Origin: Lachnospiraceae bacterium
Lineage (GTDB): Bacteria > Bacillota > Clostridia > Lachnospirales > Lachnospiraceae
DNA: 64,000 nucleotides
Reading direction: 5' to 3'
Assembly (NCBI GenBank): GCA_024681795.1
Contig: JAILAD010000078.1
Coordinates: 124,001-188,000, forward strand
Positions 1 to 64,000 of this stretch are shown here, piece by piece. Position 1 is the stretch's first letter. Each line of letters opens with the position of its first letter. The notes below the pieces were generated by a model, which saw only the letters and a list, made by a program, of their open reading frames with translations, made no database searches and was not told the DNA's origin. The position numbers and the translations under genes were made by a program.

Positions 1-213
1 GACCAGAAATATACCGAAACAAAGAACAATCACATAAATCGGCACATAATAGAAAAACGGATACATCACCCTGTTTCCGAAAAAAGCATTCAGGAGATAA
101 AGAATTCCTTTTACGGAAACTGAAAGAACCGGTTCCACAAGATCCGGTACCAGGGATGCATAATTTCTTAAACTAAGGATGAAAAATTCTCCGAAAATTT
201 CAAAAAATCCTCT
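1..213 (-). CDS. partial hydrophobic protein, left-edge fragment (start not found)
   Basis: On the minus strand a frame stays open from an in-frame TAG near 214-216 to the left edge. It reads through GILYLLNAFFG, MYPFFYYVPIYVI and IVLCFGIFLV, so it looks like the beginning of a membrane protein. I find no ATG, GTG or TTG at the head of this frame. A GAGAGG ribosome-like site followed by TTG lies near 200-212, but that TTG is in another frame and meets a stop after eleven codons. So this is either a gene broken by a frameshift or a false frame. The function is unknown, and the rest lies outside the window. Confidence 0.3.
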
Positions 214-250
214 CTATTCGTCTATATTCAAAAAACAGCAATAATATTAT

Positions 251-281
251 AACCCCCAAGATATCTATTATCAAGGGGGTT
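251..281 (-). terminator. hairpin terminator downstream of serA
   Basis: AACCCCC at 251-257 pairs with GGGGGTT at 275-281. Inside, a GATA/TATC extension follows a two-base internal mismatch. It lies about 45 bases past the serA stop on the minus strand. The T-run on the minus strand (TTTTTT) comes about 15 bases after the stem, so it is not a textbook U-tract. It may also stop transcription coming from the plus side. Confidence 0.6.
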
Positions 282-327
282 ATTTGCTTTCAGACTATTG
301 ATTTTTAAGGATTTTTGAAAGAAAGAA

Positions 328-1491
328 TTATTTTACCTTTCTTACACGGATTACACCTTCAATGGAGGATAAAGCGTTAACGATTTCATCGGTAACCACA
401 TCTTCCACATCCAGCATGGTATAGGCATAATCACCTTTGGACTTGTTGGTCATATCGGAAATATTAATTCCTTTTTCACCGAAAAGTGTGGTGAACTTGG
501 AAATCATATTGGCAATATTTTTATGGAAAATCGCTACACGACCTGCTTTGGTGCAGATTCCCATATCGCAGTTCGGATAATTTACGGAATTTAAAATGTT
601 TCCGTTTTCAAGATAATCAATCATCTCTTTTACTGCATTCTTTGCGCAGTTGTCTTCGGATTCTTCCGTGGAAGCTCCGAGGTGGGGAATGACGATACAT
701 CCTTCCTGACCTGCGGTTGTGGGATTTGCAAAATCGGATACGTATTTGCGAACCTTTCCTGCCTTGATTGCATCAATGACATCTGCTTCGTTCATAAGGA
801 CATCACGTGCAAAGTTAAGAAGGATTACGCCGTCTTTCATTTTATCGATTGCTTCTTTGTTAATCATTCCCTTGGTGGAATCCATAGCGGGAACGTGAAT
901 CGTGATAAAATCACAGTTTGCATAGATTTCATCCAGTGTATTTACATGGATGATATCGCGGCTTAAGTGCCATGCAGCATTTACGGAAAGATAGGGATCA
1001 TAACCGTAAACGGTCATTCCGAGAGATTTTGCAGCATTTGCTACCTTGACGCCGATTGCTCCGAGACCGATTACACCGAGTTTCTTTCCTTCGATTTCGG
1101 TTCCGGCAAATGCCTTCTTGGCTTTTTCCGCTGTTTTTGCAATGCCTTCGTCAGCCTTATTTTCTTTCACCCATTCGATTCCGCCCACAATGTCGCGGCT
1201 TGCAAGGAGCATACCGGCAATTACGAGTTCTTTTACACCGTTTGCATTGGCACCGGGAGTATTGAATACCACTACGCCTTTCTCGGCAAGAGTATCAAGA
1301 GGAATATTGTTTACTCCTGCTCCTGCACGTGCTACGCAGAGAAGATTATCGGAAAAATCCATTTCATGCATAACCGCACTTCTTACAAGAATTCCTTCTG
1401 CGGCATTAACATCATCCGTCTTTGCATAATTATCGTTAAAATAATCCAGACCCACCTGAGCAATGGGATTTAAGCAATGATAGTGAAACAT
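328..1491 (-). CDS. serA: D-3-phosphoglycerate dehydrogenase
   Basis: Oxidises 3-phosphoglycerate to 3-phosphohydroxypyruvate with NAD, the first step of serine synthesis. The 387-residue protein is the short class: a catalytic/NAD-binding core and one C-terminal ACT domain without the extra intervening domain of the long form. Visible motifs are the Rossmann GLGAIG near residue 145, the catalytic-histidine block HLGASTEES near 270, and an ACT-like end from about 315 (KGINISDM, AYTMLDVED) that in relatives often senses serine. It follows serC with a one-base TAATG overlap, so the two are probably translationally coupled. No phosphoserine phosphatase gene is in the window. Confidence 0.95.
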   Translation of the reverse strand: MFHYHCLNPIAQVGLDYFNDNYAKTDDVNAAEGILVRSAVMHEMDFSDNLLCVARAGAGVNNIPLDTLAEKGVVVFNTPGANANGVKELVIAGMLLASRDIVGGIEWVKENKADEGIAKTAEKAKKAFAGTEIEGKKLGVIGLGAIGVKVANAAKSLGMTVYGYDPYLSVNAAWHLSRDIIHVNTLDEIYANCDFITIHVPAMDSTKGMINKEAIDKMKDGVILLNFARDVLMNEADVIDAIKAGKVRKYVSDFANPTTAGQEGCIVIPHLGASTEESEDNCAKNAVKEMIDYLENGNILNSVNYPNCDMGICTKAGRVAIFHKNIANMISKFTTLFGEKGINISDMTNKSKGDYAYTMLDVEDVVTDEIVNALSSIEGVIRVRKVK

Positions 1492-2591
1492 TACATGTTC
1501 TCCTTTTCAAATTTCTTCATAAAATCAACAAGTTTCTCAACACCTTCAATCGGCATTGCATTGTAGATACTTGCTCTCATACCGCCGACGGTTCTGTGAC
1601 CTTTTAAGTTAACAAAACCTGCTTCGGTAGCTTCTTTGATGAATTTGGCTTCCGTTTCCGCTTTCTTGTCTGCATCTTCGATATTGCAAACAAAAGGAAC
1701 GTTCATTAAGGAACGGTCTTCTTTTACAACGGTTCCTCTGAACAATGCGGATTCGTCAAGATAATCGTAAAGAATTGCAGCTTTCTTTTCGTTAAGTGCC
1801 TTCATAGCCTCAAGTCCGCCCATCTTCTTTAACCACTTGAATACCTTGCCGCAGATATAAATGGTATAGCACGGAGGTGTATTGTAAAGGGAATCGTTGT
1901 CTGCCTGGGTCTTCCATTTCAACATGGTCGGGGTTCCGGGAAGAACGTCATCCGTAATCAAATCTTCCCTGATGATTGCGATAACACATCCTGCAGGTCC
2001 GATATTCTTCTGTACACCGCCGTAGATTACGGCATATTTGCTTACATCAACAGGCTCGGATAAGAAACAGGAAGAAACATCGGATACTAAATCTTTGCCT
2101 TTGGTGTTCGGAAGGGTTTTGAACTTGGTTCCGTAAATGGTGTTGTTCTCACAGATATATACATAGTCCATATCATCCGTAATCGGAAGATCGGAGCAGT
2201 CGGGAATATAAGAGAAGGTCTTGTCTGCGGAAGATGCAAGTTCTACCGCTTCGCCGTAGATTTTTGCTTCTGCAAATGCTTTCTTGGCCCACTGACCGGT
2301 TAAAATATATCCGGCTTTTTTGTTCTTCATCATGTTCATGGGAACTTCGGCAAAGAACTGGTTTGCACCGCCCTGCAGGAACAGTACCTTGTAATTGTCG
2401 GGAATATTCATAAGTTCGCGAAGATCTGCTTCCGCATCCTTAATGATTTTGTCGTATACCTTGGATCTGTGGGACATTTCCATTACGGACTGACCACTGC
2501 CCTGGTAATCCAACATTTCATCTGCTGCTTCTTTTAATACTTCCTCAGGTAACACAGCGGGACCTGCGGAAAAGTTGTAAACTCTGGACAT
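1491..2591 (-). CDS. serC: phosphoserine aminotransferase
   Basis: PLP-dependent transfer of the amino group from glutamate to 3-phosphohydroxypyruvate, giving phosphoserine; related enzymes also act in pyridoxine synthesis. The 366-residue length and the N-terminal VYNFSAGPAVLPEEVL are typical of the family. The PLP lysine sits in YGGVQKNIGPAG near residue 194, and the C-terminal HRTVGGMRASIYNAM is the usual substrate-side segment. The ATG is preceded by a strong AGGAGG. It is the first gene of a two-gene serine operon, with a probable promoter about 30 bases upstream, and overlaps serA by one base. Confidence 0.96.
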   Translation of the reverse strand: MSRVYNFSAGPAVLPEEVLKEAADEMLDYQGSGQSVMEMSHRSKVYDKIIKDAEADLRELMNIPDNYKVLFLQGGANQFFAEVPMNMMKNKKAGYILTGQWAKKAFAEAKIYGEAVELASSADKTFSYIPDCSDLPITDDMDYVYICENNTIYGTKFKTLPNTKGKDLVSDVSSCFLSEPVDVSKYAVIYGGVQKNIGPAGCVIAIIREDLITDDVLPGTPTMLKWKTQADNDSLYNTPPCYTIYICGKVFKWLKKMGGLEAMKALNEKKAAILYDYLDESALFRGTVVKEDRSLMNVPFVCNIEDADKKAETEAKFIKEATEAGFVNLKGHRTVGGMRASIYNAMPIEGVEKLVDFMKKFEKENM

Positions 2592-2616
2592 CTTGTTTCC
2601 TCCTTTGAGCCAGTGA

Positions 2617-2644
2617 TTTATAATTATTGATAATAATTTAACAA
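2617..2644 (-). promoter_or_regulatory. probable promoter of serC-serA
   Basis: On the minus strand TTGTTA (2639-2644) and TATAAA (2617-2622) are 16 bases apart, just upstream of the serC ribosome site. The surrounding DNA is very AT-rich, so other registers are possible. Confidence 0.45.
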
Positions 2645-2716
2645 TATCAATCGCACACGATTATTATTTTATTCTTGTGTCTTTATCCCGTCAAGACCGA
2701 ATTGGAATCCGTTTTT

Positions 2717-4399
2717 TTATTCAACAGGTACGGGTGTATCAACAGGTGCGGGTTCCGCTGCCGGCGTGGGTTCCGGATTCGGAACGTTTTCGGGTGCGGC
2801 TGCTTCTCCTCCGTTTTCCTGCTGCTGTTGCTGTAAAAGTGCCTGAAGTGCAGCCTGTTCCGCAGCTGCCTGTGCATCCGCTTCTGCTTTTGCCGCAGCT
2901 CTTCTTGCTTCCGCAGCGTCGGCACGGGCACGTGCTTCGTCACGTTCTTTCTCTGCCTTTTCGGTTTCTTCCGCGGTGGCTTCCGGTTCGTAGAACATAA
3001 TAAGCGGAGTTCCTACTTCTACTTCCGGATAAAACTGTTTGATAAAGTTAAGCGGAAGGTTTACGCAGCCGTGGGAACCGCTGGTCTTATAAATATTGCC
3101 GCCGAATTTTCCTCTCCAGGTAGCATCATGCATACCGTATCCGCGCCAGATTCCCATCCAGTAATAAACGAAACTTTCATAATCAACACCTCGAAGCGTT
3201 ACATTGGTCGCTTTGTTTCTGACATACGCAAAAAGCTGAGGTGTGGAAGTTCCTCTTGCCATATTTCCGGATACGAAATCAGACTCCTGGAAAATGGATC
3301 CGTTTTTATAATAATAAAGATGCTGCTCGGTCAGATTGATTTCGATATAGGTATTTCCGACATCATCCTCACCCTGCGCAAACGCTTTGGAAATATATTT
3401 CGGCTCTCTTCTGATATTTGTTTCACCGCTTCTTAAATCGTCCAAAAGTGCTTTGGTTTCTGCGGCCTGGTCAAGCGTTGTTCCGTAAAGAACCTGAGAT
3501 TCCTTAAAATGAATTTCCTTTCCGCTTGTGGACATAAAGGTTCTGTCCTGATTTTTGGTATCATATTTATCGGCAAGTGATGCCACATATTCTTTTACGG
3601 CATTTTCATCCAGAATCAGATTTCCGTTTTCATCCGTTAAGAAATTATTGTTTTCATCAAGCGCAATCCACGAAGACGTAACGGCGGAATCCACTACTTC
3701 TTCGGTTTCTCCCATTTCATAGGTCAGTTTGAATGACTGGAAATCGGAGATTTTTTCATATAAAGTCTGTACTTTGCTTTCAAGTTCGGGGTTTTCTTTT
3801 GATTCATAGCAACCTGCTTCAACAAGGTTGATACTTTCCGCCTTATTCATAATGGCATCGGATACGGCATCCAGTACCTTGTCCGGATGAAGCATATCCT
3901 TGGTGCTGTCCTGAATCTGATATCCGGCATCATCCGTTAAAATAATCTCAATCTTATTATCCTCGCTGTAAAGCGGACCGGAGGACATGAACGGAGCATT
4001 TTCAAGCTGCATCTCGAGAAGACCGTGGTCAAAATTAATATCGGGAGTGATTCTTTCATCCTGATGCTGAATAAAATTCTTTCCCCACGCAATCAAGGGA
4101 TGTTCTTTTTTATAATCCGTAAGCGCGTTGGAATAATCCGTCTTGTATGCGATTGTTTTCATGTCAATCGTATAGATGTCCCCGTTAATATCGGTAATGC
4201 TGATATTTTCATACGGTCTTTTGGCAACCAGAACGGAATTCGCTTCCTGTACGCTCATTCCGGTAATATCCGTTCCGTTAATTACGGTACCGTATGCAAA
4301 TCCACCGAAATAATAAAGTGCAACACATCCGTATAAAGCACATCCAATAATAACAACCCCCAATATTGCAATTATTGTATTTCGAATTGCGCCTTTCAT
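2717..4399 (-). CDS. L,D-transpeptidase with PG-binding-type N-terminal region and Ala/Glu/Pro tail
   Basis: A membrane-anchored YkuD-family enzyme predicted to form 3-3 cross-links in peptidoglycan or to attach proteins to it. Residues about 5-35 form one transmembrane anchor. About 40-330 resembles the peptidoglycan-binding region (PG_binding_4 type) that often precedes YkuD in Firmicutes. The YkuD domain spans about 345-470, with the nucleophile Cys445 in SHGCVNLP and an upstream His in the MHDATW segment. After the catalytic domain comes an unusual tail: a Glu/Ala/Arg helix, a five-Gln run, then a Pro/Glu/Ala/Val end (about 472-560). It appears monocistronic, with serC next downstream on the same strand. 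The family is clear; the exact cell-wall reaction is not. Confidence 0.88.
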   Translation of the reverse strand: MKGAIRNTIIAILGVVIIGCALYGCVALYYFGGFAYGTVINGTDITGMSVQEANSVLVAKRPYENISITDINGDIYTIDMKTIAYKTDYSNALTDYKKEHPLIAWGKNFIQHQDERITPDINFDHGLLEMQLENAPFMSSGPLYSEDNKIEIILTDDAGYQIQDSTKDMLHPDKVLDAVSDAIMNKAESINLVEAGCYESKENPELESKVQTLYEKISDFQSFKLTYEMGETEEVVDSAVTSSWIALDENNNFLTDENGNLILDENAVKEYVASLADKYDTKNQDRTFMSTSGKEIHFKESQVLYGTTLDQAAETKALLDDLRSGETNIRREPKYISKAFAQGEDDVGNTYIEINLTEQHLYYYKNGSIFQESDFVSGNMARGTSTPQLFAYVRNKATNVTLRGVDYESFVYYWMGIWRGYGMHDATWRGKFGGNIYKTSGSHGCVNLPLNFIKQFYPEVEVGTPLIMFYEPEATAEETEKAEKERDEARARADAAEARRAAAKAEADAQAAAEQAALQALLQQQQQENGGEAAAPENVPNPEPTPAAEPAPVDTPVPVE

Positions 4400-4431
4400 A
4401 AAATCTCCTTATTTTTTTCAATCCAATATTT

Positions 4432-4487
4432 CCGAAAACGTATTCTTTGTACTCTCGTTTTTTTCATATCCGTTTCGCCGAAAACGT
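4432..4487 (-). repeat. paired 10-bp direct repeat upstream of the L,D-transpeptidase gene
   Basis: CCGAAAACGT occurs at 4432-4441 and 4478-4487 (ACGTTTTCGG on the coding strand), 46 bases apart, in the 111-base gap before the transpeptidase gene. The spacing and position suit a regulator-binding pair, but no regulator is identified. Confidence 0.35.
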
Positions 4488-4511
4488 TTTTATTTTCGCT
4501 TCGATTACGGA

Positions 4512-4850
4512 TTAGCTTTCCTGATTCTTCTTCTCAAGGGAAGCAATCGCTTCTTTTTTCATCGGAATTCTGCAGTTTTTGTTGTTTCCGAATTCTACTA
4601 CAACGTCGTCTTCGTCGATATCAATAATCTGTCCGTAGAAACCGCTGGTCGTTACAACATAATCGCCGACCTCCATGGATTCCTTCATTGCCGCCTGCTT
4701 TTTCTGTTCCTTCTGGGAAGGACGAATCATTAAGAAATACATGATGGCCAAAAATGCAACAATATATAAAACGGTTGTTGCAACTCCTGCATAACTTCCG
4801 AAAATGTTTCCGAGGAAACCTCCGGACTGGGTAAGTAACAAATCAAACAT
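4512..4850 (-). CDS. yajC: preprotein translocase accessory subunit YajC
   Basis: Small membrane partner of the SecDF/SecYEG secretion machinery. The 112-residue protein has one hydrophobic helix (about 20-42, VLYIVAFLAIMYFLMI), the family hallmark RPSQKEQKK just after it, and a cytoplasmic beta-rich domain with DYVVTTSGFYGQI. Most homologues are 85-115 residues, so it is full length. It lies 26 bases downstream of tgt, the arrangement seen in many bacteria. secDF is not in this window. Confidence 0.92.
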   Translation of the reverse strand: MFDLLLTQSGGFLGNIFGSYAGVATTVLYIVAFLAIMYFLMIRPSQKEQKKQAAMKESMEVGDYVVTTSGFYGQIIDIDEDDVVVEFGNNKNCRIPMKKEAIASLEKKNQES

Positions 4851-4876
4851 AACTTTTTCTCCTTTATAAAAACCTT

Positions 4877-6019
4877 TTATTCTTCCCCGCCTTCCATTCC
4901 GGCGAGTTTCTTTCTCTTATATTCCTTAAAATTGCCGGAGTCCAGTGCGTCGCGTATTTCTTCGGTCAGCCTGTTGTAAAAATACAGGTTATGAATGACA
5001 CAGAGTCTCATTCCGAGCATTTCTTTTGCTTTCAGAAGATGTCTGATATAGCTTCTTGAATATCTTAAACAGGTCGGGCACATGCATCCGGGCTCAATCG
5101 GATTTTCGTCCGTTTCATATCTGGCATTCAGAAGGTTGATTTTTCCGAAATTCGTATATAAATGTGCATGTCTTGCATTTCTGGAAGGATATACACAGTC
5201 GAAGAAATCAATTCCTCTTTCCACTCCTTCGAGAATATTTGCCGGAGTTCCGACACCCATCAGATATACGGGTTTGTTTCCGGGAAGATGCGGTACGGTC
5301 TGCTCAATCATGTCGTACATTTCTTCATGTGTTTCGCCTACCGCAAGTCCGCCGATTGCATATCCGGGAAGGTCAAATTCACCGATTCTTTTGGCATGTT
5401 CAATCCGGATGTCGGCAAAAACAGCCCCTTGATTGATTCCGAAAAGAAGCTGGTTTTTATTGATCGTATCTTCTCTTTTATTCAGTTCGTCCAGTCTGGT
5501 TTTACATCTTTCAAGCCATCTGGTCGTTCTCTCAACCGACTGTTCCACATAACTTCTGTCCGCACGGCTTGACGGACATTCGTCAAAAGCCATCGCAATC
5601 GTAGACGCAAGATTTGACTGGATCTGCATACTTTCTTCCGGCCCCATAAAAATCCTGTGTCCGTCTATATGAGACTGAAAGGTCACGCCCTCTTCTTTGA
5701 TTTTACGAAGACCTGCCAGGGAAAACACCTGAAAACCGCCTGAATCCGTAAGAATCGGTTTGTTCCAGGACATGAATTTGTGGAGGCCTCCCATTTTCTT
5801 TACGATTTCATCTCCCGGTCTTACATGAAGATGATAGGTATTGGAAAGTTCCACCTGGGTTCCGATTCGTTCCAGATCTTCCGTAGAAACGGCGCCTTTA
5901 ATGGCAGCAACCGTTCCGACATTCATGAATACCGGAGTCTGAATGGTTCCGTGTACGGTTTCGAATTCGCCTCTTTTTGCCGCACCTTCTTTGGTTAAAA
6001 TCCTGAATTCTCCGTTCAT
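4877..6019 (-). CDS. tgt: queuine tRNA-ribosyltransferase
   Basis: Exchanges the wobble guanine of GUN-anticodon tRNAs for the queuosine precursor preQ1. The 380-residue protein shows the conserved DSGGFQVFSL near residue 92, the nucleophile-region FDCVYPSRNARH near 270, and the zinc-site cysteines in GCMCPTCLRYSR near 308-316 with a later His. The first gene of the group (the lactonase-like gene) overlaps the tgt start by four bases (ATGA), and yajC follows. No preQ1 synthesis genes are seen here, so the base may be made elsewhere or salvaged. Confidence 0.96.
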   Translation of the reverse strand: MNGEFRILTKEGAAKRGEFETVHGTIQTPVFMNVGTVAAIKGAVSTEDLERIGTQVELSNTYHLHVRPGDEIVKKMGGLHKFMSWNKPILTDSGGFQVFSLAGLRKIKEEGVTFQSHIDGHRIFMGPEESMQIQSNLASTIAMAFDECPSSRADRSYVEQSVERTTRWLERCKTRLDELNKREDTINKNQLLFGINQGAVFADIRIEHAKRIGEFDLPGYAIGGLAVGETHEEMYDMIEQTVPHLPGNKPVYLMGVGTPANILEGVERGIDFFDCVYPSRNARHAHLYTNFGKINLLNARYETDENPIEPGCMCPTCLRYSRSYIRHLLKAKEMLGMRLCVIHNLYFYNRLTEEIRDALDSGNFKEYKRKKLAGMEGGEE

Positions 6020-7074
6020 GCTTTCACCGGTACAAAAATAATGCAGTTCGGATGCTCGATCTTAATTTCTTTCGAGGACATGTAAATCAGTCCTTTTTCC
6101 ATGTCGCAGGCAAAAAACGTCATAGTGCCGGATTCATGGTTTAAACTTACCAAATGTCTGTTGTCCGGATAAATCAGGGCATCCTTCGGATAGGAACCGC
6201 TGATCGGAAGACAAAGTACACGGCTTAATTCTCCGGTTTTATCGTCTCTTTTGAAAATACATACGGAGTTATCACCGGCGTTCGTTGCACAGATATGTTC
6301 GCGGTCGGCCGATAACGTCAGTGCGCAGGAAATGCTTTTGCTTGCGTGATACTCGTTTAAAGTGGAAATGGACTGTATTTTTTCAAACTCGGGATCATGT
6401 TCGCTTACGAGTTCATAAGAAAATACATCAACCGTATTTGCAAGCTCGTTTACTATATAAATATATTTTCCGTCTGCAGAAGTAATCAGATGCCTGGGTC
6501 CGGAATTCATTTCACTGCGGATAATGTCAATCTGGCGAAGAGTTCCTTTATTATGGTCAAGTTCATAAACATAGGTATGGTCCATACCGCTGTCCGTTGC
6601 AAATAAGAACCGGTTGTCACGGGACATTTTTGCGCATGTAACATGAGGCTGGAAATTACGTTCCATAACGTCGCCTAAGCCCTTAAAATAAATCTCTTCC
6701 GTGATTTCTCCGACACCTCCGTCATCATTTAAGCGAAGTACGGTCAGTTTTCCGTCATGATATCCGGAAACAAAGATAAATTTATCATTATAATCAACGG
6801 ATAAATAACATCCGCGCATTCCGTTTATGGATGCTTCGTTTATTTCCTCCAAAAAACCGTCATCGAGGATACGGAAGCCTTTTACGCCGAAATCAGTGAT
6901 GGAATAAAGAAATTTCCGGCTGTGGGCACAGGTCAGATAGGAAGAATTCGAAATGGCAACCTTGCCTTTTTCCGTAAAAACTCCCGTCTCATTGTCTACG
7001 TCATAAATCGTGATACCACGTTTGTCTTTAGAAGTATAAGTGGAAACATATGCCACATATTTGGTATTATCCAT
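6016..7074 (-). CDS. lactonase-family seven-bladed beta-propeller protein (6-phosphogluconolactonase-like)
   Basis: A cytoplasmic 352-residue protein of the YbhE/Pgl-type lactonase family; characterised members hydrolyse 6-phosphogluconolactone. Typical phrases are YVSTYTSKDKRGITIYDVD at the start, PRHLITSADGKYIYIVNE near residue 195, SADREHICATNAGDNSV near 260, and a closing CIIFVPV. No signal peptide is present. A GGGAG site seven bases before the ATG supports the start. It heads the tgt-yajC group with an ATGA overlap. No pentose-phosphate genes are adjacent, so the substrate is an inference from family membership. Confidence 0.75.
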   Translation of the reverse strand: MDNTKYVAYVSTYTSKDKRGITIYDVDNETGVFTEKGKVAISNSSYLTCAHSRKFLYSITDFGVKGFRILDDGFLEEINEASINGMRGCYLSVDYNDKFIFVSGYHDGKLTVLRLNDDGGVGEITEEIYFKGLGDVMERNFQPHVTCAKMSRDNRFLFATDSGMDHTYVYELDHNKGTLRQIDIIRSEMNSGPRHLITSADGKYIYIVNELANTVDVFSYELVSEHDPEFEKIQSISTLNEYHASKSISCALTLSADREHICATNAGDNSVCIFKRDDKTGELSRVLCLPISGSYPKDALIYPDNRHLVSLNHESGTMTFFACDMEKGLIYMSSKEIKIEHPNCIIFVPVKA

Positions 7075-7147
7075 CGGTTTGCTCCCTTTTCTTTCATTTC
7101 AATACAAAAAGACGCAAAAATACTTATATATGTTATCACAATATATA

Positions 7148-7175
7148 TTGACTTTGCAAACATTAAATGTATAAT
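7148..7175 (+). promoter_or_regulatory. promoter of the regulator-potABCD operon
   Basis: TTGACT (7148-7153) and TATAAT (7170-7175) with a 16-base spacer on the plus strand. Transcription would start near 7182, upstream of both operator-like palindromes and about 90 bases before the regulator ATG. Confidence 0.65.
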
Positions 7176-7198
7176 CTAAATTGTTTGTTTACTTTTAC

Positions 7199-7213
7199 TA
7201 AACCAAAAGTTTA
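7199..7213. promoter_or_regulatory. operator-like palindrome 1
   Basis: TAAAC-CAAAA-GTTTA, part of a 21-base unit (7197-7217) repeated at 7240-7260. It lies just downstream of the predicted start point. A further GTTTAC half-site occurs at 7187. Most likely bound by the adjacent HTH/cupin regulator (inference). Confidence 0.6.
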
Positions 7214-7241
7214 CTTTTATTTTGAAATTTCTTAGTTTCAC

Positions 7242-7256
7242 TAAACAAAAAGTTTA
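7242..7256. promoter_or_regulatory. operator-like palindrome 2
   Basis: TAAAC-AAAAA-GTTTA, the second copy, exactly 43 bases from the first, so on roughly the same DNA face after four turns. It ends just before the GGAGG ribosome site of the regulator gene (7263-7267), so binding there could block elongation or translation. Confidence 0.6.
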
Positions 7257-7274
7257 CTTTGTCGGAGGCGCAAA

Positions 7275-7814
7275 ATGGAAATCGGTAATAAAATCAAACG
7301 ATTACGGATTTTAAAAGGGTTGACACAGGAAGAACTTGCCGACCGCTGTGAATTATCCAAGGGATTCATTTCCCAGGTGGAACGTGACTTGACATCTCCC
7401 TCCATCGCCACATTAATGGATATTTTAATTGTTCTCGGAACGGACCTGCCGGAATTTTTCAGTAATGAAGAAGAAGTTCAGATTGTATTTTCGGGTTCCG
7501 ATTATTTTGAAAAAGTGGATTCGGATTTATCCAATACGGTTAAGTGGCTGATTCCGAATGCCCAGAAAAACATGATGGAGCCGATTCTTGTAACGCTCAA
7601 ACCAAACGGAAAGACTTATCCCGACAATCCTCACGAAGGAGAAGAATTCGGATATGTCTTATCCGGAAGCATCCGGATTCATATCGGAAACAAAACGTAT
7701 CAGGCAAAGAAGGGCGAGTCGTTTTATTACTCTCCCGCCTCCTCACATTACATTGATACCGTAAATAAAGAAGGCGCCAAATTTATCTGGGTCAGCACCC
7801 CGCCGACATTTTAG
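7275..7814 (+). CDS. XRE-family transcriptional regulator with C-terminal cupin domain
   Basis: A 179-residue DNA-binding regulator, probably of the polyamine transport genes it precedes. Residues about 5-60 form the helix-turn-helix ([19 protein letters not shown], then [12 protein letters not shown]). About 105-175 is a single cupin barrel ([36 protein letters not shown]) expected to sense a small ligand. This architecture matches PuuR-type regulators of putrescine metabolism. GGAGG lies seven bases before the ATG. potA begins 42 bases after its stop on the same strand. The palindromes at 7199 and 7242 are the likely autoregulatory sites. Confidence 0.88.
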
Positions 7815-7855
7815 AACATTTCAGAATTAAGAAACACCATAAAGGAATCACGCTC

Positions 7856-8977
7856 ATGAGCAAACACTTAATCGATCTTCAGAACATATCCAAATCATAC
7901 GGAAGCAATCTCGTGCTCGACGAGATGAATCTTTATATCCGGGAAAACGAATTCTTAACGCTTCTCGGTCCTTCCGGCTGCGGAAAAACCACAACATTAA
8001 GAATTATCGGCGGATTTGAATCTCCCGATGTAGGTAAAGTAATCTTTGACGGCGAAGACATTACCCGCCTTGCACCGAACAAAAGACAGCTCAATACGGT
8101 TTTTCAGCAGTATGCGCTCTTTTCCCATATGACGATTGCGGATAATATCGCGTTCGGTCTGAAAATCAAAAAGAAATCCAAAGCCTATATCGATGACAAA
8201 ATCAAATATGCTTTAAAACTCGTAAACCTTGAGGGGTACGGCTCCAGATATCCGGATTCCTTATCCGGCGGCCAGAAACAGCGTATCGCCATTGCACGTG
8301 CCATCGTAAACGAACCGAAAGTACTGCTTCTCGATGAGCCTTTGGGCGCACTGGATTTAAAATTAAGACAGGATATGCAGTATGAGTTAATCCGACTGAA
8401 AAAAGAGCTCGGAATTACCTTTATCTATGTTACCCACGACCAGGAGGAAGCCCTTACGATGTCCGATACGATTGTGGTCATGAATCAGGGTTACATTCAG
8501 CAGATCGGAACTCCGGAAATGATTTACAATGAGCCGGAAAATGCGTTTGTTGCCGATTTTATCGGAGATTCCAACATTATCTCTTCCACTATGATCCGGG
8601 ATGAACTGGTGGAAATTCTCGGTGTGAAATTCCCCTGCGTCGACAAAGACTTCGGAGAAAACAAGCCCGTTGACGTTGTCATCCGTCCCGAAGACGTGGA
8701 AATGGTCAAAATCCCGGAAGAAATTACGGATGAAGAAATTGCATCCGAAAACAATCCCGCAAAATACGGAAGAATTCAGGGCGTGGTAACGCATCTTATA
8801 TTTAAAGGCGTTCATTATGAAATGGAAGTCATGGCAAACGGGTTTGAGTGGCTTGTTCATTCCACTTCCCTCTTCCCCATCGGCCAGAAGGTCGGAATCA
8901 ATGTGGATCCTTTTAACATTCAGATTATGAATAAGCCCGAAAGCGAAGACGAGGAGGCTGTGGCAATTGAAGAATAA
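7856..8977 (+). CDS. potA: spermidine/putrescine ABC transporter ATP-binding protein
   Basis: The ATPase that powers polyamine import. The 373-residue protein has Walker [13 protein letters not shown] near residue 38, the signature [14 protein letters not shown] near 137, Walker [12 protein letters not shown] near 160, and the switch His in [11 protein letters not shown]. Residues after about 240 form the TOBE-type regulatory end typical of PotA/MalK ATPases, finishing in an acidic tail. It follows the HTH/cupin regulator and overlaps potB by 11 bases. The complete potABCD set supports polyamine specificity over other MalK-type roles. Confidence 0.95.
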
Positions 8978-9791
8978 TAAATTTGTACAATTTCTTTCGG
9001 TCCCCTATGTACTTTGGGCGATTGCATTTATCGTCATTCCGCTGCTTATGGTCTTCTATTACGGCCTGACGGACGGAAACGGGAAATTTACGTTTGACAA
9101 TGTACTTGCGATTACGCAGACGGTTCATTACAAATCCCTGTATATTGCATTGATTCTTGCGCTTATTTCAACGGTCATCTGCATTCTGCTTGCATATCCG
9201 CTGGCGCTGATTCTGACATCGTTAAAAGGAAAAAACGAGCATCTGATTGTTCTCATTTTTATCCTGCCGATGTGGATGAATTTCCTGCTTCGTACCCTTG
9301 CGTGGCAGACTTTGCTGGAAAATGACGGCGCAATCAACTATGTCCTGTCTTTCCTGCATTTGCCTACCATTCATATTATCAATACACCGGTTGCAATTGT
9401 TTTCGGTATGATTTACAATTTCCTGCCGTTTATGATTCTTCCGCTTTACAATGTCATCGGTAAAATCGACCAGAATGTTTTAAATGCCGCAAGAGATCTC
9501 GGTGCCAATTATTTTCAGTCGCTGGTTAAGATTACGCTTCCGCTTTCCGTACCCGGAATTATTTCCGGAATTACAATGGTTTTCGTACCTTCCCTTACAA
9601 CCTTCGTTGTAAGCGAAATGCTCGGCGGAAGTAAAATCCTGTTAATCGGTAACGTCATCGAGCAGGAATTTACGCAGAATTCCAACTGGCATCTGGGTTC
9701 CGGACTTTCCATCGTTTTGATGATTTTCATTGTCATCAGTATGGTAATTACCGCGATTTTCGATAAAGACGGGGAGGGAAATGCACTGTGA
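8967..9791 (+). CDS. potB: spermidine/putrescine ABC transporter permease
   Basis: First of two membrane subunits of the polyamine importer. The 274-residue protein has about six transmembrane helices and the permease coupling loop [25 protein letters not shown]-like stretch near residues 172-196, which docks on PotA. It starts with TTG inside the end of potA; a GAGGAGG site nine bases upstream supports this unusual start. The stop overlaps the GTG of potC, so A, B and C are tightly coupled. Confidence 0.93.
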
Positions 9792-10573
9792 AAAATGTAC
9801 TCAAATCAATTTATACCGGCTTAATCTTCATTTTTCTCTATGCCCCGATGGTGGTTCTGATTATTTTGAGCTTTAACAAATCCAAATCAAGGGCAAAATG
9901 GGGCGGCTTTACGATTCAGTGGTATGTGAAATTATTCCATAACAGCGTTGTAATGCAGGCCCTGATCAATACCCTTTTAATTGCTTTTCTGTCCGCACTC
10001 ATTGCCTGCATTATCGGTACGATTGCTGCACTTGCGATGAATAAAATGGGAATGTTTGCAAGATCCGCAATGCTCGGAGTTACCAATATTCCGATGCTGA
10101 ATGCGGATATCGTAACGGGTATTTCCTTAATGCTTTTGTTCCTGTTTTTCCGTTTTAAGTTTGGATTTATGACCATTCTTCTGTCGCATATCACGTTTAA
10201 TATTTCGTATGTCATATTAAGCGTCATGCCGAGAATCAAAAAAATGAATCCGTCCAATTATGAAGCGGCACTTGATCTCGGTGCCACTCCGGTTTATGCA
10301 TTTTTCAAAGTCATACTGCCGGATATCTGGCCCGGAGTTTTATCGGGATTTTTAATGGCATTTACCATGTCGCTTGATGATTTTATCATTACGCACTTCT
10401 CGAAGGGCCCCGGCGTGGATACGATTTCCACCAAGGTCTATGCCCAGCTGAAAAAAGGCATCGATCCGGAAATGTATGCGTTATCGACTTTGATTTTTAT
10501 TTCCGTTCTGGCGCTGCTTTTATTAATCAATACGCTTCCGGCCGGCGGAAAAAAGAAAGAGAAAGCAAAATAA
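9788..10573 (+). CDS. potC: spermidine/putrescine ABC transporter permease
   Basis: Second membrane subunit, 261 residues and about six helices. Motifs include the N-terminal YAPMVVLIILSFNKSKS and the coupling loop EAALDLGATPVYAFFKVILP near residues 158-177, followed by FTMSLDDFIITHF, a PotC hallmark. The gene starts with GTG, overlapping the potB stop, with GGGAGGG about seven bases upstream. A long inverted repeat separates it from potD, so the binding-protein gene may be expressed at a different level. Confidence 0.94.
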   Translation: MKNVLKSIYTGLIFIFLYAPMVVLIILSFNKSKSRAKWGGFTIQWYVKLFHNSVVMQALINTLLIAFLSALIACIIGTIAALAMNKMGMFARSAMLGVTNIPMLNADIVTGISLMLLFLFFRFKFGFMTILLSHITFNISYVILSVMPRIKKMNPSNYEAALDLGATPVYAFFKVILPDIWPGVLSGFLMAFTMSLDDFIITHFSKGPGVDTISTKVYAQLKKGIDPEMYALSTLIFISVLALLLLINTLPAGGKKKEKAK

Positions 10574-10603
10574 TTGTTTTAAAATTATTCGCTTTCAAGT
10601 ATA

Positions 10604-10650
10604 ATGAAAGAACTTTATGTTTTGGGGAAACATATTTCGACTTCTTTCAT
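10604..10650 (+). promoter_or_regulatory. two-part inverted repeat between potC and potD
   Basis: ATGAAAGAA (10604-10612) pairs with TTCTTTCAT (10642-10650), and inside it ATGTTT (10617-10622) pairs with AAACAT (10628-10633) around a TGGGG loop. There is no T-run after it, so it is not an evident terminator. It could be an RNA processing or stability element that adjusts potD level. A TATAAT at 10600-10605 overlaps its left edge, but no good -35 box accompanies it. Confidence 0.5.
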
Positions 10651-10704
10651 AGTAGTAATTCAGCTTCGGTCTTATGAAAGAATAAAATTCAGGAGGAAAA
10701 AAGT

Positions 10705-11772
10705 TTGAAAAAGAAAAGTCTGAAAATCGCAGTTGCAGTCGTTACCGCAGCATGTACCGTTCTTCCGCTTTTTGCAGGTTGCAGCGGCACGAATTCCCAA
10801 AAGGAAGTTTATGTTTATAACTGGGGCGAATATCTCGATCCCGATGTTCTGGATGAGTTTACCGAGGAAACCGGCATCAAAGTTATTTACGACGAATTTG
10901 AAACCAATGAAATCATGTATCCGAAGGTTGAGGCCGGTGCCGTTGCATACGATGTAATCTGCCCTTCCGATTATATGATTCAGAAAATGATTGATAATGA
11001 TTTGCTGCAGGAAATTAATTTTGACAACGTTCCGAATGCCAAAAATATCGGTGATCAGTATTATGAATCCGCCAAAGAATTCGATCCGGAAAATAAATAT
11101 GCGGTTCCCTACTGCTGGGGTACCGTGGGAATTCTCTATAACAAAACCAAAGTGGACGAGCCGATTGATTCCTGGTCAGTACTTTGGGATGAAAAATACA
11201 AAGGCGAGATTCTGATGCAGAATTCCGTTCGCGATGCATTTATGGTAGCTTTAAAACTTCAGGGACACTCCATGAACTCTCTGGACGATGCCGAACTGGA
11301 AGATGCAAAAAATCTCTTAATCGAGCAAAAACCGCTCGTACAGGCTTATGTAGTCGATCAGGTCAGGGATAAAATGATCGGAAACGAAGCTGCCATCGGT
11401 GTAATTTATTCCGGAGAAGCCATTTATACACAGCGCGAAAACTCCGATCTGGAATATGTAATTCCGAAGGAAGGAACCAACGTGTGGATTGACTGCTGGG
11501 TAATTCCGAAGAATGCACCGAACAAAGAAAATGCAGAGGCATTTATCAACTTTATATGCAAACCCGAAATTGCTTTAAAAAACTTCGATTTCATTACCTA
11601 TTCCACTCCGAATGTGGCAGCAAGGGAGTTAATCGAGGATGAGGAAATCAGAAATTCATCGATTGCTTTCCCGGATTTATCCAACTATCAGGGACTTGAG
11701 ACCTTTCATTATCTCGGGGCCGAAGGCGATCAGAAATATGCAGAACTTTGGAAACAGGTTAAATCCGAATAA
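10705..11772 (+). CDS. potD: spermidine/putrescine-binding lipoprotein
   Basis: Extracellular polyamine receptor, anchored to the membrane by lipid. The start is TTG with AGGAGG eight bases upstream. The signal peptide ends in the lipobox LFAGC, with Cys26 as the lipidated residue. The mature part starts VYVYNWGEYLDPDVLDEF, a PotD-family signature, and contains YDVICPSDYMIQKM, WGTVGILYNKTKV and WIDCWVIPKNAPN in the expected order. The 355-residue length is normal. It is the last gene of the pot operon and is followed by a strong terminator. Confidence 0.95.
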   Translation: MKKKSLKIAVAVVTAACTVLPLFAGCSGTNSQKEVYVYNWGEYLDPDVLDEFTEETGIKVIYDEFETNEIMYPKVEAGAVAYDVICPSDYMIQKMIDNDLLQEINFDNVPNAKNIGDQYYESAKEFDPENKYAVPYCWGTVGILYNKTKVDEPIDSWSVLWDEKYKGEILMQNSVRDAFMVALKLQGHSMNSLDDAELEDAKNLLIEQKPLVQAYVVDQVRDKMIGNEAAIGVIYSGEAIYTQRENSDLEYVIPKEGTNVWIDCWVIPKNAPNKENAEAFINFICKPEIALKNFDFITYSTPNVAARELIEDEEIRNSSIAFPDLSNYQGLETFHYLGAEGDQKYAELWKQVKSE

Positions 11773-11803
11773 AAAAATCTCTTATAACTAAAATATATAA
11801 CTT

Positions 11804-11836
11804 AAATAACCGGGCGTTTGCCCGGTTATTTTTTTG
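11804..11836 (+). terminator. intrinsic terminator of the pot operon
   Basis: AACCGGGC (11808-11815), loop GTTT, GCCCGGTT (11820-11827), extended by A/T pairs, then a run of T on the plus strand. It sits between convergent potD and the dehydratase-like gene. The minus-strand side has a weaker T-run but could serve that gene too. Confidence 0.9.
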
Positions 11837-11857
11837 CAACTGTATGATTTTTTCTTC

Positions 11858-13135
11858 CTAATTGCCGTTATTCAGATTCTCCTTTGCTACCGCAAGCATC
11901 AGTTTAATGCGGTTTTCCTGATTTACCCTGGTGGCACCGGGATCGTATTCTATATCCACCGCATTTACTTTCGGATTTACCTGTCTGACTTTGTTTAAGA
12001 CTCCTTTTACGGCAACATGGCAGGGAAGACATCCGAACGGCTGGACACAAACCACGTTTTCGTATCCGTGTTCCGCAAATTCCAGAACCTCGGCGGCAAC
12101 ATACCAGCCCTCTCCCATGCTGTTTGCCTTATCGATGATTCCTTCCGCTCTTTTCATAAGATCTTTTACACGTTCCGGTGCCGTAAACTGCGGAAATTCT
12201 TCAATCGCGGAAATTAAAAGATCTTCGATTCCGAAATACCATTTCATGACAATTTCCATAATCAGGCGTTTCCACGGTTTTCCGCCGAATTTCTTAAGCT
12301 CTTCCAGTGCCCCGTTCGTTTTATAGACACCGAATCCGAGCATACTGGGCATATAAGACTCACAATTCTGTTCCGCAAGGAATTCCTCCAGATGATTGTT
12401 TCCGGGTACGGAATACTTTAAGAAAAGCTCTCCGACTATGGCTACTTTGACTTTCTTTTCGTCAGTCTTTTGAATTTTTACGAATTCTTCTCCCATTGCA
12501 TGGAGATTCTTTCGCATTGCTTTTTTGGAATATCCTCTTCCGTGTTCGTATTCGCCAATCAAAAAATCAATCCATTTATCGATTAATGCATCCGTTTCAC
12601 CCTTATTCACCTCATACGGTCTGATCTGGTTCCCGAGAATCATCAGAAAATCGCCGTAAACCATGCCGGAAACTGCCATAAACAGGGTTGAAATCCGCAT
12701 CAGCACTCCGCTGTTATATTCCATAAACCAGGTATTTGCGGAAAGAAAAGGAACCTGCGGATATCCCGCTTTTTCAAATGCTTTACGCATCAGATTGATA
12801 TAATTGGAATCCCTGCATCCGCCTCCGGACTGCGTAATCATCATGGCTACTTTGTTCGGATCGTATTTACCCGATTCCATTGCGGTAAGCATCTGCCCCG
12901 TAATCAGAAGGCAGGGATAACAGATATCGTTATGTACGTACTGCAGGCCTTTCTTCAGCACTTCCGGGCCTTCGTAACCCATTAAATCGGTATTGTATCC
13001 GTCACGTGCCAGAATCGGCTTTATCAGGCGGAAATGAAGCGGTGCCATTTCCGGAATCAGTATGGTATATTTTTCCCGTTTCATTTTCAGGGAAAATTCC
13101 AGTCTTTTTTTATAATGTTTCAGAGTGGTTTTCAT
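11858..13135 (-). CDS. 2-hydroxyacyl-CoA dehydratase-like protein (separate C-terminal part of the large activase/dehydratase family)
   Basis: A 425-residue protein resembling the dehydratase-related end of the roughly 1400-residue activase proteins of Clostridia, whose exact reaction is not established. Probable iron-sulfur or metal cysteines occur in DICYPCLLITGQ, QSGGGCRDSNYI and VQPFGCLPCHVAVKG. There is no signal peptide. Its ATG overlaps the stop of the upstream 981-residue activase gene (ATGA), and the two together match the order of the single large protein. The split looks deliberate because both products have clean starts and stops, but an ancestral frameshift cannot be excluded. 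It is the last gene before a convergent terminator. Confidence 0.75.
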   Translation of the reverse strand: MKTTLKHYKKRLEFSLKMKREKYTILIPEMAPLHFRLIKPILARDGYNTDLMGYEGPEVLKKGLQYVHNDICYPCLLITGQMLTAMESGKYDPNKVAMMITQSGGGCRDSNYINLMRKAFEKAGYPQVPFLSANTWFMEYNSGVLMRISTLFMAVSGMVYGDFLMILGNQIRPYEVNKGETDALIDKWIDFLIGEYEHGRGYSKKAMRKNLHAMGEEFVKIQKTDEKKVKVAIVGELFLKYSVPGNNHLEEFLAEQNCESYMPSMLGFGVYKTNGALEELKKFGGKPWKRLIMEIVMKWYFGIEDLLISAIEEFPQFTAPERVKDLMKRAEGIIDKANSMGEGWYVAAEVLEFAEHGYENVVCVQPFGCLPCHVAVKGVLNKVRQVNPKVNAVDIEYDPGATRVNQENRIKLMLAVAKENLNNGN

Positions 13136-16077
13136 GACTGCGATTCCTCCTCAGCCTGTGCAATCGCAGCAATCAGACTTCTTAACCTGATTTTAACGGC
13201 ACCGAGATTGGTAACTTCATCGATTTTAATCTGTGTATACAGCTTTCCTTCACTTTCCAGAATGCTTCTGACTTCATCCGTCGTAATGGCATCCAGACCG
13301 CATCCGAAAGATACCAGATGAACCAGATACATATCCGGCTGACGCGATACATATGCTGCCGCAGAGAATAATCTGGCATGATAGGTCCACTGGTTTCTAA
13401 GATTCAGGGTGATTTTTTTCATGTAATAACTTACGGAATCTTCACTTATCACACCAAATCCAAGCTGTGCGATGAGTTTATGGATTCCGTGATTAATTTC
13501 CGGATCCGTATGATACGGTCTGCCCGCAAGACAGACGATTTTTTTGCCTTCCAGCCTGCATTTTTCGATGATTTCTATTGCTTTGTTGCGCATGTCATTG
13601 ACATAAAGCTCATAGGAGGCATATGCGACATCGCATGCCGAATAAACTTCCGCCTTGGAGAACTGTCCGAAATAGCGGTTCATCAGTTCCCACATGCTTT
13701 TTTTGAAATGCTTTTTGTTATGCGGTCCCAAATATTCACAGATATATTTGCTTGTTCCGAAATCACGGATATTTGCACCGATAACCTCGGGATAGCCGGC
13801 AATAACCGCACAGTTATAATGGTTTTCGCCACGTTTTTCGTTAAAATTAAAAGTCAGACACGGGAAGAAAATGGCATCCACTTTTTCCTCGATTAACTGA
13901 ATGATATGACCGTGAACCATCTTTGCAGGGAAGCACACGGTATCGGAAGGAATGGTACCCTGCCCCTTAATGTACATCTTCCGGTTGGAAAAACCGGAAA
14001 TTTTAACTTCATAATTCATGGCGGTGAAAAATGCATGCCAGAACGGAAGCATTTCATACATATTAAGAGCCATCGGAAGACCGACCGTTCCTTTCGGATT
14101 CTCGGGTTTATATTCCAGTGTTTTCTCAAAATACCGGAGTTTATATTCATAAAGATTCAGGGAATCATCGGAAGACTTCTTTGTAACCGGTTTTTCACAT
14201 TTGTTTCCGCCGATGAATTTTCTTCCGCCCGGGAAGGTATTGACGGTTAAATTGCAGTGATTGTTGCAACCGTTACAGTTTATGCTCTTAGTTTCATATG
14301 TAAAAGCATCCAGTTCTTCTTTTGAAATCAGCCCTGCGATTTTTCCGTTTTCGTTTTCGGTCTTTCCGGCTTTTGCGTTTGCTGCGTATAATGCGGCACC
14401 GTAAGCACCCATCATACCCGCAATGTCCGGTCTTATGACATTTACACCGAGTTCCTTTTCGAAAGCCCTTAAAACGGCATCGTTTAAGAAAGTTCCGCCC
14501 TGCACGACAATCTTTTCACCGAGTTCTTTTGCCGAATGAACGCGAATAACTTTATAAAGTGCATTTTTTACGACGGAAATGGAAAGACCCGCGGAAATAT
14601 CCTCTACGGATACGCCCTCTTTCTGCGCCTGCTTTACGGAGGAATTCATAAATACGGTACATCTGGAACCCAAATCCACGGGATTCTGTCCGAAAAGTCC
14701 GATTTTTGCGAAGTCGGCAATCTCATATCCCAACGAGCCTGCGAAGGTCTGTAAAAATGAACCGCATCCGGAAGAACATGCTTCGTTTAAGAAAATATTG
14801 TCGATAGCCCCGTTTGCGATTTTAAAACATTTCATGTCCTGTCCGCCGATGTCGATAATGAATTCCACATCCGGAAGGAAGAATTTGGCAGCGGTAAAAT
14901 GTGCCACCGTCTCCACGATTCCGAGATCGATTCCGAGGGCGGATTTCATCATTTCCTCGCCGTATCCGGTCACTGCCGCACATGTTACTTTTAGGTCCGG
15001 ATACCTGTCATACATCTCTTTTAAAAGTTCCACAACAATATCAATCGGTCTTCCCTGATTGGAAGTATAACGGTCATATAAAATATTTCCGTCTTTGTCA
15101 ATTAAAACGAGCTTTAACGTCGTCGAACCGGAGTCAATTCCCAAAAATACTTCTTCCGACAAATCAAAATGTTCCCTGTGTCTTACGGTATCTTTGGCAT
15201 GCCTGTCACAGAAAACACGGTATTCTTCCTCGTCCCGGAACAAAGGCTCAAGTGCACTCTCTTTCGAAAATTCCTTTTTTTCTCCGATTTTTTCCAGGGC
15301 CATGTTAAGATCAATCGGTTCATTTGCATAATAAGCGGCACCCAAAGCCACAAAAAGAAGGGAATCTTCCGGTAAGGTTCCCTTTAAATGAAGCGCCTCG
15401 TCAAAACTTTCGCGAAGATAAGACATAAACGTCAAAGGACCGCCAAGATATACGACATTTCCTTCAATCGGATGTCCCTGTGCAAGTCCGGTTATGGTCT
15501 GATTTACAATTGCCTTAAAAATACTTGCCGAGATATCTTCTTTTTTGGCTCCCTGGTTTAAAAGAGGCTGAATATCGGTTTTTGCAAATACACCGCAGCG
15601 TGATGCAATCGAATACACTTTTTCGGAGTGTTTTGCAAGCTCGTTCATATCATCGCCGGTGATATTCATTAAGGAAGCCATCTGATCGGCAAATGCACCG
15701 GTTCCTCCGGCACAGGTTCCGTTCATACGGACTTCGAGATTTCCTTTTAAGAAAAGAATTTTGGCATCTTCCCCGCCGAGTTCGATTACCACGTCGGTTT
15801 CCGGGATACGGTTTGTAACGGCAACCTTTGTGGCATAAACCTCCTGTACAAAGGGAATTCCCGCATTTTCCGCAAGTCCCATTCCGGCAGAACCGGAAAT
15901 CGCTAAGTAGACAGGCTCTTTGATATCGAATTTTTTCATGACACCTTCCATGACCGCTTTGGTCTTTTCGGTAATCATGGCAAAATGACGTTCGTAACTG
16001 TTATGAATGATTTGATTGTTCTCGTCTAAAACCACACATTTAATGGTTGTGGATCCGACATCGATTCCTATTCTCAT
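13132..16077 (-). CDS. 2-hydroxyacyl-CoA dehydratase activase-like ATPase with two BadF/BadG modules and a DUF2229-type region
   Basis: Known activases use ATP hydrolysis and a [4Fe-4S] cluster shared by a dimer to push an electron into a dehydratase. This protein carries two such ATPase modules in one chain: residues about 1-250 (GIDVGSTTIKCVVL, GTCAGGTGAF, ASRCGVFAK) and about 315-575 (GIDSGSTTLKLVLID, EACSSGCGSF, GSRCTVFMN), each with the expected pair of cluster cysteines. A cysteine-rich stretch INCNGCNNHCNLTV plus GGNKCEKP near 620-650 leads into a DUF2229-like region, with LAGRPYHTDPEINHG near 890. It lies 17 bases after the reductase gene and overlaps the dehydratase-like gene. The substrate is unknown. 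Confidence 0.82.
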   Translation of the reverse strand: MRIGIDVGSTTIKCVVLDENNQIIHNSYERHFAMITEKTKAVMEGVMKKFDIKEPVYLAISGSAGMGLAENAGIPFVQEVYATKVAVTNRIPETDVVIELGGEDAKILFLKGNLEVRMNGTCAGGTGAFADQMASLMNITGDDMNELAKHSEKVYSIASRCGVFAKTDIQPLLNQGAKKEDISASIFKAIVNQTITGLAQGHPIEGNVVYLGGPLTFMSYLRESFDEALHLKGTLPEDSLLFVALGAAYYANEPIDLNMALEKIGEKKEFSKESALEPLFRDEEEYRVFCDRHAKDTVRHREHFDLSEEVFLGIDSGSTTLKLVLIDKDGNILYDRYTSNQGRPIDIVVELLKEMYDRYPDLKVTCAAVTGYGEEMMKSALGIDLGIVETVAHFTAAKFFLPDVEFIIDIGGQDMKCFKIANGAIDNIFLNEACSSGCGSFLQTFAGSLGYEIADFAKIGLFGQNPVDLGSRCTVFMNSSVKQAQKEGVSVEDISAGLSISVVKNALYKVIRVHSAKELGEKIVVQGGTFLNDAVLRAFEKELGVNVIRPDIAGMMGAYGAALYAANAKAGKTENENGKIAGLISKEELDAFTYETKSINCNGCNNHCNLTVNTFPGGRKFIGGNKCEKPVTKKSSDDSLNLYEYKLRYFEKTLEYKPENPKGTVGLPMALNMYEMLPFWHAFFTAMNYEVKISGFSNRKMYIKGQGTIPSDTVCFPAKMVHGHIIQLIEEKVDAIFFPCLTFNFNEKRGENHYNCAVIAGYPEVIGANIRDFGTSKYICEYLGPHNKKHFKKSMWELMNRYFGQFSKAEVYSACDVAYASYELYVNDMRNKAIEIIEKCRLEGKKIVCLAGRPYHTDPEINHGIHKLIAQLGFGVISEDSVSYYMKKITLNLRNQWTYHARLFSAAAYVSRQPDMYLVHLVSFGCGLDAITTDEVRSILESEGKLYTQIKIDEVTNLGAVKIRLRSLIAAIAQAEEESQS

Positions 16078-16094
16078 GATTTAACTCTTTCAAA

Positions 16095-19043
16095 TTACAG
16101 ATTCTTGATGAATTTTAAATAACTGAGCCCGATTTTGCTCCACTTAAATCCGAGTTTGTCAAGTTCGGAAGTGGTAAATGCGTTACTCATCGGGATATTC
16201 TTCGAAGACGACGCAATCGCATTGTAGAACGAAAGCACCATAATCTCCTTATCCTGAATCTGCTCTTTTAAACTCTTTTCAAATACTTCCTTCGGAACAC
16301 GTTTTGCATGAAGCATGAATTTTTTGCAAAGTGCTTCGAGATTATATACATTCGGATTGTAAAGATTGTAAATATTGTTTACATGGTGATTTAAAGCAAG
16401 CAAAACATATGCTTCCGCACATTCGTCCACAGCCGTAAAGTCAATCGGATACTGCGCTATTTCGCTCGAATACATACGGAGCTTTAAAAATCCTTTTAAT
16501 CGTTCCAAAAATCCGTTGTCTCCCGCATTTTTCTGGAACATTCCGTCGGAACGTCTCCAGGTCAGGTTCCCGATTCGGAAAATATTGGCGCGGAGACCTT
16601 TTTCACGAGCAATGATTACGCGTTCTTCGGATTTATACTTGGAATGAATATATACGTTCTGCATGTAATGCTGACCGATATCCAGACAGAATTCGTCAAA
16701 TTTGGCATTCGGTTTACTCTGATATACGGTTCCCGCTCCGTTTACGCTTGCGGTTGACGTATGCTGAAGTACGGCGCCCGCATCCATACAAAAATCTATT
16801 ACATGCTGCGTCCCGAGTACGTTGGAACGCTCAAAATCCTCATAATGACCCGCATGATGGACGTTTGCAGCAACGTGGAACACCATGTCGATTTTATTCA
16901 CCAGAATCTGATACTCGGAATCGGTTAATCCGAAATGCGGAAGTTCAATATCTCCTTTCACGACCTTATAAGAGAAATGTTCATATTCTTTCGGGAAATA
17001 TCCCTTTAAGGTCGGTCTTAATTTATCCACGTTTCGAACCAGACATACCACTTTCAGATTCCGGTTTAAAAGTTCCCGTAATATATGAGCACCCAAAAAT
17101 CCCGTTGCCCCGGTAAGAAGAACATACTGCGGATCCGACTGGATAATCAGATTGGAATTATGACGCAGAAGGGAATTTACATCAACCTTTTCCTCTTCTT
17201 TTTCGTTGTTTGTGGAACCGTTGAGCAGCATTTCTTCAAGCATTTCGACCGTCGGATATTCATAGATATCCTGTGCCTGTACACCGATTATCGTGGCAAA
17301 TTCAAGTGCCGATAAGGAGTCTCCGCCGAGTTCGAAGAAATCATCGCGGATTCCTACGCGATTCACCTTAAGAACCTGTTCCATTGCTTCACAAAGGCGT
17401 TTTTGTTCTGCTGTGGAAGGGGAAATATACTCTGCTTTTCTCTGTTCCTTCTTTTCCTTAATCCACTTCATTACCTCATTTCGTTTGGTTTTTAACGTCG
17501 TGGTTTTCGGAAGGTCGGAAGGACGGAACGATAATCCGACCACTCTTTTGTAAGCCGGTACTTTTTCATTCAAATCACGCACACCGGATTTAATCTGACG
17601 AATGGTTCCTTCCTTCATGTTCTCCGGAACAATCAGCGCGGAAATCTTTCCGGTGTCTTCATAAACAAAAGCATCCTTTACGGAAGGAATCTTTAAAAGA
17701 TAACTCTCGATTTCCTCCGGATAAATATTCTTTCCGTTATCAAGGATAATCAGATTCTTTGCACGTCCCGTAATATAAAGGAATCCTTCGTTATCGATAT
17801 ATCCGAGGTCTCCCGTTTTGAACCAGCCCCCTTCAAAAGCGGCTTCGTTCTCTTCGGGATTTTTGTAATACGAAAGCATCACGCCGTCTCCTTTGAGCAT
17901 GATTTCTTCGTTTTTGATTTTGACATTCATATAGGAAACCGGTTTCCCCACGGAACCGATCCGGTCACATCCGGGATAATTGGCGGCAATCAACGGAGCA
18001 CATTCCGTCATACCGTAACCCTGATAAATATGAAATCCGAAACCGTTTAAAGTGGTTGCGATTTCCGGTCTTAAAGCACTTCCTCCGACTACAATTGTAG
18101 TCAGATTTCCGCCGAAGGCTTCATATATTTTTTTATATAAAGACCTTTTGGCATCAATATTGATTTTGCCGAGTGTTTTATCCACTCTCTTTGCAAATTT
18201 GACTTTCTTTTTGTATTTCGAACTGCTTACGGCCTCCATGATTTTTTTGTAAATCATTTCCGCAATTGCGGGTACAACCACCATAACAGACGGTTTAAAC
18301 CGTTTTAAATTCTCAACGACGTTTTCAAGTTTGTCGTTGATACAGATTGTGGTACCCGTATAAAGAATACCAAGATTCCCGACAGTTAATTCGAAGGTAT
18401 GATAAATCGGAAGAACACTCATGACAATCGGATTTTCCACTTCTTTGTCATATCCCATCCGGTAAATCTCGTTGATATTACTGACAATATTTTTATGAGA
18501 AATCAAAACACCTTTACCGGTTCCGGTAGTTCCGGACGTAAACAAAAGCAGGCAGGGATCTTCCGGTTTTACTTTCATTAATTTTTTACGTTCCGTACGA
18601 AGCATTTCACGGTAAGTGGTTCCGGAAAATGAATATACTTCTCTCTGACCTTTCAGTTCATCCTCAATTCCGCGAATATCTTTCATCCACGGTTCGAATT
18701 CCTCGGAAACAAATACATACTTCGCTTCACCTCTGGAAATCAGATTGAGAATTTCCTCCTGAGGAAGCATTTTATCAATCGGAATTACCACGTTTCCGCT
18801 GACAGAAGACGCAAGGAAAGTCACAATCCAGGGGTATGACGTTCCTCCGATAATTGCAATTCTGTCCCCTTTCAAACCGAGATCCTGAAAATACGTAGCC
18901 ATTGCAAATACGTCTTTTGCAAGTTCCGCAAACGTTTTATCAACGATTTTATCAGATGACAGATAGCGGTATGCAATCCTGTCCTTATAAACTTTATTGA
19001 TTTCAAAAACAAATTCCTGAAGATCCGAAAGCATTCTGTTCAT
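16095..19043 (-). CDS. adenylation - acyl carrier - thioester reductase protein (carboxylic acid reductase-like)
   Basis: Predicted to activate a carboxylic acid as acyl-AMP, load it on a phosphopantetheine arm and release it reductively as an aldehyde. Residues about 1-540 are an acyl-CoA-synthetase-type adenylation domain (FTSGTTGTGKG at 169, YGMTECAP at 343, GDLGYIDNEGFLYITGR at 411, and the late lysine region TTTLKTKRNE at 515). The carrier domain has Ser576 in ELGGDSLS. The reductase domain begins near 640 (LLTGATGFLGAH) and has Thr/Ser at 762-764 and Tyr798-Lys802 in YIHSKYKSEE. At 982 residues it is shorter than actinobacterial carboxylic acid reductases. There is no condensation domain, so it is not a peptide synthetase. 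trpS lies 22 bases upstream and the activase gene 17 bases downstream. Confidence 0.82.
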   Translation of the reverse strand: MNRMLSDLQEFVFEINKVYKDRIAYRYLSSDKIVDKTFAELAKDVFAMATYFQDLGLKGDRIAIIGGTSYPWIVTFLASSVSGNVVIPIDKMLPQEEILNLISRGEAKYVFVSEEFEPWMKDIRGIEDELKGQREVYSFSGTTYREMLRTERKKLMKVKPEDPCLLLFTSGTTGTGKGVLISHKNIVSNINEIYRMGYDKEVENPIVMSVLPIYHTFELTVGNLGILYTGTTICINDKLENVVENLKRFKPSVMVVVPAIAEMIYKKIMEAVSSSKYKKKVKFAKRVDKTLGKINIDAKRSLYKKIYEAFGGNLTTIVVGGSALRPEIATTLNGFGFHIYQGYGMTECAPLIAANYPGCDRIGSVGKPVSYMNVKIKNEEIMLKGDGVMLSYYKNPEENEAAFEGGWFKTGDLGYIDNEGFLYITGRAKNLIILDNGKNIYPEEIESYLLKIPSVKDAFVYEDTGKISALIVPENMKEGTIRQIKSGVRDLNEKVPAYKRVVGLSFRPSDLPKTTTLKTKRNEVMKWIKEKKEQRKAEYISPSTAEQKRLCEAMEQVLKVNRVGIRDDFFELGGDSLSALEFATIIGVQAQDIYEYPTVEMLEEMLLNGSTNNEKEEEKVDVNSLLRHNSNLIIQSDPQYVLLTGATGFLGAHILRELLNRNLKVVCLVRNVDKLRPTLKGYFPKEYEHFSYKVVKGDIELPHFGLTDSEYQILVNKIDMVFHVAANVHHAGHYEDFERSNVLGTQHVIDFCMDAGAVLQHTSTASVNGAGTVYQSKPNAKFDEFCLDIGQHYMQNVYIHSKYKSEERVIIAREKGLRANIFRIGNLTWRRSDGMFQKNAGDNGFLERLKGFLKLRMYSSEIAQYPIDFTAVDECAEAYVLLALNHHVNNIYNLYNPNVYNLEALCKKFMLHAKRVPKEVFEKSLKEQIQDKEIMVLSFYNAIASSSKNIPMSNAFTTSELDKLGFKWSKIGLSYLKFIKNL

Positions 19044-19065
19044 AAATTACACCCTGTAGTTTGTT

Positions 19066-20073
19066 CTATCTGATACGTTCCGGGAAGCCGACTTTCTTCT
19101 GCACTTTTCTTAATGTTTTCTTGGAATAATAATCAGCCTTTTCGCCGTTTTCTTTGATAATCTTATCAATATATGCTTTATCCGCGGAAAGTTCTGCAAA
19201 TCTTACGTGAAGAGGTTCCAAAATGTCAGCAACCGCTTCTCCGACTGCAAGTTTGAAGTCGCCGTAGCCTTTTCCCTCAAATTCTTTTTCCACTTCCTCA
19301 AAGGATTTATTCGTTACGGCGCCGTAGATTTCAATCAGATTTGAGACGCCGGGTTTGTTTTCAACATCATATCGGATTGCACTGTCGGAATCCGTTACCG
19401 CACGTTTGAATTTACGGATAATGGTATCCTTGTCATCCGTTAAGTAAATACTTGCATTCGGATTCTCATCGGATTTGGACATCTTTTTGGACGGATCCTG
19501 TAATGACATGATTTTGGCTCCCGCTTTTCCGAGATAAGGCTCCGGAATCGTAAAGACATCTCCGTAAATGGAATTGAAACGGTTTGCAATATCCCTTGTC
19601 AGTTCAAGATGCTGAAGCTGATCTTTTCCGACCGGAACGACATCCGCCTGGTATAAAAGAATGTCTGCGGCCATCAGTACGGGATAAGTAAAAAGACCTG
19701 CGTTGATATTATCCGCATGTTTTGCGGATTTATCCTTAAACTGTGTCATACGGTTTAATTCACCCATATAGGTAAAGCAGTCAAGAATCCATGCGAGTTC
19801 ACAGTGTGCGCTTGCATGAGACTGATAATAAAGGCAGTTTTTCTCAGGGTCGATTCCGGCTGCAATGTAAAGCATCAAAAGATTTCTGGCTTTTTTCCGA
19901 AGTTCCGCAGGATCCTGTCTTACCGTAATGGAATGTAAATCAACAACGGAATAAAAACATTCATACTCTTCGCTGAGTGCAACCCAGTTCTTCAATGCAC
20001 CGAGATAATTTCCGAGTGTCAAGGAACCCGTCGCCTGCATTCCGCTGAATAATACCTTTTTGTCTCCGATCAT
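19066..20073 (-). CDS. trpS: tryptophan--tRNA ligase
   Basis: Class I aminoacyl-tRNA synthetase charging tRNA-Trp. The 335-residue protein has the HIGH-equivalent TLGNYLGALKNW near residue 18 and the KMSKS loop KKMSKSDENP near 195. Other landmarks are PVLMAADILLYQAD and GKDQLQHLELTRD. The length fits the bacterial short type. The upstream gap of 51 bases is too short for a T-box leader. It sits between the debranching-like gene and the reductase gene, apparently as a passenger in one transcription unit. Confidence 0.97.
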   Translation of the reverse strand: MIGDKKVLFSGMQATGSLTLGNYLGALKNWVALSEEYECFYSVVDLHSITVRQDPAELRKKARNLLMLYIAAGIDPEKNCLYYQSHASAHCELAWILDCFTYMGELNRMTQFKDKSAKHADNINAGLFTYPVLMAADILLYQADVVPVGKDQLQHLELTRDIANRFNSIYGDVFTIPEPYLGKAGAKIMSLQDPSKKMSKSDENPNASIYLTDDKDTIIRKFKRAVTDSDSAIRYDVENKPGVSNLIEIYGAVTNKSFEEVEKEFEGKGYGDFKLAVGEAVADILEPLHVRFAELSADKAYIDKIIKENGEKADYYSKKTLRKVQKKVGFPERIR

Positions 20074-20124
20074 TTTAAAATCCTCTTTTCATTACTTATT
20101 ATTTATTTTTTTAATCACAGCAGT

Positions 20125-22020
20125 TTACTTTGCTTCAAAAATCACAACCGTTCTGGCAGGGACTTCAAAACTCACACTGCTTCCGGCGGATACGTTCACC
20201 GCATCTTCTCCTGAAGAAAGAATCTGATTCCATTTTGCTTTCTTGATCAGATTCGGCAGCGAAAATTTTCTTTCCTCCCAGTGCATATTAAAGGCAACAT
20301 AGTAAAGCCGTGCATATTTCGTTCCGAGAACGTTCCTTCTGTCACCTGAAGCTTTCTTTTCTTTTGTTGCATCCACCATTTCGGTAAACATCATTCCGAT
20401 GTGATGCTTGTCTCCGGAAAGATCTGCCTTCCAAGCTTCTTCCTGATGGAATGACAAATCCGGGAAACCGCATTGCGCAATGTCCGACATGGTCAGCTCG
20501 TCAAACAGTTTTAAGAAGGATTTGCTTTTTCGGAATGCAACCAATTGCTTCATAAATTCATAGAATTCCGTTGCACTCTTCGTGGTATTCCAATTTACAT
20601 ACCCTGTTTCATTATCCTGACAGTAGGAATTATTGTTTCCGGATTTGGAATTCATAAATTCGTCTCCGGAAAGAATTAACGGAGTTCCGGCGCCGAAGAA
20701 CAAAGCAAGCATGGCATTCTTCATCATTTTTGTTCTTAAATTCAGAATACTCTTCTTTTTGGTCTTTCCTTCCGCACCACAGTTCCATGAATAATTGGAA
20801 TTGCAACCGTCACGGTTGTTTTCTCCGTTTTCTTCGTTATGCTTGACATCATAGGAATATAAATCCGCAAGCGTAAATCCGTAATAATTTGTAATGAAAT
20901 TGACAATTGCGGTACGCTCCGGAATGCGTTTTTCCAGTCTTACAAATTCCGAAAGCATGTCGGGATCGGCTTTCAGGAATTTACGCATCTGATACATGTA
21001 TTCATCCGAATAAACACAGAGATTTTTATATTTCGGCTTACTTTCAAGAGAATATATTTCCTCTTCGGGAATGTAATCGTATAACAGCTTCGTATTCGCA
21101 AAAAGAGGATCCGTTGCAAGCAGCGAAATCGGAATTTTATTTCCCTTTAAGTGAAATCCGTCGATATGATACTTCATCACCCAATGACGGATTACATCCT
21201 GTATCATTCCCGATTTGATATGATCCGGGAAATACAGTTGCATTATCACTTCGATTCCGGCCTTATGCATTTCTCTGACAAAGCATCTCATCTCATAACA
21301 GGGATCGTCTCCTGCGGCATATGAAGCTTTCGGTGCAAAATAGAAGCCGTTCTGATATCCCCAGAAATTGACTTTTGAGGAATTTGCATCGGTTAATGCA
21401 TTATAATCGGGCGATTTCTTGCGTTCCTCCGGTTTCCGGTACTCTTCAAACTCATAACACGGCATCAGTTCGACTGCAGTAATTCCGAGCTCTTTTAAAT
21501 GTGGGATTTTTTCGACAATTCCGAGAAAGGTTCCGGGATGTGCAACTTTCGAGGAAGAATGCCTGGTAAAGCCCCTGACGTGTAAAAGATATAAAACGGA
21601 ATCCGAAAAAGGAGTACACAGAATTTTATCATCCTTCCAGTCAAAACCGTTTAAATCAAGGTCCGAGGATAGTTCATAAGAAGAATCATCCTTTACACCG
21701 AATACCTCGTTTCCGTGTATTCTGCCGGAATAAGGATCCACATATTCCAAATCCCCTTCGTAAAAACGATAGGCATAGTCATCATTCGAAATATTTTTCA
21801 CAGTCATTGAGGAAATATTTCCCATTCTGCAGCCTTCGGGAAAAGGAATTCTTGTTTTCTCCGCCGGATTTTTCTTTGATATCAATACAATCCCCGCATC
21901 TTCATCCCTGGAATTTACCATGGAAAACTGAATGCCTTCATCGCATAAAGTAGCTCCCAGCGGGAATGTATTTCCTTTTTGAATACTGAAATTATTCAAA
22001 CTTTTCACCATTTCTTTCAA
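20125..22020 (-). CDS. glycogen debranching/isoamylase-like GH13 protein, probably catalytically inactive
   Basis: The fold family is clear: an N-terminal CBM48-like part (about 10-130), then a GH13 barrel with YLLHVRGFTRHSS, LKELGITAVELMPCYEF and a near-perfect GlgX phrase around 382-415 (GFTLADLYSYDVKHNEENGE). But the catalytic signatures are lost. The nucleophile motif GFRFDLA is GFHLKGN, with Lys292 where the Asp should be. The transition-state TAHDG is TNYYG, with Tyr379-Tyr380 replacing His-Asp. The acid region AEPWD reads YDYIP, and the DVVYNH strand reads QLYFPDH. So it is probably a glucan-binding or regulatory pseudoenzyme. The start could be TTG at 22020 or ATG at 22011. It has its own good promoter and heads the trpS group. 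Confidence 0.82.
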   Translation of the reverse strand: MKEMVKSLNNFSIQKGNTFPLGATLCDEGIQFSMVNSRDEDAGIVLISKKNPAEKTRIPFPEGCRMGNISSMTVKNISNDDYAYRFYEGDLEYVDPYSGRIHGNEVFGVKDDSSYELSSDLDLNGFDWKDDKILCTPFSDSVLYLLHVRGFTRHSSSKVAHPGTFLGIVEKIPHLKELGITAVELMPCYEFEEYRKPEERKKSPDYNALTDANSSKVNFWGYQNGFYFAPKASYAAGDDPCYEMRCFVREMHKAGIEVIMQLYFPDHIKSGMIQDVIRHWVMKYHIDGFHLKGNKIPISLLATDPLFANTKLLYDYIPEEEIYSLESKPKYKNLCVYSDEYMYQMRKFLKADPDMLSEFVRLEKRIPERTAIVNFITNYYGFTLADLYSYDVKHNEENGENNRDGCNSNYSWNCGAEGKTKKKSILNLRTKMMKNAMLALFFGAGTPLILSGDEFMNSKSGNNNSYCQDNETGYVNWNTTKSATEFYEFMKQLVAFRKSKSFLKLFDELTMSDIAQCGFPDLSFHQEEAWKADLSGDKHHIGMMFTEMVDATKEKKASGDRRNVLGTKYARLYYVAFNMHWEERKFSLPNLIKKAKWNQILSSGEDAVNVSAGSSVSFEVPARTVVIFEAK

Positions 22021-22062
22021 TTTTCAGTCCGGTAACCGGAGCAATTATCCATTAGCCATAAA

Positions 22063-22091
22063 ATTTTATCACAAAACTGCATTTCTTTCAA
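22063..22091 (-). promoter_or_regulatory. promoter of the debranching-like/trpS group
   Basis: TTGAAA (22086-22091) and TAAAAT (22063-22068) with a 17-base spacer on the minus strand. Between the predicted start point and the gene lies an inverted repeat TCCGGT-A-ACCGGA (22028-22040), a possible operator. Confidence 0.72.
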
Positions 22092-22114
22092 TGAAAATCA
22101 TTGTTTCGACTGCC

Positions 22115-22142
22115 TTGTATTTTGAATATTTCATGTTATAAT
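22115..22142 (+). promoter_or_regulatory. promoter of the DUF1292 gene
   Basis: TTGTAT (22115-22120), 16-base spacer, TATAAT (22137-22142) with an upstream TG at 22134-22135 (extended -10). It is back to back with the minus-strand promoter at 22063-22091. Confidence 0.7.
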
Positions 22143-22201
22143 AACTGTAATGTCATATATTGTATGCTGTTGACAGAAACCCTAATATATTGGAGGATCA
22201 T

Positions 22202-22558
22202 ATGGCTGACAACGAAAATTTAAATGTAGAGAATAACGAAGAAGACATCACCGTAGAACTCGAACTTGATGACGGCACTTCCGTTACCTGTGCGATTCTG
22301 ACGATTCTTACCGTAAACGAAAAAGATTATATCGCTCTTACTCCCATGGTGGATGAGGATGACGAATCTTTCGGAGAAGTTTGGTTTTATGAGTATTTCG
22401 AAGATGAAAGCAACCCCAACGAAGAACCTGAATTGAAATATATTGAGGATGATGACGTATACGATGCCGTTTCGGATGCTTTCGAGGAATTCCTTGATTC
22501 TGCGGAATATGACGAACTGCTTTCGGATGATTCCGAAGATTCCGATGACGGAGAATAA
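22202..22558 (+). CDS. DUF1292 family acidic protein
   Basis: A small, very acidic protein (118 residues) of the YrzB/DUF1292 type, function unknown. The family phrases are visible: ITVELELDDGTSVTCAILTI, then NEKDYIALTPM and FYEYFEDES. The C-terminal third is mostly Asp/Glu. The start is set at 22202 because GGAGG (22192-22196) is five bases before that ATG; the frame is open 14 codons further up but without a ribosome site. In many Firmicutes this family sits near RNA or cell-cycle genes. Here it is alone, convergent with the helicase gene with only three bases between stops. Confidence 0.85.
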   Translation: MADNENLNVENNEEDITVELELDDGTSVTCAILTILTVNEKDYIALTPMVDEDDESFGEVWFYEYFEDESNPNEEPELKYIEDDDVYDAVSDAFEEFLDSAEYDELLSDDSEDSDDGE

Positions 22559-22561
22559 ACA

Positions 22562-24478
22562 TCAGATTATTTCACGGAAAAACCGGGACAGCAATTGCTG
22601 TTCCGTTTTTTTATCCGGGTCAGAAGCTGCCGACGGATGAAAATATTCCGACCTGAAGCCTTTTTGAACGGAATATAAAAACAATCTTTTCTTTGCTCTT
22701 GTTACCGCAACGTAGAAAAGCCTTCTTTCCTCTTCGATTTCCCCGCTTCTTACAGCCTGTTTTGCCGGAATGTTACCTTCCGTAAGATCCGGAATAAAGA
22801 CATTTTGATACTCAAGTCCTTTTGACGAATGCATGGTTATAATCCGTACACCGTCTTTTTTTATTTCCGAAACGGAGCTCATTTCCTTTAAAGCATCCAT
22901 CCATTCCGATACTGTTTGCATATCCTTCGCACAGTCAATCAGTGTTTCCAATATTTCAATCTCTTTTTCCCTGCTTTCGGACCGTTTCGTGACGGTTTGA
23001 TAATTCGACTCCGGTTTGGACTGCAGATATTCCATGTAACCCGCCCGATAAACAATGGAAAGTATGGCCGGAAACAAATCCGAATCTCCTGCATTTTTTA
23101 AATTCTTATGAAACTCCTTAAGATTTCTGATTAAATACGGCCGGTCCGAATACACCCGGTACAATTCGGCAAAAGATATTTTACCGTTTTTTCCTGTATA
23201 ACCAAAGGGAATATATCTGGAAGGTTTATTGCATACTCTGAAGAAATCCGCAGCATCCATAAACAAATCCGCCTTCCCGGAAAGACGCAGATATGCAAGC
23301 ATATCTTTTGTTACAGGATGTTCGGATAAATCAACCGGTTTTTCGGCACTGCAGAACGGGATATGATTTTTTTTAAGCGCACGAATCAGTTCCGGGGGGA
23401 TTTCATTCGTTCTTAAAATAATTGCCGTTTCAGGATATTCACAGGGACTTAATTCGAGGATTTTTAAAGACAGATTCTTGTACTCTGCATATTTTTCCGG
23501 AAAGCATTTTATTTCTACAGTCCCTTTTTCTTCCGAAGCCGCAATAATCTGTTTCGGTATTCTGTTTTTATTATTCCGAATGACTTTTTCCGCTTTTTTT
23601 ACGATTTCTGATGCAGACCTGTAATTTACCGGCAAAACGATATGCTTACACTCCTGATAATCATTTAAAAAATCCTTCATAATGGACGGATTTGCACCTC
23701 TGAACGCATAGATGGACTGATCGTCGTCTCCGACCGCAAAAATATTCTTGTGATTATCGGCAAGCATGCACACGACTTCGTACTGAACCGGATTGATATC
23801 CTGGAATTCATCAATGAGAAGATACCGGAAACGGTTTTGTATTGTTCTGAGTATTTCCGGATGCTGATACAAAAAATCCCTTGTGCCGGTTAAAATATCA
23901 TCAAAATCCAGGAAACCCTGTTCTTTCTTACTTCTTTCATAGTCCCTGATCACTTTTTGAAACAGTTCTTTTTCCAGATGTTTTGATTCATATTTGCGTA
24001 CGGGCAAATCTCTTGCTTTAAAAGACTGCGCTTCTTCAATCAACAGGGATGCGAATTCCCGGCTTAACAGATTTACACCGTTTTTTTCCAGTGCAAAATA
24101 CATTAATTTTAGTTTTTCCTGCTCGGAAATAATATGAGATTTGTGCTCAGAATCGTATTTTATAAGAATTCGATAGAATAAAGCGTGAAAAGTACCGAAA
24201 AAGATTTCATTCGGATTGATTCTTAATTTTTCTTCGGAAACCAATATGCGAAAACGGTCTCTCATTTCTTCAGCGGCTGCTTTGGAAAACGTCAGTACAA
24301 GAATTTCAGACGGCGGAATGCCGAGATTACAGATCAGATACTTGATTCTTCTTATCAGAACAAAGGTTTTTCCGCTTCCGGGACCGGCCGAAATCAGTGC
24401 CGGTCCGACCCCGAGAGTAATTGCGGTTTGCTGATTTTTATCAGCTTTCACCCGATAATTTTTCGATTGCCCCGTCAA
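22562..24478 (-). CDS. UvrD/PcrA-family superfamily 1 DNA helicase
   Basis: ATP-driven 3'-5' DNA helicase-like protein of 638 residues. Motifs in order: Q-motif ADKNQQTAI at 13, Walker [10 protein letters not shown] at 31, [15 protein letters not shown] (Ia), [15 protein letters not shown] (II), [13 protein letters not shown] (III), VNYRSASEI (IV), [17 protein letters not shown] (V) and [15 protein letters not shown] (VI). It lacks the long C-terminal tail of PcrA, so it is a shorter paralogue rather than clearly PcrA itself. The ATG lies 38 bases inside the end of gltX, and no later start would keep the Q-motif. Confidence 0.88.
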
Positions 24479-25913
24479 TTCTTCGCAGGGACTCTTCCTT
24501 TCCGAGTACTTCCAGGAGTTCCGTTGCTCCGCACGGAGTCATCGGCTTTCCGGATAAAGCGGTACGAATCGGCCATAAAACCATTCCGTTTTTGATTTCC
24601 TTTTGTTCTGCAAAAGAAACAAGCAGCTGATATAAAGAATCGTTTGTATAATCATTAAAATCCGCAAGAACGTGACGGATTTCCTTTAATACCTCAAGTG
24701 AGGATTCCTTTGTGGTCTTCATTTTTTTATGAATGTAAAGATCCGTACTGTATTCAGGCATCTCCTCAAAGAAATCGATATGATTTTTGATATCCGGGAA
24801 AATTTCGATTCTGGACTTTACCATATCCGAAATTTTTTTCAAATCAAGGTCTTTTTTAATGACTTCCTTAATGTACGGCAATGCCATTTCGTAGAACCGG
24901 TCGGAATCCATGGCTTTTAAATATTCGCCGTTCATCCATTTTAATTTGGTATAGTCAAATACCGCCGGAGATTTGGACATATGATGATAATCAAAACTAT
25001 CTATGAGCTCATCCAGCGATTTGATTTCCTGATTGTCTGCCGGACTCCAACCGAGAAGTGCAACGAAATTGACAATCGCCTCGTTTATAAAGCCCTGTTC
25101 CAATAAATCTTCATACGAGGAATGCCCGCAGCGTTTGGATAATTTCTGGTGATTTTCATCGGTAATTAACGGGCAGTGGACATAAACCGGAACTTCCCAG
25201 CCAAATGCATCATAGAGTCTGTTGTATTTCGGAGATGAGGACAGGTACTCATTTCCTCTGACTACGTGCGTGATTCCCATCAAATGATCGTCTACGACGT
25301 TCGCAAAATTATAGGTCGGATATCCGTCTGATTTGATTAAAATCATATCGTCAAGTTCATTGTTGTTTACCGAGATATCGCCGTATATTTCGTCATGGAA
25401 GGTGGTAACTCCTTCCGTAGGATTGTTTTGACGGATGACAAACGGCTTTCCGGCAGCAAGGTTTGCTTCCACTTCTTCCCTGCTCAAATGAAGGCAGTGT
25501 TTGTCGTAAACATTGATTTCCTTGGTGCTTCCGTCTTCGAGCGTAATTGTCCGGTTTAATGTAGCAAGTCGCTCTTTATCGCAGAAACAGTAATATGCTT
25601 CACCTTTTTCCACGAGCATCTTCGCATAGGTCATATATAACCCGGATGCCTGACGCTCTGACTGTACGTAAGGTCCGCATCCTCCGTCCTTGTCGGGACC
25701 TTCGTCATGTTTAAGCCCTGTTTTTTCTAAGGTTCTGTAGATAATATCCACTGCCCCTTCCACATAACGTTCCTGATCGGTATCCTCGATACGAAGAATA
25801 AAATCTCCGCCCTCGTGTTTACTGATTAAAAACGCATAAAGTGCCGTTCTTAAATTTCCGACATGCATTCTTCCGGTCGGGGAAGGAGCAAATCTGGTTC
25901 TGATTTTTCCCAT
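24441..25913 (-). CDS. gltX: glutamate--tRNA ligase
   Basis: Class I synthetase charging tRNA-Glu. Key motifs are the HIGH-type [20 protein letters not shown] at the N terminus and the KMSKS-type KLSKRCGH near residue 255. The 490-residue length is standard for bacteria. A cysteine in [10 protein letters not shown] near 109 corresponds to the zinc region of some homologues. The upstream gap to the ABC gene is 45 bases, with a purine-rich ribosome site. The helicase gene begins within its last codons. Whether it also charges tRNA-Gln cannot be told from sequence; no gatCAB is in the window. Confidence 0.96.
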
Positions 25914-25958
25914 TTTTTCTTTCCTTTTCTTTTTTATTTCTAAAGTTTTGTCAAAAAA

Positions 25959-28085
25959 TTATTTTCTTCTTCTTACAATCGTTATTACGATGCCCGCAAC
26001 AAGTTCCGCAAGCGGTAATAATACAACCAGTAATCCCGCATACAAAAGGACAAGTCCCTGGGATACCAGAATACGATTAAAGGTATATTCTTTGGCCGGT
26101 ACGGATGTGTTTAATGTCATGTCGCACATATAATTCATCGCATTGATAAACAGTTCCGTATTGGAATACGAGGTTGCAGCATCCAGAGTCTCATGCAAAA
26201 ATACCGGTGAACCGATTACGGTTACTTTACTCTTTTCGTCGGTTAATGTCTTTTCGGAATAAAATCCGATGCAGAACGGACCTTCCTGCAGCTGCGCATC
26301 GGATACCACATTATAATCCTCATCCAGAATCATGGCAACCGAACTTTCGGAACTGGAATACAGGGGATCGATGGTAATATTTACGTCATCATCTTCTCCG
26401 ATTTCAAATGCACGGCATTCCACAAGCAGATTTTTCTTTTTTGCGGTATAAAGGCTGTCCGTGATTTCGTGTGCAATCGGCGAAGTCACAATATAGTAAC
26501 CCATACCGTTATAATTATACATCGGATCGTTTTCCCAGACGGTTCCCTCAAGAATATCGGCACCGAAACCGGAAAGCAGTTTATCGTAATTCGGAGTATC
26601 AAGAATATCGGCTGCAACCATAAAGACGGCATCTCCTCCTTTATCCAGATATGCCTGAATCTTCTCCGTATCCTCTTTGCTTAAATCCGTATTCGGTCCG
26701 GTAACGATTAAAACTTTACAATCTTCCGGTACGGAATCAATGGCAAGAAGGGAAAGATTTTCCGCGGTAAAGCCTGCTCTCTTCATACGTGATTTTGTAG
26801 CGGAAGAAAGAGGTACTTCACCATGTCCCTCAAGAACATATACCTTTGTTACGGCATCGGAAAGGACATAAGAAATCGCTGCCGTAATCTGCCCTTCAAT
26901 GTCTACTCCGGTCTCTTTTTCCACGTACTGATAAGTCTGGTAATCCATGGAATATTCCTTCACAAAGAAATTATCGGAATCCACAATATAATTGCGGTCC
27001 CCCGATTCCACGATAATACTGCCCGATGACGGTGCCTCATCGGTATACGCTTTATAAAATGCGGATTCCTTCGCGGCGGAATGATATTTTACTTTGATAT
27101 GTTTTGAATTATTCTGATAATCATTTAAATAAAGCCTTACCGCACGCTCCGCCTCCTGTTCGTCACAAAGAACGTGAAGCGTTACATCCTGATTTAAACT
27201 TTGGAGAAGATTCTTACTTTCCTGCGTTAAGGAATAATATTTCTGTTTTGTCAGGTCAGCCTGTACATATTTTTCGGGAATAAAGGAAACCCCGATATTT
27301 GCACCGATGATAATCACAATAACGGCAATCAGTCCGAGCGTGGAAAACCAGAATTTTTTCGCCCCGACCAGCGATACCTGCAGGGAACTCTTTCCGAATA
27401 CTCTCGCGGCAAGAATTAAGAAAATCGCAATTACGGAAAAAATGTAAAAGATATCGGTCGCCGAAATGACTCCGGTCAGAAGATTATCAAACCTGGACAG
27501 AAAATCAACTGCGGAAGCAATTGAAGCAATTACTTTATTGGAAGAAAACAGCATCTGCAGAGCTGAAGGAACCAGCATAATAAAAATAAATGCTCCGTAT
27601 GTCAAAATTGCGGCAATAAACTGATGCTCCGTAAGGGAGGATAAAAACAGTCCGACGGATGCAAACATAGCACCGACCAGGAAAAGCGCAAGAATCGAAA
27701 GCAGGGACTCCGCAAACGGTACGTCACCGTAGAACTGCATAATCAAAAGACCTAACAGCAATACAACAGAGGCAATTAACATCATCGTAATCAGAGCGAA
27801 GAATTTACCCAGAATTACGGATGATACTTTAATCGGCGAGGTAAGTAAAAGCTGATCTGTTTTTAATTTCTTCTCTTCTGCCAAAACCCGCATGGTAAGC
27901 AGCGGGAATACAAACATAAGGATTACGACCAGGGAAGATACCGTATTGGATAAATACGGGCTTCCGTTTAACAGGTTGTAAAGTACAAAATACAAAGAAC
28001 AGAATAATGTATATACTGCCAGGAACAGCCATCCGAAAATGGATTTGAAATAAGTCCTGATTTCTTTTAAATATATTGTTAACAT
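25959..28085 (-). CDS. ABC-2 permease fused to a GldG-type auxiliary domain
   Basis: A 708-residue membrane protein combining two functions often on separate genes. Residues about 1-235 are an ABC-2 permease with six helices (EEKKLKTDQLLLTSPIKV near 69 is the cytoplasmic loop). About 245-265 is a further membrane segment. The extracytoplasmic region 270-670 resembles the GldG/ABC_transp_aux family (VYVLEGHGEVPLSSA near 414, VLIVTGPNTDLSKED near 455). A last helix lies near 680-705 before a basic end. It partners the ATPase encoded two bases upstream. In gliding bacteria such systems aid motility; in Firmicutes the cargo is unknown. Confidence 0.82.
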   Translation of the reverse strand: MLTIYLKEIRTYFKSIFGWLFLAVYTLFCSLYFVLYNLLNGSPYLSNTVSSLVVILMFVFPLLTMRVLAEEKKLKTDQLLLTSPIKVSSVILGKFFALITMMLIASVVLLLGLLIMQFYGDVPFAESLLSILALFLVGAMFASVGLFLSSLTEHQFIAAILTYGAFIFIMLVPSALQMLFSSNKVIASIASAVDFLSRFDNLLTGVISATDIFYIFSVIAIFLILAARVFGKSSLQVSLVGAKKFWFSTLGLIAVIVIIIGANIGVSFIPEKYVQADLTKQKYYSLTQESKNLLQSLNQDVTLHVLCDEQEAERAVRLYLNDYQNNSKHIKVKYHSAAKESAFYKAYTDEAPSSGSIIVESGDRNYIVDSDNFFVKEYSMDYQTYQYVEKETGVDIEGQITAAISYVLSDAVTKVYVLEGHGEVPLSSATKSRMKRAGFTAENLSLLAIDSVPEDCKVLIVTGPNTDLSKEDTEKIQAYLDKGGDAVFMVAADILDTPNYDKLLSGFGADILEGTVWENDPMYNYNGMGYYIVTSPIAHEITDSLYTAKKKNLLVECRAFEIGEDDDVNITIDPLYSSSESSVAMILDEDYNVVSDAQLQEGPFCIGFYSEKTLTDEKSKVTVIGSPVFLHETLDAATSYSNTELFINAMNYMCDMTLNTSVPAKEYTFNRILVSQGLVLLYAGLLVVLLPLAELVAGIVITIVRRRK

Positions 28086-28087
28086 GA

Positions 28088-29185
28088 CTATTTCTCCTCC
28101 TTCTTTTCATTGTCGGAATCATTTTCGACGGAAGAATCATCATCTAATTCATCTTCATCGGAAGAATCGTCGGCGGATTCATTTTCATAGAAATCCTCCT
28201 CATCCTCTTCTTCCTCCATACGCTTCAATTCCTCTTCATATTTCTCATCGGAATCCTTCATAATGGCAAGATAGGTATCCTCCAGTGAATTTTTCTTTTC
28301 ATTCATGGAAAGAACAAGAATTCTGGCATCGGAAAGCGCAAAAGAAACATCCGGGCGAATATCTCCCGTAAGTTCCGTCTTAAAGCTTAATGTACAGTTT
28401 CCGTCACTCTCCGAAACAAGTTCGGGTTCCTTAATGATTTCCGTTAAAGATTTTAATACTTCAAGCGTTTTTTCAGAATCTCCCTTAACCGTTATTTCAA
28501 AAATCCTTGACTTGTCGAAGGACTCGCTCATCAGGTGTTCCGTAGTATCACAGGCAACCACTTTGCCGTGGGCAATCATTAAGACATCATCGCATACCTC
28601 GGCAATTTCGGACAAAATATGGGAGCTTAAAATTACCGTATGAGAATCCTTAAAGGAACGAATCAGTTCACGAATTTCGATGATCTGCTGGGGATCGAGA
28701 CCTACCGTCGGCTCGTCCAGAATAATAATGTCGGGACCGCCGAGGATTGCCTGCGCAATACCGACTCTCTGCTTGTATCCTTTGGACAGATTCTTGATTA
28801 ATCTTCCGGAAACATCTTTTAATCCGGTCTTTTCAATTGCGGATTCCACTTCGTCAATCCGCTTTGATTTGTCGATATTCTTGATTCCCGCAACGAAATT
28901 AAGATATTCCCGCACCATCATATCGGGATAAAGAGGCGGAATTTCGGGCAGGTAACCGATGCATTTTTTTGCTTCTCTCGTTTCAAGCCCCAGTACATGT
29001 CCGTTAATGGATACTTCTCCGCTTGTAGGAGCAAGGTAACCCGTGACAATATTCATGGTTGTGGATTTGCCGGCACCGTTCGGTCCCAGAAGACCGTATA
29101 TATGTCCTGCTTCCACTTCAAACGAAACATTGTCCAAAGCCACTTTGTCCCCGTACATTTTACAAAGATTCGTAACTTTTATCAT
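28088..29185 (-). CDS. ABC transporter ATPase (GldA-like) with long acidic tail
   Basis: Energising subunit of the adjacent GldFG-like permease. Motifs are Walker A GPNGAGKSTTMN, the signature LSKGYKQRVGIAQA, Walker B IIILDEPTVGLDPQQ and switch LSSHILSEI. After about residue 310 the chain becomes an Asp/Glu/Ser-rich tail of about 50 residues, longer than usual. The ATG at 29185 is chosen because GGGAGG (29195-29200) is nine bases upstream; the frame extends eight codons further without a ribosome site. The stop is two bases before the permease gene. Confidence 0.88.
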   Translation of the reverse strand: MIKVTNLCKMYGDKVALDNVSFEVEAGHIYGLLGPNGAGKSTTMNIVTGYLAPTSGEVSINGHVLGLETREAKKCIGYLPEIPPLYPDMMVREYLNFVAGIKNIDKSKRIDEVESAIEKTGLKDVSGRLIKNLSKGYKQRVGIAQAILGGPDIIILDEPTVGLDPQQIIEIRELIRSFKDSHTVILSSHILSEIAEVCDDVLMIAHGKVVACDTTEHLMSESFDKSRIFEITVKGDSEKTLEVLKSLTEIIKEPELVSESDGNCTLSFKTELTGDIRPDVSFALSDARILVLSMNEKKNSLEDTYLAIMKDSDEKYEEELKRMEEEEDEEDFYENESADDSSDEDELDDDSSVENDSDNEKKEEK

Positions 29186-29269
29186 TTTATAAAACCTCCC
29201 GGATATCATTTCGATATCCTTACCGTAAATCTTTCACCTTAAATATACATTAAATCAAATAAAACACTG

Positions 29270-29710
29270 TCAGGAAATTCCCGTGGATCCGAATCCGCCG
29301 CGGTTTACGCCGTCAAGATGCGTAACCGTGTCAAAACAGATTCTCGGCTGGTTCTGCATAATCCGGAACTGACAGATTCTGTCGTTCTTATGAACGGTGC
29401 AGTCACGGGTTGCATACATCGGAACATACCACCAGTCGTCATCTCCGCAATAAGATGAATCAATGACTCCCATATGATTGGTCTGAATCAGTCCGAAATT
29501 ACTGAATGTGGAAGAACGCGGAACCACATGTGCTTCATAACCGTTCGGCAGTCTCATTGCAACTCCCAGAGGAATCAGATGATACTCTCCTTTTTTAAAT
29601 TCCACATCTTCCGCTGCACGAAGATCAATCCAGTCGGATTTTCCGTCGATATAATGAAGATGCTCGACGGAATCATTTAAATACTTGATTTCAATATCAA
29701 GAAAACTCAT
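29270..29710 (-). CDS. dut: dUTP diphosphatase
   Basis: Cleaves dUTP to dUMP and pyrophosphate, keeping uracil out of DNA. The 146-residue protein follows the trimeric dUTPase motif order: [16 protein letters not shown] (motif 1), [18 protein letters not shown] (motifs 2 and 3), [21 protein letters not shown] (motif 4) and the C-terminal RGGFGSTG (motif 5). The motif 2-3 region [10 protein letters not shown] with [10 protein letters not shown] resembles the variant seen in Firmicutes and their phages. Its start overlaps the stop of a small membrane protein gene by four bases. Confidence 0.88.
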
Positions 29711-29892
29711 TTTATCTCCTCCATAGCGGTATCGGAATATTCTTCATCCGGATTAACCGCTTCTGCTTCTTTTTTCTTCTCACGGTTCCTGCCGATGGTA
29801 ACACCGATGATTACGGCTGCAACAACGGCGATAATAAAGACAAAAAATACAAGTAAATATGAAATGAAACTGCCGATAAATGAAACTGCCAT
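29707..29892 (-). CDS. small single-helix membrane protein
   Basis: A 61-residue protein of unknown function. Residues about 8-35 form one strong hydrophobic helix ([20 protein letters not shown]), followed by a basic NREKKK patch and a Glu/Asp-rich tail, suggesting N-out/C-in insertion. A good AGGAGGG ribosome site stands before the ATG, and the stop overlaps the dut start as ATGA, so it is very likely translated. It lies between rnhA and dut. Nothing points to a function. Confidence 0.7.
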
Positions 29893-29958
29893 TTTTCCCT
29901 CCTGATTAATCCCGTCAAATGTTGTACGGGAATTGATATATATAAAATTTCCTGATGC

Positions 29959-30444
29959 TTAACCGTTTCCGTCAAATCCGGTATCTTCCGGTAAATCATC
30001 TCCGTCTGCCGAGGTGGTCGCAAGTTCATCGCACCGTTCATTTTCAGGGTGTCCTGCATGTCCTTTTACCCATTGAAACTTAACAGTATGCATTTTTTTT
30101 GCTTCCAGAAGACGTTTCCACAAATCCTGATTCTTTACGGGCTTTTTGGCTGCGGTACGAAAATTGTTCTTAAGCCACGAATCCACCCATTTTTGTTCAA
30201 ATGCATCCACCACATATTTGGAATCCGAAATGACGCAAACCTCACAGGGATATTTTAATGCCTCCAGCCCTGTAATCACACCGAGAAGTTCCATCCGATT
30301 ATTGGTGGTGAGCCGGAATCCTTCGGTGAATTCTTTTTCGTGAAGTACGCCGTTTCCGTCCGTAAATTTCAAAATTGTTCCGTATCCTCCCGGACCGGGA
30401 TTTCCTCTTGCGGATCCGTCGGAATACAAAAATACTTTATCCAT
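29959..30444 (-). CDS. rnhA: ribonuclease HI
   Basis: Cuts the RNA strand of RNA:DNA hybrids. The four catalytic acids are in place: Asp in YSDGSARGNPGPGGYG, Glu in TTNNRMELLGV, Asp in VISDSKYVVDAF and Asp in the final ENERCDELA, with the catalytic-loop His in VKGHAGHPEN. At 161 residues it is a stand-alone single-domain enzyme with a short acidic tail and no hybrid-binding domain. It follows the MutS-like gene by 15 bases. A type II RNase H gene (rnhB) is also in the window. Confidence 0.95.
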   Translation of the reverse strand: MDKVFLYSDGSARGNPGPGGYGTILKFTDGNGVLHEKEFTEGFRLTTNNRMELLGVITGLEALKYPCEVCVISDSKYVVDAFEQKWVDSWLKNNFRTAAKKPVKNQDLWKRLLEAKKMHTVKFQWVKGHAGHPENERCDELATTSADGDDLPEDTGFDGNG

Positions 30445-30459
30445 AAAAATACTCCCGAA

Positions 30460-32133
30460 TCATCGGTTTTCCCTGTTCATGATTTCAATTGCCTTATCCG
30501 TAATTTCTGCAGGATAACCCATGATTTTCAAAAGCGCAATTGCATTTCTTGTTGTGGCATAACCATCCTTTAACTGATAAGGGAACGTAATGTCATCTTC
30601 TTTGATTTCCTCGTCAAAATGGTAATTCGTATAAAGCGGCGGTAACATATGTGCCAGTTCAATATCATGCGTGGCTGCAAAACAGATATTGCCGTCTTTT
30701 TGCATATATCGCATAATTTCACAGCCTGCGGCAATCCGTTCTTTCGTATTCGTTCCGCGAAGCACTTCGTCCACAAAACTTAAGACTTTCATCTCGGGAT
30801 TTTCAATGGCACTTAGAATCCGCTTGATTGACTTGATTTCCGCCATATAATAACTGTCTCCCGCTTCCATATCGTCCTTTAATGACATGGATGAATAAAC
30901 GCAGAACATATCCGCTTTATAAGAATTTGCATATACGGTATGCATACTCTGTGCAAGAATTGCATTGATTCCGATCATTCGTAAAAAAGTTGATTTTCCG
31001 GATGCATTGGAACCGGTCAGGAGAATACCGCCCGATACGTCTATGGAATTCGAAACACCTTTGTCATAAAGCAGCGGATGAATCATATCCTTTGCAGATA
31101 ACGTACAGTCCTCCGTAAATTCCGGAATCGTATAATACGGCAGGCTTTTACGGTAGGATGCAACATTCACAGCAAAATCCAGTTTTCCGAGCGTTTCAAA
31201 CAAGGTATCCACAGCCGAAATGTTGGACTCCACCTGTTTTTTCATCCGAAAGAACAGAAAGATGTCGATATGAAAAAACATTTTCACAAAATTCAAAAGA
31301 CCGTTTCCGACATCTCCGACTGCCGTTGTGGTATCGGACTGAAGGAAAAACAAATTGCCGGAGGATATCTGTCCGAGCCGGCTTTTGGCTTCTTTTAATT
31401 CCGCCTTTGCATCTGCAAATTCATCCGGAAGAAGTTTGATCACTTTATTCGTAATTTTAAGCATCCGTAAAATATACTCAAAACTATAAAAATAAGGCGC
31501 AATCTTCTTCTTTCGGAATAAATAAACACAGATGTTTATGATAATCCAGAGGATGAAAAGCATAAGTCCCGGATAAAACGCAAAAAACATCAGGACAATA
31601 AACCCGATGTAAACAAGCCAGTCCAATATGGTTAATACGGGAATATCCTGCGGAACTTCGGACAGAAATTCCAAATAATCATAAAGAGAAAATTTGCCGC
31701 TTCTTCCGAGCTTTGCCATCAGCACCTGAAAATCGGTACGCAGGTTTTCGTTTTCCGAAAAGCAGTCGCTGTAACGGTCAATCCGCTCAAACTCGCCGAA
31801 TTCGGAATCAAGCGCCGGGACACGGAGTCTGTAGTACAAATATTCATCACCGACAGACGAATAGGAATGATTGTATTTTTTGATAAAGGTATCGAGCGAA
31901 AAATCATTCCAGGTAATATCATCTATGACAAAGCAGCCTTCCGAGTGACGTTTGTAATACCCGGGCATGGCCTGCAGGCGTTCTCTGGAATAGGAATCCG
32001 AAAGCGGTTTGTCAAAATTACGCTTTAACCGGCTTCGAAATGCATTTTCTTTCTGCTTTTCAAAGAAATGACCGATTAAGAGAATTCCTCCGATAATCGC
32101 CAATATAACAATCACAACAATAAGTTTATCCAT
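30460..32133 (-). CDS. membrane-anchored MutS-family ATPase
   Basis: A 557-residue relative of the MutS ATPase core that is joined to membrane helices. Residues 3-23 form an N-terminal helix, and about 167-215 form one or two more. The mid-part (about 220-330) resembles the MutS lever/core region. The ATPase follows: Walker A TGSNASGKSTFLRMIG near 376, Walker B SFVDEVLRGTNTKERIAAG near 452, and ATHDIELAHML near 486. It has no mismatch-recognition domain (no FxE motif), so classic mismatch repair is unlikely. Its ATG overlaps the cdd stop by one base. Function unknown. Confidence 0.8.
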   Translation of the reverse strand: MDKLIVVIVILAIIGGILLIGHFFEKQKENAFRSRLKRNFDKPLSDSYSRERLQAMPGYYKRHSEGCFVIDDITWNDFSLDTFIKKYNHSYSSVGDEYLYYRLRVPALDSEFGEFERIDRYSDCFSENENLRTDFQVLMAKLGRSGKFSLYDYLEFLSEVPQDIPVLTILDWLVYIGFIVLMFFAFYPGLMLFILWIIINICVYLFRKKKIAPYFYSFEYILRMLKITNKVIKLLPDEFADAKAELKEAKSRLGQISSGNLFFLQSDTTTAVGDVGNGLLNFVKMFFHIDIFLFFRMKKQVESNISAVDTLFETLGKLDFAVNVASYRKSLPYYTIPEFTEDCTLSAKDMIHPLLYDKGVSNSIDVSGGILLTGSNASGKSTFLRMIGINAILAQSMHTVYANSYKADMFCVYSSMSLKDDMEAGDSYYMAEIKSIKRILSAIENPEMKVLSFVDEVLRGTNTKERIAAGCEIMRYMQKDGNICFAATHDIELAHMLPPLYTNYHFDEEIKEDDITFPYQLKDGYATTRNAIALLKIMGYPAEITDKAIEIMNRENR

Positions 32134-32618
32134 TACTGTACTTCTTTCAAATGCTCCGGACCGAAACTGTCGGGAAGTAACCGTTCCAGAGTGGTAACAT
32201 TATAATCATCCTCGGATTTCGCGATAATAATTTCCAAAGACTCTTTTCCGAATTCCCTGAGTACCTGTCTGCATGCACCGCAGGGGTAAGCATATCCATC
32301 CGGTTCTTCCCCTTTTTTTCCACCTGCAATTGCAATCCGGACAATTTCTTTTCCCGTCTTTCGCAAATCATTCCCTTTTGTTTCGGAACCGCTTCCGGAA
32401 GCATCGCTGACAGCCTTGAAAACAGCTACTCTCTCGGCACAGACTGTCAGTCCGTAAGATGCATTTTCAATGTTACACCCGTCATACATTGTTCCGTCCG
32501 AACACTCCGCGCAGGCGCCGACCGCATACCCGGAGTAATGGCAATACGAACTCTCCCGCATTTTTAATGCACGTGTAATCAGTGTCCTGATCTGATTTGA
32601 GCCGGTATCGGAATTCAT
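32133..32618 (-). CDS. cdd: cytidine deaminase
   Basis: Converts cytidine and deoxycytidine to uridine and deoxyuridine for salvage. The catalytic zinc motifs are present: CNIENASYGLTVCAERVAVF (His replaced by Cys, with the proton-shuttling Glu in CAE) and PCGACRQVLREF, the tetrameric all-Cys type. At 161 residues it is longer than the usual 130-140 because of an inserted Gly/Ser/Lys loop (about 80-105). It lies downstream of the purine nucleoside phosphorylase gene and overlaps the MutS-like gene, in a nucleoside-salvage setting. Confidence 0.93.
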   Translation of the reverse strand: MNSDTGSNQIRTLITRALKMRESSYCHYSGYAVGACAECSDGTMYDGCNIENASYGLTVCAERVAVFKAVSDASGSGSETKGNDLRKTGKEIVRIAIAGGKKGEEPDGYAYPCGACRQVLREFGKESLEIIIAKSEDDYNVTTLERLLPDSFGPEHLKEVQ

Positions 32619-32669
32619 GTTTTTACCTCCGTGTAGACGATTGCAATTACGATTTTTTCGGTACTGCGC

Positions 32670-33518
32670 TTATAAACTGCCCATCTTCGAAATACTGTCC
32701 GTCAGAAGCTGTTTAAATAAAGGTGCCGCTTTTGACGCTGCAGCCTGTACTTCTTCATGGGTTAACGGATTCGGTGAAATACCCGCCGCAAGATTGCAAA
32801 CACAGGATATTCCGCAAACCTTCATTCCCATATGGTTTGCAGCAATTGCTTCCACTACGGTGGACATTCCGACCGCATCAGCGCCGAGCGTCTGCATCAT
32901 CCGGATTTCCGCGGGAGATTCAAAGGAAGGTCCCGTTGTCTGCACATAAACACCTTTTTTCAGGGGAATATTGTCTTCCCTTGCCGTATTTTCTATGATT
33001 TCGCAAAGTTCCGGACGATATATATGAGACATATCCGGAAATCTTGTCCCGAGTTCTTCGATATTCTGTCCGATTAAAGGATTCGGGGCAAATGAGGAAA
33101 TATGATCCGTAATCATCATAAAATCACCGGCGGAAAAATTCCTGTTAATGCCTCCGGATGCATTCGTCAGAAAAAGGATTTCAGCTCCCATCAGACCCAT
33201 CAGGCGAATCGGCATAACCACTTCCTGCACCGAATATCCTTCGTAATAATGGACCCTGCCCTGCATACAGACAATCTTCACGCCGTTTAAAGTACCGAAA
33301 ATATAATTTCCCGCATGTCCCAAAACGGAGGAAACCGGGAAATTTTCGATTTCCGAATACGGAATCACGCATTCCACATCGATATTTTTTGCAAAATCGC
33401 CGAGTCCGGAACCGAGTACCAAAGCAACTTTCGGTACAAAATCAGTTCTCTTCCGGATACATTTCAGGCAATTCTGTAATTTTTCATAAATAATCCTGGC
33501 ATTTGTTTCGGATTTCAT
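32670..33518 (-). CDS. purine nucleoside phosphorylase (trimeric type)
   Basis: Splits inosine and guanosine with phosphate. The 282-residue protein has the class landmarks: LVLGSGLGDFAKNI (phosphate site) near residue 33, GHAGNYIFGTLNG, MQGRVHYYEGYS with the active-site His, FLTNASGGINRNFSAGD, GPSFESPAEIRM, and LGADAVGMSTVVEAIAANHMG. These fit the PunA/trimeric group rather than hexameric DeoD. The strand and spacing (51 bases to cdd) suggest a nucleoside-salvage operon. Confidence 0.95.
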   Translation of the reverse strand: MKSETNARIIYEKLQNCLKCIRKRTDFVPKVALVLGSGLGDFAKNIDVECVIPYSEIENFPVSSVLGHAGNYIFGTLNGVKIVCMQGRVHYYEGYSVQEVVMPIRLMGLMGAEILFLTNASGGINRNFSAGDFMMITDHISSFAPNPLIGQNIEELGTRFPDMSHIYRPELCEIIENTAREDNIPLKKGVYVQTTGPSFESPAEIRMMQTLGADAVGMSTVVEAIAANHMGMKVCGISCVCNLAAGISPNPLTHEEVQAAASKAAPLFKQLLTDSISKMGSL

Positions 33519-33555
33519 GGTTTAAATCCTCCCCCCTGCAAAATTTTTTATTCGT

Positions 33556-34239
33556 TTACAGGAAATTCAAAAGTTCCTTTAATCCGGAAACGACATAATC
33601 CGGCTCATATCCGTATCCCTCCGGCTTTTTTTTCGAAACCAGACAGGTATCGATTCCAGCATTGATTCCCCCCTGTACATCGGCAGTCATGGAATCTCCG
33701 ATTATCAAGTATCTGGATTTGTCGAAATCACCGATCTGTTTCATGGCCGCTTCAAAGAATCCGGCATCCGGCTTTGCATACCCGACTTCCTCGGAAACAA
33801 AACTGCCGCATAAATACGGCCTTAATCCGCTTTCTTTTATTCTTCTTTCCTGAACTTCAATAAAACCGTTTGAGGCAATAAAGATTTTGTAACGCCCGGA
33901 AAGCTCCTTTACCACATCAAGCGCATCCGGCATCAGCTCGTGTCCTTCGGATAAAAAAACAATGTAATCCGTTTCCATTTTCATTTTTCCGGGATACGGA
34001 ATGTCGTATCTGGAACAGATTACCGGAAACCTGGAATAAACCAGTTCCTCTTTTGTAATATCTCCGCTTTCGAGCTTTGCCCATAAGGAGTTGTTCCATG
34101 AATCATAAAAAGAAATCATTTCTTCCGTTACTTCCGGAACACCGTATTTGAGTAAAAGTTTCGTAATAGCACCACGCATGGCGGAGTTGAAATTCAAAAG
34201 AGTCCTGTCGCAGTCGAACAAAAGATACTCATATTTCAT
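33556..34239 (-). CDS. HAD-family nucleotidase (YjjG-like)
   Basis: A 227-residue haloacid-dehalogenase phosphatase. Motif I is DCDRTLLNF near residue 9 with the two catalytic aspartates, motif II FIASNGFIEV near 116, motif III Lys in VGYAKPDAGFF, and motif IV LIIGDSMTADVQGG. The layout and the FNSAMRGAI cap start match YjjG-type pyrimidine nucleotidases that clear non-canonical nucleotides. The neighbouring salvage genes agree with that. Its start overlaps the end of an 88-residue unknown gene by four bases. Confidence 0.82.
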   Translation of the reverse strand: MKYEYLLFDCDRTLLNFNSAMRGAITKLLLKYGVPEVTEEMISFYDSWNNSLWAKLESGDITKEELVYSRFPVICSRYDIPYPGKMKMETDYIVFLSEGHELMPDALDVVKELSGRYKIFIASNGFIEVQERRIKESGLRPYLCGSFVSEEVGYAKPDAGFFEAAMKQIGDFDKSRYLIIGDSMTADVQGGINAGIDTCLVSKKKPEGYGYEPDYVVSGLKELLNFL

Positions 34240-34502
34240 GACTCATCTCCGGCCTTTCTGCTTTCCGGTTCTTCTTCGTCAAATTCACAGGTAACAAAGA
34301 AACCACGCGGAGTTTTATTAATGCTCTTAACAATACCGTTTTTGCTTTTTAACCGCTCATAATAAAAATAATTGCCGCTCATTGCGACTGCAGGTTCTAT
34401 TGTATAATAATAACTGGAAGGAAGAACACCTTCGGTTACTTTTACTTCATCCCCGACGTTTACAAGGTTCTCCCGCTCCATTTTAAAATCCATTAATCTC
34501 AT
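34236..34502 (-). CDS. small conserved-looking protein of unknown function
   Basis: An 88-residue soluble, acidic protein without recognised domain. Segments such as NLVNVGDEVKVTEG, YYYTIEPAVAMSGNYFYYERL and RGFFVTCEFDE suggest a small beta-barrel, with a charged tail. The ribosome site is weak for all three possible ATGs (34502, 34490 and 34478), so the start is uncertain. Its stop overlaps the YjjG-like gene (ATGA), which supports translation. Possibly a nucleotide or RNA-binding fold, but this is a guess. Confidence 0.55.
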   Translation of the reverse strand: MRLMDFKMERENLVNVGDEVKVTEGVLPSSYYYTIEPAVAMSGNYFYYERLKSKNGIVKSINKTPRGFFVTCEFDEEEPESRKAGDES

Positions 34503-34567
34503 TTTTTATCCCGAATTATTGTATCCTGAATTTTTCTTTTCATTAAAAAATCAATAAAATCCGAAAA

Positions 34568-35575
34568 TTACTGCCATTTCTTAACGTCAATCTCCGTCTT
34601 CTTGTCGCGCAGCATTAAATCTTTCAGACTGTCTGCAGCAGGAACGTCAGAAAAGAGAATTTCGTTCACTTTGTCTACAATCGGCATTTCGATTTCATAC
34701 TGCTCCGAAAGTTTCTTTGCGGCTTTTGCGGAATAAACGCCCTCCACGACCATCTTCACTTCATCCATTGCTTCCTTTGCGGTATAACCTTTTCCGATCA
34801 AAATTCCTGCGCGTCTGTTTCTGGAATGCATACTTGCGCAGGTAACAATCAAATCACCGATACCGGAAAGTCCGTAAAATGTTTCGGGTTTGCCGCCCAT
34901 TGCAACGCCCAGTCTGGAAATTTCAGCCATACCTCTTGTGATCAGAGCCGCTTTCGTGTTATCGCCGTAACCGAGACCGTCTGCGATTCCGGCTGCAAGT
35001 GCAATGACATTCTTTAATGCCGCACCGATTTCAATCCCAAGTACATCGGGTGACGTATATACGCGGAACACAGGACTCATAAAGGTGTTTTGAATTTTTT
35101 CCGCCACTTCGCGTTTCTTTGCTCCGACTACAATTGTAGTAGGAATACCGCGGCCGACTTCTTCCGCATGGGAAGGACCGGATAATACGGCTACCGTACT
35201 TCCGGGAATTTCCTCGGTAATGATTTCCGACATCGTATGAAGGGTTGATTCCTCAATTCCTTTGGAAACATTGACGATAATCTGCCCTTCTTTATAGAAT
35301 TCCTTTAACAGTGCGGAAGTTTTTCTGACAAATACGGACGGAACCGCCATTACAAGAATCTCGGCATCTTTTACCGCAGACTCAAGATCCGATGAAAAAA
35401 TCATATCTTCCGGTAATTTTACGCCTTTTAATTTATCAACATGCTCGTGTTCTCTGTTCAGCATTTCGATTTCATCGGATAATGCAGACCAGACCGTAAC
35501 CTCGCATTTATTGTCATAAAGAAGTTTTGCCAGGGCTATTCCCCAGCTTCCCGCTCCGATTACCGTAACTTTCAT
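34568..35575 (-). CDS. gpsA: glycerol-3-phosphate dehydrogenase [NAD(P)+]
   Basis: Reduces dihydroxyacetone phosphate to sn-glycerol-3-phosphate, the backbone for phospholipids. The 335-residue protein begins with the Rossmann VIGAGSWGIALAKLL, then MAVPSVFVR, NVSKGIEE, VLSGPSHAEEVGRG and the catalytic-Lys region AALKNVIALAAGIADGLGYG, GLSGIGDLIVTC. It lies 36 bases downstream of plsY, which uses its product, and the two follow der, an order common in Firmicutes. Confidence 0.97.
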   Translation of the reverse strand: MKVTVIGAGSWGIALAKLLYDNKCEVTVWSALSDEIEMLNREHEHVDKLKGVKLPEDMIFSSDLESAVKDAEILVMAVPSVFVRKTSALLKEFYKEGQIIVNVSKGIEESTLHTMSEIITEEIPGSTVAVLSGPSHAEEVGRGIPTTIVVGAKKREVAEKIQNTFMSPVFRVYTSPDVLGIEIGAALKNVIALAAGIADGLGYGDNTKAALITRGMAEISRLGVAMGGKPETFYGLSGIGDLIVTCASMHSRNRRAGILIGKGYTAKEAMDEVKMVVEGVYSAKAAKKLSEQYEIEMPIVDKVNEILFSDVPAADSLKDLMLRDKKTEIDVKKWQ

Positions 35576-35611
35576 ATATTCCTCCTTAAAAAAGATTCTG
35601 GATTTTCAATA

Positions 35612-36439
35612 TCAAAGGGAATTTTTCATATTCTGTTCTCTCACAGCATCTTCATCCACCATATATACCGTTTCGTTTATATCGCTCAAATCGACCGTTT
35701 TGTCAGAATCGTTCAGATCTGTCGTATCATCCCTGATTACTTCTTTCTCCCGGTCTTCCTCTTCGACTTTTTCGTCATCGGGAGGAATTTCCGCAGGCAT
35801 TTTTTTCTTGGAAAGATAGGTTTTCTTTTCACACCCGTTAATCAAATTCGCAATATTCTTCCGATGCTGGAATATATTCAGCATTACAAGGCTGCCTGCA
35901 ATAATATAGAGTTCCAGAAGCTGTGCCGGAGTAAGCCCGAAGAAACCGAGCTGTCCGAAAATCACAACCTGCGAGATAAAACCGAGACTAAAGAAAATAC
36001 TGCTTAACGACACATAGTGAGTCAGCACGTAAATCCCGATAAAAATAACGGTCTGTGCCGGAATGATTCCGGGGTAAAATGCAGCACAAAGGCCGACGAA
36101 AGAAGCGACACCCTTGCCTCCGCGAAATTTTAAATAAAACGGATAATCATGGCCGAGAATAACACCCGCAGCCGCATAGATACGAATCAGATATTTCATA
36201 TCCGGATAACGGTTATGAAAAATCAGCCAGCAGACAAGCATGGCGATAAAACATTTCAGCAAATCTCCCGCAAGCACGATTGCACCTGCACGGCGGCCCA
36301 AAACACGCAAAGTATTCGTGGTACCGGCATTCCCGGAGCCATGCTCCCGGATGTCAATTCCGCGGACTTTTCCGACAATATATGCAACGGATACGGAACC
36401 GAGAAAGTATCCGATTAATAAGCACCATAAGCGAAACAT
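35612..36439 (-). CDS. plsY: glycerol-3-phosphate acyltransferase PlsY with C-terminal extension
   Basis: Transfers an acyl group from acyl-phosphate to glycerol-3-phosphate in the membrane. The family motifs are GSGNAGTTNTLRVLG near residue 36, GHDYPFYLKFRGGKGVASF near 98 and an asparagine-rich loop near 185. About five or six helices fill the first 200 residues. The last 75 are an unusual hydrophilic, acidic extension (Asp/Glu/Lys-rich, ending in repeated DLNDSDKTVDLSD-like segments), absent from standard PlsY of about 200 residues. It lies three bases after der and 36 before gpsA. Confidence 0.93.
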   Translation of the reverse strand: MFRLWCLLIGYFLGSVSVAYIVGKVRGIDIREHGSGNAGTTNTLRVLGRRAGAIVLAGDLLKCFIAMLVCWLIFHNRYPDMKYLIRIYAAAGVILGHDYPFYLKFRGGKGVASFVGLCAAFYPGIIPAQTVIFIGIYVLTHYVSLSSIFFSLGFISQVVIFGQLGFFGLTPAQLLELYIIAGSLVMLNIFQHRKNIANLINGCEKKTYLSKKKMPAEIPPDDEKVEEEDREKEVIRDDTTDLNDSDKTVDLSDINETVYMVDEDAVREQNMKNSL

Positions 36440-36442
36440 GGA

Positions 36443-37777
36443 CTATTCATTTTCCTTTCTTTCGCGAATAATAAAATGTAACGGTGTTCCCTTGAATCCA
36501 AAGGCATCACGTATACGGTTTTCGATATATCTGGTATAAGAAAAATGCATCAGTTCCTTATCGTTGACGAAAATCACAAACGTGGGAGGTTTCACTGAAA
36601 CCTGCGTAATATAGAAAAGACGAAGTCTCTTTCCTTTATCGGTAGGCGGTTGCTGCATGGCAACCGCTTCCGTCATAATCTCGTTTAAAACACCCGTCTG
36701 AACACGAAGCGCATGATTCTCCATTACCATGTCAATGGTTTCAAACAGTTTCGGAAGTCTCTGTCCGGTCGTTGCGGATACATAAAGAATTTCGGCATAA
36801 GGCATGAAGGATAATGTATCACGAACCTTTTTGGTAAACTCATTCATGGTCTTATTGTCTTTTTCGACGGCATCCCATTTGTTTACTGCAATAATCATTC
36901 CTTTTCCGCGCTCGTGAGCAACACCGGCAATCTTTGCATCCTGTTCCGTTACTCCTTCCGTTGCATCGATGACAAGAACGACGACATCTGCACGTTCAAC
37001 TGCGGCAACGGTACGCACAATCATATACCGTTCCAGTTCTTCCTTGATTTTGCTTTTTCTTCGAAGACCTGCGGTATCGATTAAAACATATTGTTTTTTG
37101 TTATAGGTTACTTCGGTATCCACGGCATCCCGGGTGGTTCCGGCAATATCAGAAACAATCACACGGTTTTCACCGATCAGTTTATTGATAATGGAGGATT
37201 TCCCGACGTTCGGCTTTCCGACAATCGCAACTTTCGGACGGTCATCTTCTTCTTCCTTATCGGAGCCTTCCGGAAACAGTTCGATTACGGCATCGAGCAT
37301 TTCACCGAAACCGAGACGGTTTGCGGCGGAAACGGGATAAGGCTCTCCGATTCCGAGATTATAAAACTCATAAACATCCGCCATCTGCTTTGCCGGATTG
37401 TCAACCTTGTTTACAACAAGAACAACGGGCTTCCCGCTTTTTCTTAACATGTTGCAGACATGCATGTCCGCATCCACAAGTCCCTGTTTTAAATCCACCA
37501 GAAACATAATCACATCCGCAGATGCGATGGCCATTTCCGCCTGTTCCCTCATCTGCGAAAGAATGATATCTTTCGAATCCGGCTCGATTCCGCCGGTATC
37601 AATCAGTGTAAATTTATGATTCAGCCACTCCACATCCGCATAAATACGGTCTCTCGTAATTCCGGGAGTGTCTTTTACAATTGAAATCCTCTCGCCTGCC
37701 AGCACATTAAAAAGTGTGGATTTTCCGACATTGGGACGACCCACAACTGCGACGATCGGTTTACCCTTCTTTTTCAT
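36443..37777 (-). CDS. der: ribosome biogenesis GTPase Der
   Basis: Essential tandem-GTPase factor for 50S subunit assembly. Two G domains are visible: the first with [12 protein letters not shown] and DTGGIE, the second with [12 protein letters not shown] near residue 187, [10 protein letters not shown] and NKWDAVEKD, followed by the KH-like C-terminal domain (about 350-444, ending [13 protein letters not shown]). The 444-residue length is normal. It is preceded by the DUF512 radical-SAM-like gene (26 bases) and followed by plsY (3 bases). Confidence 0.97.
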
Positions 37778-37803
37778 TACAAAAATCCTTTAACAAAATA
37801 CCA

Positions 37804-39204
37804 TCAAGGTATATATTTCATAATACTTTCGATAAAATCACTACCACTAGATTTTACTATATCTAACCTGCAATGTAAAGCCGATTCAACCTCCGTTACC
37901 GTGATGTCATCCAGAAAAACTTCTTCACCAAACCGAAGCATCGTATCCGGAATCAGCAGAATTTCTCCGAGGTCCTTTCCCTTTAACTGGGAGATTAAAT
38001 CCTGTCCCGTAATGAGTCCCGCAACGGTAATACGTTCTCCGAAAAAATCATTCCGGATCGGATAAATTTTCACTTTCATACCGATTCCGAAACGGTTGAC
38101 AGTCTCTTCCAGTTCCTTGGCAAGTGCGGAAAGAATCGGTCCGAACAGCATTCCGGTGGCAACAGAAATAACCGGTAAAGAATTATTGCCGCCGGCAGAT
38201 TTTGACTTATCCGGTCTGCCAATATCCTCTTCAAATTTGCCATATATTGTTTGACCTAATCGATTAACCACAATATCTAGACTGCCATAAAACTCCTCCG
38301 TGAAGTTACGTACCATTCCGACTCCGTTTTCAAGCTGGAGATATCCGTCATAACGATCTTCCTCCGGGAGTTTCCTTCCGGCCAGTAAATACCATTCATC
38401 TGAGGCATGTACGAAATGAATTCCTTTTTCAGCGAAGGCCTTCTTCTGCCATCGTTCAATCCGGTCAACAACTTCACAGGCATCTTCAGCATCAAACGGT
38501 TCGAGCGGATACAGTCCGTCACGGTATTTGGACAAGCCAACCGGAACAACCGAAACACTCCGAAGAACCGGAGCATATTTGTACATCTCCCCGATGGAAA
38601 ATTCCAACTCCTCTCCGTCATTGACTCCCTTGCACAATACAATCTGGCCGTTCATTTCGATTCCGGCATCATATAACTGTTTTGCTTTCTTCAATGCCTC
38701 TCCCGCAAAGCGGTTATTCAGCATTTTACACCGGAGTTCCGGATTCATGGTTTGAAAAGATATGTTGATTGGTTCCATCCGGTACCGGATTATTTTTTCG
38801 ACATCTCTGTCACTTAAATTTGTCAGCGTAACATAGTTTCCCTGCAGAAATGACAGTCTTGTATCATCGTCTTTAAAATACAAAGTCTCCCGCATACCGG
38901 GAGGCATCTGGTCAATAAAACAGAAAATACATTTATTTTTACAGCTTCTGTAATTATCCATAAAGGAATTCTCGAAAACAAGACCCAAATCTTCCTCTGC
39001 GTCTTTTTCGATTTCAATTTCCACAACTTCGCCCTGAACCGACTCCACTTCGAGTACCAGAAATTCATCCGAAATCAGATACTGGTAATCAAAAGTATCC
39101 TCAATCGGGGTTCCGTTTACGGAAATGAGTTTATCTCCTTTTTCAAAACCGCATTCCTCCGCGATACTGCCCGGAAGAATGCGGTCAATTACATGTTTTT
39201 TCAT
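37804..39204 (-). CDS. DUF512 protein with PDZ-like start and radical-SAM-like cysteine motif
   Basis: A 466-residue conserved protein of unknown function in Clostridia, usually next to der. The N terminus (about 1-60, IDRILPGSIAEECGFEKGDK) is PDZ-like. Near residue 92 the CKNKCIFCFIDQMPPGMR stretch holds a CxxxCxxC iron-sulfur motif and introduces a radical-SAM-type barrel; a later NGQIVLCKGVNDG is barrel-like too. The C-terminal third (about 295-466) is the DUF512 region. It lies between tyrS (8 bases) and der (26 bases). The radical chemistry is inference. Confidence 0.87.
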   Translation of the reverse strand: MKKHVIDRILPGSIAEECGFEKGDKLISVNGTPIEDTFDYQYLISDEFLVLEVESVQGEVVEIEIEKDAEEDLGLVFENSFMDNYRSCKNKCIFCFIDQMPPGMRETLYFKDDDTRLSFLQGNYVTLTNLSDRDVEKIIRYRMEPINISFQTMNPELRCKMLNNRFAGEALKKAKQLYDAGIEMNGQIVLCKGVNDGEELEFSIGEMYKYAPVLRSVSVVPVGLSKYRDGLYPLEPFDAEDACEVVDRIERWQKKAFAEKGIHFVHASDEWYLLAGRKLPEEDRYDGYLQLENGVGMVRNFTEEFYGSLDIVVNRLGQTIYGKFEEDIGRPDKSKSAGGNNSLPVISVATGMLFGPILSALAKELEETVNRFGIGMKVKIYPIRNDFFGERITVAGLITGQDLISQLKGKDLGEILLIPDTMLRFGEEVFLDDITVTEVESALHCRLDIVKSSGSDFIESIMKYIP

Positions 39205-39212
39205 GTTTCTCT

Positions 39213-40448
39213 TTACTGAAGTACAATCTTCTTGAAGTTTTTCTTGCCTTTACGTACTATCATTTCGGTATTTCCGATAAATTCTTTGTCGTAGGTCGTA
39301 TATACATCCGTAATCTTTTCATCATTTACGGTTACGCCGCCCTGATCGATTGCGCGTCTTGCATCGGATCTGGACGTTGCCATACCGGATTTTACCAGAA
39401 TTGCCATCAGGTCAATTTTGCCTTCGTTAAAATCATCGTCGGAAAGTTCGCATTTCGGCATATTTTCGGAATTGGATCCGCCTCCGAATAACGCAAGGGA
39501 AGCTTCTTTTGCTTTTCCCGCTTCTTCGGCACCGTGTACGAGCGATGTCAGTTCGTAAGCCAGAATATCCTTTGCTTCATTTAATTTGCTTCCCTCCCAG
39601 GAATTCATCAGATTGATTTCTTCAACCGGAAGGAAGGTCAGCATACGAATGCAGTTTAAAACATCTTTGTCATCCACGTTTCTCCAGTACTGGTAGAATT
39701 CATACGGTGTCGTCTTGTTGGCATCCAGCCATACCGCACCGTTTGCGGTTTTACCCATCTTCTTTCCTTCGGAATTCAGAAGTAACGTAATGGTCATGGC
39801 ATGTGCATCGTCTTTTCCGAGTTTTTTGTGAACAAGTTCACGTCCGCCCAGCATGTTGGACCACTGGTCGTCTCCGCCGAACTGAAGATTGCAGCCGTAC
39901 TCCTCGTATAATTTCAGAAAATCATAACTCTGCATCAGCATGTAATTAAATTCCAGGAAACTTAAACCGTCTTCGCTCGCAAGCCGCTGCTTGTAGCACT
40001 CCGCGCGGAGCATATTGTTTACCTTAAAGCAGGAACCGATATCCCGGATGAATTCAATATAATTTAAATCACGAAGCCAGTCGGCATTATTCACCATTCT
40101 TGCCTTGCCTTCTCCGAATTCGATAAAACGACTCATCTGTTTTTTAAAGCATTCGCAGTTATGGTCAATGGTTTCCGTTGTCATCATCTTACGAAGGTCC
40201 GTACGTCCCGTCGGATCGCCGATCATTGCGGTTCCTCCGCCTACTAAGGCAATCGGTTTGTTTCCGGCCATCTGAAGTCTCTTCATCAGACAAAGAGCCA
40301 TAAAATGACCTACATGGAGGCTGTCGGCCGTCGGATCGAATCCGATATAAAAGGTTGCCTTTCCGCCGTTAATCAGCTCTTTTACGGCTTCTTCATCCGT
40401 AAACTGTGCAAGTAAACCTCTTGCCTGTAATTCATCAAAAATAGTCAT
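39213..40448 (-). CDS. tyrS: tyrosine--tRNA ligase
   Basis: Charges tRNA-Tyr. The 411-residue protein has the HIGH-equivalent DSLHVGHFMALCLMKR near residue 42, YMLMQSYDFLKL and FGGDDQWSNMLGGREL in the substrate pocket, and the KMSKS-type KKMGKTANGAVW near 229. The C-terminal S4-like RNA-binding region (about 345-411) includes MATSRSDARRAIDQGGVTVN. There is no T-box-sized leader (31 bases to yraN). The DUF512 gene follows after 8 bases. Confidence 0.97.
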   Translation of the reverse strand: MTIFDELQARGLLAQFTDEEAVKELINGGKATFYIGFDPTADSLHVGHFMALCLMKRLQMAGNKPIALVGGGTAMIGDPTGRTDLRKMMTTETIDHNCECFKKQMSRFIEFGEGKARMVNNADWLRDLNYIEFIRDIGSCFKVNNMLRAECYKQRLASEDGLSFLEFNYMLMQSYDFLKLYEEYGCNLQFGGDDQWSNMLGGRELVHKKLGKDDAHAMTITLLLNSEGKKMGKTANGAVWLDANKTTPYEFYQYWRNVDDKDVLNCIRMLTFLPVEEINLMNSWEGSKLNEAKDILAYELTSLVHGAEEAGKAKEASLALFGGGSNSENMPKCELSDDDFNEGKIDLMAILVKSGMATSRSDARRAIDQGGVTVNDEKITDVYTTYDKEFIGNTEMIVRKGKKNFKKIVLQ

Positions 40449-40479
40449 TTCCCTTCTCCTTTATAATAAATACATGATT

Positions 40480-40830
40480 TTAACAATATTCAAAGGCATT
40501 TTTAATCCATCGAATCTGCCCTTTGTTTACGGCAATTACATCATAACGCATCGGTGTAAAATCCCCGATTCCGTGAATACTCCTGTAATAATCCGATACT
40601 TTGCAGATATTATGCCTTTTCTTTGCGTTTACCGCATCCTCTCCGTATCCGGAGGATTCGCTTTTGCGGTATTTTACTTCAAAGAAAACAAGAAATTCCC
40701 CGTCATATCCGATTAAATCTATTTCTCCGAACCGGTTCCGGAAATTTTTCTCAACAATCCGTACTCCGTATTGTTTTAAGTAATTTTCCGCCATTCCTTC
40801 GTATTCGGTTCCCAATGCGCGATTATTCAT
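40480..40830 (-). CDS. YraN/UPF0102 family nuclease-like protein
   Basis: A 116-residue protein of the widespread UPF0102 family, with an endonuclease-like (PD-D/ExK) core: NFRNRFGEIDLIGYDGEFLVFFEVKYRKS holds the acidic and lysine residues typical of that fold. The N-terminal GTEYEGMAENYLKQYG is the family helix. Biological role is not established. It follows rnhB, its usual neighbour in the rplS-lepB-rbgA-rnhB-yraN block, and is separated from it by 80 bases with an imperfect direct repeat. Confidence 0.85.
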   Translation of the reverse strand: MNNRALGTEYEGMAENYLKQYGVRIVEKNFRNRFGEIDLIGYDGEFLVFFEVKYRKSESSGYGEDAVNAKKRHNICKVSDYYRSIHGIGDFTPMRYDVIAVNKGQIRWIKNAFEYC

Positions 40831-40841
40831 TCAAAGTTCCT

Positions 40842-40897
40842 GCCGTATGTGAACGAAATCCCGGATAAATTCCAACTGTATGATAACGAAATCGCGT
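40842..40897 (-). repeat. imperfect direct repeat upstream of yraN
   Basis: Plus-strand copies ccgtatgtgaacgaaatc (from 40842) and ctgtatgataacgaaatc (from 40876) are about 34 bases apart. They fill most of the gap between rnhB and yraN. Possible regulatory pair or duplication trace. Confidence 0.35.
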
Positions 40898-40910
40898 TAC
40901 TTAAGCAACC

Positions 40911-41672
40911 TTATTTCAGGAAATTCCCGATAAACGATCTTCTGTGAATCTCACAAGGACCGTATTTTTTAATTGCTTCTATATGCGTAGCGCTTCCGTA
41001 ACCTTTATTCGATGCAAAGCCGTATTCCGGGTATTTTTTGTCATATTCGGCCATAAGCCTGTCCCTCGTAACCTTGGCAACAATGCTCGCAGCTGCAATG
41101 GAAACGCTCTTTGCATCTCCTTTGATAATCGGGACCTGTTTTATTGTAACTTTCGGAATGGTTACGGCATCATTTAACAGGATCGCAGGTTCAACGGATA
41201 ATGCGGCTATCGCATCCTGCATCGCTTCAAATGTCGCCTGCAGAATATTAATCTCGTCAATACGTTCCGGAGAACGGTTTCCGATTCCGACGCTGACAGC
41301 TTCTTTCATAATAATTTCATACAGTTCTTCTCTTTTCTTTTCGGAAAGCTGTTTGGAATCGTTCAAATATAAAATTTTGCAATCCTTCGGAAGTATGACC
41401 GCCGCTGCATAAACCGGACCGGCCAGAGGTCCGCGGCCGACTTCGTCGATTCCGCAGATATAACCCAAATCCTCATAGTTTTTTTCATATACCTTTAACG
41501 ATTCTGTCCGCTGTACTTCATTTTCATAAGCAAGAATCTGCTTTTTGGCAGAATTCACCAGTTTCATTACTCCGCTTCTGGAATCCGATTGATATTCTTC
41601 GATAAAAGCATTCCATTCCTCCATTCCGGAGGTCTCTTTGTATCTTTTTGTAATCTGACCGATACTGTCCAT
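40911..41672 (-). CDS. rnhB: ribonuclease HII
   Basis: Removes ribonucleotides from DNA and RNA from hybrids. The catalytic acids lie in ICGIDEVGRGPLAGPVYAAA near residue 74 (Asp-Glu) and LNDSKQLSEKKREEL near 105, plus an Asp in KGDAKSVSIAAASIVAK and later. At 253 residues it has a 70-residue N-terminal extension before the core, a feature of the longer Firmicute type. It lies one base after lepB1 and upstream of yraN. Confidence 0.95.
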   Translation of the reverse strand: MDSIGQITKRYKETSGMEEWNAFIEEYQSDSRSGVMKLVNSAKKQILAYENEVQRTESLKVYEKNYEDLGYICGIDEVGRGPLAGPVYAAAVILPKDCKILYLNDSKQLSEKKREELYEIIMKEAVSVGIGNRSPERIDEINILQATFEAMQDAIAALSVEPAILLNDAVTIPKVTIKQVPIIKGDAKSVSIAAASIVAKVTRDRLMAEYDKKYPEYGFASNKGYGSATHIEAIKKYGPCEIHRRSFIGNFLK

Positions 41673-41673
41673 T

Positions 41674-42441
41674 TTATTCTTCTCCGTGTTTTATAATACA
41701 AAAATCTTTAAACGGATAAATACGGACAAATGCTCTTCCGACTAAATCCTTTCGGTTAATATTTCCTACCATGTAATCCCTGCTGTCAGAGGAATTGTTC
41801 CGGTTATCTCCCATTACAAAATATTCATCCGGTCCCAGTGTAATCGGAACATCGGCACGGCCGGGATTTAAAATTGTTTCCGCACCGTAGTCTTCGTCAA
41901 GAATTTGTCCGTCTATATAAATATTGCCTTCCGGATCAATCTGCACGGTCTCTCCGGGAAGTCCGATAATTCTCTTGATATAAAATGTCCGTTTTGCATG
42001 CTGATACGGGAAAACAACAACATCAAAACGTTTCGGATCCGTAAAACGGTAAGAGATTTTATCCACAATCAGATTGTCTTTATCCGATAAAGTAGGGCTC
42101 ATTGAGGAACCGTCCACAACCGTTCGCTGTCCGACAAAAGTAACAATCAGGAATGCAAGCAGGAAAACCGCAACAAAGTAAATAAACATTTCAAGAATAT
42201 CCCGCCAGAACGGTTTATCCTTCTCTTTTTCCTTTTCTTTATCCGCATTTTCCGTGTCTTCTTTTGTATCTTCGGAAGTATCTTCGGAAGTTTCTTCAGG
42301 TGTTTCTTCAGGTGTTTCTTCAGGTGTTTCTTCGGATGCTTCTACTGCTGTTTCTTCCGTCAGATTCTTCACGGATTCAACATCTTCCGATGTGTTTTCT
42401 TCCTGATTATTCTGAATTTCTTTTTCTGTTTCCTGACTCAT
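41674..42441 (-). CDS. lepB: signal peptidase I with acidic repeat-rich N terminus
   Basis: Membrane serine protease that removes secretory signal peptides. The catalytic Ser is in VDGSSMSPTL and Lys in FYIKRIIGLPGE, the usual Ser-Lys pair; PDEYFVMGDNRNNSSDSR is the late signature. One helix precedes the active site. The N-terminal 60-65 residues are acidic with EETP/SEDT repeats from a 12-base tandem array. Start 42441 (ATG) is preferred over a TTG six codons upstream; GAGG stands 12 bases before it. It follows rbgA and precedes rnhB by one base. A second lepB lies at 43351. Confidence 0.9.
   Translation of the reverse strand: MSQETEKEIQNNQEENTSEDVESVKNLTEETAVEASEETPEETPEETPEETSEDTSEDTKEDTENADKEKEKEKDKPFWRDILEMFIYFVAVFLLAFLIVTFVGQRTVVDGSSMSPTLSDKDNLIVDKISYRFTDPKRFDVVVFPYQHAKRTFYIKRIIGLPGETVQIDPEGNIYIDGQILDEDYGAETILNPGRADVPITLGPDEYFVMGDNRNNSSDSRDYMVGNINRKDLVGRAFVRIYPFKDFCIIKHGEE
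42267..42338. repeat. 12-bp tandem repeat array inside lepB
   Basis: Six consecutive 12-base units on the plus strand: TATCTTCGGAAG twice, TTTCTTCAGGTG three times, and TTTCTTCGGATG once. They encode the acidic Glu/Thr/Pro/Ser repeats in the cytosolic N terminus of the signal peptidase. The three identical units suggest recent slippage, so length may vary between strains. Confidence 0.8.
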
Positions 42442-42471
42442 TTTTAATCTACGCCTCAATTCTTTTTATAA

Positions 42472-43332
42472 TCACAATTCCGGTCTCTCGAGCGATATTC
42501 TGCCGAGTTTTCCGGATCTGAATTCATCCAGCAGCAAATCGGCTGCTTTCTTTACATCCGGTTCTTCTCCTTTTTTAAAGCATTTCCGGAATACTGCAAT
42601 CTGTGTTAAGACATCCATGCAGTCCGAATCGGATTGAACATCTTCCGTCGTAAGTGAAAATCTGGTATTCAGCAATTCGGGTGAGATTGCATAAAGACAC
42701 CGGACAAGTTCACAGGCAAGATCTTCGGAAGGCAGGATTTCATCATTAATGGAACCGATAAAACCGATATGAAGACCTGTTTTCTGATTCTCAAACTTCG
42801 GCCAGAGAATTCCGGGAGTGTCCAGCAAATCCAGTTCATTGCTGATATGGATCCACTGTTTTCCCTTGGTAACACCGGGCTTATTTCCCACCACCGCGGC
42901 ATTCCTTTTTGCAAGATTATTGATAAATGTTGATTTCCCAACATTCGGAATTCCGACTATCATTGCCTTTACGGAACGATTCTTAATGCCTCTTCTTCGG
43001 TCTCTTTCGATTTTTTCCTTACAGCATTCTTTAATGGACCCGAGCAAAGCGCCCATTCCGTCCCTGCTTTTGGAGTTATATTTTACGGCTGTAACACCGA
43101 TCGATTCAAAATATGAAATCCATTCTTTGTTCACGTTATCATTCGCCAGATCCGCCTTGTTTAAAATAACCATGCGCATTTTATTGCCTGCAAGACGGTC
43201 AATATCCGGATTTCTGGAAGAAACGGGTATTCTTGCATCCAGAATCTCGATGACAAGATCGATTAGTTTCATATTCTCTTCCATCATACGAACCGCTTTG
43301 GTCATATGACCCGGATACCATTGAATGTTCAT
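42472..43332 (-). CDS. rbgA: ribosome biogenesis GTPase RbgA (YlqF)
   Basis: Assembly GTPase for the 50S subunit in Gram-positive bacteria. The GTPase motifs are circularly permuted: NKADLANDN (G4) near residue 59 comes before GIPNVGKSTFINNL (G1) near 127 and DTPGILWPKF (G3) near 174, which defines the family. The N terminus IQWYPGHMTKAVRMMEE is also typical. The C-terminal part (about 215-286) binds rRNA in relatives. It lies between the two lepB genes. Confidence 0.96.
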   Translation of the reverse strand: MNIQWYPGHMTKAVRMMEENMKLIDLVIEILDARIPVSSRNPDIDRLAGNKMRMVILNKADLANDNVNKEWISYFESIGVTAVKYNSKSRDGMGALLGSIKECCKEKIERDRRRGIKNRSVKAMIVGIPNVGKSTFINNLAKRNAAVVGNKPGVTKGKQWIHISNELDLLDTPGILWPKFENQKTGLHIGFIGSINDEILPSEDLACELVRCLYAISPELLNTRFSLTTEDVQSDSDCMDVLTQIAVFRKCFKKGEEPDVKKAADLLLDEFRSGKLGRISLERPEL

Positions 43333-43350
43333 ATTGAATCTCTCTGTAAT

Positions 43351-43983
43351 TTAATTCTTTTGTTTCTTTACAAATCCGCCTTTGGCGGCATCACACTTTT
43401 TCCTGTACCAGACTTTGCCGTAAATATCCTCTTTCTTTACGGCACCGATATTTCCGGATCTTGAATCTTCCGAATAATTCCGGTTATCTCCCAGTACAAA
43501 GAATTCTTCATCTCCCAAAACAAATTCGTTTTCGGCAATTCCCGGATCCATGATCATGTCGTTTCCGTACGGATCGTCATAGAGACTGCCGTCAATATAA
43601 ACCCTTCCGCCTTTAATCTGAACGGTTTCACCGGGAAGTCCGATAACACGTTTAATATAATAATGCGTCTTTTCGTTTCCCTTCGGAAGAAAGGCAATTA
43701 CGTCCCCTCTGGACGGATTCTTAATTACCGTAATCAGACGGTCCACCATAACCTCCTGGGAGTTATACAGAACCGGTTCCATACTGTTCCCGATGACTGC
43801 GGTTTTCATTCCGAGGAACCGGACCGAAACATAAGCAATAAACGCAGTAATAAGAATAATCAGAATATACTCGATAATATTGCGGAACAATCCCTTGGGA
43901 AGATGAATTTCCTTTTTATAAAATTGAAGATCTCTTCTTTTTCTGTAATTTGATTTAGCCATCCGATAAATACTGATTCCCAT
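43351..43983 (-). CDS. lepB: signal peptidase I, second copy
   Basis: A 210-residue type I signal peptidase with the standard layout: basic start, one membrane helix (about 33-57), catalytic Ser in VIGNSMEPVL, catalytic Lys in YYIKRVIGLPGE, and the late EEFFVLGDNRNYSEDSR signature. A basic cytosolic segment (KSNYRKRRDL) precedes the helix and a Lys/Gln-rich end follows. It heads rbgA-lepB-rnhB-yraN. In many Firmicutes rplS would stand right upstream; here it is about 7.4 kb away. Confidence 0.94.
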   Translation of the reverse strand: MGISIYRMAKSNYRKRRDLQFYKKEIHLPKGLFRNIIEYILIILITAFIAYVSVRFLGMKTAVIGNSMEPVLYNSQEVMVDRLITVIKNPSRGDVIAFLPKGNEKTHYYIKRVIGLPGETVQIKGGRVYIDGSLYDDPYGNDMIMDPGIAENEFVLGDEEFFVLGDNRNYSEDSRSGNIGAVKKEDIYGKVWYRKKCDAAKGGFVKKQKN

Positions 43984-43994
43984 TTATTCCGCAT

Positions 43995-44024
43995 ATGACC
44001 TGACCGGAATAACGGTCAGGTCAT
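43995..44024 (-). terminator. perfect 12-bp inverted repeat downstream of the solute-binding gene
   Basis: ATGACCTGACCG (43995-44006) pairs with CGGTCAGGTCAT (44013-44024), loop GAATAA. It lies just past the stop at 44032. There is no clear T-run on the minus strand, so it may act as a weak terminator or RNA stabiliser. Confidence 0.55.
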
Positions 44025-44031
44025 AATAAAA

Positions 44032-46539
44032 TTACTGATTCTCCTGTACGTAAATACTTACGCGGCTCTGAATGATATTTGCAACATCTTCCGCGCTCTT
44101 CTGGTTATTAAAGAAAGGAGCCGCTTCTTCTTTTACGATATCGATAATCTTTTGATCGTAATTTGTGCAGTAATGTGTATTGTAAATAAATTCTTTCACT
44201 TTTTCGGCACGTTCCGGAGAAAGCGGCTGAATTTTAACATCGTCACCCTTTGCATAAGAATATGCCATTTCATCGTAATATTTTTTCTTTCCGGTTTTTT
44301 CATCATATTCGAAAGGCTTATCGCATTCGATTGCGATTTTGGCATCCAGCGCTTTTTTGGAAATCGGAATGTAATAGAGAGAATAGTCGCTTTCCTTCGG
44401 CATCTGATATTCATCGGATAAATAATATTTTATAAAATCAAATGCCTCGTCCTGATTGTCTCCAAGCGCGGAAATCGCAAATCCGAGATCCGCCATAATG
44501 ACTCCGGAAGCAGGATCGTCGCATCCCGGAAAACCTGTTAAAGCAACATTGTCACCGTACGTAACCTGTTCCAACTGGTTAAAATCACGAAAGCTGTAGA
44601 AATATTCAAGTTTGGCAAGAGCTTTTCCGTTACGGACGGATAGTTCCTTATCTTTCATATATTCTCTGTAATCATCGGCTTCCTCTATCGTTTCCGGATA
44701 TTCCTTAATCCACTTTAATGTATTGATAAAACTCTCGGAATTAAAATTACATTCTCCCGTATTTACGTCGTAATAACTGTTGGAAGAAAATACCAGGGCA
44801 TACTGAATAAGATCGTTCCTGTTGCTTCCGACAATTCCGGAACCTTTACAGTTATGCTGTTCTTCCAGTTTAATAAACTCATCCATTGTAAATCCCGGTT
44901 TTCCGTTAAGCATTGATTCCTTTACAGAAAGACCTTCAATGGAGAACTGCGGCATCAGAATATATAATTTACCGTCGTAGCTTCCGGCATCCAGAACATT
45001 GGTAAGAAAATCTTCTTTGTTGATACCGTTTTTATCAAAATAAGGATACATATCCTCAAATACACCCTTACTTGCATAAACACCGCTGTCAATCATTCCG
45101 GAAGTAATAATAATGTCAGGGCCTGCCTTTGAAAGGATATCGTTTCTGAACTGTTTTTCCGGAGCCAGCGGATCGTCTTCCGTATAAAAATCACTGTAGC
45201 TGACGGTACGAATTCTGGTATCTTCACTCTTTTTATTAAATTCAAGAATGCGCTTCTGAACATCAAAAGAAGTGGAATAAATGGAACCCAGTGTTATAAT
45301 CTTTTTATCCTTAATCTGCTCGGGCGGAACTTTCTTATAGATTCCGCTGTCACCGTTTTCCTTGTCAATCAGAAGGATTACCGTTTCCTCATCCACAAGA
45401 AATGCACTTCTGGCAAGATATCCCATGATATCGGAATCCGTAAAGTTAAAAATCATTTTTGAATCCACAACATTGTCATGAATATCAATCAGGCTTACGC
45501 CCTTGTCACTCTTGATATAAAAATCATGTCCTTTGGCAGGCATTATATTGTAACCAAGTCCGGAAGGAAGGTTGATTTCGGGTCCGATTGCTTTTGCATT
45601 CAAATCCAGTTCACAAATTGCAATATCATAGCTCTCCGTATAGACACCGATATAATATTTTCCGTTGTCCGTAACGGCGAACGTATTCAAACCGTTAATC
45701 CGGTCAGCCGGAATCTCTGAAATCTGTTTTAAGGTTTCATCGAAAAGCAATATTTTTCCGTCACCATAAACACAGAGCATTCCGTTTGAAGCCATAATAA
45801 CTCTGTCCACATTGGTAATTCCGGACAGTTTGATATCCTCTTCCGATGCATCGCTTCCGTCCGTAGAAATTTTATAAAGTTTGTAAGCGGATTCCTGTTT
45901 GACATAATCGTAAAACATCAAAACAAGCGCCAGTTTTCCGTCAGGTGTTAATGCACTTGACTCAACCGAGAATGACATATCCGATGAGTATGTTCCCTCA
46001 TATACTACCGTATCGCCGATATTGCCGTTGATATCACCGGTCACCCAGGCGAATCTAAAGGTACTTTCACCCGGTTCCGTATCTGCCGGTTCCGTATCTT
46101 CCGGTGTTTCCGTTTCGGAAGTTTCTCCTGCCGTCTCTTCGGTGATCTCCTCTTCCCGGGAAACCTCTTCAGAACCTTCTTCGGTTACCGCATCTTCCGT
46201 TTCGGAAGATTCGGAAGTTTCTGTCTCCTCTGTAATTTCCCCGCCTTCTTCAAATTCGAATTCCTCCCCGTAAGTGGATCCGTCATCGTAGTAAGGGGTA
46301 AAGAACAAAATCTGATCCCCCTGAACATACATGGAAGCGGGCTCGAAATCGAGTTCTATTTTTTTATCCAGACGGAATACTGCATCCTTGGATGCTTTTG
46401 CGTCCGAAGCTTCAGCCACAAGTCCTGAAGAATTTCCTTTAGAAGCAGTTCCGCCTTTATTACAGGAAGTAAGCGAAAATACCATTACTCCTGAAAGCAA
46501 AACGCATAATGCTTTTGAAATTAGCTGTTTCTTTTTCAT
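44032..46539 (-). CDS. extracellular solute-binding lipoprotein with propeller-like N-terminal region
   Basis: An 835-residue lipoprotein; the signal peptide ends LTSC with Cys26 lipidated. After an acidic Glu/Thr/Ser linker (about 75-150), residues about 150-400 contain repeated beta-strand phrases (PDGKLALVLMF, NGMLCVYGDGKILLFD, VTDNGKYYIGVY) like a propeller. From about 430 a family 1 solute-binding fold follows (FNKKSEDTRIRTVSYSDF, FRNDILSKAGPDIIITSG, AISALGDNQDEAFDFIKY). No permease genes are adjacent, so it is an orphan receptor. A GGAGGAG site five bases before ATG 46539 sets the start. It has its own promoter and hairpin. A paralogue lies at 51830. Confidence 0.85.
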   Translation of the reverse strand: MKKKQLISKALCVLLSGVMVFSLTSCNKGGTASKGNSSGLVAEASDAKASKDAVFRLDKKIELDFEPASMYVQGDQILFFTPYYDDGSTYGEEFEFEEGGEITEETETSESSETEDAVTEEGSEEVSREEEITEETAGETSETETPEDTEPADTEPGESTFRFAWVTGDINGNIGDTVVYEGTYSSDMSFSVESSALTPDGKLALVLMFYDYVKQESAYKLYKISTDGSDASEEDIKLSGITNVDRVIMASNGMLCVYGDGKILLFDETLKQISEIPADRINGLNTFAVTDNGKYYIGVYTESYDIAICELDLNAKAIGPEINLPSGLGYNIMPAKGHDFYIKSDKGVSLIDIHDNVVDSKMIFNFTDSDIMGYLARSAFLVDEETVILLIDKENGDSGIYKKVPPEQIKDKKIITLGSIYSTSFDVQKRILEFNKKSEDTRIRTVSYSDFYTEDDPLAPEKQFRNDILSKAGPDIIITSGMIDSGVYASKGVFEDMYPYFDKNGINKEDFLTNVLDAGSYDGKLYILMPQFSIEGLSVKESMLNGKPGFTMDEFIKLEEQHNCKGSGIVGSNRNDLIQYALVFSSNSYYDVNTGECNFNSESFINTLKWIKEYPETIEEADDYREYMKDKELSVRNGKALAKLEYFYSFRDFNQLEQVTYGDNVALTGFPGCDDPASGVIMADLGFAISALGDNQDEAFDFIKYYLSDEYQMPKESDYSLYYIPISKKALDAKIAIECDKPFEYDEKTGKKKYYDEMAYSYAKGDDVKIQPLSPERAEKVKEFIYNTHYCTNYDQKIIDIVKEEAAPFFNNQKSAEDVANIIQSRVSIYVQENQ

Positions 46540-46592
46540 TGCTCTCCTCCTACCTGTTTTCAATTAACCAAACTTATATACTTAACTTAAAT

Positions 46593-46621
46593 ATTATACT
46601 ATCAAACTCCCTTAATGGCAA
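46593..46621 (-). promoter_or_regulatory. promoter of the solute-binding gene at 44032
   Basis: TTGCCA (46616-46621), 17-base spacer, TATAAT (46593-46598) on the minus strand, close to consensus. The -35 box directly abuts the T-run of the upstream ABC-operon terminator. Confidence 0.8.
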
Positions 46622-46646
46622 GAAAAGGGCAGGTCGCAACCTGCCC
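46620..46646 (-). terminator. intrinsic terminator of the peptidase/ABC operon
   Basis: On the minus strand GGGCAGGT, loop TGCG, ACCTGCCC (46627-46646), followed by TTTTCTT (46620-46626). It ends the ABC transporter group 68 bases after its last stop. Confidence 0.75.
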
Positions 46647-46713
46647 AAAATATTCCTGTTTTATACGGAATTCAAAGTAAAATTGTATATCCGTTTTCCG
46701 TTTCTTAAGGAAA

Positions 46714-47496
46714 CTAAAAATCCAGCTCTTTCCTGTCAAAATACAGAATCGTACCCAAAAGAATCAGGCCGATATATAAACATACGCAGAGAAGGGTCAT
46801 TCCGATTCCCTCCGGAGCAAGTCCCATAAGGAAATACGTACTCGCCATATTAAACATTCCCTCCATGTAGAAACGATCCAGATGGAGACGTCCGATCAAC
46901 GGAGACGCAGACGCCATTGTCAATCCCACGGGTATAATCTTAAGGATAATAACCGCAAAAATACCAAGCGGATAATTGTTCGTAATATAAAGAACCAATG
47001 CTGCTATCGTAATGTTTGAAATGGTTTTCAGCATGGAAAACAGGCCCGTCATGAAGACAAATCTCGCCCAGTCTCCGTTTAACGGCGCTTTGAATATCGC
47101 ACAGATAACAAACACTAACGGAATAAAGATCAGATAAAATAATACACACAAAATACAGCTTGTAATGAATTTTGAAATGACTATTTTCTTTCTGGAAAGT
47201 CCGTATCCGATCATTCCAATCATGGACATGGATTTAAAATCATCCACATAGAGCACCAGAAAAACAATAATTGTCAGAGCAAAATCCAGAAATCCGATAC
47301 GTGTGGTAAACGAAATGATTTCGCTGTGATTTTGTTTCGCAAATAACGCGAGAATCGGAATACTTTTACTTAATAAACCAACCGATAACGAGGAAGCGAT
47401 ACCTATTACACCCGTTATGACCAAAAGGGCCGGTATAATCCAGTAAATATGTTTCCGGTATACTCTTCTTAAGTCAGCTCGAATCAGATTTCTCAT
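46714..47496 (-). CDS. ABC-2 type permease
   Basis: A 260-residue membrane protein with about six helices and the N-terminal phrase IRADLRRVYRKHIYWIIPAL, close to that of its neighbour permease. The layout (basic start, helix, cytosolic loop with GYGLSRKKIVISKFI, helices to the end) matches ABC-2 exporters such as antibiotic or lantibiotic self-protection pumps. It overlaps the upstream permease by four bases and ends the operon. Cargo unknown. Confidence 0.8.
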   Translation of the reverse strand: MRNLIRADLRRVYRKHIYWIIPALLVITGVIGIASSLSVGLLSKSIPILALFAKQNHSEIISFTTRIGFLDFALTIIVFLVLYVDDFKSMSMIGMIGYGLSRKKIVISKFITSCILCVLFYLIFIPLVFVICAIFKAPLNGDWARFVFMTGLFSMLKTISNITIAALVLYITNNYPLGIFAVIILKIIPVGLTMASASPLIGRLHLDRFYMEGMFNMASTYFLMGLAPEGIGMTLLCVCLYIGLILLGTILYFDRKELDF

Positions 47497-48209
47497 AAGT
47501 CCAGCTCCTTTCTTTTAAAGAAAAGACTTCCGACAATAATAAACAGAACAAAATAGATCACAACAATAATTAACTGGTAAGGAAAATCGTGTGATGTCAT
47601 AGCCGTAACGGCATTATCAATCAACCCGTCGGTTGTTACGGAATACAGATCAAAGTTTCCGTTCTGATTGACTGCATTCAGAATAATTCTTAAAAAACCA
47701 ATCAGACCGAGTATTGTAACAAGCCCTGCCGCAACACTCCAGAAGGCATACATAAGTATGGATGCAAATGCAAATAATGCAACATTACGAAACCATCCCA
47801 AAAACATAATCATAACAAAGATAAGTTTCTGATTCGGTGAATAATTGGCATCTATTGCGAATGTGTGCAAAACATATAATTCTCCGAATGCAACGATATA
47901 ATAACCGGCAAGGAGAACGGCACTTGAAATCAGTTTGGAAATCATCAGTTTTGTCCGGGATACTCCTCTTCCGATAATTGTAATCATAGTTCCGGAACGA
48001 AAATCATCTCCGTAAAGTCCGATCAGAACGGGTACGGAAGCCATAATCGCAATCAGATAAGCCACCACCATTTTTTCGGTGGAAAGCTGTTGAATCGCAT
48101 CCTCCGAAAAACCGCTGACAAGTGTAAAAAACATCATGAGAACGCCGAAAATATAAATCACCGGTCTTCTCAGCACTCTTCTTAAATCCGCACGAATCAG
48201 GTTAATCAT
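47493..48209 (-). CDS. ABC-2 type permease
   Basis: A 238-residue paralogue of the next permease: it starts INLIRADLRRVLRRPVIYIF and has the same loop (IGRGVSRTKLMISKLI). About six helices. The start overlaps the ATPase gene stop by four bases and the end overlaps the second permease gene, so the three are coupled. Two similar permeases with one ATPase suggest a heterodimeric exporter of the BcrAB type (inference). Confidence 0.8.
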   Translation of the reverse strand: MINLIRADLRRVLRRPVIYIFGVLMMFFTLVSGFSEDAIQQLSTEKMVVAYLIAIMASVPVLIGLYGDDFRSGTMITIIGRGVSRTKLMISKLISSAVLLAGYYIVAFGELYVLHTFAIDANYSPNQKLIFVMIMFLGWFRNVALFAFASILMYAFWSVAAGLVTILGLIGFLRIILNAVNQNGNFDLYSVTTDGLIDNAVTAMTSHDFPYQLIIVVIYFVLFIIVGSLFFKRKELDL

Positions 48210-49027
48210 AGATTGCCCCCTCCTATCAGACGGAAGTAGTAATCTTCCAGTGAAGTACGTTCCATAACCTCTTTTGTAATCTGAATGCCGGCATCCGCAA
48301 GGACTTTTCTGGCTTTTCCAAGATCGGAGAAAGCAATTTCCACAACGGGTTCGGTTTCCTTTAAGTCCGCTTCCGATATTTCGCGGACAACGATTCCTTC
48401 GTTTACGATTCCGAAACGATGAGCGGTATGCTCCAGTTCACCGAGAATATGGGAGGATACGATAACCGTCATTCCGAATTCCTCATTGAAACGGTGAATC
48501 ATGTTACGGACATCCGCAATACCCTGCGGGTCAAGACCGTTTGTCGGCTCATCCAGAATCAGAAGTTCCGGATTTCCCAAAATGGCATTGGCAATTCCGA
48601 GACGCTGCTGCATACCGAGGGAATATTTACGAAACGGCTGTTTTACGTCTTTTAAACCAACCAGTTCCAATACCCTGTCAATTTCATCTTTCATCTCTTT
48701 CCCGTGAAAGCCCTTGGCAATCGCATAGTATTTTAAATTCTCACGTCCGTTTAAATAGCCGTAGAATTTCTGTCCTACCAGAAAACCGATCCGGTTTCTG
48801 TTTTTATACAATTCCTTCTGATTCGTACTGCCGCAAATGGAAACACTTCCTTCATTCATCACGGATAAACCGAGAATCATTTTAAAAATGGTCGTTTTGC
48901 CGGCTCCGTTTTTTCCGATCAGTCCGTAAATGTCGCCTTTGTTTACCATCATGTTTACGCCTTTTAAGACTTCGTGTTTTCCGTAGGCTTTCTTTACATT
49001 TTCAAGTTTAATTACCGCTTCGCTCAT
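48206..49027 (-). CDS. ABC transporter ATPase (antibiotic/lantibiotic exporter type)
   Basis: A 273-residue ATPase: Walker A GKNGAGKTTIFKMI near residue 38, signature YSLGMQQRLGIANA near 137, Walker B LLILDEPTNGLDPQG near 158, switch SSHILGELEH. The C-terminal 60 residues match the ABC-2-associated type (EVMERTSLEDYYFRL). It starts 17 bases after the M13 peptidase gene and overlaps the first permease gene. BcrA-like exporters carry peptides or antibiotics; the present cargo is not known. Confidence 0.88.
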   Translation of the reverse strand: MSEAVIKLENVKKAYGKHEVLKGVNMMVNKGDIYGLIGKNGAGKTTIFKMILGLSVMNEGSVSICGSTNQKELYKNRNRIGFLVGQKFYGYLNGRENLKYYAIAKGFHGKEMKDEIDRVLELVGLKDVKQPFRKYSLGMQQRLGIANAILGNPELLILDEPTNGLDPQGIADVRNMIHRFNEEFGMTVIVSSHILGELEHTAHRFGIVNEGIVVREISEADLKETEPVVEIAFSDLGKARKVLADAGIQITKEVMERTSLEDYYFRLIGGGNL

Positions 49028-49044
49028 AATTCCCTCCGTGATTT

Positions 49045-51138
49045 TTACCAGACTGCGATTCTTTTTTTCGGATCCAGATACATTTTGTCTCCGGGCTTTA
49101 CATCATAAATTTCATAGAATTCATCGAACTGCTGTACCGTAACGTTTACTCTCAGATAAGCCAACGGATGCGGATCACGCTCGAATCTTGTTTTTTCCGT
49201 CTTGTAGTCCCATTCCGTTCTCCATAAAGACGCATACGACGAAAAATAACGTTCATAATCGAAATTGTCGATATTTTTAGCAATATTTAATGTAATTTTC
49301 ATTCCTCCCATATCGGCCGTTGCTTCACCGGATACCTGTGTACCGTTATAAGGAAGATTGTCAACGGGTTTCATCACTGTATAGTAACTCTGAAGTTTTG
49401 AGACTCTTTCGCTGTAAACCTGTTTGTCAACACTCGGTAACCATTCCGTTTTGATTCCTTCAGCGTTATACTTAATCCCGGCATCATCAAATCCGTGTGT
49501 CAGTTCGTGTCCAATAACACATCCGAGTGCTCCGAGCAATTCTTCTTCCGATATGCCCTCAAAGTAAAACGGTGTTTCAAAAATCCCTGCCAGTATATAA
49601 ATGCAGTTGTCATCAGCGGAATAAAAAGCATTCGGTACCGTTGTACTGAAATCTGGGCTATACGGATTCCAGATGTTTCTGTCATACTTTTGATAAAGTG
49701 ATTTCACATCAATTTTGTGTTTGAATCGTACCAGTTCCAACTGCGCTTCCGCAAAGCTTCCGCCTTCGCTTTTTGACACAACATTGAGTTCATCGTAATT
49801 TAACAGTTCGGAATTCGGATAAAGAATATGCGGAATTATCTGATTCAGTTTTTCAACCGCCGCCTTCTTTCCTTCATCGGAAAGCCAGTCTTCGTTCATC
49901 AATACTTCCCTGTAGCTGTCAATTACGTCCTGTACCAGTTTTTCAAGAACTTCCTTGTCTTCCGGATGAACGTTCTTCTCAAGGTATATTTCGTCAAAAG
50001 CTCCGATCAAAATCGATCTTCCGAGATACTCATCCAAAAAGATTGAGTTTTCAATCCGTTCCTCATCATAATCATACGGTGTAGCATTGGCGGTTCCCAG
50101 TTCAACATTCACGTCTTTTACGGAATCGTACAGTTCACGGTCCAGATTATAATAATTATTCTTCAGAAACTGTATCTTCAGCATTGCCTTAATTTTACCG
50201 ATATTTCCTTTTTTGCAGAGTTTATCCAGTTTCTTTAAATATTTTAAATCCGTTTTTACGGGAACTTCTTCGGTAATTCCCAGGGAATTCAGATATTTTT
50301 CCAGAGGATAATTTCCTGCGGCTTCAATCGCTTCTTTCCTGGTATATGTGCAATCATCAACATGTTCCTTGGTCACCAGAGAATGTGCGGAGATCATTTT
50401 CTTCTCAAACCTGTAATTATCGGCGAACAGAGACTTTATTTGAAGGTTGGTGTACCCGAGTTCTTTAGCAATCAGCGTAAATTCCGTCTCTTTCAGTTCT
50501 TTTTTCTCCAGATTGGGAACCTGGGACAAATCGTAATATAAACCGCTGCTTTCCAAAAATAAATCCGGCTGATCAAGGCCGCAGACATATAATGAAGGAT
50601 CCTTTTCGGACCGGTAATTCCCACTGTACATAACGGGTGCGATTCCGTACGGATTCATTTCCGGGTCACAAATCCAGTCATACAGTTCCTCTCTTGTTGT
50701 GATATTGTCAATTGCCTGAAGATAAGGTTTCAGCGGTTCAATGCCGACTTTGTTTCTTTCCTCCCAGTCGGAAGCAAGTTCATAGTATTTCAGAAGTTCT
50801 TCCGCGGCTTTCCCCTTCCTTTCGGGAAGTTCTTCCAGAACGGCAACCTTCTTTTCATATACCCGGTCAAGCGTTTGCTGAAACGTTCCGGAATAGCTTT
50901 CGTTCGAAACAAGCCAGTCTTTGTTTACAAATGCGTTAAAATCATCTTGCGCGCGAAAATTATCCGAAGCTTTTACCGTTCCGGAAATATCTGAATTTAC
51001 CCATTGCATTCCGCCGGCATTTGAAAACAGGGCACTCAGTTTCGCCGACGCATCGTCGGATTCGGATGTGGCAGGTGCCGAAGCCGTTGTAACAAGAAGT
51101 AATAACGCTCCTAAAATTGCTGCAATTCTGCGTTTCAT
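49045..51138 (-). CDS. secreted M13-family (neprilysin-like) zinc metallopeptidase
   Basis: An extracellular endopeptidase acting on short peptides in known relatives. The mature enzyme has the zinc motif HELTH at 544-548 in VIGHELTHGFDDAG and the third ligand Glu605 in GEATADMGG. Earlier landmarks include NPYSPDFSTTVPNAFY (NAFY is conserved) and DRNIWNPY. The final VW ends the family domain, but the usual cysteine before it is absent. The start at 51138 is preferred: ATG-AAA-CGC follows GGGAGG by five bases and begins a signal peptide; the frame is open 59 codons further. It leads the ABC operon. Confidence 0.92.
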   Translation of the reverse strand: MKRRIAAILGALLLLVTTASAPATSESDDASAKLSALFSNAGGMQWVNSDISGTVKASDNFRAQDDFNAFVNKDWLVSNESYSGTFQQTLDRVYEKKVAVLEELPERKGKAAEELLKYYELASDWEERNKVGIEPLKPYLQAIDNITTREELYDWICDPEMNPYGIAPVMYSGNYRSEKDPSLYVCGLDQPDLFLESSGLYYDLSQVPNLEKKELKETEFTLIAKELGYTNLQIKSLFADNYRFEKKMISAHSLVTKEHVDDCTYTRKEAIEAAGNYPLEKYLNSLGITEEVPVKTDLKYLKKLDKLCKKGNIGKIKAMLKIQFLKNNYYNLDRELYDSVKDVNVELGTANATPYDYDEERIENSIFLDEYLGRSILIGAFDEIYLEKNVHPEDKEVLEKLVQDVIDSYREVLMNEDWLSDEGKKAAVEKLNQIIPHILYPNSELLNYDELNVVSKSEGGSFAEAQLELVRFKHKIDVKSLYQKYDRNIWNPYSPDFSTTVPNAFYSADDNCIYILAGIFETPFYFEGISEEELLGALGCVIGHELTHGFDDAGIKYNAEGIKTEWLPSVDKQVYSERVSKLQSYYTVMKPVDNLPYNGTQVSGEATADMGGMKITLNIAKNIDNFDYERYFSSYASLWRTEWDYKTEKTRFERDPHPLAYLRVNVTVQQFDEFYEIYDVKPGDKMYLDPKKRIAVW

Positions 51139-51292
51139 ATATCCTCCCGTAAAATCAAAAACCATAATTAAAAAACGGACAGTACATTTCTCCGGATTTT
51201 TCTTTAACCGGTTTCTTAACATAAACGAATCAAAATGAAAATTACCTGTATATTTTACCATACAAAACAAAACGCCGAAACGATAATATAAC

Positions 51293-51326
51293 AAAACAGG
51301 CGAATGTCGTAACATCCGCCTGTTTT
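51293..51326 (-). terminator. terminator of rplS
   Basis: AAAACAGGCG (51293-51302) pairs with CGCCTGTTTT (51317-51326), and ATGT/ACAT pairs further inside. It lies 36 bases past the rplS stop on the minus strand and can also act on the plus strand. Confidence 0.7.
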
Positions 51327-51361
51327 CATTAAAATCAACCGTAAACGAATAGGTTTTTCAC

Positions 51362-51712
51362 TTATGCGTTTACCTTTTCTTTAACTTTAGCCTTCTTACC
51401 TACTCTGTCTCTTAAGTAGTTCAGTTTTGCTCTTCTTACCTTACCGAGACGAACAACCTCAACCTTAACTACGTTGGGAGAATGAATCGGCCAGGTCTTT
51501 TCAACGCCGACACCGTTGGAAGTCTTTCTTACGGTAAATGTCTGACGATTGGAACCGCCCTGAATCTTGATAACGGTACCTTCAAAAATCTGAATTCTTT
51601 CTCTGTTACCCTCTTTGATACGTCCGTGAACCTTAACGGTATCGCCGACATTAAACTGGGGCACTTCTGCTTTTAACTGCTCTTTTTCGAGCTCTTTGAT
51701 AATTTCGCTCAT
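51362..51712 (-). CDS. rplS: 50S ribosomal protein L19
   Basis: Structural protein at the 30S/50S interface. The 116-residue sequence is standard: [43 protein letters not shown] and [20 protein letters not shown]. It has its own consensus-like promoter and a leader of about 75 bases, so expression may be autogenously controlled. trmD and rimM, common upstream neighbours, are absent here; a solute-binding gene lies there instead. Confidence 0.98.
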
Positions 51713-51734
51713 TTCTTTGCCTCCTTATTTCATC

Positions 51735-51770
51735 GGATGTTCTTGAACCCTTTGGTACAGCGGACCATCT
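51735..51770 (-). promoter_or_regulatory. candidate L19 ribosomal-protein leader element
   Basis: In the minus-strand 5' leader, GATG (rc of 51766-51769) can pair with CATC (rc of 51736-51739), enclosing GGTCCGCTGTACC and GGGTTCAAG. Firmicutes are known to have L19 leaders before rplS (Rfam family). I cannot align it to that model here. Confidence 0.35.
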
Positions 51771-51793
51771 CTTTAATCTAATGCAACTTTAGT

Positions 51794-51822
51794 ATAGTAA
51801 CACACTATATGGCAGAATGCAA
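51794..51822 (-). promoter_or_regulatory. promoter of rplS
   Basis: TTGCAT (51817-51822), 17-base spacer, TACTAT (51794-51799). The -35 box begins only seven bases after the stop of the upstream gene. Confidence 0.75.
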
Positions 51823-51829
51823 GTAAAAT

Positions 51830-54064
51830 TTACTGATTTTCCTTAACGTAGATATCCACGCGGCTGTTCAGGATTTTCGTAACTTCATCCACACTCTTCT
51901 GCCCTGCAAAGTAAGGTGCCGCTTCTTCGTTGATAATATTTAAAATCTTATCTTCTTTATACTTGACGCTTTTAGCACTCTTGGCAACATTTTTTAAATA
52001 ATTCAGGTGTTCGTCACTGATTTCCTTATAAGTAAATTCTTTGCCGCCAATCTCATAAGTATTAAACTCCGGATCAACCGTTTCCCATTCTCCGGAAGAA
52101 TTCTTCGTTGCATAAGGCTGCTTTGCAGACTCTCCCATGGCATCAAATGCGGATTTCAAAACAGGAAGACCATTCTGGCCGCTCATTCCGTTATCAATCT
52201 GCGTCTGGAAATCCGGACTGATTAACATTTTTACAAAATCGAATGCACCGTCTTTATCTTTGCTCTTGGAAGAAATTGCAACAGAAACGGAAGGATGGAT
52301 AACAGGTTTGGAATCGCCCGCAGCATTCGGGAATCCGATCAAAGCAACTTCCCTGCCGTACATACTCTGCTCCAGACGACATGTTTCCCTGAACGAACCC
52401 ATACCGATATTGTTGGTTAACATCTGATCATTTGCAAAAGCACCAAGATAGTTGATGGAGGCAAATCTTTTTTCGACTTCATTCTGATCTGCGGCAAATT
52501 CATTTGCAAATACCAGTACTTTCTTAAAATCATCCGTGTCAAAACTGCATTTTCCGGTCTTTACATCGAGGAAATCCGGAGTATTGAATGCCAGGGAATT
52601 CTCGATTATATTGTCTTTTGTAAGATAATACATACTGGTTCCGGAACAGTTGAATTTCTTTTCAAGCGCCATATATTCGTCAATCGAAATACTGTTGTTG
52701 GCATTAACAAATTCAGGTTTAATCAGGAAACCGTGAATATAATAGAACGGAATCAGATTATATAATTTACCGTCCTTGGAACCGGCTTCGATAATATTTT
52801 CCATATAATCGCTCTTATTTAATCCGGCCTTTTCCATAAGCGGAGTCATATCCGCAAAAAGACCTTTGTTAATATAAGATTCCACGTTCGGAAGACTGTC
52901 TGTCATAATGATATCCGGGATATTTCCGGAAGCCACGTCTCCTTTAAATATCTTTTCTCCGCCTTTATAATCGGTTTCCTGAGTATTATACTCGGAGTAA
53001 TCAATTACGCGGATCTTGTATTTTGTATTTTCTTTATTAAATTTTGTGATAATCTTTTTGGTCTCGGCAGTTATATAGAATCCGCCAAGTGTTAAAAACT
53101 CTTTATCGGGGACCTCCGAAGGCGAAACCTTTTTGAAAATCCCGGTATACGCGTTCTCCGAAAAATAATCCGTCATAACAAGTGCCGTGGAGGCATCAAA
53201 CATAAATACATTCACATATTCACTTGCATCAACATCGGAGTCCATAAAATTAAACACTTCCGTCGTTTTATTCTGGCTTAAATTAACGCCGGACACACCG
53301 TTTCCGCTGTTAACGATATAGAAATCATATCCTTCTCCGCTGATTGCATTACCGTTCTTGCTCTGATAAGGAATGGCCTCACCGATTGTACCGTTTACAA
53401 GATCTACCTTATGAACCGTATTTCCGTTATCGCCGTTCACAAATATAAGCAGGTCTTTTCCGTCTTCAAGAGTATCCGACCATGTTTGTGAAGCATTTGT
53501 ATTGCTGATTGTTTTCTTTTTATTCAGATTTGCATCAAATATTTCCAGATCGGATTCCATACGGACAACAATTGTTCCGTCTGCCATACATGTAAGGCCG
53601 AAAGGACTGGTTTCTCCGATATGCGCTCTTCCGAGTTCTTTTCCGTCAGATGAGATATGAACAAGGTCATAGGAAAACTCATCATTTTCGTAATCGGCAA
53701 GACCGTCAATACCGTAAACCGAACCATCCGCACCGATTTCTACAGTCTGCGTGGAAATATAATTATTCTCCGATGCAAGTTTATAAGATACGGAAGGAGT
53801 TAAATTTCCGTCTTTGCTGCCCAATGAAAACTGAAAGACACCGGGATCGGAACGCATTAAGATAAAGCGGTTGGCATCCGTGTCCGCAGCTGTCGGCGAA
53901 AAATCCGGAGTAATCTCCTTATCCATGCGAAATACGGCATTTTTCGCATTTTTCTTGGCTTCAGCAGCAACGGAAGCATTGTTCATATTGCAACCGGCCA
54001 GTGAAACCATCATAAGTCCGGCAAGAGCAAGGCTTAAACCTCTCACCAAATAACCCTTTTTCAT
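51830..54064 (-). CDS. extracellular solute-binding lipoprotein, paralogue of the one at 44032
   Basis: A 744-residue lipoprotein; lipobox SLAGC with Cys25. The chain matches the gene at 44032: both have NAVFRMDKEI/DAVFRLDKKI just after the lipid anchor, a propeller-like part (GNGVSGVNLSQN, DGSVYGIDGL), a solute-binding part (SAVSSKSKDKDGAFDFVKMLI-like), and similar ends (VDIYVKENQ/VSIYVQENQ). It lacks the long acidic linker. ATG 54064 is chosen since GGAGG (54071-54075) is six bases upstream; another ATG is one codon earlier. No transporter genes are adjacent. Strong promoter at 54109-54137. Confidence 0.85.
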   Translation of the reverse strand: MKKGYLVRGLSLALAGLMMVSLAGCNMNNASVAAEAKKNAKNAVFRMDKEITPDFSPTAADTDANRFILMRSDPGVFQFSLGSKDGNLTPSVSYKLASENNYISTQTVEIGADGSVYGIDGLADYENDEFSYDLVHISSDGKELGRAHIGETSPFGLTCMADGTIVVRMESDLEIFDANLNKKKTISNTNASQTWSDTLEDGKDLLIFVNGDNGNTVHKVDLVNGTIGEAIPYQSKNGNAISGEGYDFYIVNSGNGVSGVNLSQNKTTEVFNFMDSDVDASEYVNVFMFDASTALVMTDYFSENAYTGIFKKVSPSEVPDKEFLTLGGFYITAETKKIITKFNKENTKYKIRVIDYSEYNTQETDYKGGEKIFKGDVASGNIPDIIMTDSLPNVESYINKGLFADMTPLMEKAGLNKSDYMENIIEAGSKDGKLYNLIPFYYIHGFLIKPEFVNANNSISIDEYMALEKKFNCSGTSMYYLTKDNIIENSLAFNTPDFLDVKTGKCSFDTDDFKKVLVFANEFAADQNEVEKRFASINYLGAFANDQMLTNNIGMGSFRETCRLEQSMYGREVALIGFPNAAGDSKPVIHPSVSVAISSKSKDKDGAFDFVKMLISPDFQTQIDNGMSGQNGLPVLKSAFDAMGESAKQPYATKNSSGEWETVDPEFNTYEIGGKEFTYKEISDEHLNYLKNVAKSAKSVKYKEDKILNIINEEAAPYFAGQKSVDEVTKILNSRVDIYVKENQ

Positions 54065-54108
54065 CATTTTCCTCCTTGAAATTTATGTAAACAAAACTTC
54101 AAATTAAA

Positions 54109-54137
54109 ATACTATCATACCGATACATTCATGTCAA
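54109..54137 (-). promoter_or_regulatory. strong promoter of the solute-binding gene at 51830
   Basis: Perfect TTGACA (54132-54137), 17-base spacer, TAGTAT (54109-54114) on the minus strand. Confidence 0.8.
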
Positions 54138-54158
54138 AACATATTCCCGGTTTTGTAT

Positions 54159-56615
54159 TCAGAATCCCTTTCCTTTCGGCTTTATTTCCTTCTGCTCCTC
54201 TTTTTGGGGAAGAACTTTACCGTCCCTATCGATTTTTCCTTCTTTAATCAGACGCTCCTGAGTGTCTTTCAACGCCTGTCCGAATTCGGAAAGCTTATAC
54301 ACCGACAGCATATTCATGGTAATCTTGGCACTTTCCGGAAGATCCTTCAATGCATTATCTTTTTCATTTTTAATTCTGAGCAGTTCATTAAATGCCTCTT
54401 TATAGGTTTCTCTGAAACTGTTCATATTTTTTTCGAACTCTTTTTCAAAATCCTTATTTGTGGGTTTACCGAAGATATAATCCTCAAGGCAGGTAAGTTC
54501 ACTGTTTGTTGCCGGTTTTTCGTTCGTCGATTTAAAATATTCAAATTTTCTTAATGTTTCATAACGAAGAAAGTTTTCGAATGCCTCCTCTCCGATTTCC
54601 TTTCTGCCGTGGTCATTCTCCAGATATTTTTTCAAATCCGTAAATACCGTTTTCTGCACCATTCTGCCGTATTTTTTTTGGATTCTCATATCAGTGGCAA
54701 AATAGAGATTGGAAATTGCGTCCGGATCAATTGGTTTCTGTCCCCATTCTTTCAGAATTTCATTCAGTTTTCTGTCATTTTTCAGTTCACGATAAAAGGA
54801 ATCATCGTTCAGACTTACGATGGCAGCCACTTCTGCGTGAGGATTGGAAATCATATATTTATCGGTATTACTGAGAATTTTTCTTTCCGCTTTCATGTTT
54901 GCCAGATATTTATAAAGATTGTCCAAACCTTCCTCTGATTGAAGAGTTTTTCCTTTACAGGCATTTTTAAGTACCCACTTATTTGCAAATAAGTTTTCTC
55001 TGGTGACTTTGCCTTTTTGTATCATATTGGAAATTCCTTCGAGGATAACCTCCGTATGCGCTCTGTATTCATTGATTTTTTTCAGGTTGTCTTTACCTTT
55101 TTCTTTCTCCTTTTTTATTTCGGTATTATTCTCTTTAACTATTTCGGTTGCATTCGCCAGACGATCTTCTTCTCTTCTTAAGTTTTCCTTTAGATCGGCT
55201 TCTCTTTGCTTTAACAGAGCAAGTTCCTTTTTTGCATTCTCCAAAGAGCCGTATTTCTTAAGAAACGCTTCTTTTTCTTTCTCATACTGCTCTTTTCTGA
55301 TTTTGTATTTTTCGTTCTCTTTCTCAAGACGCTTCACGTCCGATTCGTACAGAACCAAATCCGCATCATACTTTTTCGAACGCTGGGCTTCCGCTTTCGC
55401 ATCCTTTTCGTACTGATCCATTTGTTTTAAATAATCCTGAAAGGAAGTTTTCGAATAAAGATCAAGTTCCTTTTTAAAAGTTTCCGCTTTCTTCTGATAC
55501 TCGGCATCTTCCTTTTTGTACTGTTCTTCTTCGGCTTTATATTTTTCTAAAGCAGTTTTGTATTCCTCCACTTTTAAATTATATTCATCATATTTTTCTT
55601 TATTTTGTTCAAGAAATTTATTATACTGCTTAATCTCTTCTTCCCTGTCGTTATATGTTTTCAGTTGCTTCTTATATTTGGCAAGATCCGCTTTAAACTT
55701 CTTTATGTTTTCCTCGTTTTCGATTCGTTTCCCCTGATACTTCACAAATTCCTTATAATCATCCGAATCCGTACGTCTGAAAACCCTCGAAAAAAACTGT
55801 CCTATTTTGCTGTATTTGGGAGGCTGACCGATTTCCTGTATATAATCTTTTCTTTCAGGTGCATTACCGGGATGCTTATAATGCATTAAATTCTTAATTT
55901 CAAAAGGAGGCTGCGGAATATCCGGTTTTTTGGGTGCTTTAGGTTTAACCGGTGCAATCGGAGGTTGCGGTTTTACGGGTAATTTCGGCTTATTCGGAAC
56001 ATACTCCGGCTTTTTGTGCATTTTGGATTCATCCGGAGCCTTTGGTTCTTCCGGCAATGCTTTTATTTCTTGCTCCAGATCACTGATTTTTTTTCTGACA
56101 TCATTAAATCCTTCACTGTATTTTTTATTTAATATATCCTGTCCTTTTACAAACTCAATGTTATTTTTTATTTCCCTGCTTTTCTTTCCGATATCAAATG
56201 CATCTGCACCTTCCGCAATATCCTCCGGTAATGCGGACTTTTTCGGTTCGAAATTACTTCCGGGAAGCTGTGCCGTAGCGGAAATCGGTTCACTGGAAAC
56301 AAACAGACTTCCGTTCCGGTTTTCGTATGCATAGGGAAGTCCTGTATTCATATCGAAAACAAACAGCATGACTCCGTCTTTTTTCAGTGCTTCATCAATT
56401 TCCTCTGCCGAGCCGTAAAAATTTCCGTCTTTATCGTAAGCGATATTTGTACCAACCAAATACACGGAATCAATATCCGTCGGTTCAAACCCTACTGTAT
56501 GGCGCTTTGCTTTCTTCTCTTTCTGATTATATTTTTCATTTTCATTTTTGTCATACTTATCCACCTGTTCATTCTGATTAATGATTTCTTCATTGATAAT
56601 GTTGTTGCCATCCAT
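54159..56615 (-). CDS. large coiled-coil protein of unknown function
   Basis: An 818-residue protein I do not recognise. Residues about 30-120 are a small beta-rich region (DIDSVYLVGTNIAYDKDGNF, MLFVFDMNTGLPYAYENRNG). About 160-240 is a Pro/Lys-rich linker with KPxxP repeats. About 290-540 is a long Glu/Lys/Gln/Tyr coiled coil. About 560-760 is a separate helical C-terminal domain (ENLFANKWVLKNACKGK, LTCLEDYIFGKPT). No signal peptide or membrane helix is seen, so it may be cytosolic. ATG 56615 is favoured: AAGGAG is eight bases upstream, and an ATG two codons earlier is too close. Its DNA is noticeably AT-rich. It has its own promoter. Confidence 0.75.
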   Translation of the reverse strand: MDGNNIINEEIINQNEQVDKYDKNENEKYNQKEKKAKRHTVGFEPTDIDSVYLVGTNIAYDKDGNFYGSAEEIDEALKKDGVMLFVFDMNTGLPYAYENRNGSLFVSSEPISATAQLPGSNFEPKKSALPEDIAEGADAFDIGKKSREIKNNIEFVKGQDILNKKYSEGFNDVRKKISDLEQEIKALPEEPKAPDESKMHKKPEYVPNKPKLPVKPQPPIAPVKPKAPKKPDIPQPPFEIKNLMHYKHPGNAPERKDYIQEIGQPPKYSKIGQFFSRVFRRTDSDDYKEFVKYQGKRIENEENIKKFKADLAKYKKQLKTYNDREEEIKQYNKFLEQNKEKYDEYNLKVEEYKTALEKYKAEEEQYKKEDAEYQKKAETFKKELDLYSKTSFQDYLKQMDQYEKDAKAEAQRSKKYDADLVLYESDVKRLEKENEKYKIRKEQYEKEKEAFLKKYGSLENAKKELALLKQREADLKENLRREEDRLANATEIVKENNTEIKKEKEKGKDNLKKINEYRAHTEVILEGISNMIQKGKVTRENLFANKWVLKNACKGKTLQSEEGLDNLYKYLANMKAERKILSNTDKYMISNPHAEVAAIVSLNDDSFYRELKNDRKLNEILKEWGQKPIDPDAISNLYFATDMRIQKKYGRMVQKTVFTDLKKYLENDHGRKEIGEEAFENFLRYETLRKFEYFKSTNEKPATNSELTCLEDYIFGKPTNKDFEKEFEKNMNSFRETYKEAFNELLRIKNEKDNALKDLPESAKITMNMLSVYKLSEFGQALKDTQERLIKEGKIDRDGKVLPQKEEQKEIKPKGKGF

Positions 56616-56649
56616 AGTCATTTCTCCTTATTCATTGAATTGACAAGTA

Positions 56650-56658
56650 ATTATAACA
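56650..56658 (-). promoter_or_regulatory. extended -10 promoter of the coiled-coil protein gene
   Basis: TGTTATAAT on the minus strand (TATAAT at 56650-56655), no good -35 box. It lies inside an inverted repeat GTAATT-N6-AATTAC (56647-56664). A second TATAAT is at 56672-56677. Confidence 0.5.
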
Positions 56659-56767
56659 AATTACATTTTTCATTATAATATTTGCAAATCAGATTGCATA
56701 TTTTTTTCCTTTACGCATTTAATTTAACACCTTGTGTCCATCAAATGTCCAACAAGTATATTTTTTT

Positions 56768-56800
56768 AAAAAAGGAGTATTTTTTCAAATACTCCTTTTT
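56768..56800 (-). terminator. intrinsic terminator after the 312-residue protein gene
   Basis: AAAAAGGAGTATTT (56769-56782) and AAATACTCCTTTTT (56787-56800) form a 14-bp stem. On the minus strand a T-run follows. It lies two bases after the stop at 56803. Confidence 0.85.
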
Positions 56801-56802
56801 GC

Positions 56803-57741
56803 TTATGAATCATCTTCATTCATTTTGATTTCTTCTTTGACTTCCGGTTGAATATCTTCTGTATCGGATAGTTTGGGCGCTCTCTTAAACCGTTTCTTTA
56901 CGCCTCTGAGTCCCGGCTTCTTTTGTCCGCCTCTGTGAGTTGAAATTTCCGGTATTTCTTCCGGCATTTCTTCTTCAATTTCTTCCACTGTTGGTTCCGT
57001 AATTTCTTCCGATGTTTCTTCCGCTGTATCTTCCGGATCTGCACTCACAGAAGACTTTGAAGAATTCTCAATCCTGTCCTTTTTCTTTTTCCGCCTGGAA
57101 GCAATAATCTCTTCGATTTCCTCATCCGATAACTCCGCATTCTCTATGGCATCCAGAGCTTCCTGTTTCTTTCGTTCTTCCTCTGCTTTTTTCTTTTCTT
57201 CCTCTTCCTTTTTTCTTGCTTCTTCTTCGGCTTTCTTTTGCTCTTCCCTCGCCTTTTTCTCTTCTTCTGCTTTTTTTCTGTAAATTTCATTCAGAACGTT
57301 GCGGTCAATTCGTTCAAGTTCCGGCAATTCCTTCATGAATTTCCATCGAATCCACGCTTCGGAAATCAAACCGGAAATACCTCTCGCCGTATAGGTTTCC
57401 ACTTTCGCACCGATATCGTCTACTTCGAATAAAATCACAATCGGCCTGGTTACCATATACCTGCAGAAAGAAACCTCCGCATCCGGATTGGAACGAATAA
57501 TAACCTTTCGGCCGATATTCATTAAGGATCTGTGTCCCTCCGCTTTGATTTTATTCGGATTGCCCGTGACTTTATAATATCTGGTATGTCTGGCAACACC
57601 GAAAAGCAGAATCATGTCCGCACCGTCGGTTAATCCTGTTCTGATTCCGGCAATTCCCTTCTCCGGAACCTCATAATATCTTCCCTTCGGAATGATATTC
57701 CCTATTAAAATTTGCCTGATTTCTTTTGTAACCTCATCCAA
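56803..57741 (-). CDS. charged protein of unknown function with a compact N-terminal domain
   Basis: A 312-residue soluble protein. Residues 1-150 look like a folded domain (GNIIPKGRYYEVPEKGIAGIRTG, VTRPIVILFEVDDIGAKVETYTA), perhaps PH-like; this fold guess is weak. About 150-215 is a Lys/Glu/Ala helix, 215-275 is acidic with TVEEIEEEMPEEIPE, and the rest has a basic patch (RGVKKRFKRAPKL) and acidic end. No export signal. AAGGAG and AAGG sites precede the ATG. A terminator-like hairpin lies just upstream, so it may depend on read-through from the lipoprotein gene. Confidence 0.65.
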   Translation of the reverse strand: MDEVTKEIRQILIGNIIPKGRYYEVPEKGIAGIRTGLTDGADMILLFGVARHTRYYKVTGNPNKIKAEGHRSLMNIGRKVIIRSNPDAEVSFCRYMVTRPIVILFEVDDIGAKVETYTARGISGLISEAWIRWKFMKELPELERIDRNVLNEIYRKKAEEEKKAREEQKKAEEEARKKEEEEKKKAEEERKKQEALDAIENAELSDEEIEEIIASRRKKKKDRIENSSKSSVSADPEDTAEETSEEITEPTVEEIEEEMPEEIPEISTHRGGQKKPGLRGVKKRFKRAPKLSDTEDIQPEVKEEIKMNEDDS

Positions 57742-57754
57742 ATCCTTACTCCTT

Positions 57755-57802
57755 AAAAAAGCAGAAACAGGAAGTACGCATTTCGCACTTCCCTTATTCT
57801 GC
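57755..57802 (-). terminator. terminator or attenuator between the lipoprotein and 312-residue genes
   Basis: Minus strand: GCAGAA, GGAAGT, loop, ACTTCC, TTCTGC (57761-57802), then six T (57755-57760). The two-step stem with an internal bulge fits an intrinsic terminator. The next gene begins only about 14 bases further, so partial read-through is probable. Confidence 0.72.
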
Positions 57803-57814
57803 CTGTTTTAATTT

Positions 57815-59065
57815 TTATCCGTTGAAAACATTACTTGTCGGGTCCGAAACCGGTTCAGGCTCTGATGGCTTTTCCGTTTCCTCCCCGTCAGGATTGTCCG
57901 ACACTCCTTCCGTGGCCTCGCCTTCACTCGCAGTTTCGCTGTTTAAAGACTCAAGGAATGCTTCATAAGAAGCACTGTCGTCTCTGTAGTGACTTTCATC
58001 ATCTCCGTCGTCAGTCTTATCATCCGCCTTCGTCTGACTCAGTTCCGCTTTTGCCGGCTCATAAGTAACAACTGAATGGGACTGTACGGAAAGCTTATTT
58101 TGTTCATTGATTTCAAATTGAATTTCCAGGCGTTTCTTTTCCTGCGGAGCAGAGAAATATAAAACACCTTTTCCCTGAGCCAACGGAACGATTTCAAAAG
58201 ATATATCTCCTACACCGCCCATTGTATAGGCATCGATAATAATAGTGTTTCCTTTATCATCCTTTGCCAGGTTTTCAACGAAAGCGCCTGTCGGCTCACC
58301 GGTCTCAGAATCAATAATTTCCTCCGGTGTCCCGGTATATTCCGTTTCACTCGAAATAAGCCATCCGCCTGATACAATCGGTAAATTCAAACGATAATCA
58401 CCGTTATCTTCCGGCCAGATCTGATACGAGATATTCTCTCCGGCATCACTGATAATCGCATCCAGTTTTTCTTCGGAAACAATTTCGGCCACGGTATTTA
58501 ATTTCTTTTTGTTCGGAGTAACCGTAAACCGAATGGTAATTAAGCAAACCCTGTCTTTCGGTGTTCGCTCGACTTCTTCCCTGTTCGAGGATTCCGGAAC
58601 GGGAATCACGTTTTCATCTGTTTCTGCCGATTCCACCTCCAAAACGGTTGTAACGGCATCCTTGTCTTTTCCCGAAATTTCTGCCTCGTAGGATGCAAGT
58701 TCTTCGGATGTGGTATACTCCAAATTATCCGTGGTGCTTGCAGTTTCCCTTTCTCTTACAAATGTTACATATGCCGATCCTTCCGAAACGGGAAGTAATT
58801 TAAAAGTGGCTTTTCCTCCTCTTTCCTTCCCTTTTTGTGAAACCGTAATAACCGACTCATTATCGGAAGAAGCAGACCAATAATAATCGGGACTGATTTT
58901 TCCGTTTAGTTTCACTGTCACGGTACCGTTTCCGGCAATGCTGAAGGAATAAGGATAGCCTGTTTCCGCACCGCCCTGTACGGTGTTCTTATTACAGCCC
59001 GCCAACAGAATCGTAAGCAGAAACACGGTTGTCATTGCAAGAAGATATGAAATCCTTTTTTTCAA
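57815..59065 (-). CDS. lipoprotein of unknown function with beta-rich modules
   Basis: A 416-residue exported lipoprotein: LLAGC with Cys24 as the lipid residue. The start is TTG at 59065 because GAGGAG stands seven bases before it and the product begins MKKRIS; an alternative upstream GTG adds eleven residues without a ribosome site. Two similar-looking beta regions are seen (about 35-115: GNGTVTVKLNGKISPDYYW; about 195-320: NGDYRLNLPIVSGGWLIS). The tail (about 335-416) is acidic and low complexity. Its partner may be the large surface protein encoded just upstream. Confidence 0.75.
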   Translation of the reverse strand: MKKRISYLLAMTTVFLLTILLAGCNKNTVQGGAETGYPYSFSIAGNGTVTVKLNGKISPDYYWSASSDNESVITVSQKGKERGGKATFKLLPVSEGSAYVTFVRERETASTTDNLEYTTSEELASYEAEISGKDKDAVTTVLEVESAETDENVIPVPESSNREEVERTPKDRVCLITIRFTVTPNKKKLNTVAEIVSEEKLDAIISDAGENISYQIWPEDNGDYRLNLPIVSGGWLISSETEYTGTPEEIIDSETGEPTGAFVENLAKDDKGNTIIIDAYTMGGVGDISFEIVPLAQGKGVLYFSAPQEKKRLEIQFEINEQNKLSVQSHSVVTYEPAKAELSQTKADDKTDDGDDESHYRDDSASYEAFLESLNSETASEGEATEGVSDNPDGEETEKPSEPEPVSDPTSNVFNG

Positions 59066-59099
59066 TGTAATTCTCCTCGTAAATATCATTTCTTTCACA

Positions 59100-59117
59100 A
59101 GAATCCTTAAGGATTCT
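59100..59117. other. 18-bp palindrome containing the stop codon of the large surface protein
   Basis: AGAATCCTTAAGGATTCT is perfectly self-complementary; its centre TTAA carries the TAA stop. The lipoprotein gene starts 35 bases downstream. It could form a hairpin with no loop gap only in part, or be a protein-binding site. Confidence 0.5.
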
Positions 59118-62100
59118 CTTTTGACTTCTCATTTAACTGCTCTTTCAGCTTTTCGATTGCATCATCAACAGCACTGATAGACCTGGCAGCGGCAATTGCT
59201 TCTTTCGCTTCCTGTCCGTATTTGTCTGCATCCGGATTGGTGGATGCAGCAACCAGACTGTCAACTTCCGGATCCTTTAATTCCTTATACTTTTTAAGTT
59301 CTTCAAGCAATCTCTGTAATTCGGGTTCCAAATCACTGATTACCTGATTTGACTCGCTGCGTATCGAGCTGTCATTGATTACCAAAGAGTTTTCACTGGT
59401 ATATTTGGCTGCTATCTGATCAATCTTGGACTTTGCTTCGCTTCTTTCCGATGAAGCCTCAATATCCGGAACAAGCGAATCAATTTCCGAGTTCTTATCG
59501 CTTACATACGCATCTCTCAGTGTTTTCGGTAAAGCAAGCATTAAATCGCCGATCTTCTGGTAATCATTATGATAATCCGTGCAACTGTTAATGGTATTTA
59601 TTGCTTCCTCTTTCTTCGCAACAACACTCGAAGTATCGAAATCAGGATTCATTGACTGTATATCATTTATTTTTCCTGCTTTGTAATTATTAAATTCTTC
59701 CAAAGCAGCCGCTTCTTCCGTATCCTTTAAATACTGTTTTACAATTCTTGTAATCTCAGCAACGTTATCTTCATAAGACTTGTTATCGTCATACTGTAAT
59801 TTTTCAAGTTCATCGATAATTTCTTTATAAAGCTTCTGGGTTTCAGGTGAAACAAATCCCATATTACTCTGGTAACCGCTGATGGACTGCTGTTTAACGT
59901 TTGCCCAGTTTGCTTTATTCTGTTCCTGTTGCTGTTTCTTCTGTTCCTCCGTCATCTTATCGGAATAATCCTTAATCGTCTTGGAGTAAATTTCATTCTG
60001 GTTAGCACCGTCAATCGTAATATTGATAACTGCCTTTGATTCCGGAGCCTCATTCGATTCAACAATTACACGATAATATTTCGAGGTCATTGTTTCATTC
60101 GTCGGAGGAGTGAATCTGTAACGACCGTTCTCGGGTACAAGTGAATTAACAAGTGCACCGGATGTAAATTCTTCATCCGTTCTGTCAGAAGGTGTTACTT
60201 CTACGGCTGTTACCGAATATCCGAGTTCAGAACCTGCAATGGAAGGTGTTACATAAACCGACTGACCCGGAGCAACAATTATATTTAAATTGTCATTGCT
60301 TACATGGTGTTCGTCATTGGCACCCTTCTGCGCATTCCAGTTATGTACCGTAGCGCTGACGGTAATATTGCTGAAGCTGATGCTTAGAGGATGATTCTCC
60401 AAAAATCTCTTCTTCACGTTTCTGGTGATAAAATCGCCGTCTCCGAGCATAAGTGCCGCAGAATCAATGCTCCATCCTGCAGTTCCGTCAAATAATTCGC
60501 TCTTCGGTTCCAATGTAATTCTGCGAATACCTGCAGCATTGGTAACCATAAATTTGACGGTCTGCTCCTCTCCGGTTTTAAAGTTCGTCGAATCATCCGT
60601 TAAATATTTACGAAGATCCATAATCTCGTAGGTCGGCAGAACAAATCCCGTATGATCCACGCATGTCACGCCGACCCTGACGGGTGTCTGGGTTCCGCTT
60701 TCCATGTCATCCTGGGCAGCAGTCGTTTTAAATTTAATCGTAACAGGTGCACAGGAATTCTCTGCGCCGAGTTCCGTTGCCGTTCTCGTCATCGGAGTAA
60801 GTGCCGCACTTAACTGAATCGGCTGCGAGAAACTGTACCAGCCTAAATTTCTTCGAACACTTCCGGTATCCTGACGATACGTTGCAACACTTGCACATTT
60901 CACAACGGCCTGTATTCCACCGGTTGCTATTACCTGAAGACCGGTTATTTCTCCGATAAAGAGCTGATTAAATACCAGATCAACCGTCTTACCCTCACGG
61001 ATATTAGTAATATTCTGATCCGTCAGATATACAATAGGGGTTCTGTGGGAAGGACCGGTCGGATCAAAACTGTTCTTATATTCCAGCGCAAATCCGATAT
61101 CCTTACGTTCCGGATACAAACCTGCGGTTTCCGTACCCGGTCCGAATTCAACGGAAATCACCTGTTCCTCCGTATATCCCAAAACATCTCTGTTTTTCGA
61201 AGGATACGCAGTAATTCCGTATTTTGCATTCTGTCCCTGTATATCAAAGAAATAAGTATTTACAACGGTTCCCGTACTTCCTGCACCGGCTCCTCTTTCC
61301 TGCTGAATAATCGCAAAATCAATGTTGCGAAGATTGGAATATTCGGAATTGGAATTCAGAATAAGCCTTGAAATATCAACCATCTTGGAGGCTTCCACGC
61401 CGAATGCAAAGAACATACCTCTTCCTTTTTCAGGATCGTTTTCCGCATTATATTTCGCCAAATCCGTATATTTCTGATAATCGGTAAGGGCAGTTGTATA
61501 ATGAACCTTTGCATTTAAATCATACATGCTCATCGGATCGGCAGTTCCGCCGGACGGGAATACAAAGATATTTAACGTATCATCTTTTGAAGCCGGTGTT
61601 CTGGTATAAGCAACAACGGATTCACCCTGGGTATTCTCGGTAATTTCCTGGGATTTCAGATTGAATTTCAATCTCTGTTCCACGTTATTTACATCAAAGG
61701 AATATGCCGGATTCGTTTCCGTTCCCTGTTCGAAAATAATATCGTCCTCTCCTGCGCCCAGATTCTCATACTGGTATTCCTCTTTTGCATTGATACGCAG
61801 CCTTCCCTCCGATTTTAGGATTCTGCCGGAAATTCCGGCAATGTTCCATCGGTACGGATTATCTGTCTTGGCAATAATTTCCATTCCGGTTATTTGTTTG
61901 ACATTACTGAACTGAACCGTAAATCTGTCCGTATGGCCTTCACGGAACATATACTGCGGATTGGATGTGGCAAGACCGTCGGCATAAACAGCCGTTTTAC
62001 CCATATAATCATACATGCTCTTTACCGCATCGATTTCATCGGTGGATTTGGTTTCGCCCTGATTGTTAATATAATCGAATTTCACTTTAACCTGACCCTG

Positions 62101-64000
62101 AAGCTGATCTGCGTATACACGGTCAATTCCTCCCGTAGCCGCATTTCTTCCGGTATCATAATTGCCGATTCCGGTCTGAAGGGACACTTCCACATCAATA
62201 ATATTGGAGGTATAACTGAGCGGAATTTTCTTTGCCACCTGGGACAGCGAACGTCCGGCTTTACCGGAAATGGAAAGCAGTTCCATATTGTCCGAATAAT
62301 CCGTTCCGATCCAGTTGATATTTTCAAAATTCCATGCTTTATGAGTACCCTTGGTATTTCCTTCGGTAACCGTAATGCTCTGGATTTTTAATTTATCTTT
62401 TTTCAGCTCATCCTCGGTCGTATCGTCGGGAATCACGCGAATTTCCGTAATATCACCGTAATCGCGGTTCGTCTTGATATAAATCGTATGAGAAGAACCG
62501 GTTCTGAAATAATCACCCATAAGCTGCTGATTTGCAAGCACAAATGCAGAAGTCGAACCGTCTTCAAAAACAAGCTGGAAATAGAAATTGTTCTTGGATC
62601 CGGAATCTCCGTCCCCGGTCAGAATCGTTGTATTGTTTACATTTCCCGTCGTAGGCGCTTCATCATCCGCAATTTTAATACTGACCTTATAATTCTTTCT
62701 CTCTTTTGCAAAATTATAATCCTGCATTGCTTCCATGTACGTCATGGAATACTTATTCGGATCAAAAGTATTGTCTTCGAGTTCTCCGACGGAATTGGTT
62801 ACAAAATCAATCTTTCTGTGATCATCGGGAAGAAGAAGTACCGGTTCGTCAATATTAAGAATATTGATAGCTCCGGCTTTCTCAAGTTTCTTCATTTGAT
62901 CATCCTTTTTCCCGTCAATAATCTTTCCGGGCTTCGAAAGATCAATCTCCTCTCCTTCAATTTCCACAACACGGGAAACACGAACACGTGAAGCATACCC
63001 ACCGGTATTGATTTCCTCCCAGTTGGCCACTTTCCTTCCGGTGTTGCTCAGATTGTATATTTTGAATGACGATAACTGATAGTCATCCCCGTCATTGCTT
63101 AAAGAAAGCGTGGCACCTGTGAAATAATCCACATTGTCAACCTGAATAATAAAGGACAACGTCTGACCGGGTGCAAACCCGAAGTAATAAGAGAAGTTAT
63201 CCACATTGCCGGGCCAGTAGCCGTAAAAACTGTTTGCAGCATCTTTCAGATCATACTCTCCGGTTTCTTTATCAAGCCCGGTCATGGTCTTATATTTAAA
63301 TTTAATTTTAAGAGAACCTGCCGTCGCAGCCGCAGCTATGGAATCGGTGGTTAATTGAACTAAATAACCTTCGATTTTTCCGGTTTCAAACTCCAGCGGT
63401 TTTTTATTCTGATCGTTATAATCACGAATCATGATCTGGGTATCACCCTTACTCAAAATTCCGTCGCCGTCGGCAGTAGACGATACTTTAAAGCTCATCG
63501 GATCGCCGATATAAGTATACTTTAAAAGAGCCCCTTCCACGCGGGTTGCAAAGACGGATTTCTTCATGTCATAAATAGCAAAACATGTATATTTCATTTC
63601 ATCCTTTTCAGAATAACTCTCCCTGTTATCTCTTCTGGATGCTTTGGAAAAACTTCCGCTGTGCTGAATTTTAGCAGCCTTCATCGCATCGGTGGCTCCT
63701 GCGGAAATAGAGGCTGTAATGATTTTGGTACAATCGGGAATTTCTGCGGTAAAGCCCATGGATCCGCCCTGCTGACCGAATCCGAGAACCGGAGTATTCC
63801 CGATTCTCTTACTGTCACTCAGCCAGTAAGCCGTAGATGTATTCATCGGAAGATTTAAGATTCTGCTCTGACCGTAAACATCTTCATAAACAAGATTTAA
63901 AGTCATTGTTTCGGCGATTCCCATGTTCAGAATGGATGCCTTATTATCGGTATAATCACTGATCTGTCCTTCCATTCCTGCTTTATAGAAATCGGAAAAG
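59107..64000 (-). CDS. very large repeat-containing surface protein, 5' end cut by the window edge
   Basis: At least 1630 residues; the frame is open to position 64000, so the true start and any signal peptide are outside. Numbered from the first in-window Met (63975), six or seven beta-rich modules share a pattern: a strand pair, then F-x-G-x-T-x-x-F/I-x-V, then I-T-G/I/R-x-x, then a W-containing end (FAPGQTLSFIIQVDN, FRTGSSHTIYIKT, FREGHTDRFTVQFSN, IREGKTVDLVFNQL, FKTGEEQTVKFMVTN). This resembles PLAT-type lipid or protein-binding domains, but weakly. After about 1290 the chain becomes helical and highly charged to the end, with no LPXTG motif or membrane helix. Anchoring is therefore unclear. 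Confidence 0.75.
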   Translation of the reverse strand, partial: FSDFYKAGMEGQISDYTDNKASILNMGIAETMTLNLVYEDVYGQSRILNLPMNTSTAYWLSDSKRIGNTPVLGFGQQGGSMGFTAEIPDCTKIITASISAGATDAMKAAKIQHSGSFSKASRRDNRESYSEKDEMKYTCFAIYDMKKSVFATRVEGALLKYTYIGDPMSFKVSSTADGDGILSKGDTQIMIRDYNDQNKKPLEFETGKIEGYLVQLTTDSIAAAATAGSLKIKFKYKTMTGLDKETGEYDLKDAANSFYGYWPGNVDNFSYYFGFAPGQTLSFIIQVDNVDYFTGATLSLSNDGDDYQLSSFKIYNLSNTGRKVANWEEINTGGYASRVRVSRVVEIEGEEIDLSKPGKIIDGKKDDQMKKLEKAGAINILNIDEPVLLLPDDHRKIDFVTNSVGELEDNTFDPNKYSMTYMEAMQDYNFAKERKNYKVSIKIADDEAPTTGNVNNTTILTGDGDSGSKNNFYFQLVFEDGSTSAFVLANQQLMGDYFRTGSSHTIYIKTNRDYGDITEIRVIPDDTTEDELKKDKLKIQSITVTEGNTKGTHKAWNFENINWIGTDYSDNMELLSISGKAGRSLSQVAKKIPLSYTSNIIDVEVSLQTGIGNYDTGRNAATGGIDRVYADQLQGQVKVKFDYINNQGETKSTDEIDAVKSMYDYMGKTAVYADGLATSNPQYMFREGHTDRFTVQFSNVKQITGMEIIAKTDNPYRWNIAGISGRILKSEGRLRINAKEEYQYENLGAGEDDIIFEQGTETNPAYSFDVNNVEQRLKFNLKSQEITENTQGESVVAYTRTPASKDDTLNIFVFPSGGTADPMSMYDLNAKVHYTTALTDYQKYTDLAKYNAENDPEKGRGMFFAFGVEASKMVDISRLILNSNSEYSNLRNIDFAIIQQERGAGAGSTGTVVNTYFFDIQGQNAKYGITAYPSKNRDVLGYTEEQVISVEFGPGTETAGLYPERKDIGFALEYKNSFDPTGPSHRTPIVYLTDQNITNIREGKTVDLVFNQLFIGEITGLQVIATGGIQAVVKCASVATYRQDTGSVRRNLGWYSFSQPIQLSAALTPMTRTATELGAENSCAPVTIKFKTTAAQDDMESGTQTPVRVGVTCVDHTGFVLPTYEIMDLRKYLTDDSTNFKTGEEQTVKFMVTNAAGIRRITLEPKSELFDGTAGWSIDSAALMLGDGDFITRNVKKRFLENHPLSISFSNITVSATVHNWNAQKGANDEHHVSNDNLNIIVAPGQSVYVTPSIAGSELGYSVTAVEVTPSDRTDEEFTSGALVNSLVPENGRYRFTPPTNETMTSKYYRVIVESNEAPESKAVINITIDGANQNEIYSKTIKDYSDKMTEEQKKQQQEQNKANWANVKQQSISGYQSNMGFVSPETQKLYKEIIDELEKLQYDDNKSYEDNVAEITRIVKQYLKDTEEAAALEEFNNYKAGKINDIQSMNPDFDTSSVVAKKEEAINTINSCTDYHNDYQKIGDLMLALPKTLRDAYVSDKNSEIDSLVPDIEASSERSEAKSKIDQIAAKYTSENSLVINDSSIRSESNQVISDLEPELQRLLEELKKYKELKDPEVDSLVAASTNPDADKYGQEAKEAIAAARSISAVDDAIEKLKEQLNEKSKENP

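Follow-up and report, generated by a model that had tools for sequence, protein, structure and literature searches.

Three of the five genes read in this stretch of Lachnospiraceae DNA form a unit, encoding a ligase-carrier-reductase protein (ATR) and two proteins of the PlsA/PlsR kind (PlsA2 and PlsR2; Table 1). We consider it probable, at roughly 60%, that this unit is a second, specialised ether-lipid module in which the aldehyde made by ATR serves the diverged PlsA2/PlsR2 reductase. The window, meaning the whole 64,000-nucleotide stretch that was analysed, carries five minus-strand open reading frames between positions 11858 and 22020. The first-pass annotation had described five same-strand genes with gaps of about 17 to 51 bases; the frames, the strand and three of the gaps hold (GH13-trpS 51, trpS-ATR 22 and ATR-PlsA2 17 bases), but between the plsA2 and plsR2 frames there is a 4-base overlap instead of a gap. 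The domain identities that it gave for the five genes agree with Pfam and NCBIfam searches and with the predicted fold. The hairpin between potD and plsR2 was absent from the terminator scan list, and the promoter and terminator scans were uninformative, with 23 promoter-like sites against 24.0 expected and 12 terminator-like sites against 11.5 expected.

Table 1. Features of the locus, in window coordinates.
Feature	Position	Strand	Basis
ATR: acyl-AMP ligase, phosphopantetheine carrier and thioester reductase, 982 aa, first gene of the three-gene unit	16095..19043	-	Pfam, motifs
PlsA2: PlsA-like double activase with DUF2229 reductase domain, 981 aa	13132..16077	-	Pfam, cysteines, tree
PlsR2: PlsR/HgdB-like second subunit, 425 aa	11858..13135	-	AlphaFold2 model, Foldseek, signature
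Short convergent intergenic region potD/plsR2, GC-rich hairpin followed by a T run	11773..11857		Read by eye
trpS, upstream neighbour outside the unit	19066..20073	-	TIGR00233 above cut-off
GlgX/isoamylase-like pseudoenzyme, neighbour outside the unit	20125..22020	-	GlgX-like below cut-off, catalytic motifs replaced

The first protein of the unit, ATR, contains the Pfam domains AMP-binding (residues 17-393), AMP-binding_C, PP-binding (549-606) and NAD_binding_4 (643-878), and it shows the marks of an adenylation-carrier-reductase protein, namely an AMP-binding region, the serine motif of the PP-binding domain, and GxxGxxG and YxxxK in the reductase. Across an alignment of 28 rows (the window and 27 other loci), the motifs LFTSGTTG, TGDLG, GGDS, LTGATG and TSTAS and the Y and K of YxxxK were invariant when gaps were ignored, and we take these motifs to carry ligase, carrier and reductase function. 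The orthologue at one locus (L069) has an in-frame stop. None of the 25 NCBIfam matches listed for ATR reached its curated cut-off. ATR shares its domain order and expected reaction type with carboxylic acid reductases and NRPS-like A-T-R enzymes, but lies far below the equivalog cut-off of the former (NF041592; 156 of 1300 bits) and also scored below the cut-off for the thioester reductase domain TIGR01746 (168.3 against 213.35 bits; E = 2.8e-49). ATR is expected to turn a substrate that is probably a fatty acid into the corresponding aldehyde.

PlsA2 joins two PF01869 (BcrAD_BadFG) stretches and PF09989 (DUF2229; 4e-69) in one chain and is 53% identical to the PlsA of another split pair in the same genome. 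Judged by sequence, the activase/dehydratase half of the unit is an extra paralogue of the PlsA/PlsR anaerobic plasmalogen synthase. Thirteen PlsA2 cysteines (C122, 161, 417, 434, 438, 473, 601, 604, 608, 627, 715, 756 and 926) are conserved in all 24 ATR-linked sequences and all 21 others compared, and C72, C107 and C369 of PlsR2 are likewise common to 21 other sequences; by analogy with the family, these residues are putative cluster ligands. PlsR2 had no Pfam match at 1e-3, with sub-threshold DUF2229 and HGD-D signals, and its sequence searches and alignment against solved structures returned no match. When its AlphaFold2 model (pLDDT 85.9) was searched with Foldseek, all 15 matches at E<=0.001 belonged to the hydroxyacyl-CoA dehydratase (HAD)/benzoyl-CoA reductase (BCR)/double-cubane (DCCP) superfamily, with TM-scores of about 0.4-0.5. 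The predicted fold bears out the earlier reading of a dehydratase-like protein, and PlsA2 thus has an HAD/BCR-fold partner encoded beside it, as in the PlsA/PlsR family.

Sequence changes beside the cluster cysteines set the ATR-linked PlsR proteins apart. Their signature is QSGGGCRDSNY with CLPCH: GGGCRDS was found in 22 of 22 ATR-linked proteins and in none of 36 readable others, and CLPCH in 21 of 21 and none of 38; the others have GGGCRA(S/T) and CLPNH instead, the proven C. perfringens proteins standing outside this comparison. In PlsR2 itself, D109 replaces the common A and C372 the common N, the latter giving an extra cysteine beside its putative cluster. In a tree of 84 PlsA sequences, the 24 ATR-linked proteins formed one clade (support 1.0, and 0.916 in a tree of 45), whose sister was four unlinked split proteins in the larger tree and one in the smaller.

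Among 31 genomes of the genus, the ATR-linked type of PlsA was present in all 27 with ATR (some copies partial at contig ends) and in none of the four without it, of which two are only 70-74% complete. Across 120 Lachnospiraceae genera, window-type PlsA was found in 3/3 with ATR and in 0/117 others; the two other ATR genera carry a fused PlsA in addition. At 28 of 30 ATR loci the gene immediately downstream of ATR is plsA2, and PlsR2 comes next in all 24 loci whose contig extends past PlsA2. Pairwise distances correlated at 0.979 for ATR-PlsA2 and 0.93 for ATR-PlsR2 (22 loci, without a control gene). These co-occurrence and linkage counts are raw and uncorrected for common descent, and since 15 of 27 loci share one gene context, much of the linkage reflects common descent. 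The association of the reductase with the activase/dehydratase, a proposal that was to fall if their homologues rarely co-occurred, is supported by gene linkage and by the opposite of rarity in the genomes examined (27/27 genus genomes and 3/3 genera).

The same neighbourhood comparison, in which the linkage of ATR, PlsA2 and PlsR2 recurs, did not uphold the placing of the GH13 pseudoenzyme and trpS in the operon. The GH13 protein is isoamylase/GlgX-like with its catalytic motifs lost: DGFRF has become DGFHL followed by K, and AHDGF has become NYYGF, the original motifs presumably holding the catalytic residues. It scored 299 bits against the curated GlgX model (cut-off 640.9), below GlgX membership. 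That all five genes form one functional operon with this pseudoenzyme as a regulator is disfavoured and very improbable. Such an operon would fit the common strand and close spacing of the genes in the window, as well as the GH13-trpS-ATR order that recurs in L069 to L072, four close relatives, but the GH13 protein is encoded in 29 of 31 genomes of the genus, two complete block-less ones (G123 and G134) among them, and its gene lies on a different contig from ATR in 21 of 26 genomes with both. Moreover, the block is found elsewhere in other gene contexts without trpS or GH13, and in a sister species (L158) potD adjoins trpS cleanly at an empty site. Both genes were rejected as unit members on these grounds; a shared transcript alone would not mean shared function.

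Beyond the genus, a wide class-level spread of full-length ATR was not found. With at most two candidates scored per genome, 2 of 291 class genomes passed 1e-110, namely G000 itself and G458, the latter matching the ligase part only. Weaker matches in 39 other family genomes were ligase-only or lay inside longer multidomain frames (26-48% identity), and none was on the same contig as a PlsA match, judged by contig number. Three genomes (G039, G095 and G114) had a weaker ATR match and no PlsA match at the family-search threshold. The PlsA searches were set at E<=1e-200 for the class and E<=1e-250 for the family, leaving more distant homologues uncounted. Of 40 class PlsA loci fetched, 39 were read (L174 had no readable PlsA), and none had ATR within six ORFs either side. 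At one PlsA locus (L185) the opposite strand encodes an acyl ligase of weak similarity, and two loci (L184 and L192) have a patatin-like gene nearby. Of 11 loci read with the other type of PlsA, four carry a run of genes for PlsC, an acyl ligase, ACP and a patatin ahead of the pair, which offers a lipid-remodelling parallel to the ATR unit; the window's own genome has no such run beside its other PlsA.

For the proposed module we infer a fatty acid as substrate, an aldehyde as product, an ether lipid as end product and the following order of steps. ATR would activate a long-chain fatty acid with ATP, load the acyl group on its own phosphopantetheine arm and free the aldehyde with NAD(P)H. The two PlsA2 ATPase domains would push low-potential electrons into an iron-sulfur pair formed by the DUF2229 domain and PlsR2, and this pair would form a vinyl or alkyl ether by reducing and dehydrating a glycerolipid intermediate. 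One possibility is that the aldehyde provides the chain by forming a hemiacetal with a lysolipid, which PlsA2/PlsR2 then processes; the other is that it arises as a linked product of that membrane remodelling. More tentatively, this could be an aldehyde-first anaerobic ether-lipid route, giving these bacteria two separate anaerobic pathways that differ in substrate, in which the aldehyde would meet a lysophospholipid or other lipid alcohol and PlsA2/PlsR2 would dehydrate or reduce the hemiacetal. The first-pass annotation had suggested an undescribed acyl-modification pathway, possibly for a lipid or small molecule, with radical-type chemistry on acyl-thioesters. A lipid role is indeed likely, but the activase/dehydratase half is of a known kind, and because it is a PlsA/PlsR paralogue, a glycerolipid is the expected substrate, not a free acyl-thioester.

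Two other readings have to be weighed against the ether-lipid module. PlsA2/PlsR2 could be a canonical plasmalogen synthase on diacyl phospholipids, with ATR only recycling free fatty acids or setting aldehyde levels; they have the domain set and cysteines of other PlsA/PlsR proteins, and PlsA/PlsR by itself is enough for plasmalogens in E. coli (PMC12838417). We regard this as unlikely, since this genome holds a further PlsA/PlsR pair and the other two ATR genera a fused PlsA, the changes beside the cluster cysteines are fixed in the ATR-linked PlsR and absent from the others read, and PlsA2 strictly co-occurs with ATR.

Rather more doubtful is a unit making a dedicated small molecule, such as a lipid aldehyde signal or a reduced natural product, instead of a bulk membrane ether lipid. 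ATR has an architecture that recalls NRPS-like reductases and a narrow distribution, aureusimine synthetase was its top NCBIfam score among the 25 matches listed, and among solved structures it matched NRPS proteins best by sequence, including the AusA reductase domain. However, most of those 25 models are acyl-CoA ligases, many of them for fatty acids, no further gene recurs beside the block across all contexts, and PlsA relatives of known function act on glycerolipids.

Among described systems, the closest is plsA-plsR of C. perfringens (CPE1194/1195), an anaerobic plasmalogen synthase (PMC12838417, PMC9702350) that is fused in Enterococcus, Lactococcus and Bifidobacterium. The likeness lies in activase domains and DUF2229 in one protein, an HAD/BCR-type second subunit directly downstream, and cysteines conserved among the relatives compared; the proven proteins, compared by description, differ in that PlsA2/PlsR2 is an extra, ATR-linked paralogue beside another pair. 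The glycerol ester reductase Ger (Thermotoga, Desulfatibacillum) is also a PlsA homologue with two activation domains, a layout that the accessible text of PMC13274423 connects with alkyl ethers. Unlike PlsA2/PlsR2, Ger of D. alkenivorans is a single 159-kDa protein, its gene neighbours going undescribed in the accessible part of PMC11150832. Because, in that text of PMC13274423, Ger and PlsA cannot be assigned from primary sequence alone, and two activation domains are named for PlsA too (PMC12838417, Fig 8 legend), the layout does not decide for PlsA2. ATR resembles ElbD of Myxococcus xanthus, which according to the available portion of PMC9131029 combines fatty-acyl reductase, acyl ligase and ACP in one protein and is needed for ether lipids, the mutant lacking the i15:0 aldehyde. 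By that description, ElbD differs in its acyltransferase domain, N-terminal reductase and aerobic host, and its reductase activity is reported there without in vitro demonstration.

The unit suggests that some Lachnospiraceae may make ether lipids by a route not yet described. According to the accessible text of PMC13274423, each Bacillota genome can hold several PlsA homologues, and the role of some is unclear. Here one such paralogue gains a sequence signature and a fixed partner whose reaction can be predicted, which makes its role directly testable. It also bears on an old observation: the known plasmalogen enzyme starts from diacyl lipids, yet bacteria nonetheless use long-chain aldehydes for plasmalogens (PMC9702350).

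Five intact ORFs were found on the minus strand across positions 11858-22020 of the window, where the first-pass annotation had placed its five genes. In gene order from the GH13-like protein through trpS and ATR to PlsA2, they were separated by 51, 22 and 17 bases, and PlsA2 and PlsR2 overlapped by 4 bases. The annotation had read all five as one operon with a possible undescribed acyl-modification pathway. It was found that ATR, PlsA2 and PlsR2 form a unit, while the GH13-like protein and trpS lie outside it; the operon is best reduced to ATR-PlsA2-PlsR2.

Coordinates of the window ORFs and of the gene run that includes the other PlsA/PlsR pair in four sister genomes
Feature	Location	Strand
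GlgX/isoamylase-like (GH13-like) protein	20125-22020	-
trpS	19066-20073	-
ATR, adenylation-carrier-reductase protein, 982 aa	16095-19043	-
PlsA2, double activase with DUF2229, 981 aa	13132-16077	-
PlsR2, 425 aa	11858-13135	-
PlsC-type acyltransferase, acyl ligase, ACP, patatin, PlsA, PlsR run	L125:1425-9279; L126:1460-9422; L129; L130	

The claim that the reductase and the activase/dehydratase belong together was borne out. ATR was detected in 27 of 31 genus genomes (E<=1e-100), and all 27 carried the window-type PlsA, in some cases partial at contig ends. The four ATR-less genomes (G123, G134, G139 and G149; estimated completeness 100, 100, 74 and 70%) possessed the other PlsA type only. Among 120 family genera, full-length ATR was restricted to three (G000, the genome of the window, G106 and G089), and window-type PlsA (at least 70% identity) to the same three; in G089 this match falls on a different contig (C197), with the start of the gene seen at the end of C191. 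These genus and family counts are raw and include common descent. PlsA2 lay directly downstream of ATR on the same strand in 28 of 30 ATR loci (the window and 29 others). The exceptions were L062, whose contig breaks off within ATR, and L060, whose 4.4-kb contig bears a PlsA2 fragment in inverted orientation together with a second fragment of ATR and looks like an assembly chimaera. PlsR2 followed PlsA2 in all 24 loci whose contig extends beyond PlsA2. Pairwise protein distances over 22 loci were correlated (ATR-PlsA2, 0.979; ATR-PlsR2, 0.93; PlsA2-PlsR2, 0.945); as they were computed without a control gene, they speak of shared history rather than selection. It was also noted that an in-frame stop, due to sequencing error or to the onset of decay, splits ATR in G144 (L069:7552-10497), and that G145 carries a second, more divergent partial ATR at a contig end (L062, G145:C84).

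The surroundings of the block varied. It follows trpS in the window and in L069-L073, lies behind a Pfam-named amidohydrolase gene in 15 of 27 loci (13 of these with genes further up that we read as lspA-like and asnA-like), and has still other contexts in L034, L035 and L075-L077. At L158 of G134, potD and trpS are 97 bases apart, versus 7,312 in the window; L158:4902-5189 corresponds to window 11485-11772 and L158:5287-5579 to window 19085-19377. This empty site indicates at least one event in which the three genes were acquired or lost as a single piece.

The GH13-like protein and trpS are bystanders of the block. The two remain side by side in the block-less G123 and G134, and GH13 and ATR were on separate contigs in 21 of the 26 genomes having both. 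Their membership in the unit was rejected on the presence of GH13 in 29 of 31 genus genomes regardless of the block (G123 and G134 included) and on the occurrence of the block in other contexts. The GH13-like protein could be aligned to isoamylase 1 of chloroplasts, and its best curated score is less than half of the GlgX cut-off. It has DGFHL (followed by K) in place of DGFRF and NYYGF in place of AHDGF, places which we take to hold the catalytic residues of GH13; given these altered motifs, its description as dead stands. Retention of a pseudoenzyme without catalytic motifs across nearly the whole genus suggests, by analogy, a non-catalytic function comparable to that of isoamylase 2 in plants. 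Elsewhere on the minus strand of the window, three large ORFs had no Pfam match at 1e-5 (59107-63975, 1622 aa; 54159-56621, 820 aa; 57815-59098, 427 aa). Two other ORFs of the window have long N-terminal parts without a Pfam match before a solute-binding domain, which starts at residues 441-472 in 44032-46563 (843 aa) and at residue 335 in 51830-54067 (745 aa).

PlsA2-PlsR2 is laid out like PlsA and PlsR: activase domains with DUF2229, and then a subunit of the dehydratase type. According to PMC12838417, these two alone suffice for plasmalogens in E. coli, and a single gene does the same for the other bacteria from which that study cloned; such reductases turn the sn-1 acyl ester of diacyl lipids into a vinyl ether (PMC9702350). 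PlsR2 alone gave only sub-threshold Pfam signals. Its AlphaFold2 model (pLDDT 85.9, pTM 0.88; 30-sequence alignment) matched 2-hydroxyisocaproyl-CoA dehydratase, benzoyl-CoA reductases and double-cubane proteins in 15 of 15 matches with E<=0.001, although the TM-scores were modest (about 0.4-0.5). The 21 other PlsA/PlsR sequences compared share thirteen cysteines with PlsA2 and three with PlsR2. PlsA2 has two activation domains. PMC13274423 associates two with the alkyl-ether-making Ger and one with plasmalogens, noting that sequence cannot decide, and the Fig 8 legend of PMC12838417 names two in PlsA as well; the product may be a vinyl or an alkyl ether.

PlsA2/PlsR2 is a second copy in G000: a further split pair lies at G000:C54 (L003:8398-12765), and its PlsA is 53% identical to PlsA2. 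A PlsA match (E<=1e-250) was found in 108 of 120 Lachnospiraceae genera, and the fused form is usual: an open frame >1,250 residues covered the match in all but six (G000, G030, G075 and, with short frames, G018, G023 and G045). G106 and G089 have a fused PlsA in addition to the window-type one. In an 84-sequence PlsA tree, split proteins formed one clade of 53 (support 1.0), within which the 24 ATR-linked proteins formed another (support 1.0). Their nearest relatives were four unlinked split proteins (L124, L159, L160 and L161; 28 together, support 1.0), and the other PlsA of the genus made a separate clade of 9. In a 44-sequence PlsR tree the ATR-linked clade had support 0.815 and a long stem. 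Besides the window's, readable ATR-linked PlsR sequences carry QSGGGCRDSNY (22/22) and CLPCH (21/21). Among 40 class-sample PlsR matches, QTGGGCRA(S/T)NY was found in 36 of 36 readable (4 fell outside the search expression) and CLPNH in 38 of 38 (2 outside). The PlsR of L159-L161 and L124 are of this common type. The altered positions lie two and three residues past conserved cysteines 107 and 369, and the extra cysteine 372 could be an added cluster ligand or change the pocket. We read these changes as signs of altered function in the ATR-linked pair.

The ligase, carrier and reductase motifs of ATR are invariant over 28 aligned sequences, gaps ignored. Of the 25 NCBIfam models listed for it, most describe acyl-CoA ligases, many of which act on fatty acids; ATR scores below the cut-off of every one, and the highest-ranked model is an NRPS, as are the best solved-structure matches by sequence. 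An ACP-like gene lies beside the ligase in 4 of 10 loci of ligase-only relatives (L147, L149 by eye, L151, L154 by Pfam) and is absent in six. The second type of PlsA/PlsR pair in the genus was read in 11 loci, of which four have PlsC-type acyltransferase, AMP-ligase, PP-binding and patatin genes before it (Pfam names checked in L126 only). Three more have a patatin-like gene before PlsA1, with ligase and ACP missing (L131:10118-10969, L155:8685, L156:13386), and four, including that of G000, have neither. Where it occurs, the run looks like phospholipid deacylation, reactivation and reacylation next to an ether-forming enzyme, and it may be an operon that remodels phospholipids for plasmalogen formation. 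In ATR, a ligase and carrier of this kind would be joined to a reductase, and an aldehyde would be released in place of an acyl group for transfer. A precedent from ether-lipid synthesis is ElbD of Myxococcus, which likewise combines reductase, ligase and carrier: its mutant lacks the i15:0 aldehyde, although the reductase activity was not demonstrated in vitro (PMC9131029). Bacteria are able to use long-chain aldehydes for plasmalogens (PMC9702350).

The ATR-PlsA pairing is narrow so far, because ATR lay within six ORFs of PlsA in none of 39 class PlsA loci read and G000 alone in the class sample of 291 genomes carried it in full length. The four named records in which a full-length ATR occurs were the Lachnospiraceae MAGs RUG12880, RUG13462, RUG14833 and UBA7027, whose contigs are those already counted in G147, G144, G137 and G121; the RUG prefix presumably denotes rumen genomes. 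Among the open-access papers listed, no title or abstract start joined PlsA/PlsR to an A-T-R protein, and none in the open-access library searched contained both 'thioester reductase' and 'plasmalogen'. We would class the pathway as a variant of the PlsA/PlsR ether-lipid system whose dedicated partner is predicted to form an aldehyde.
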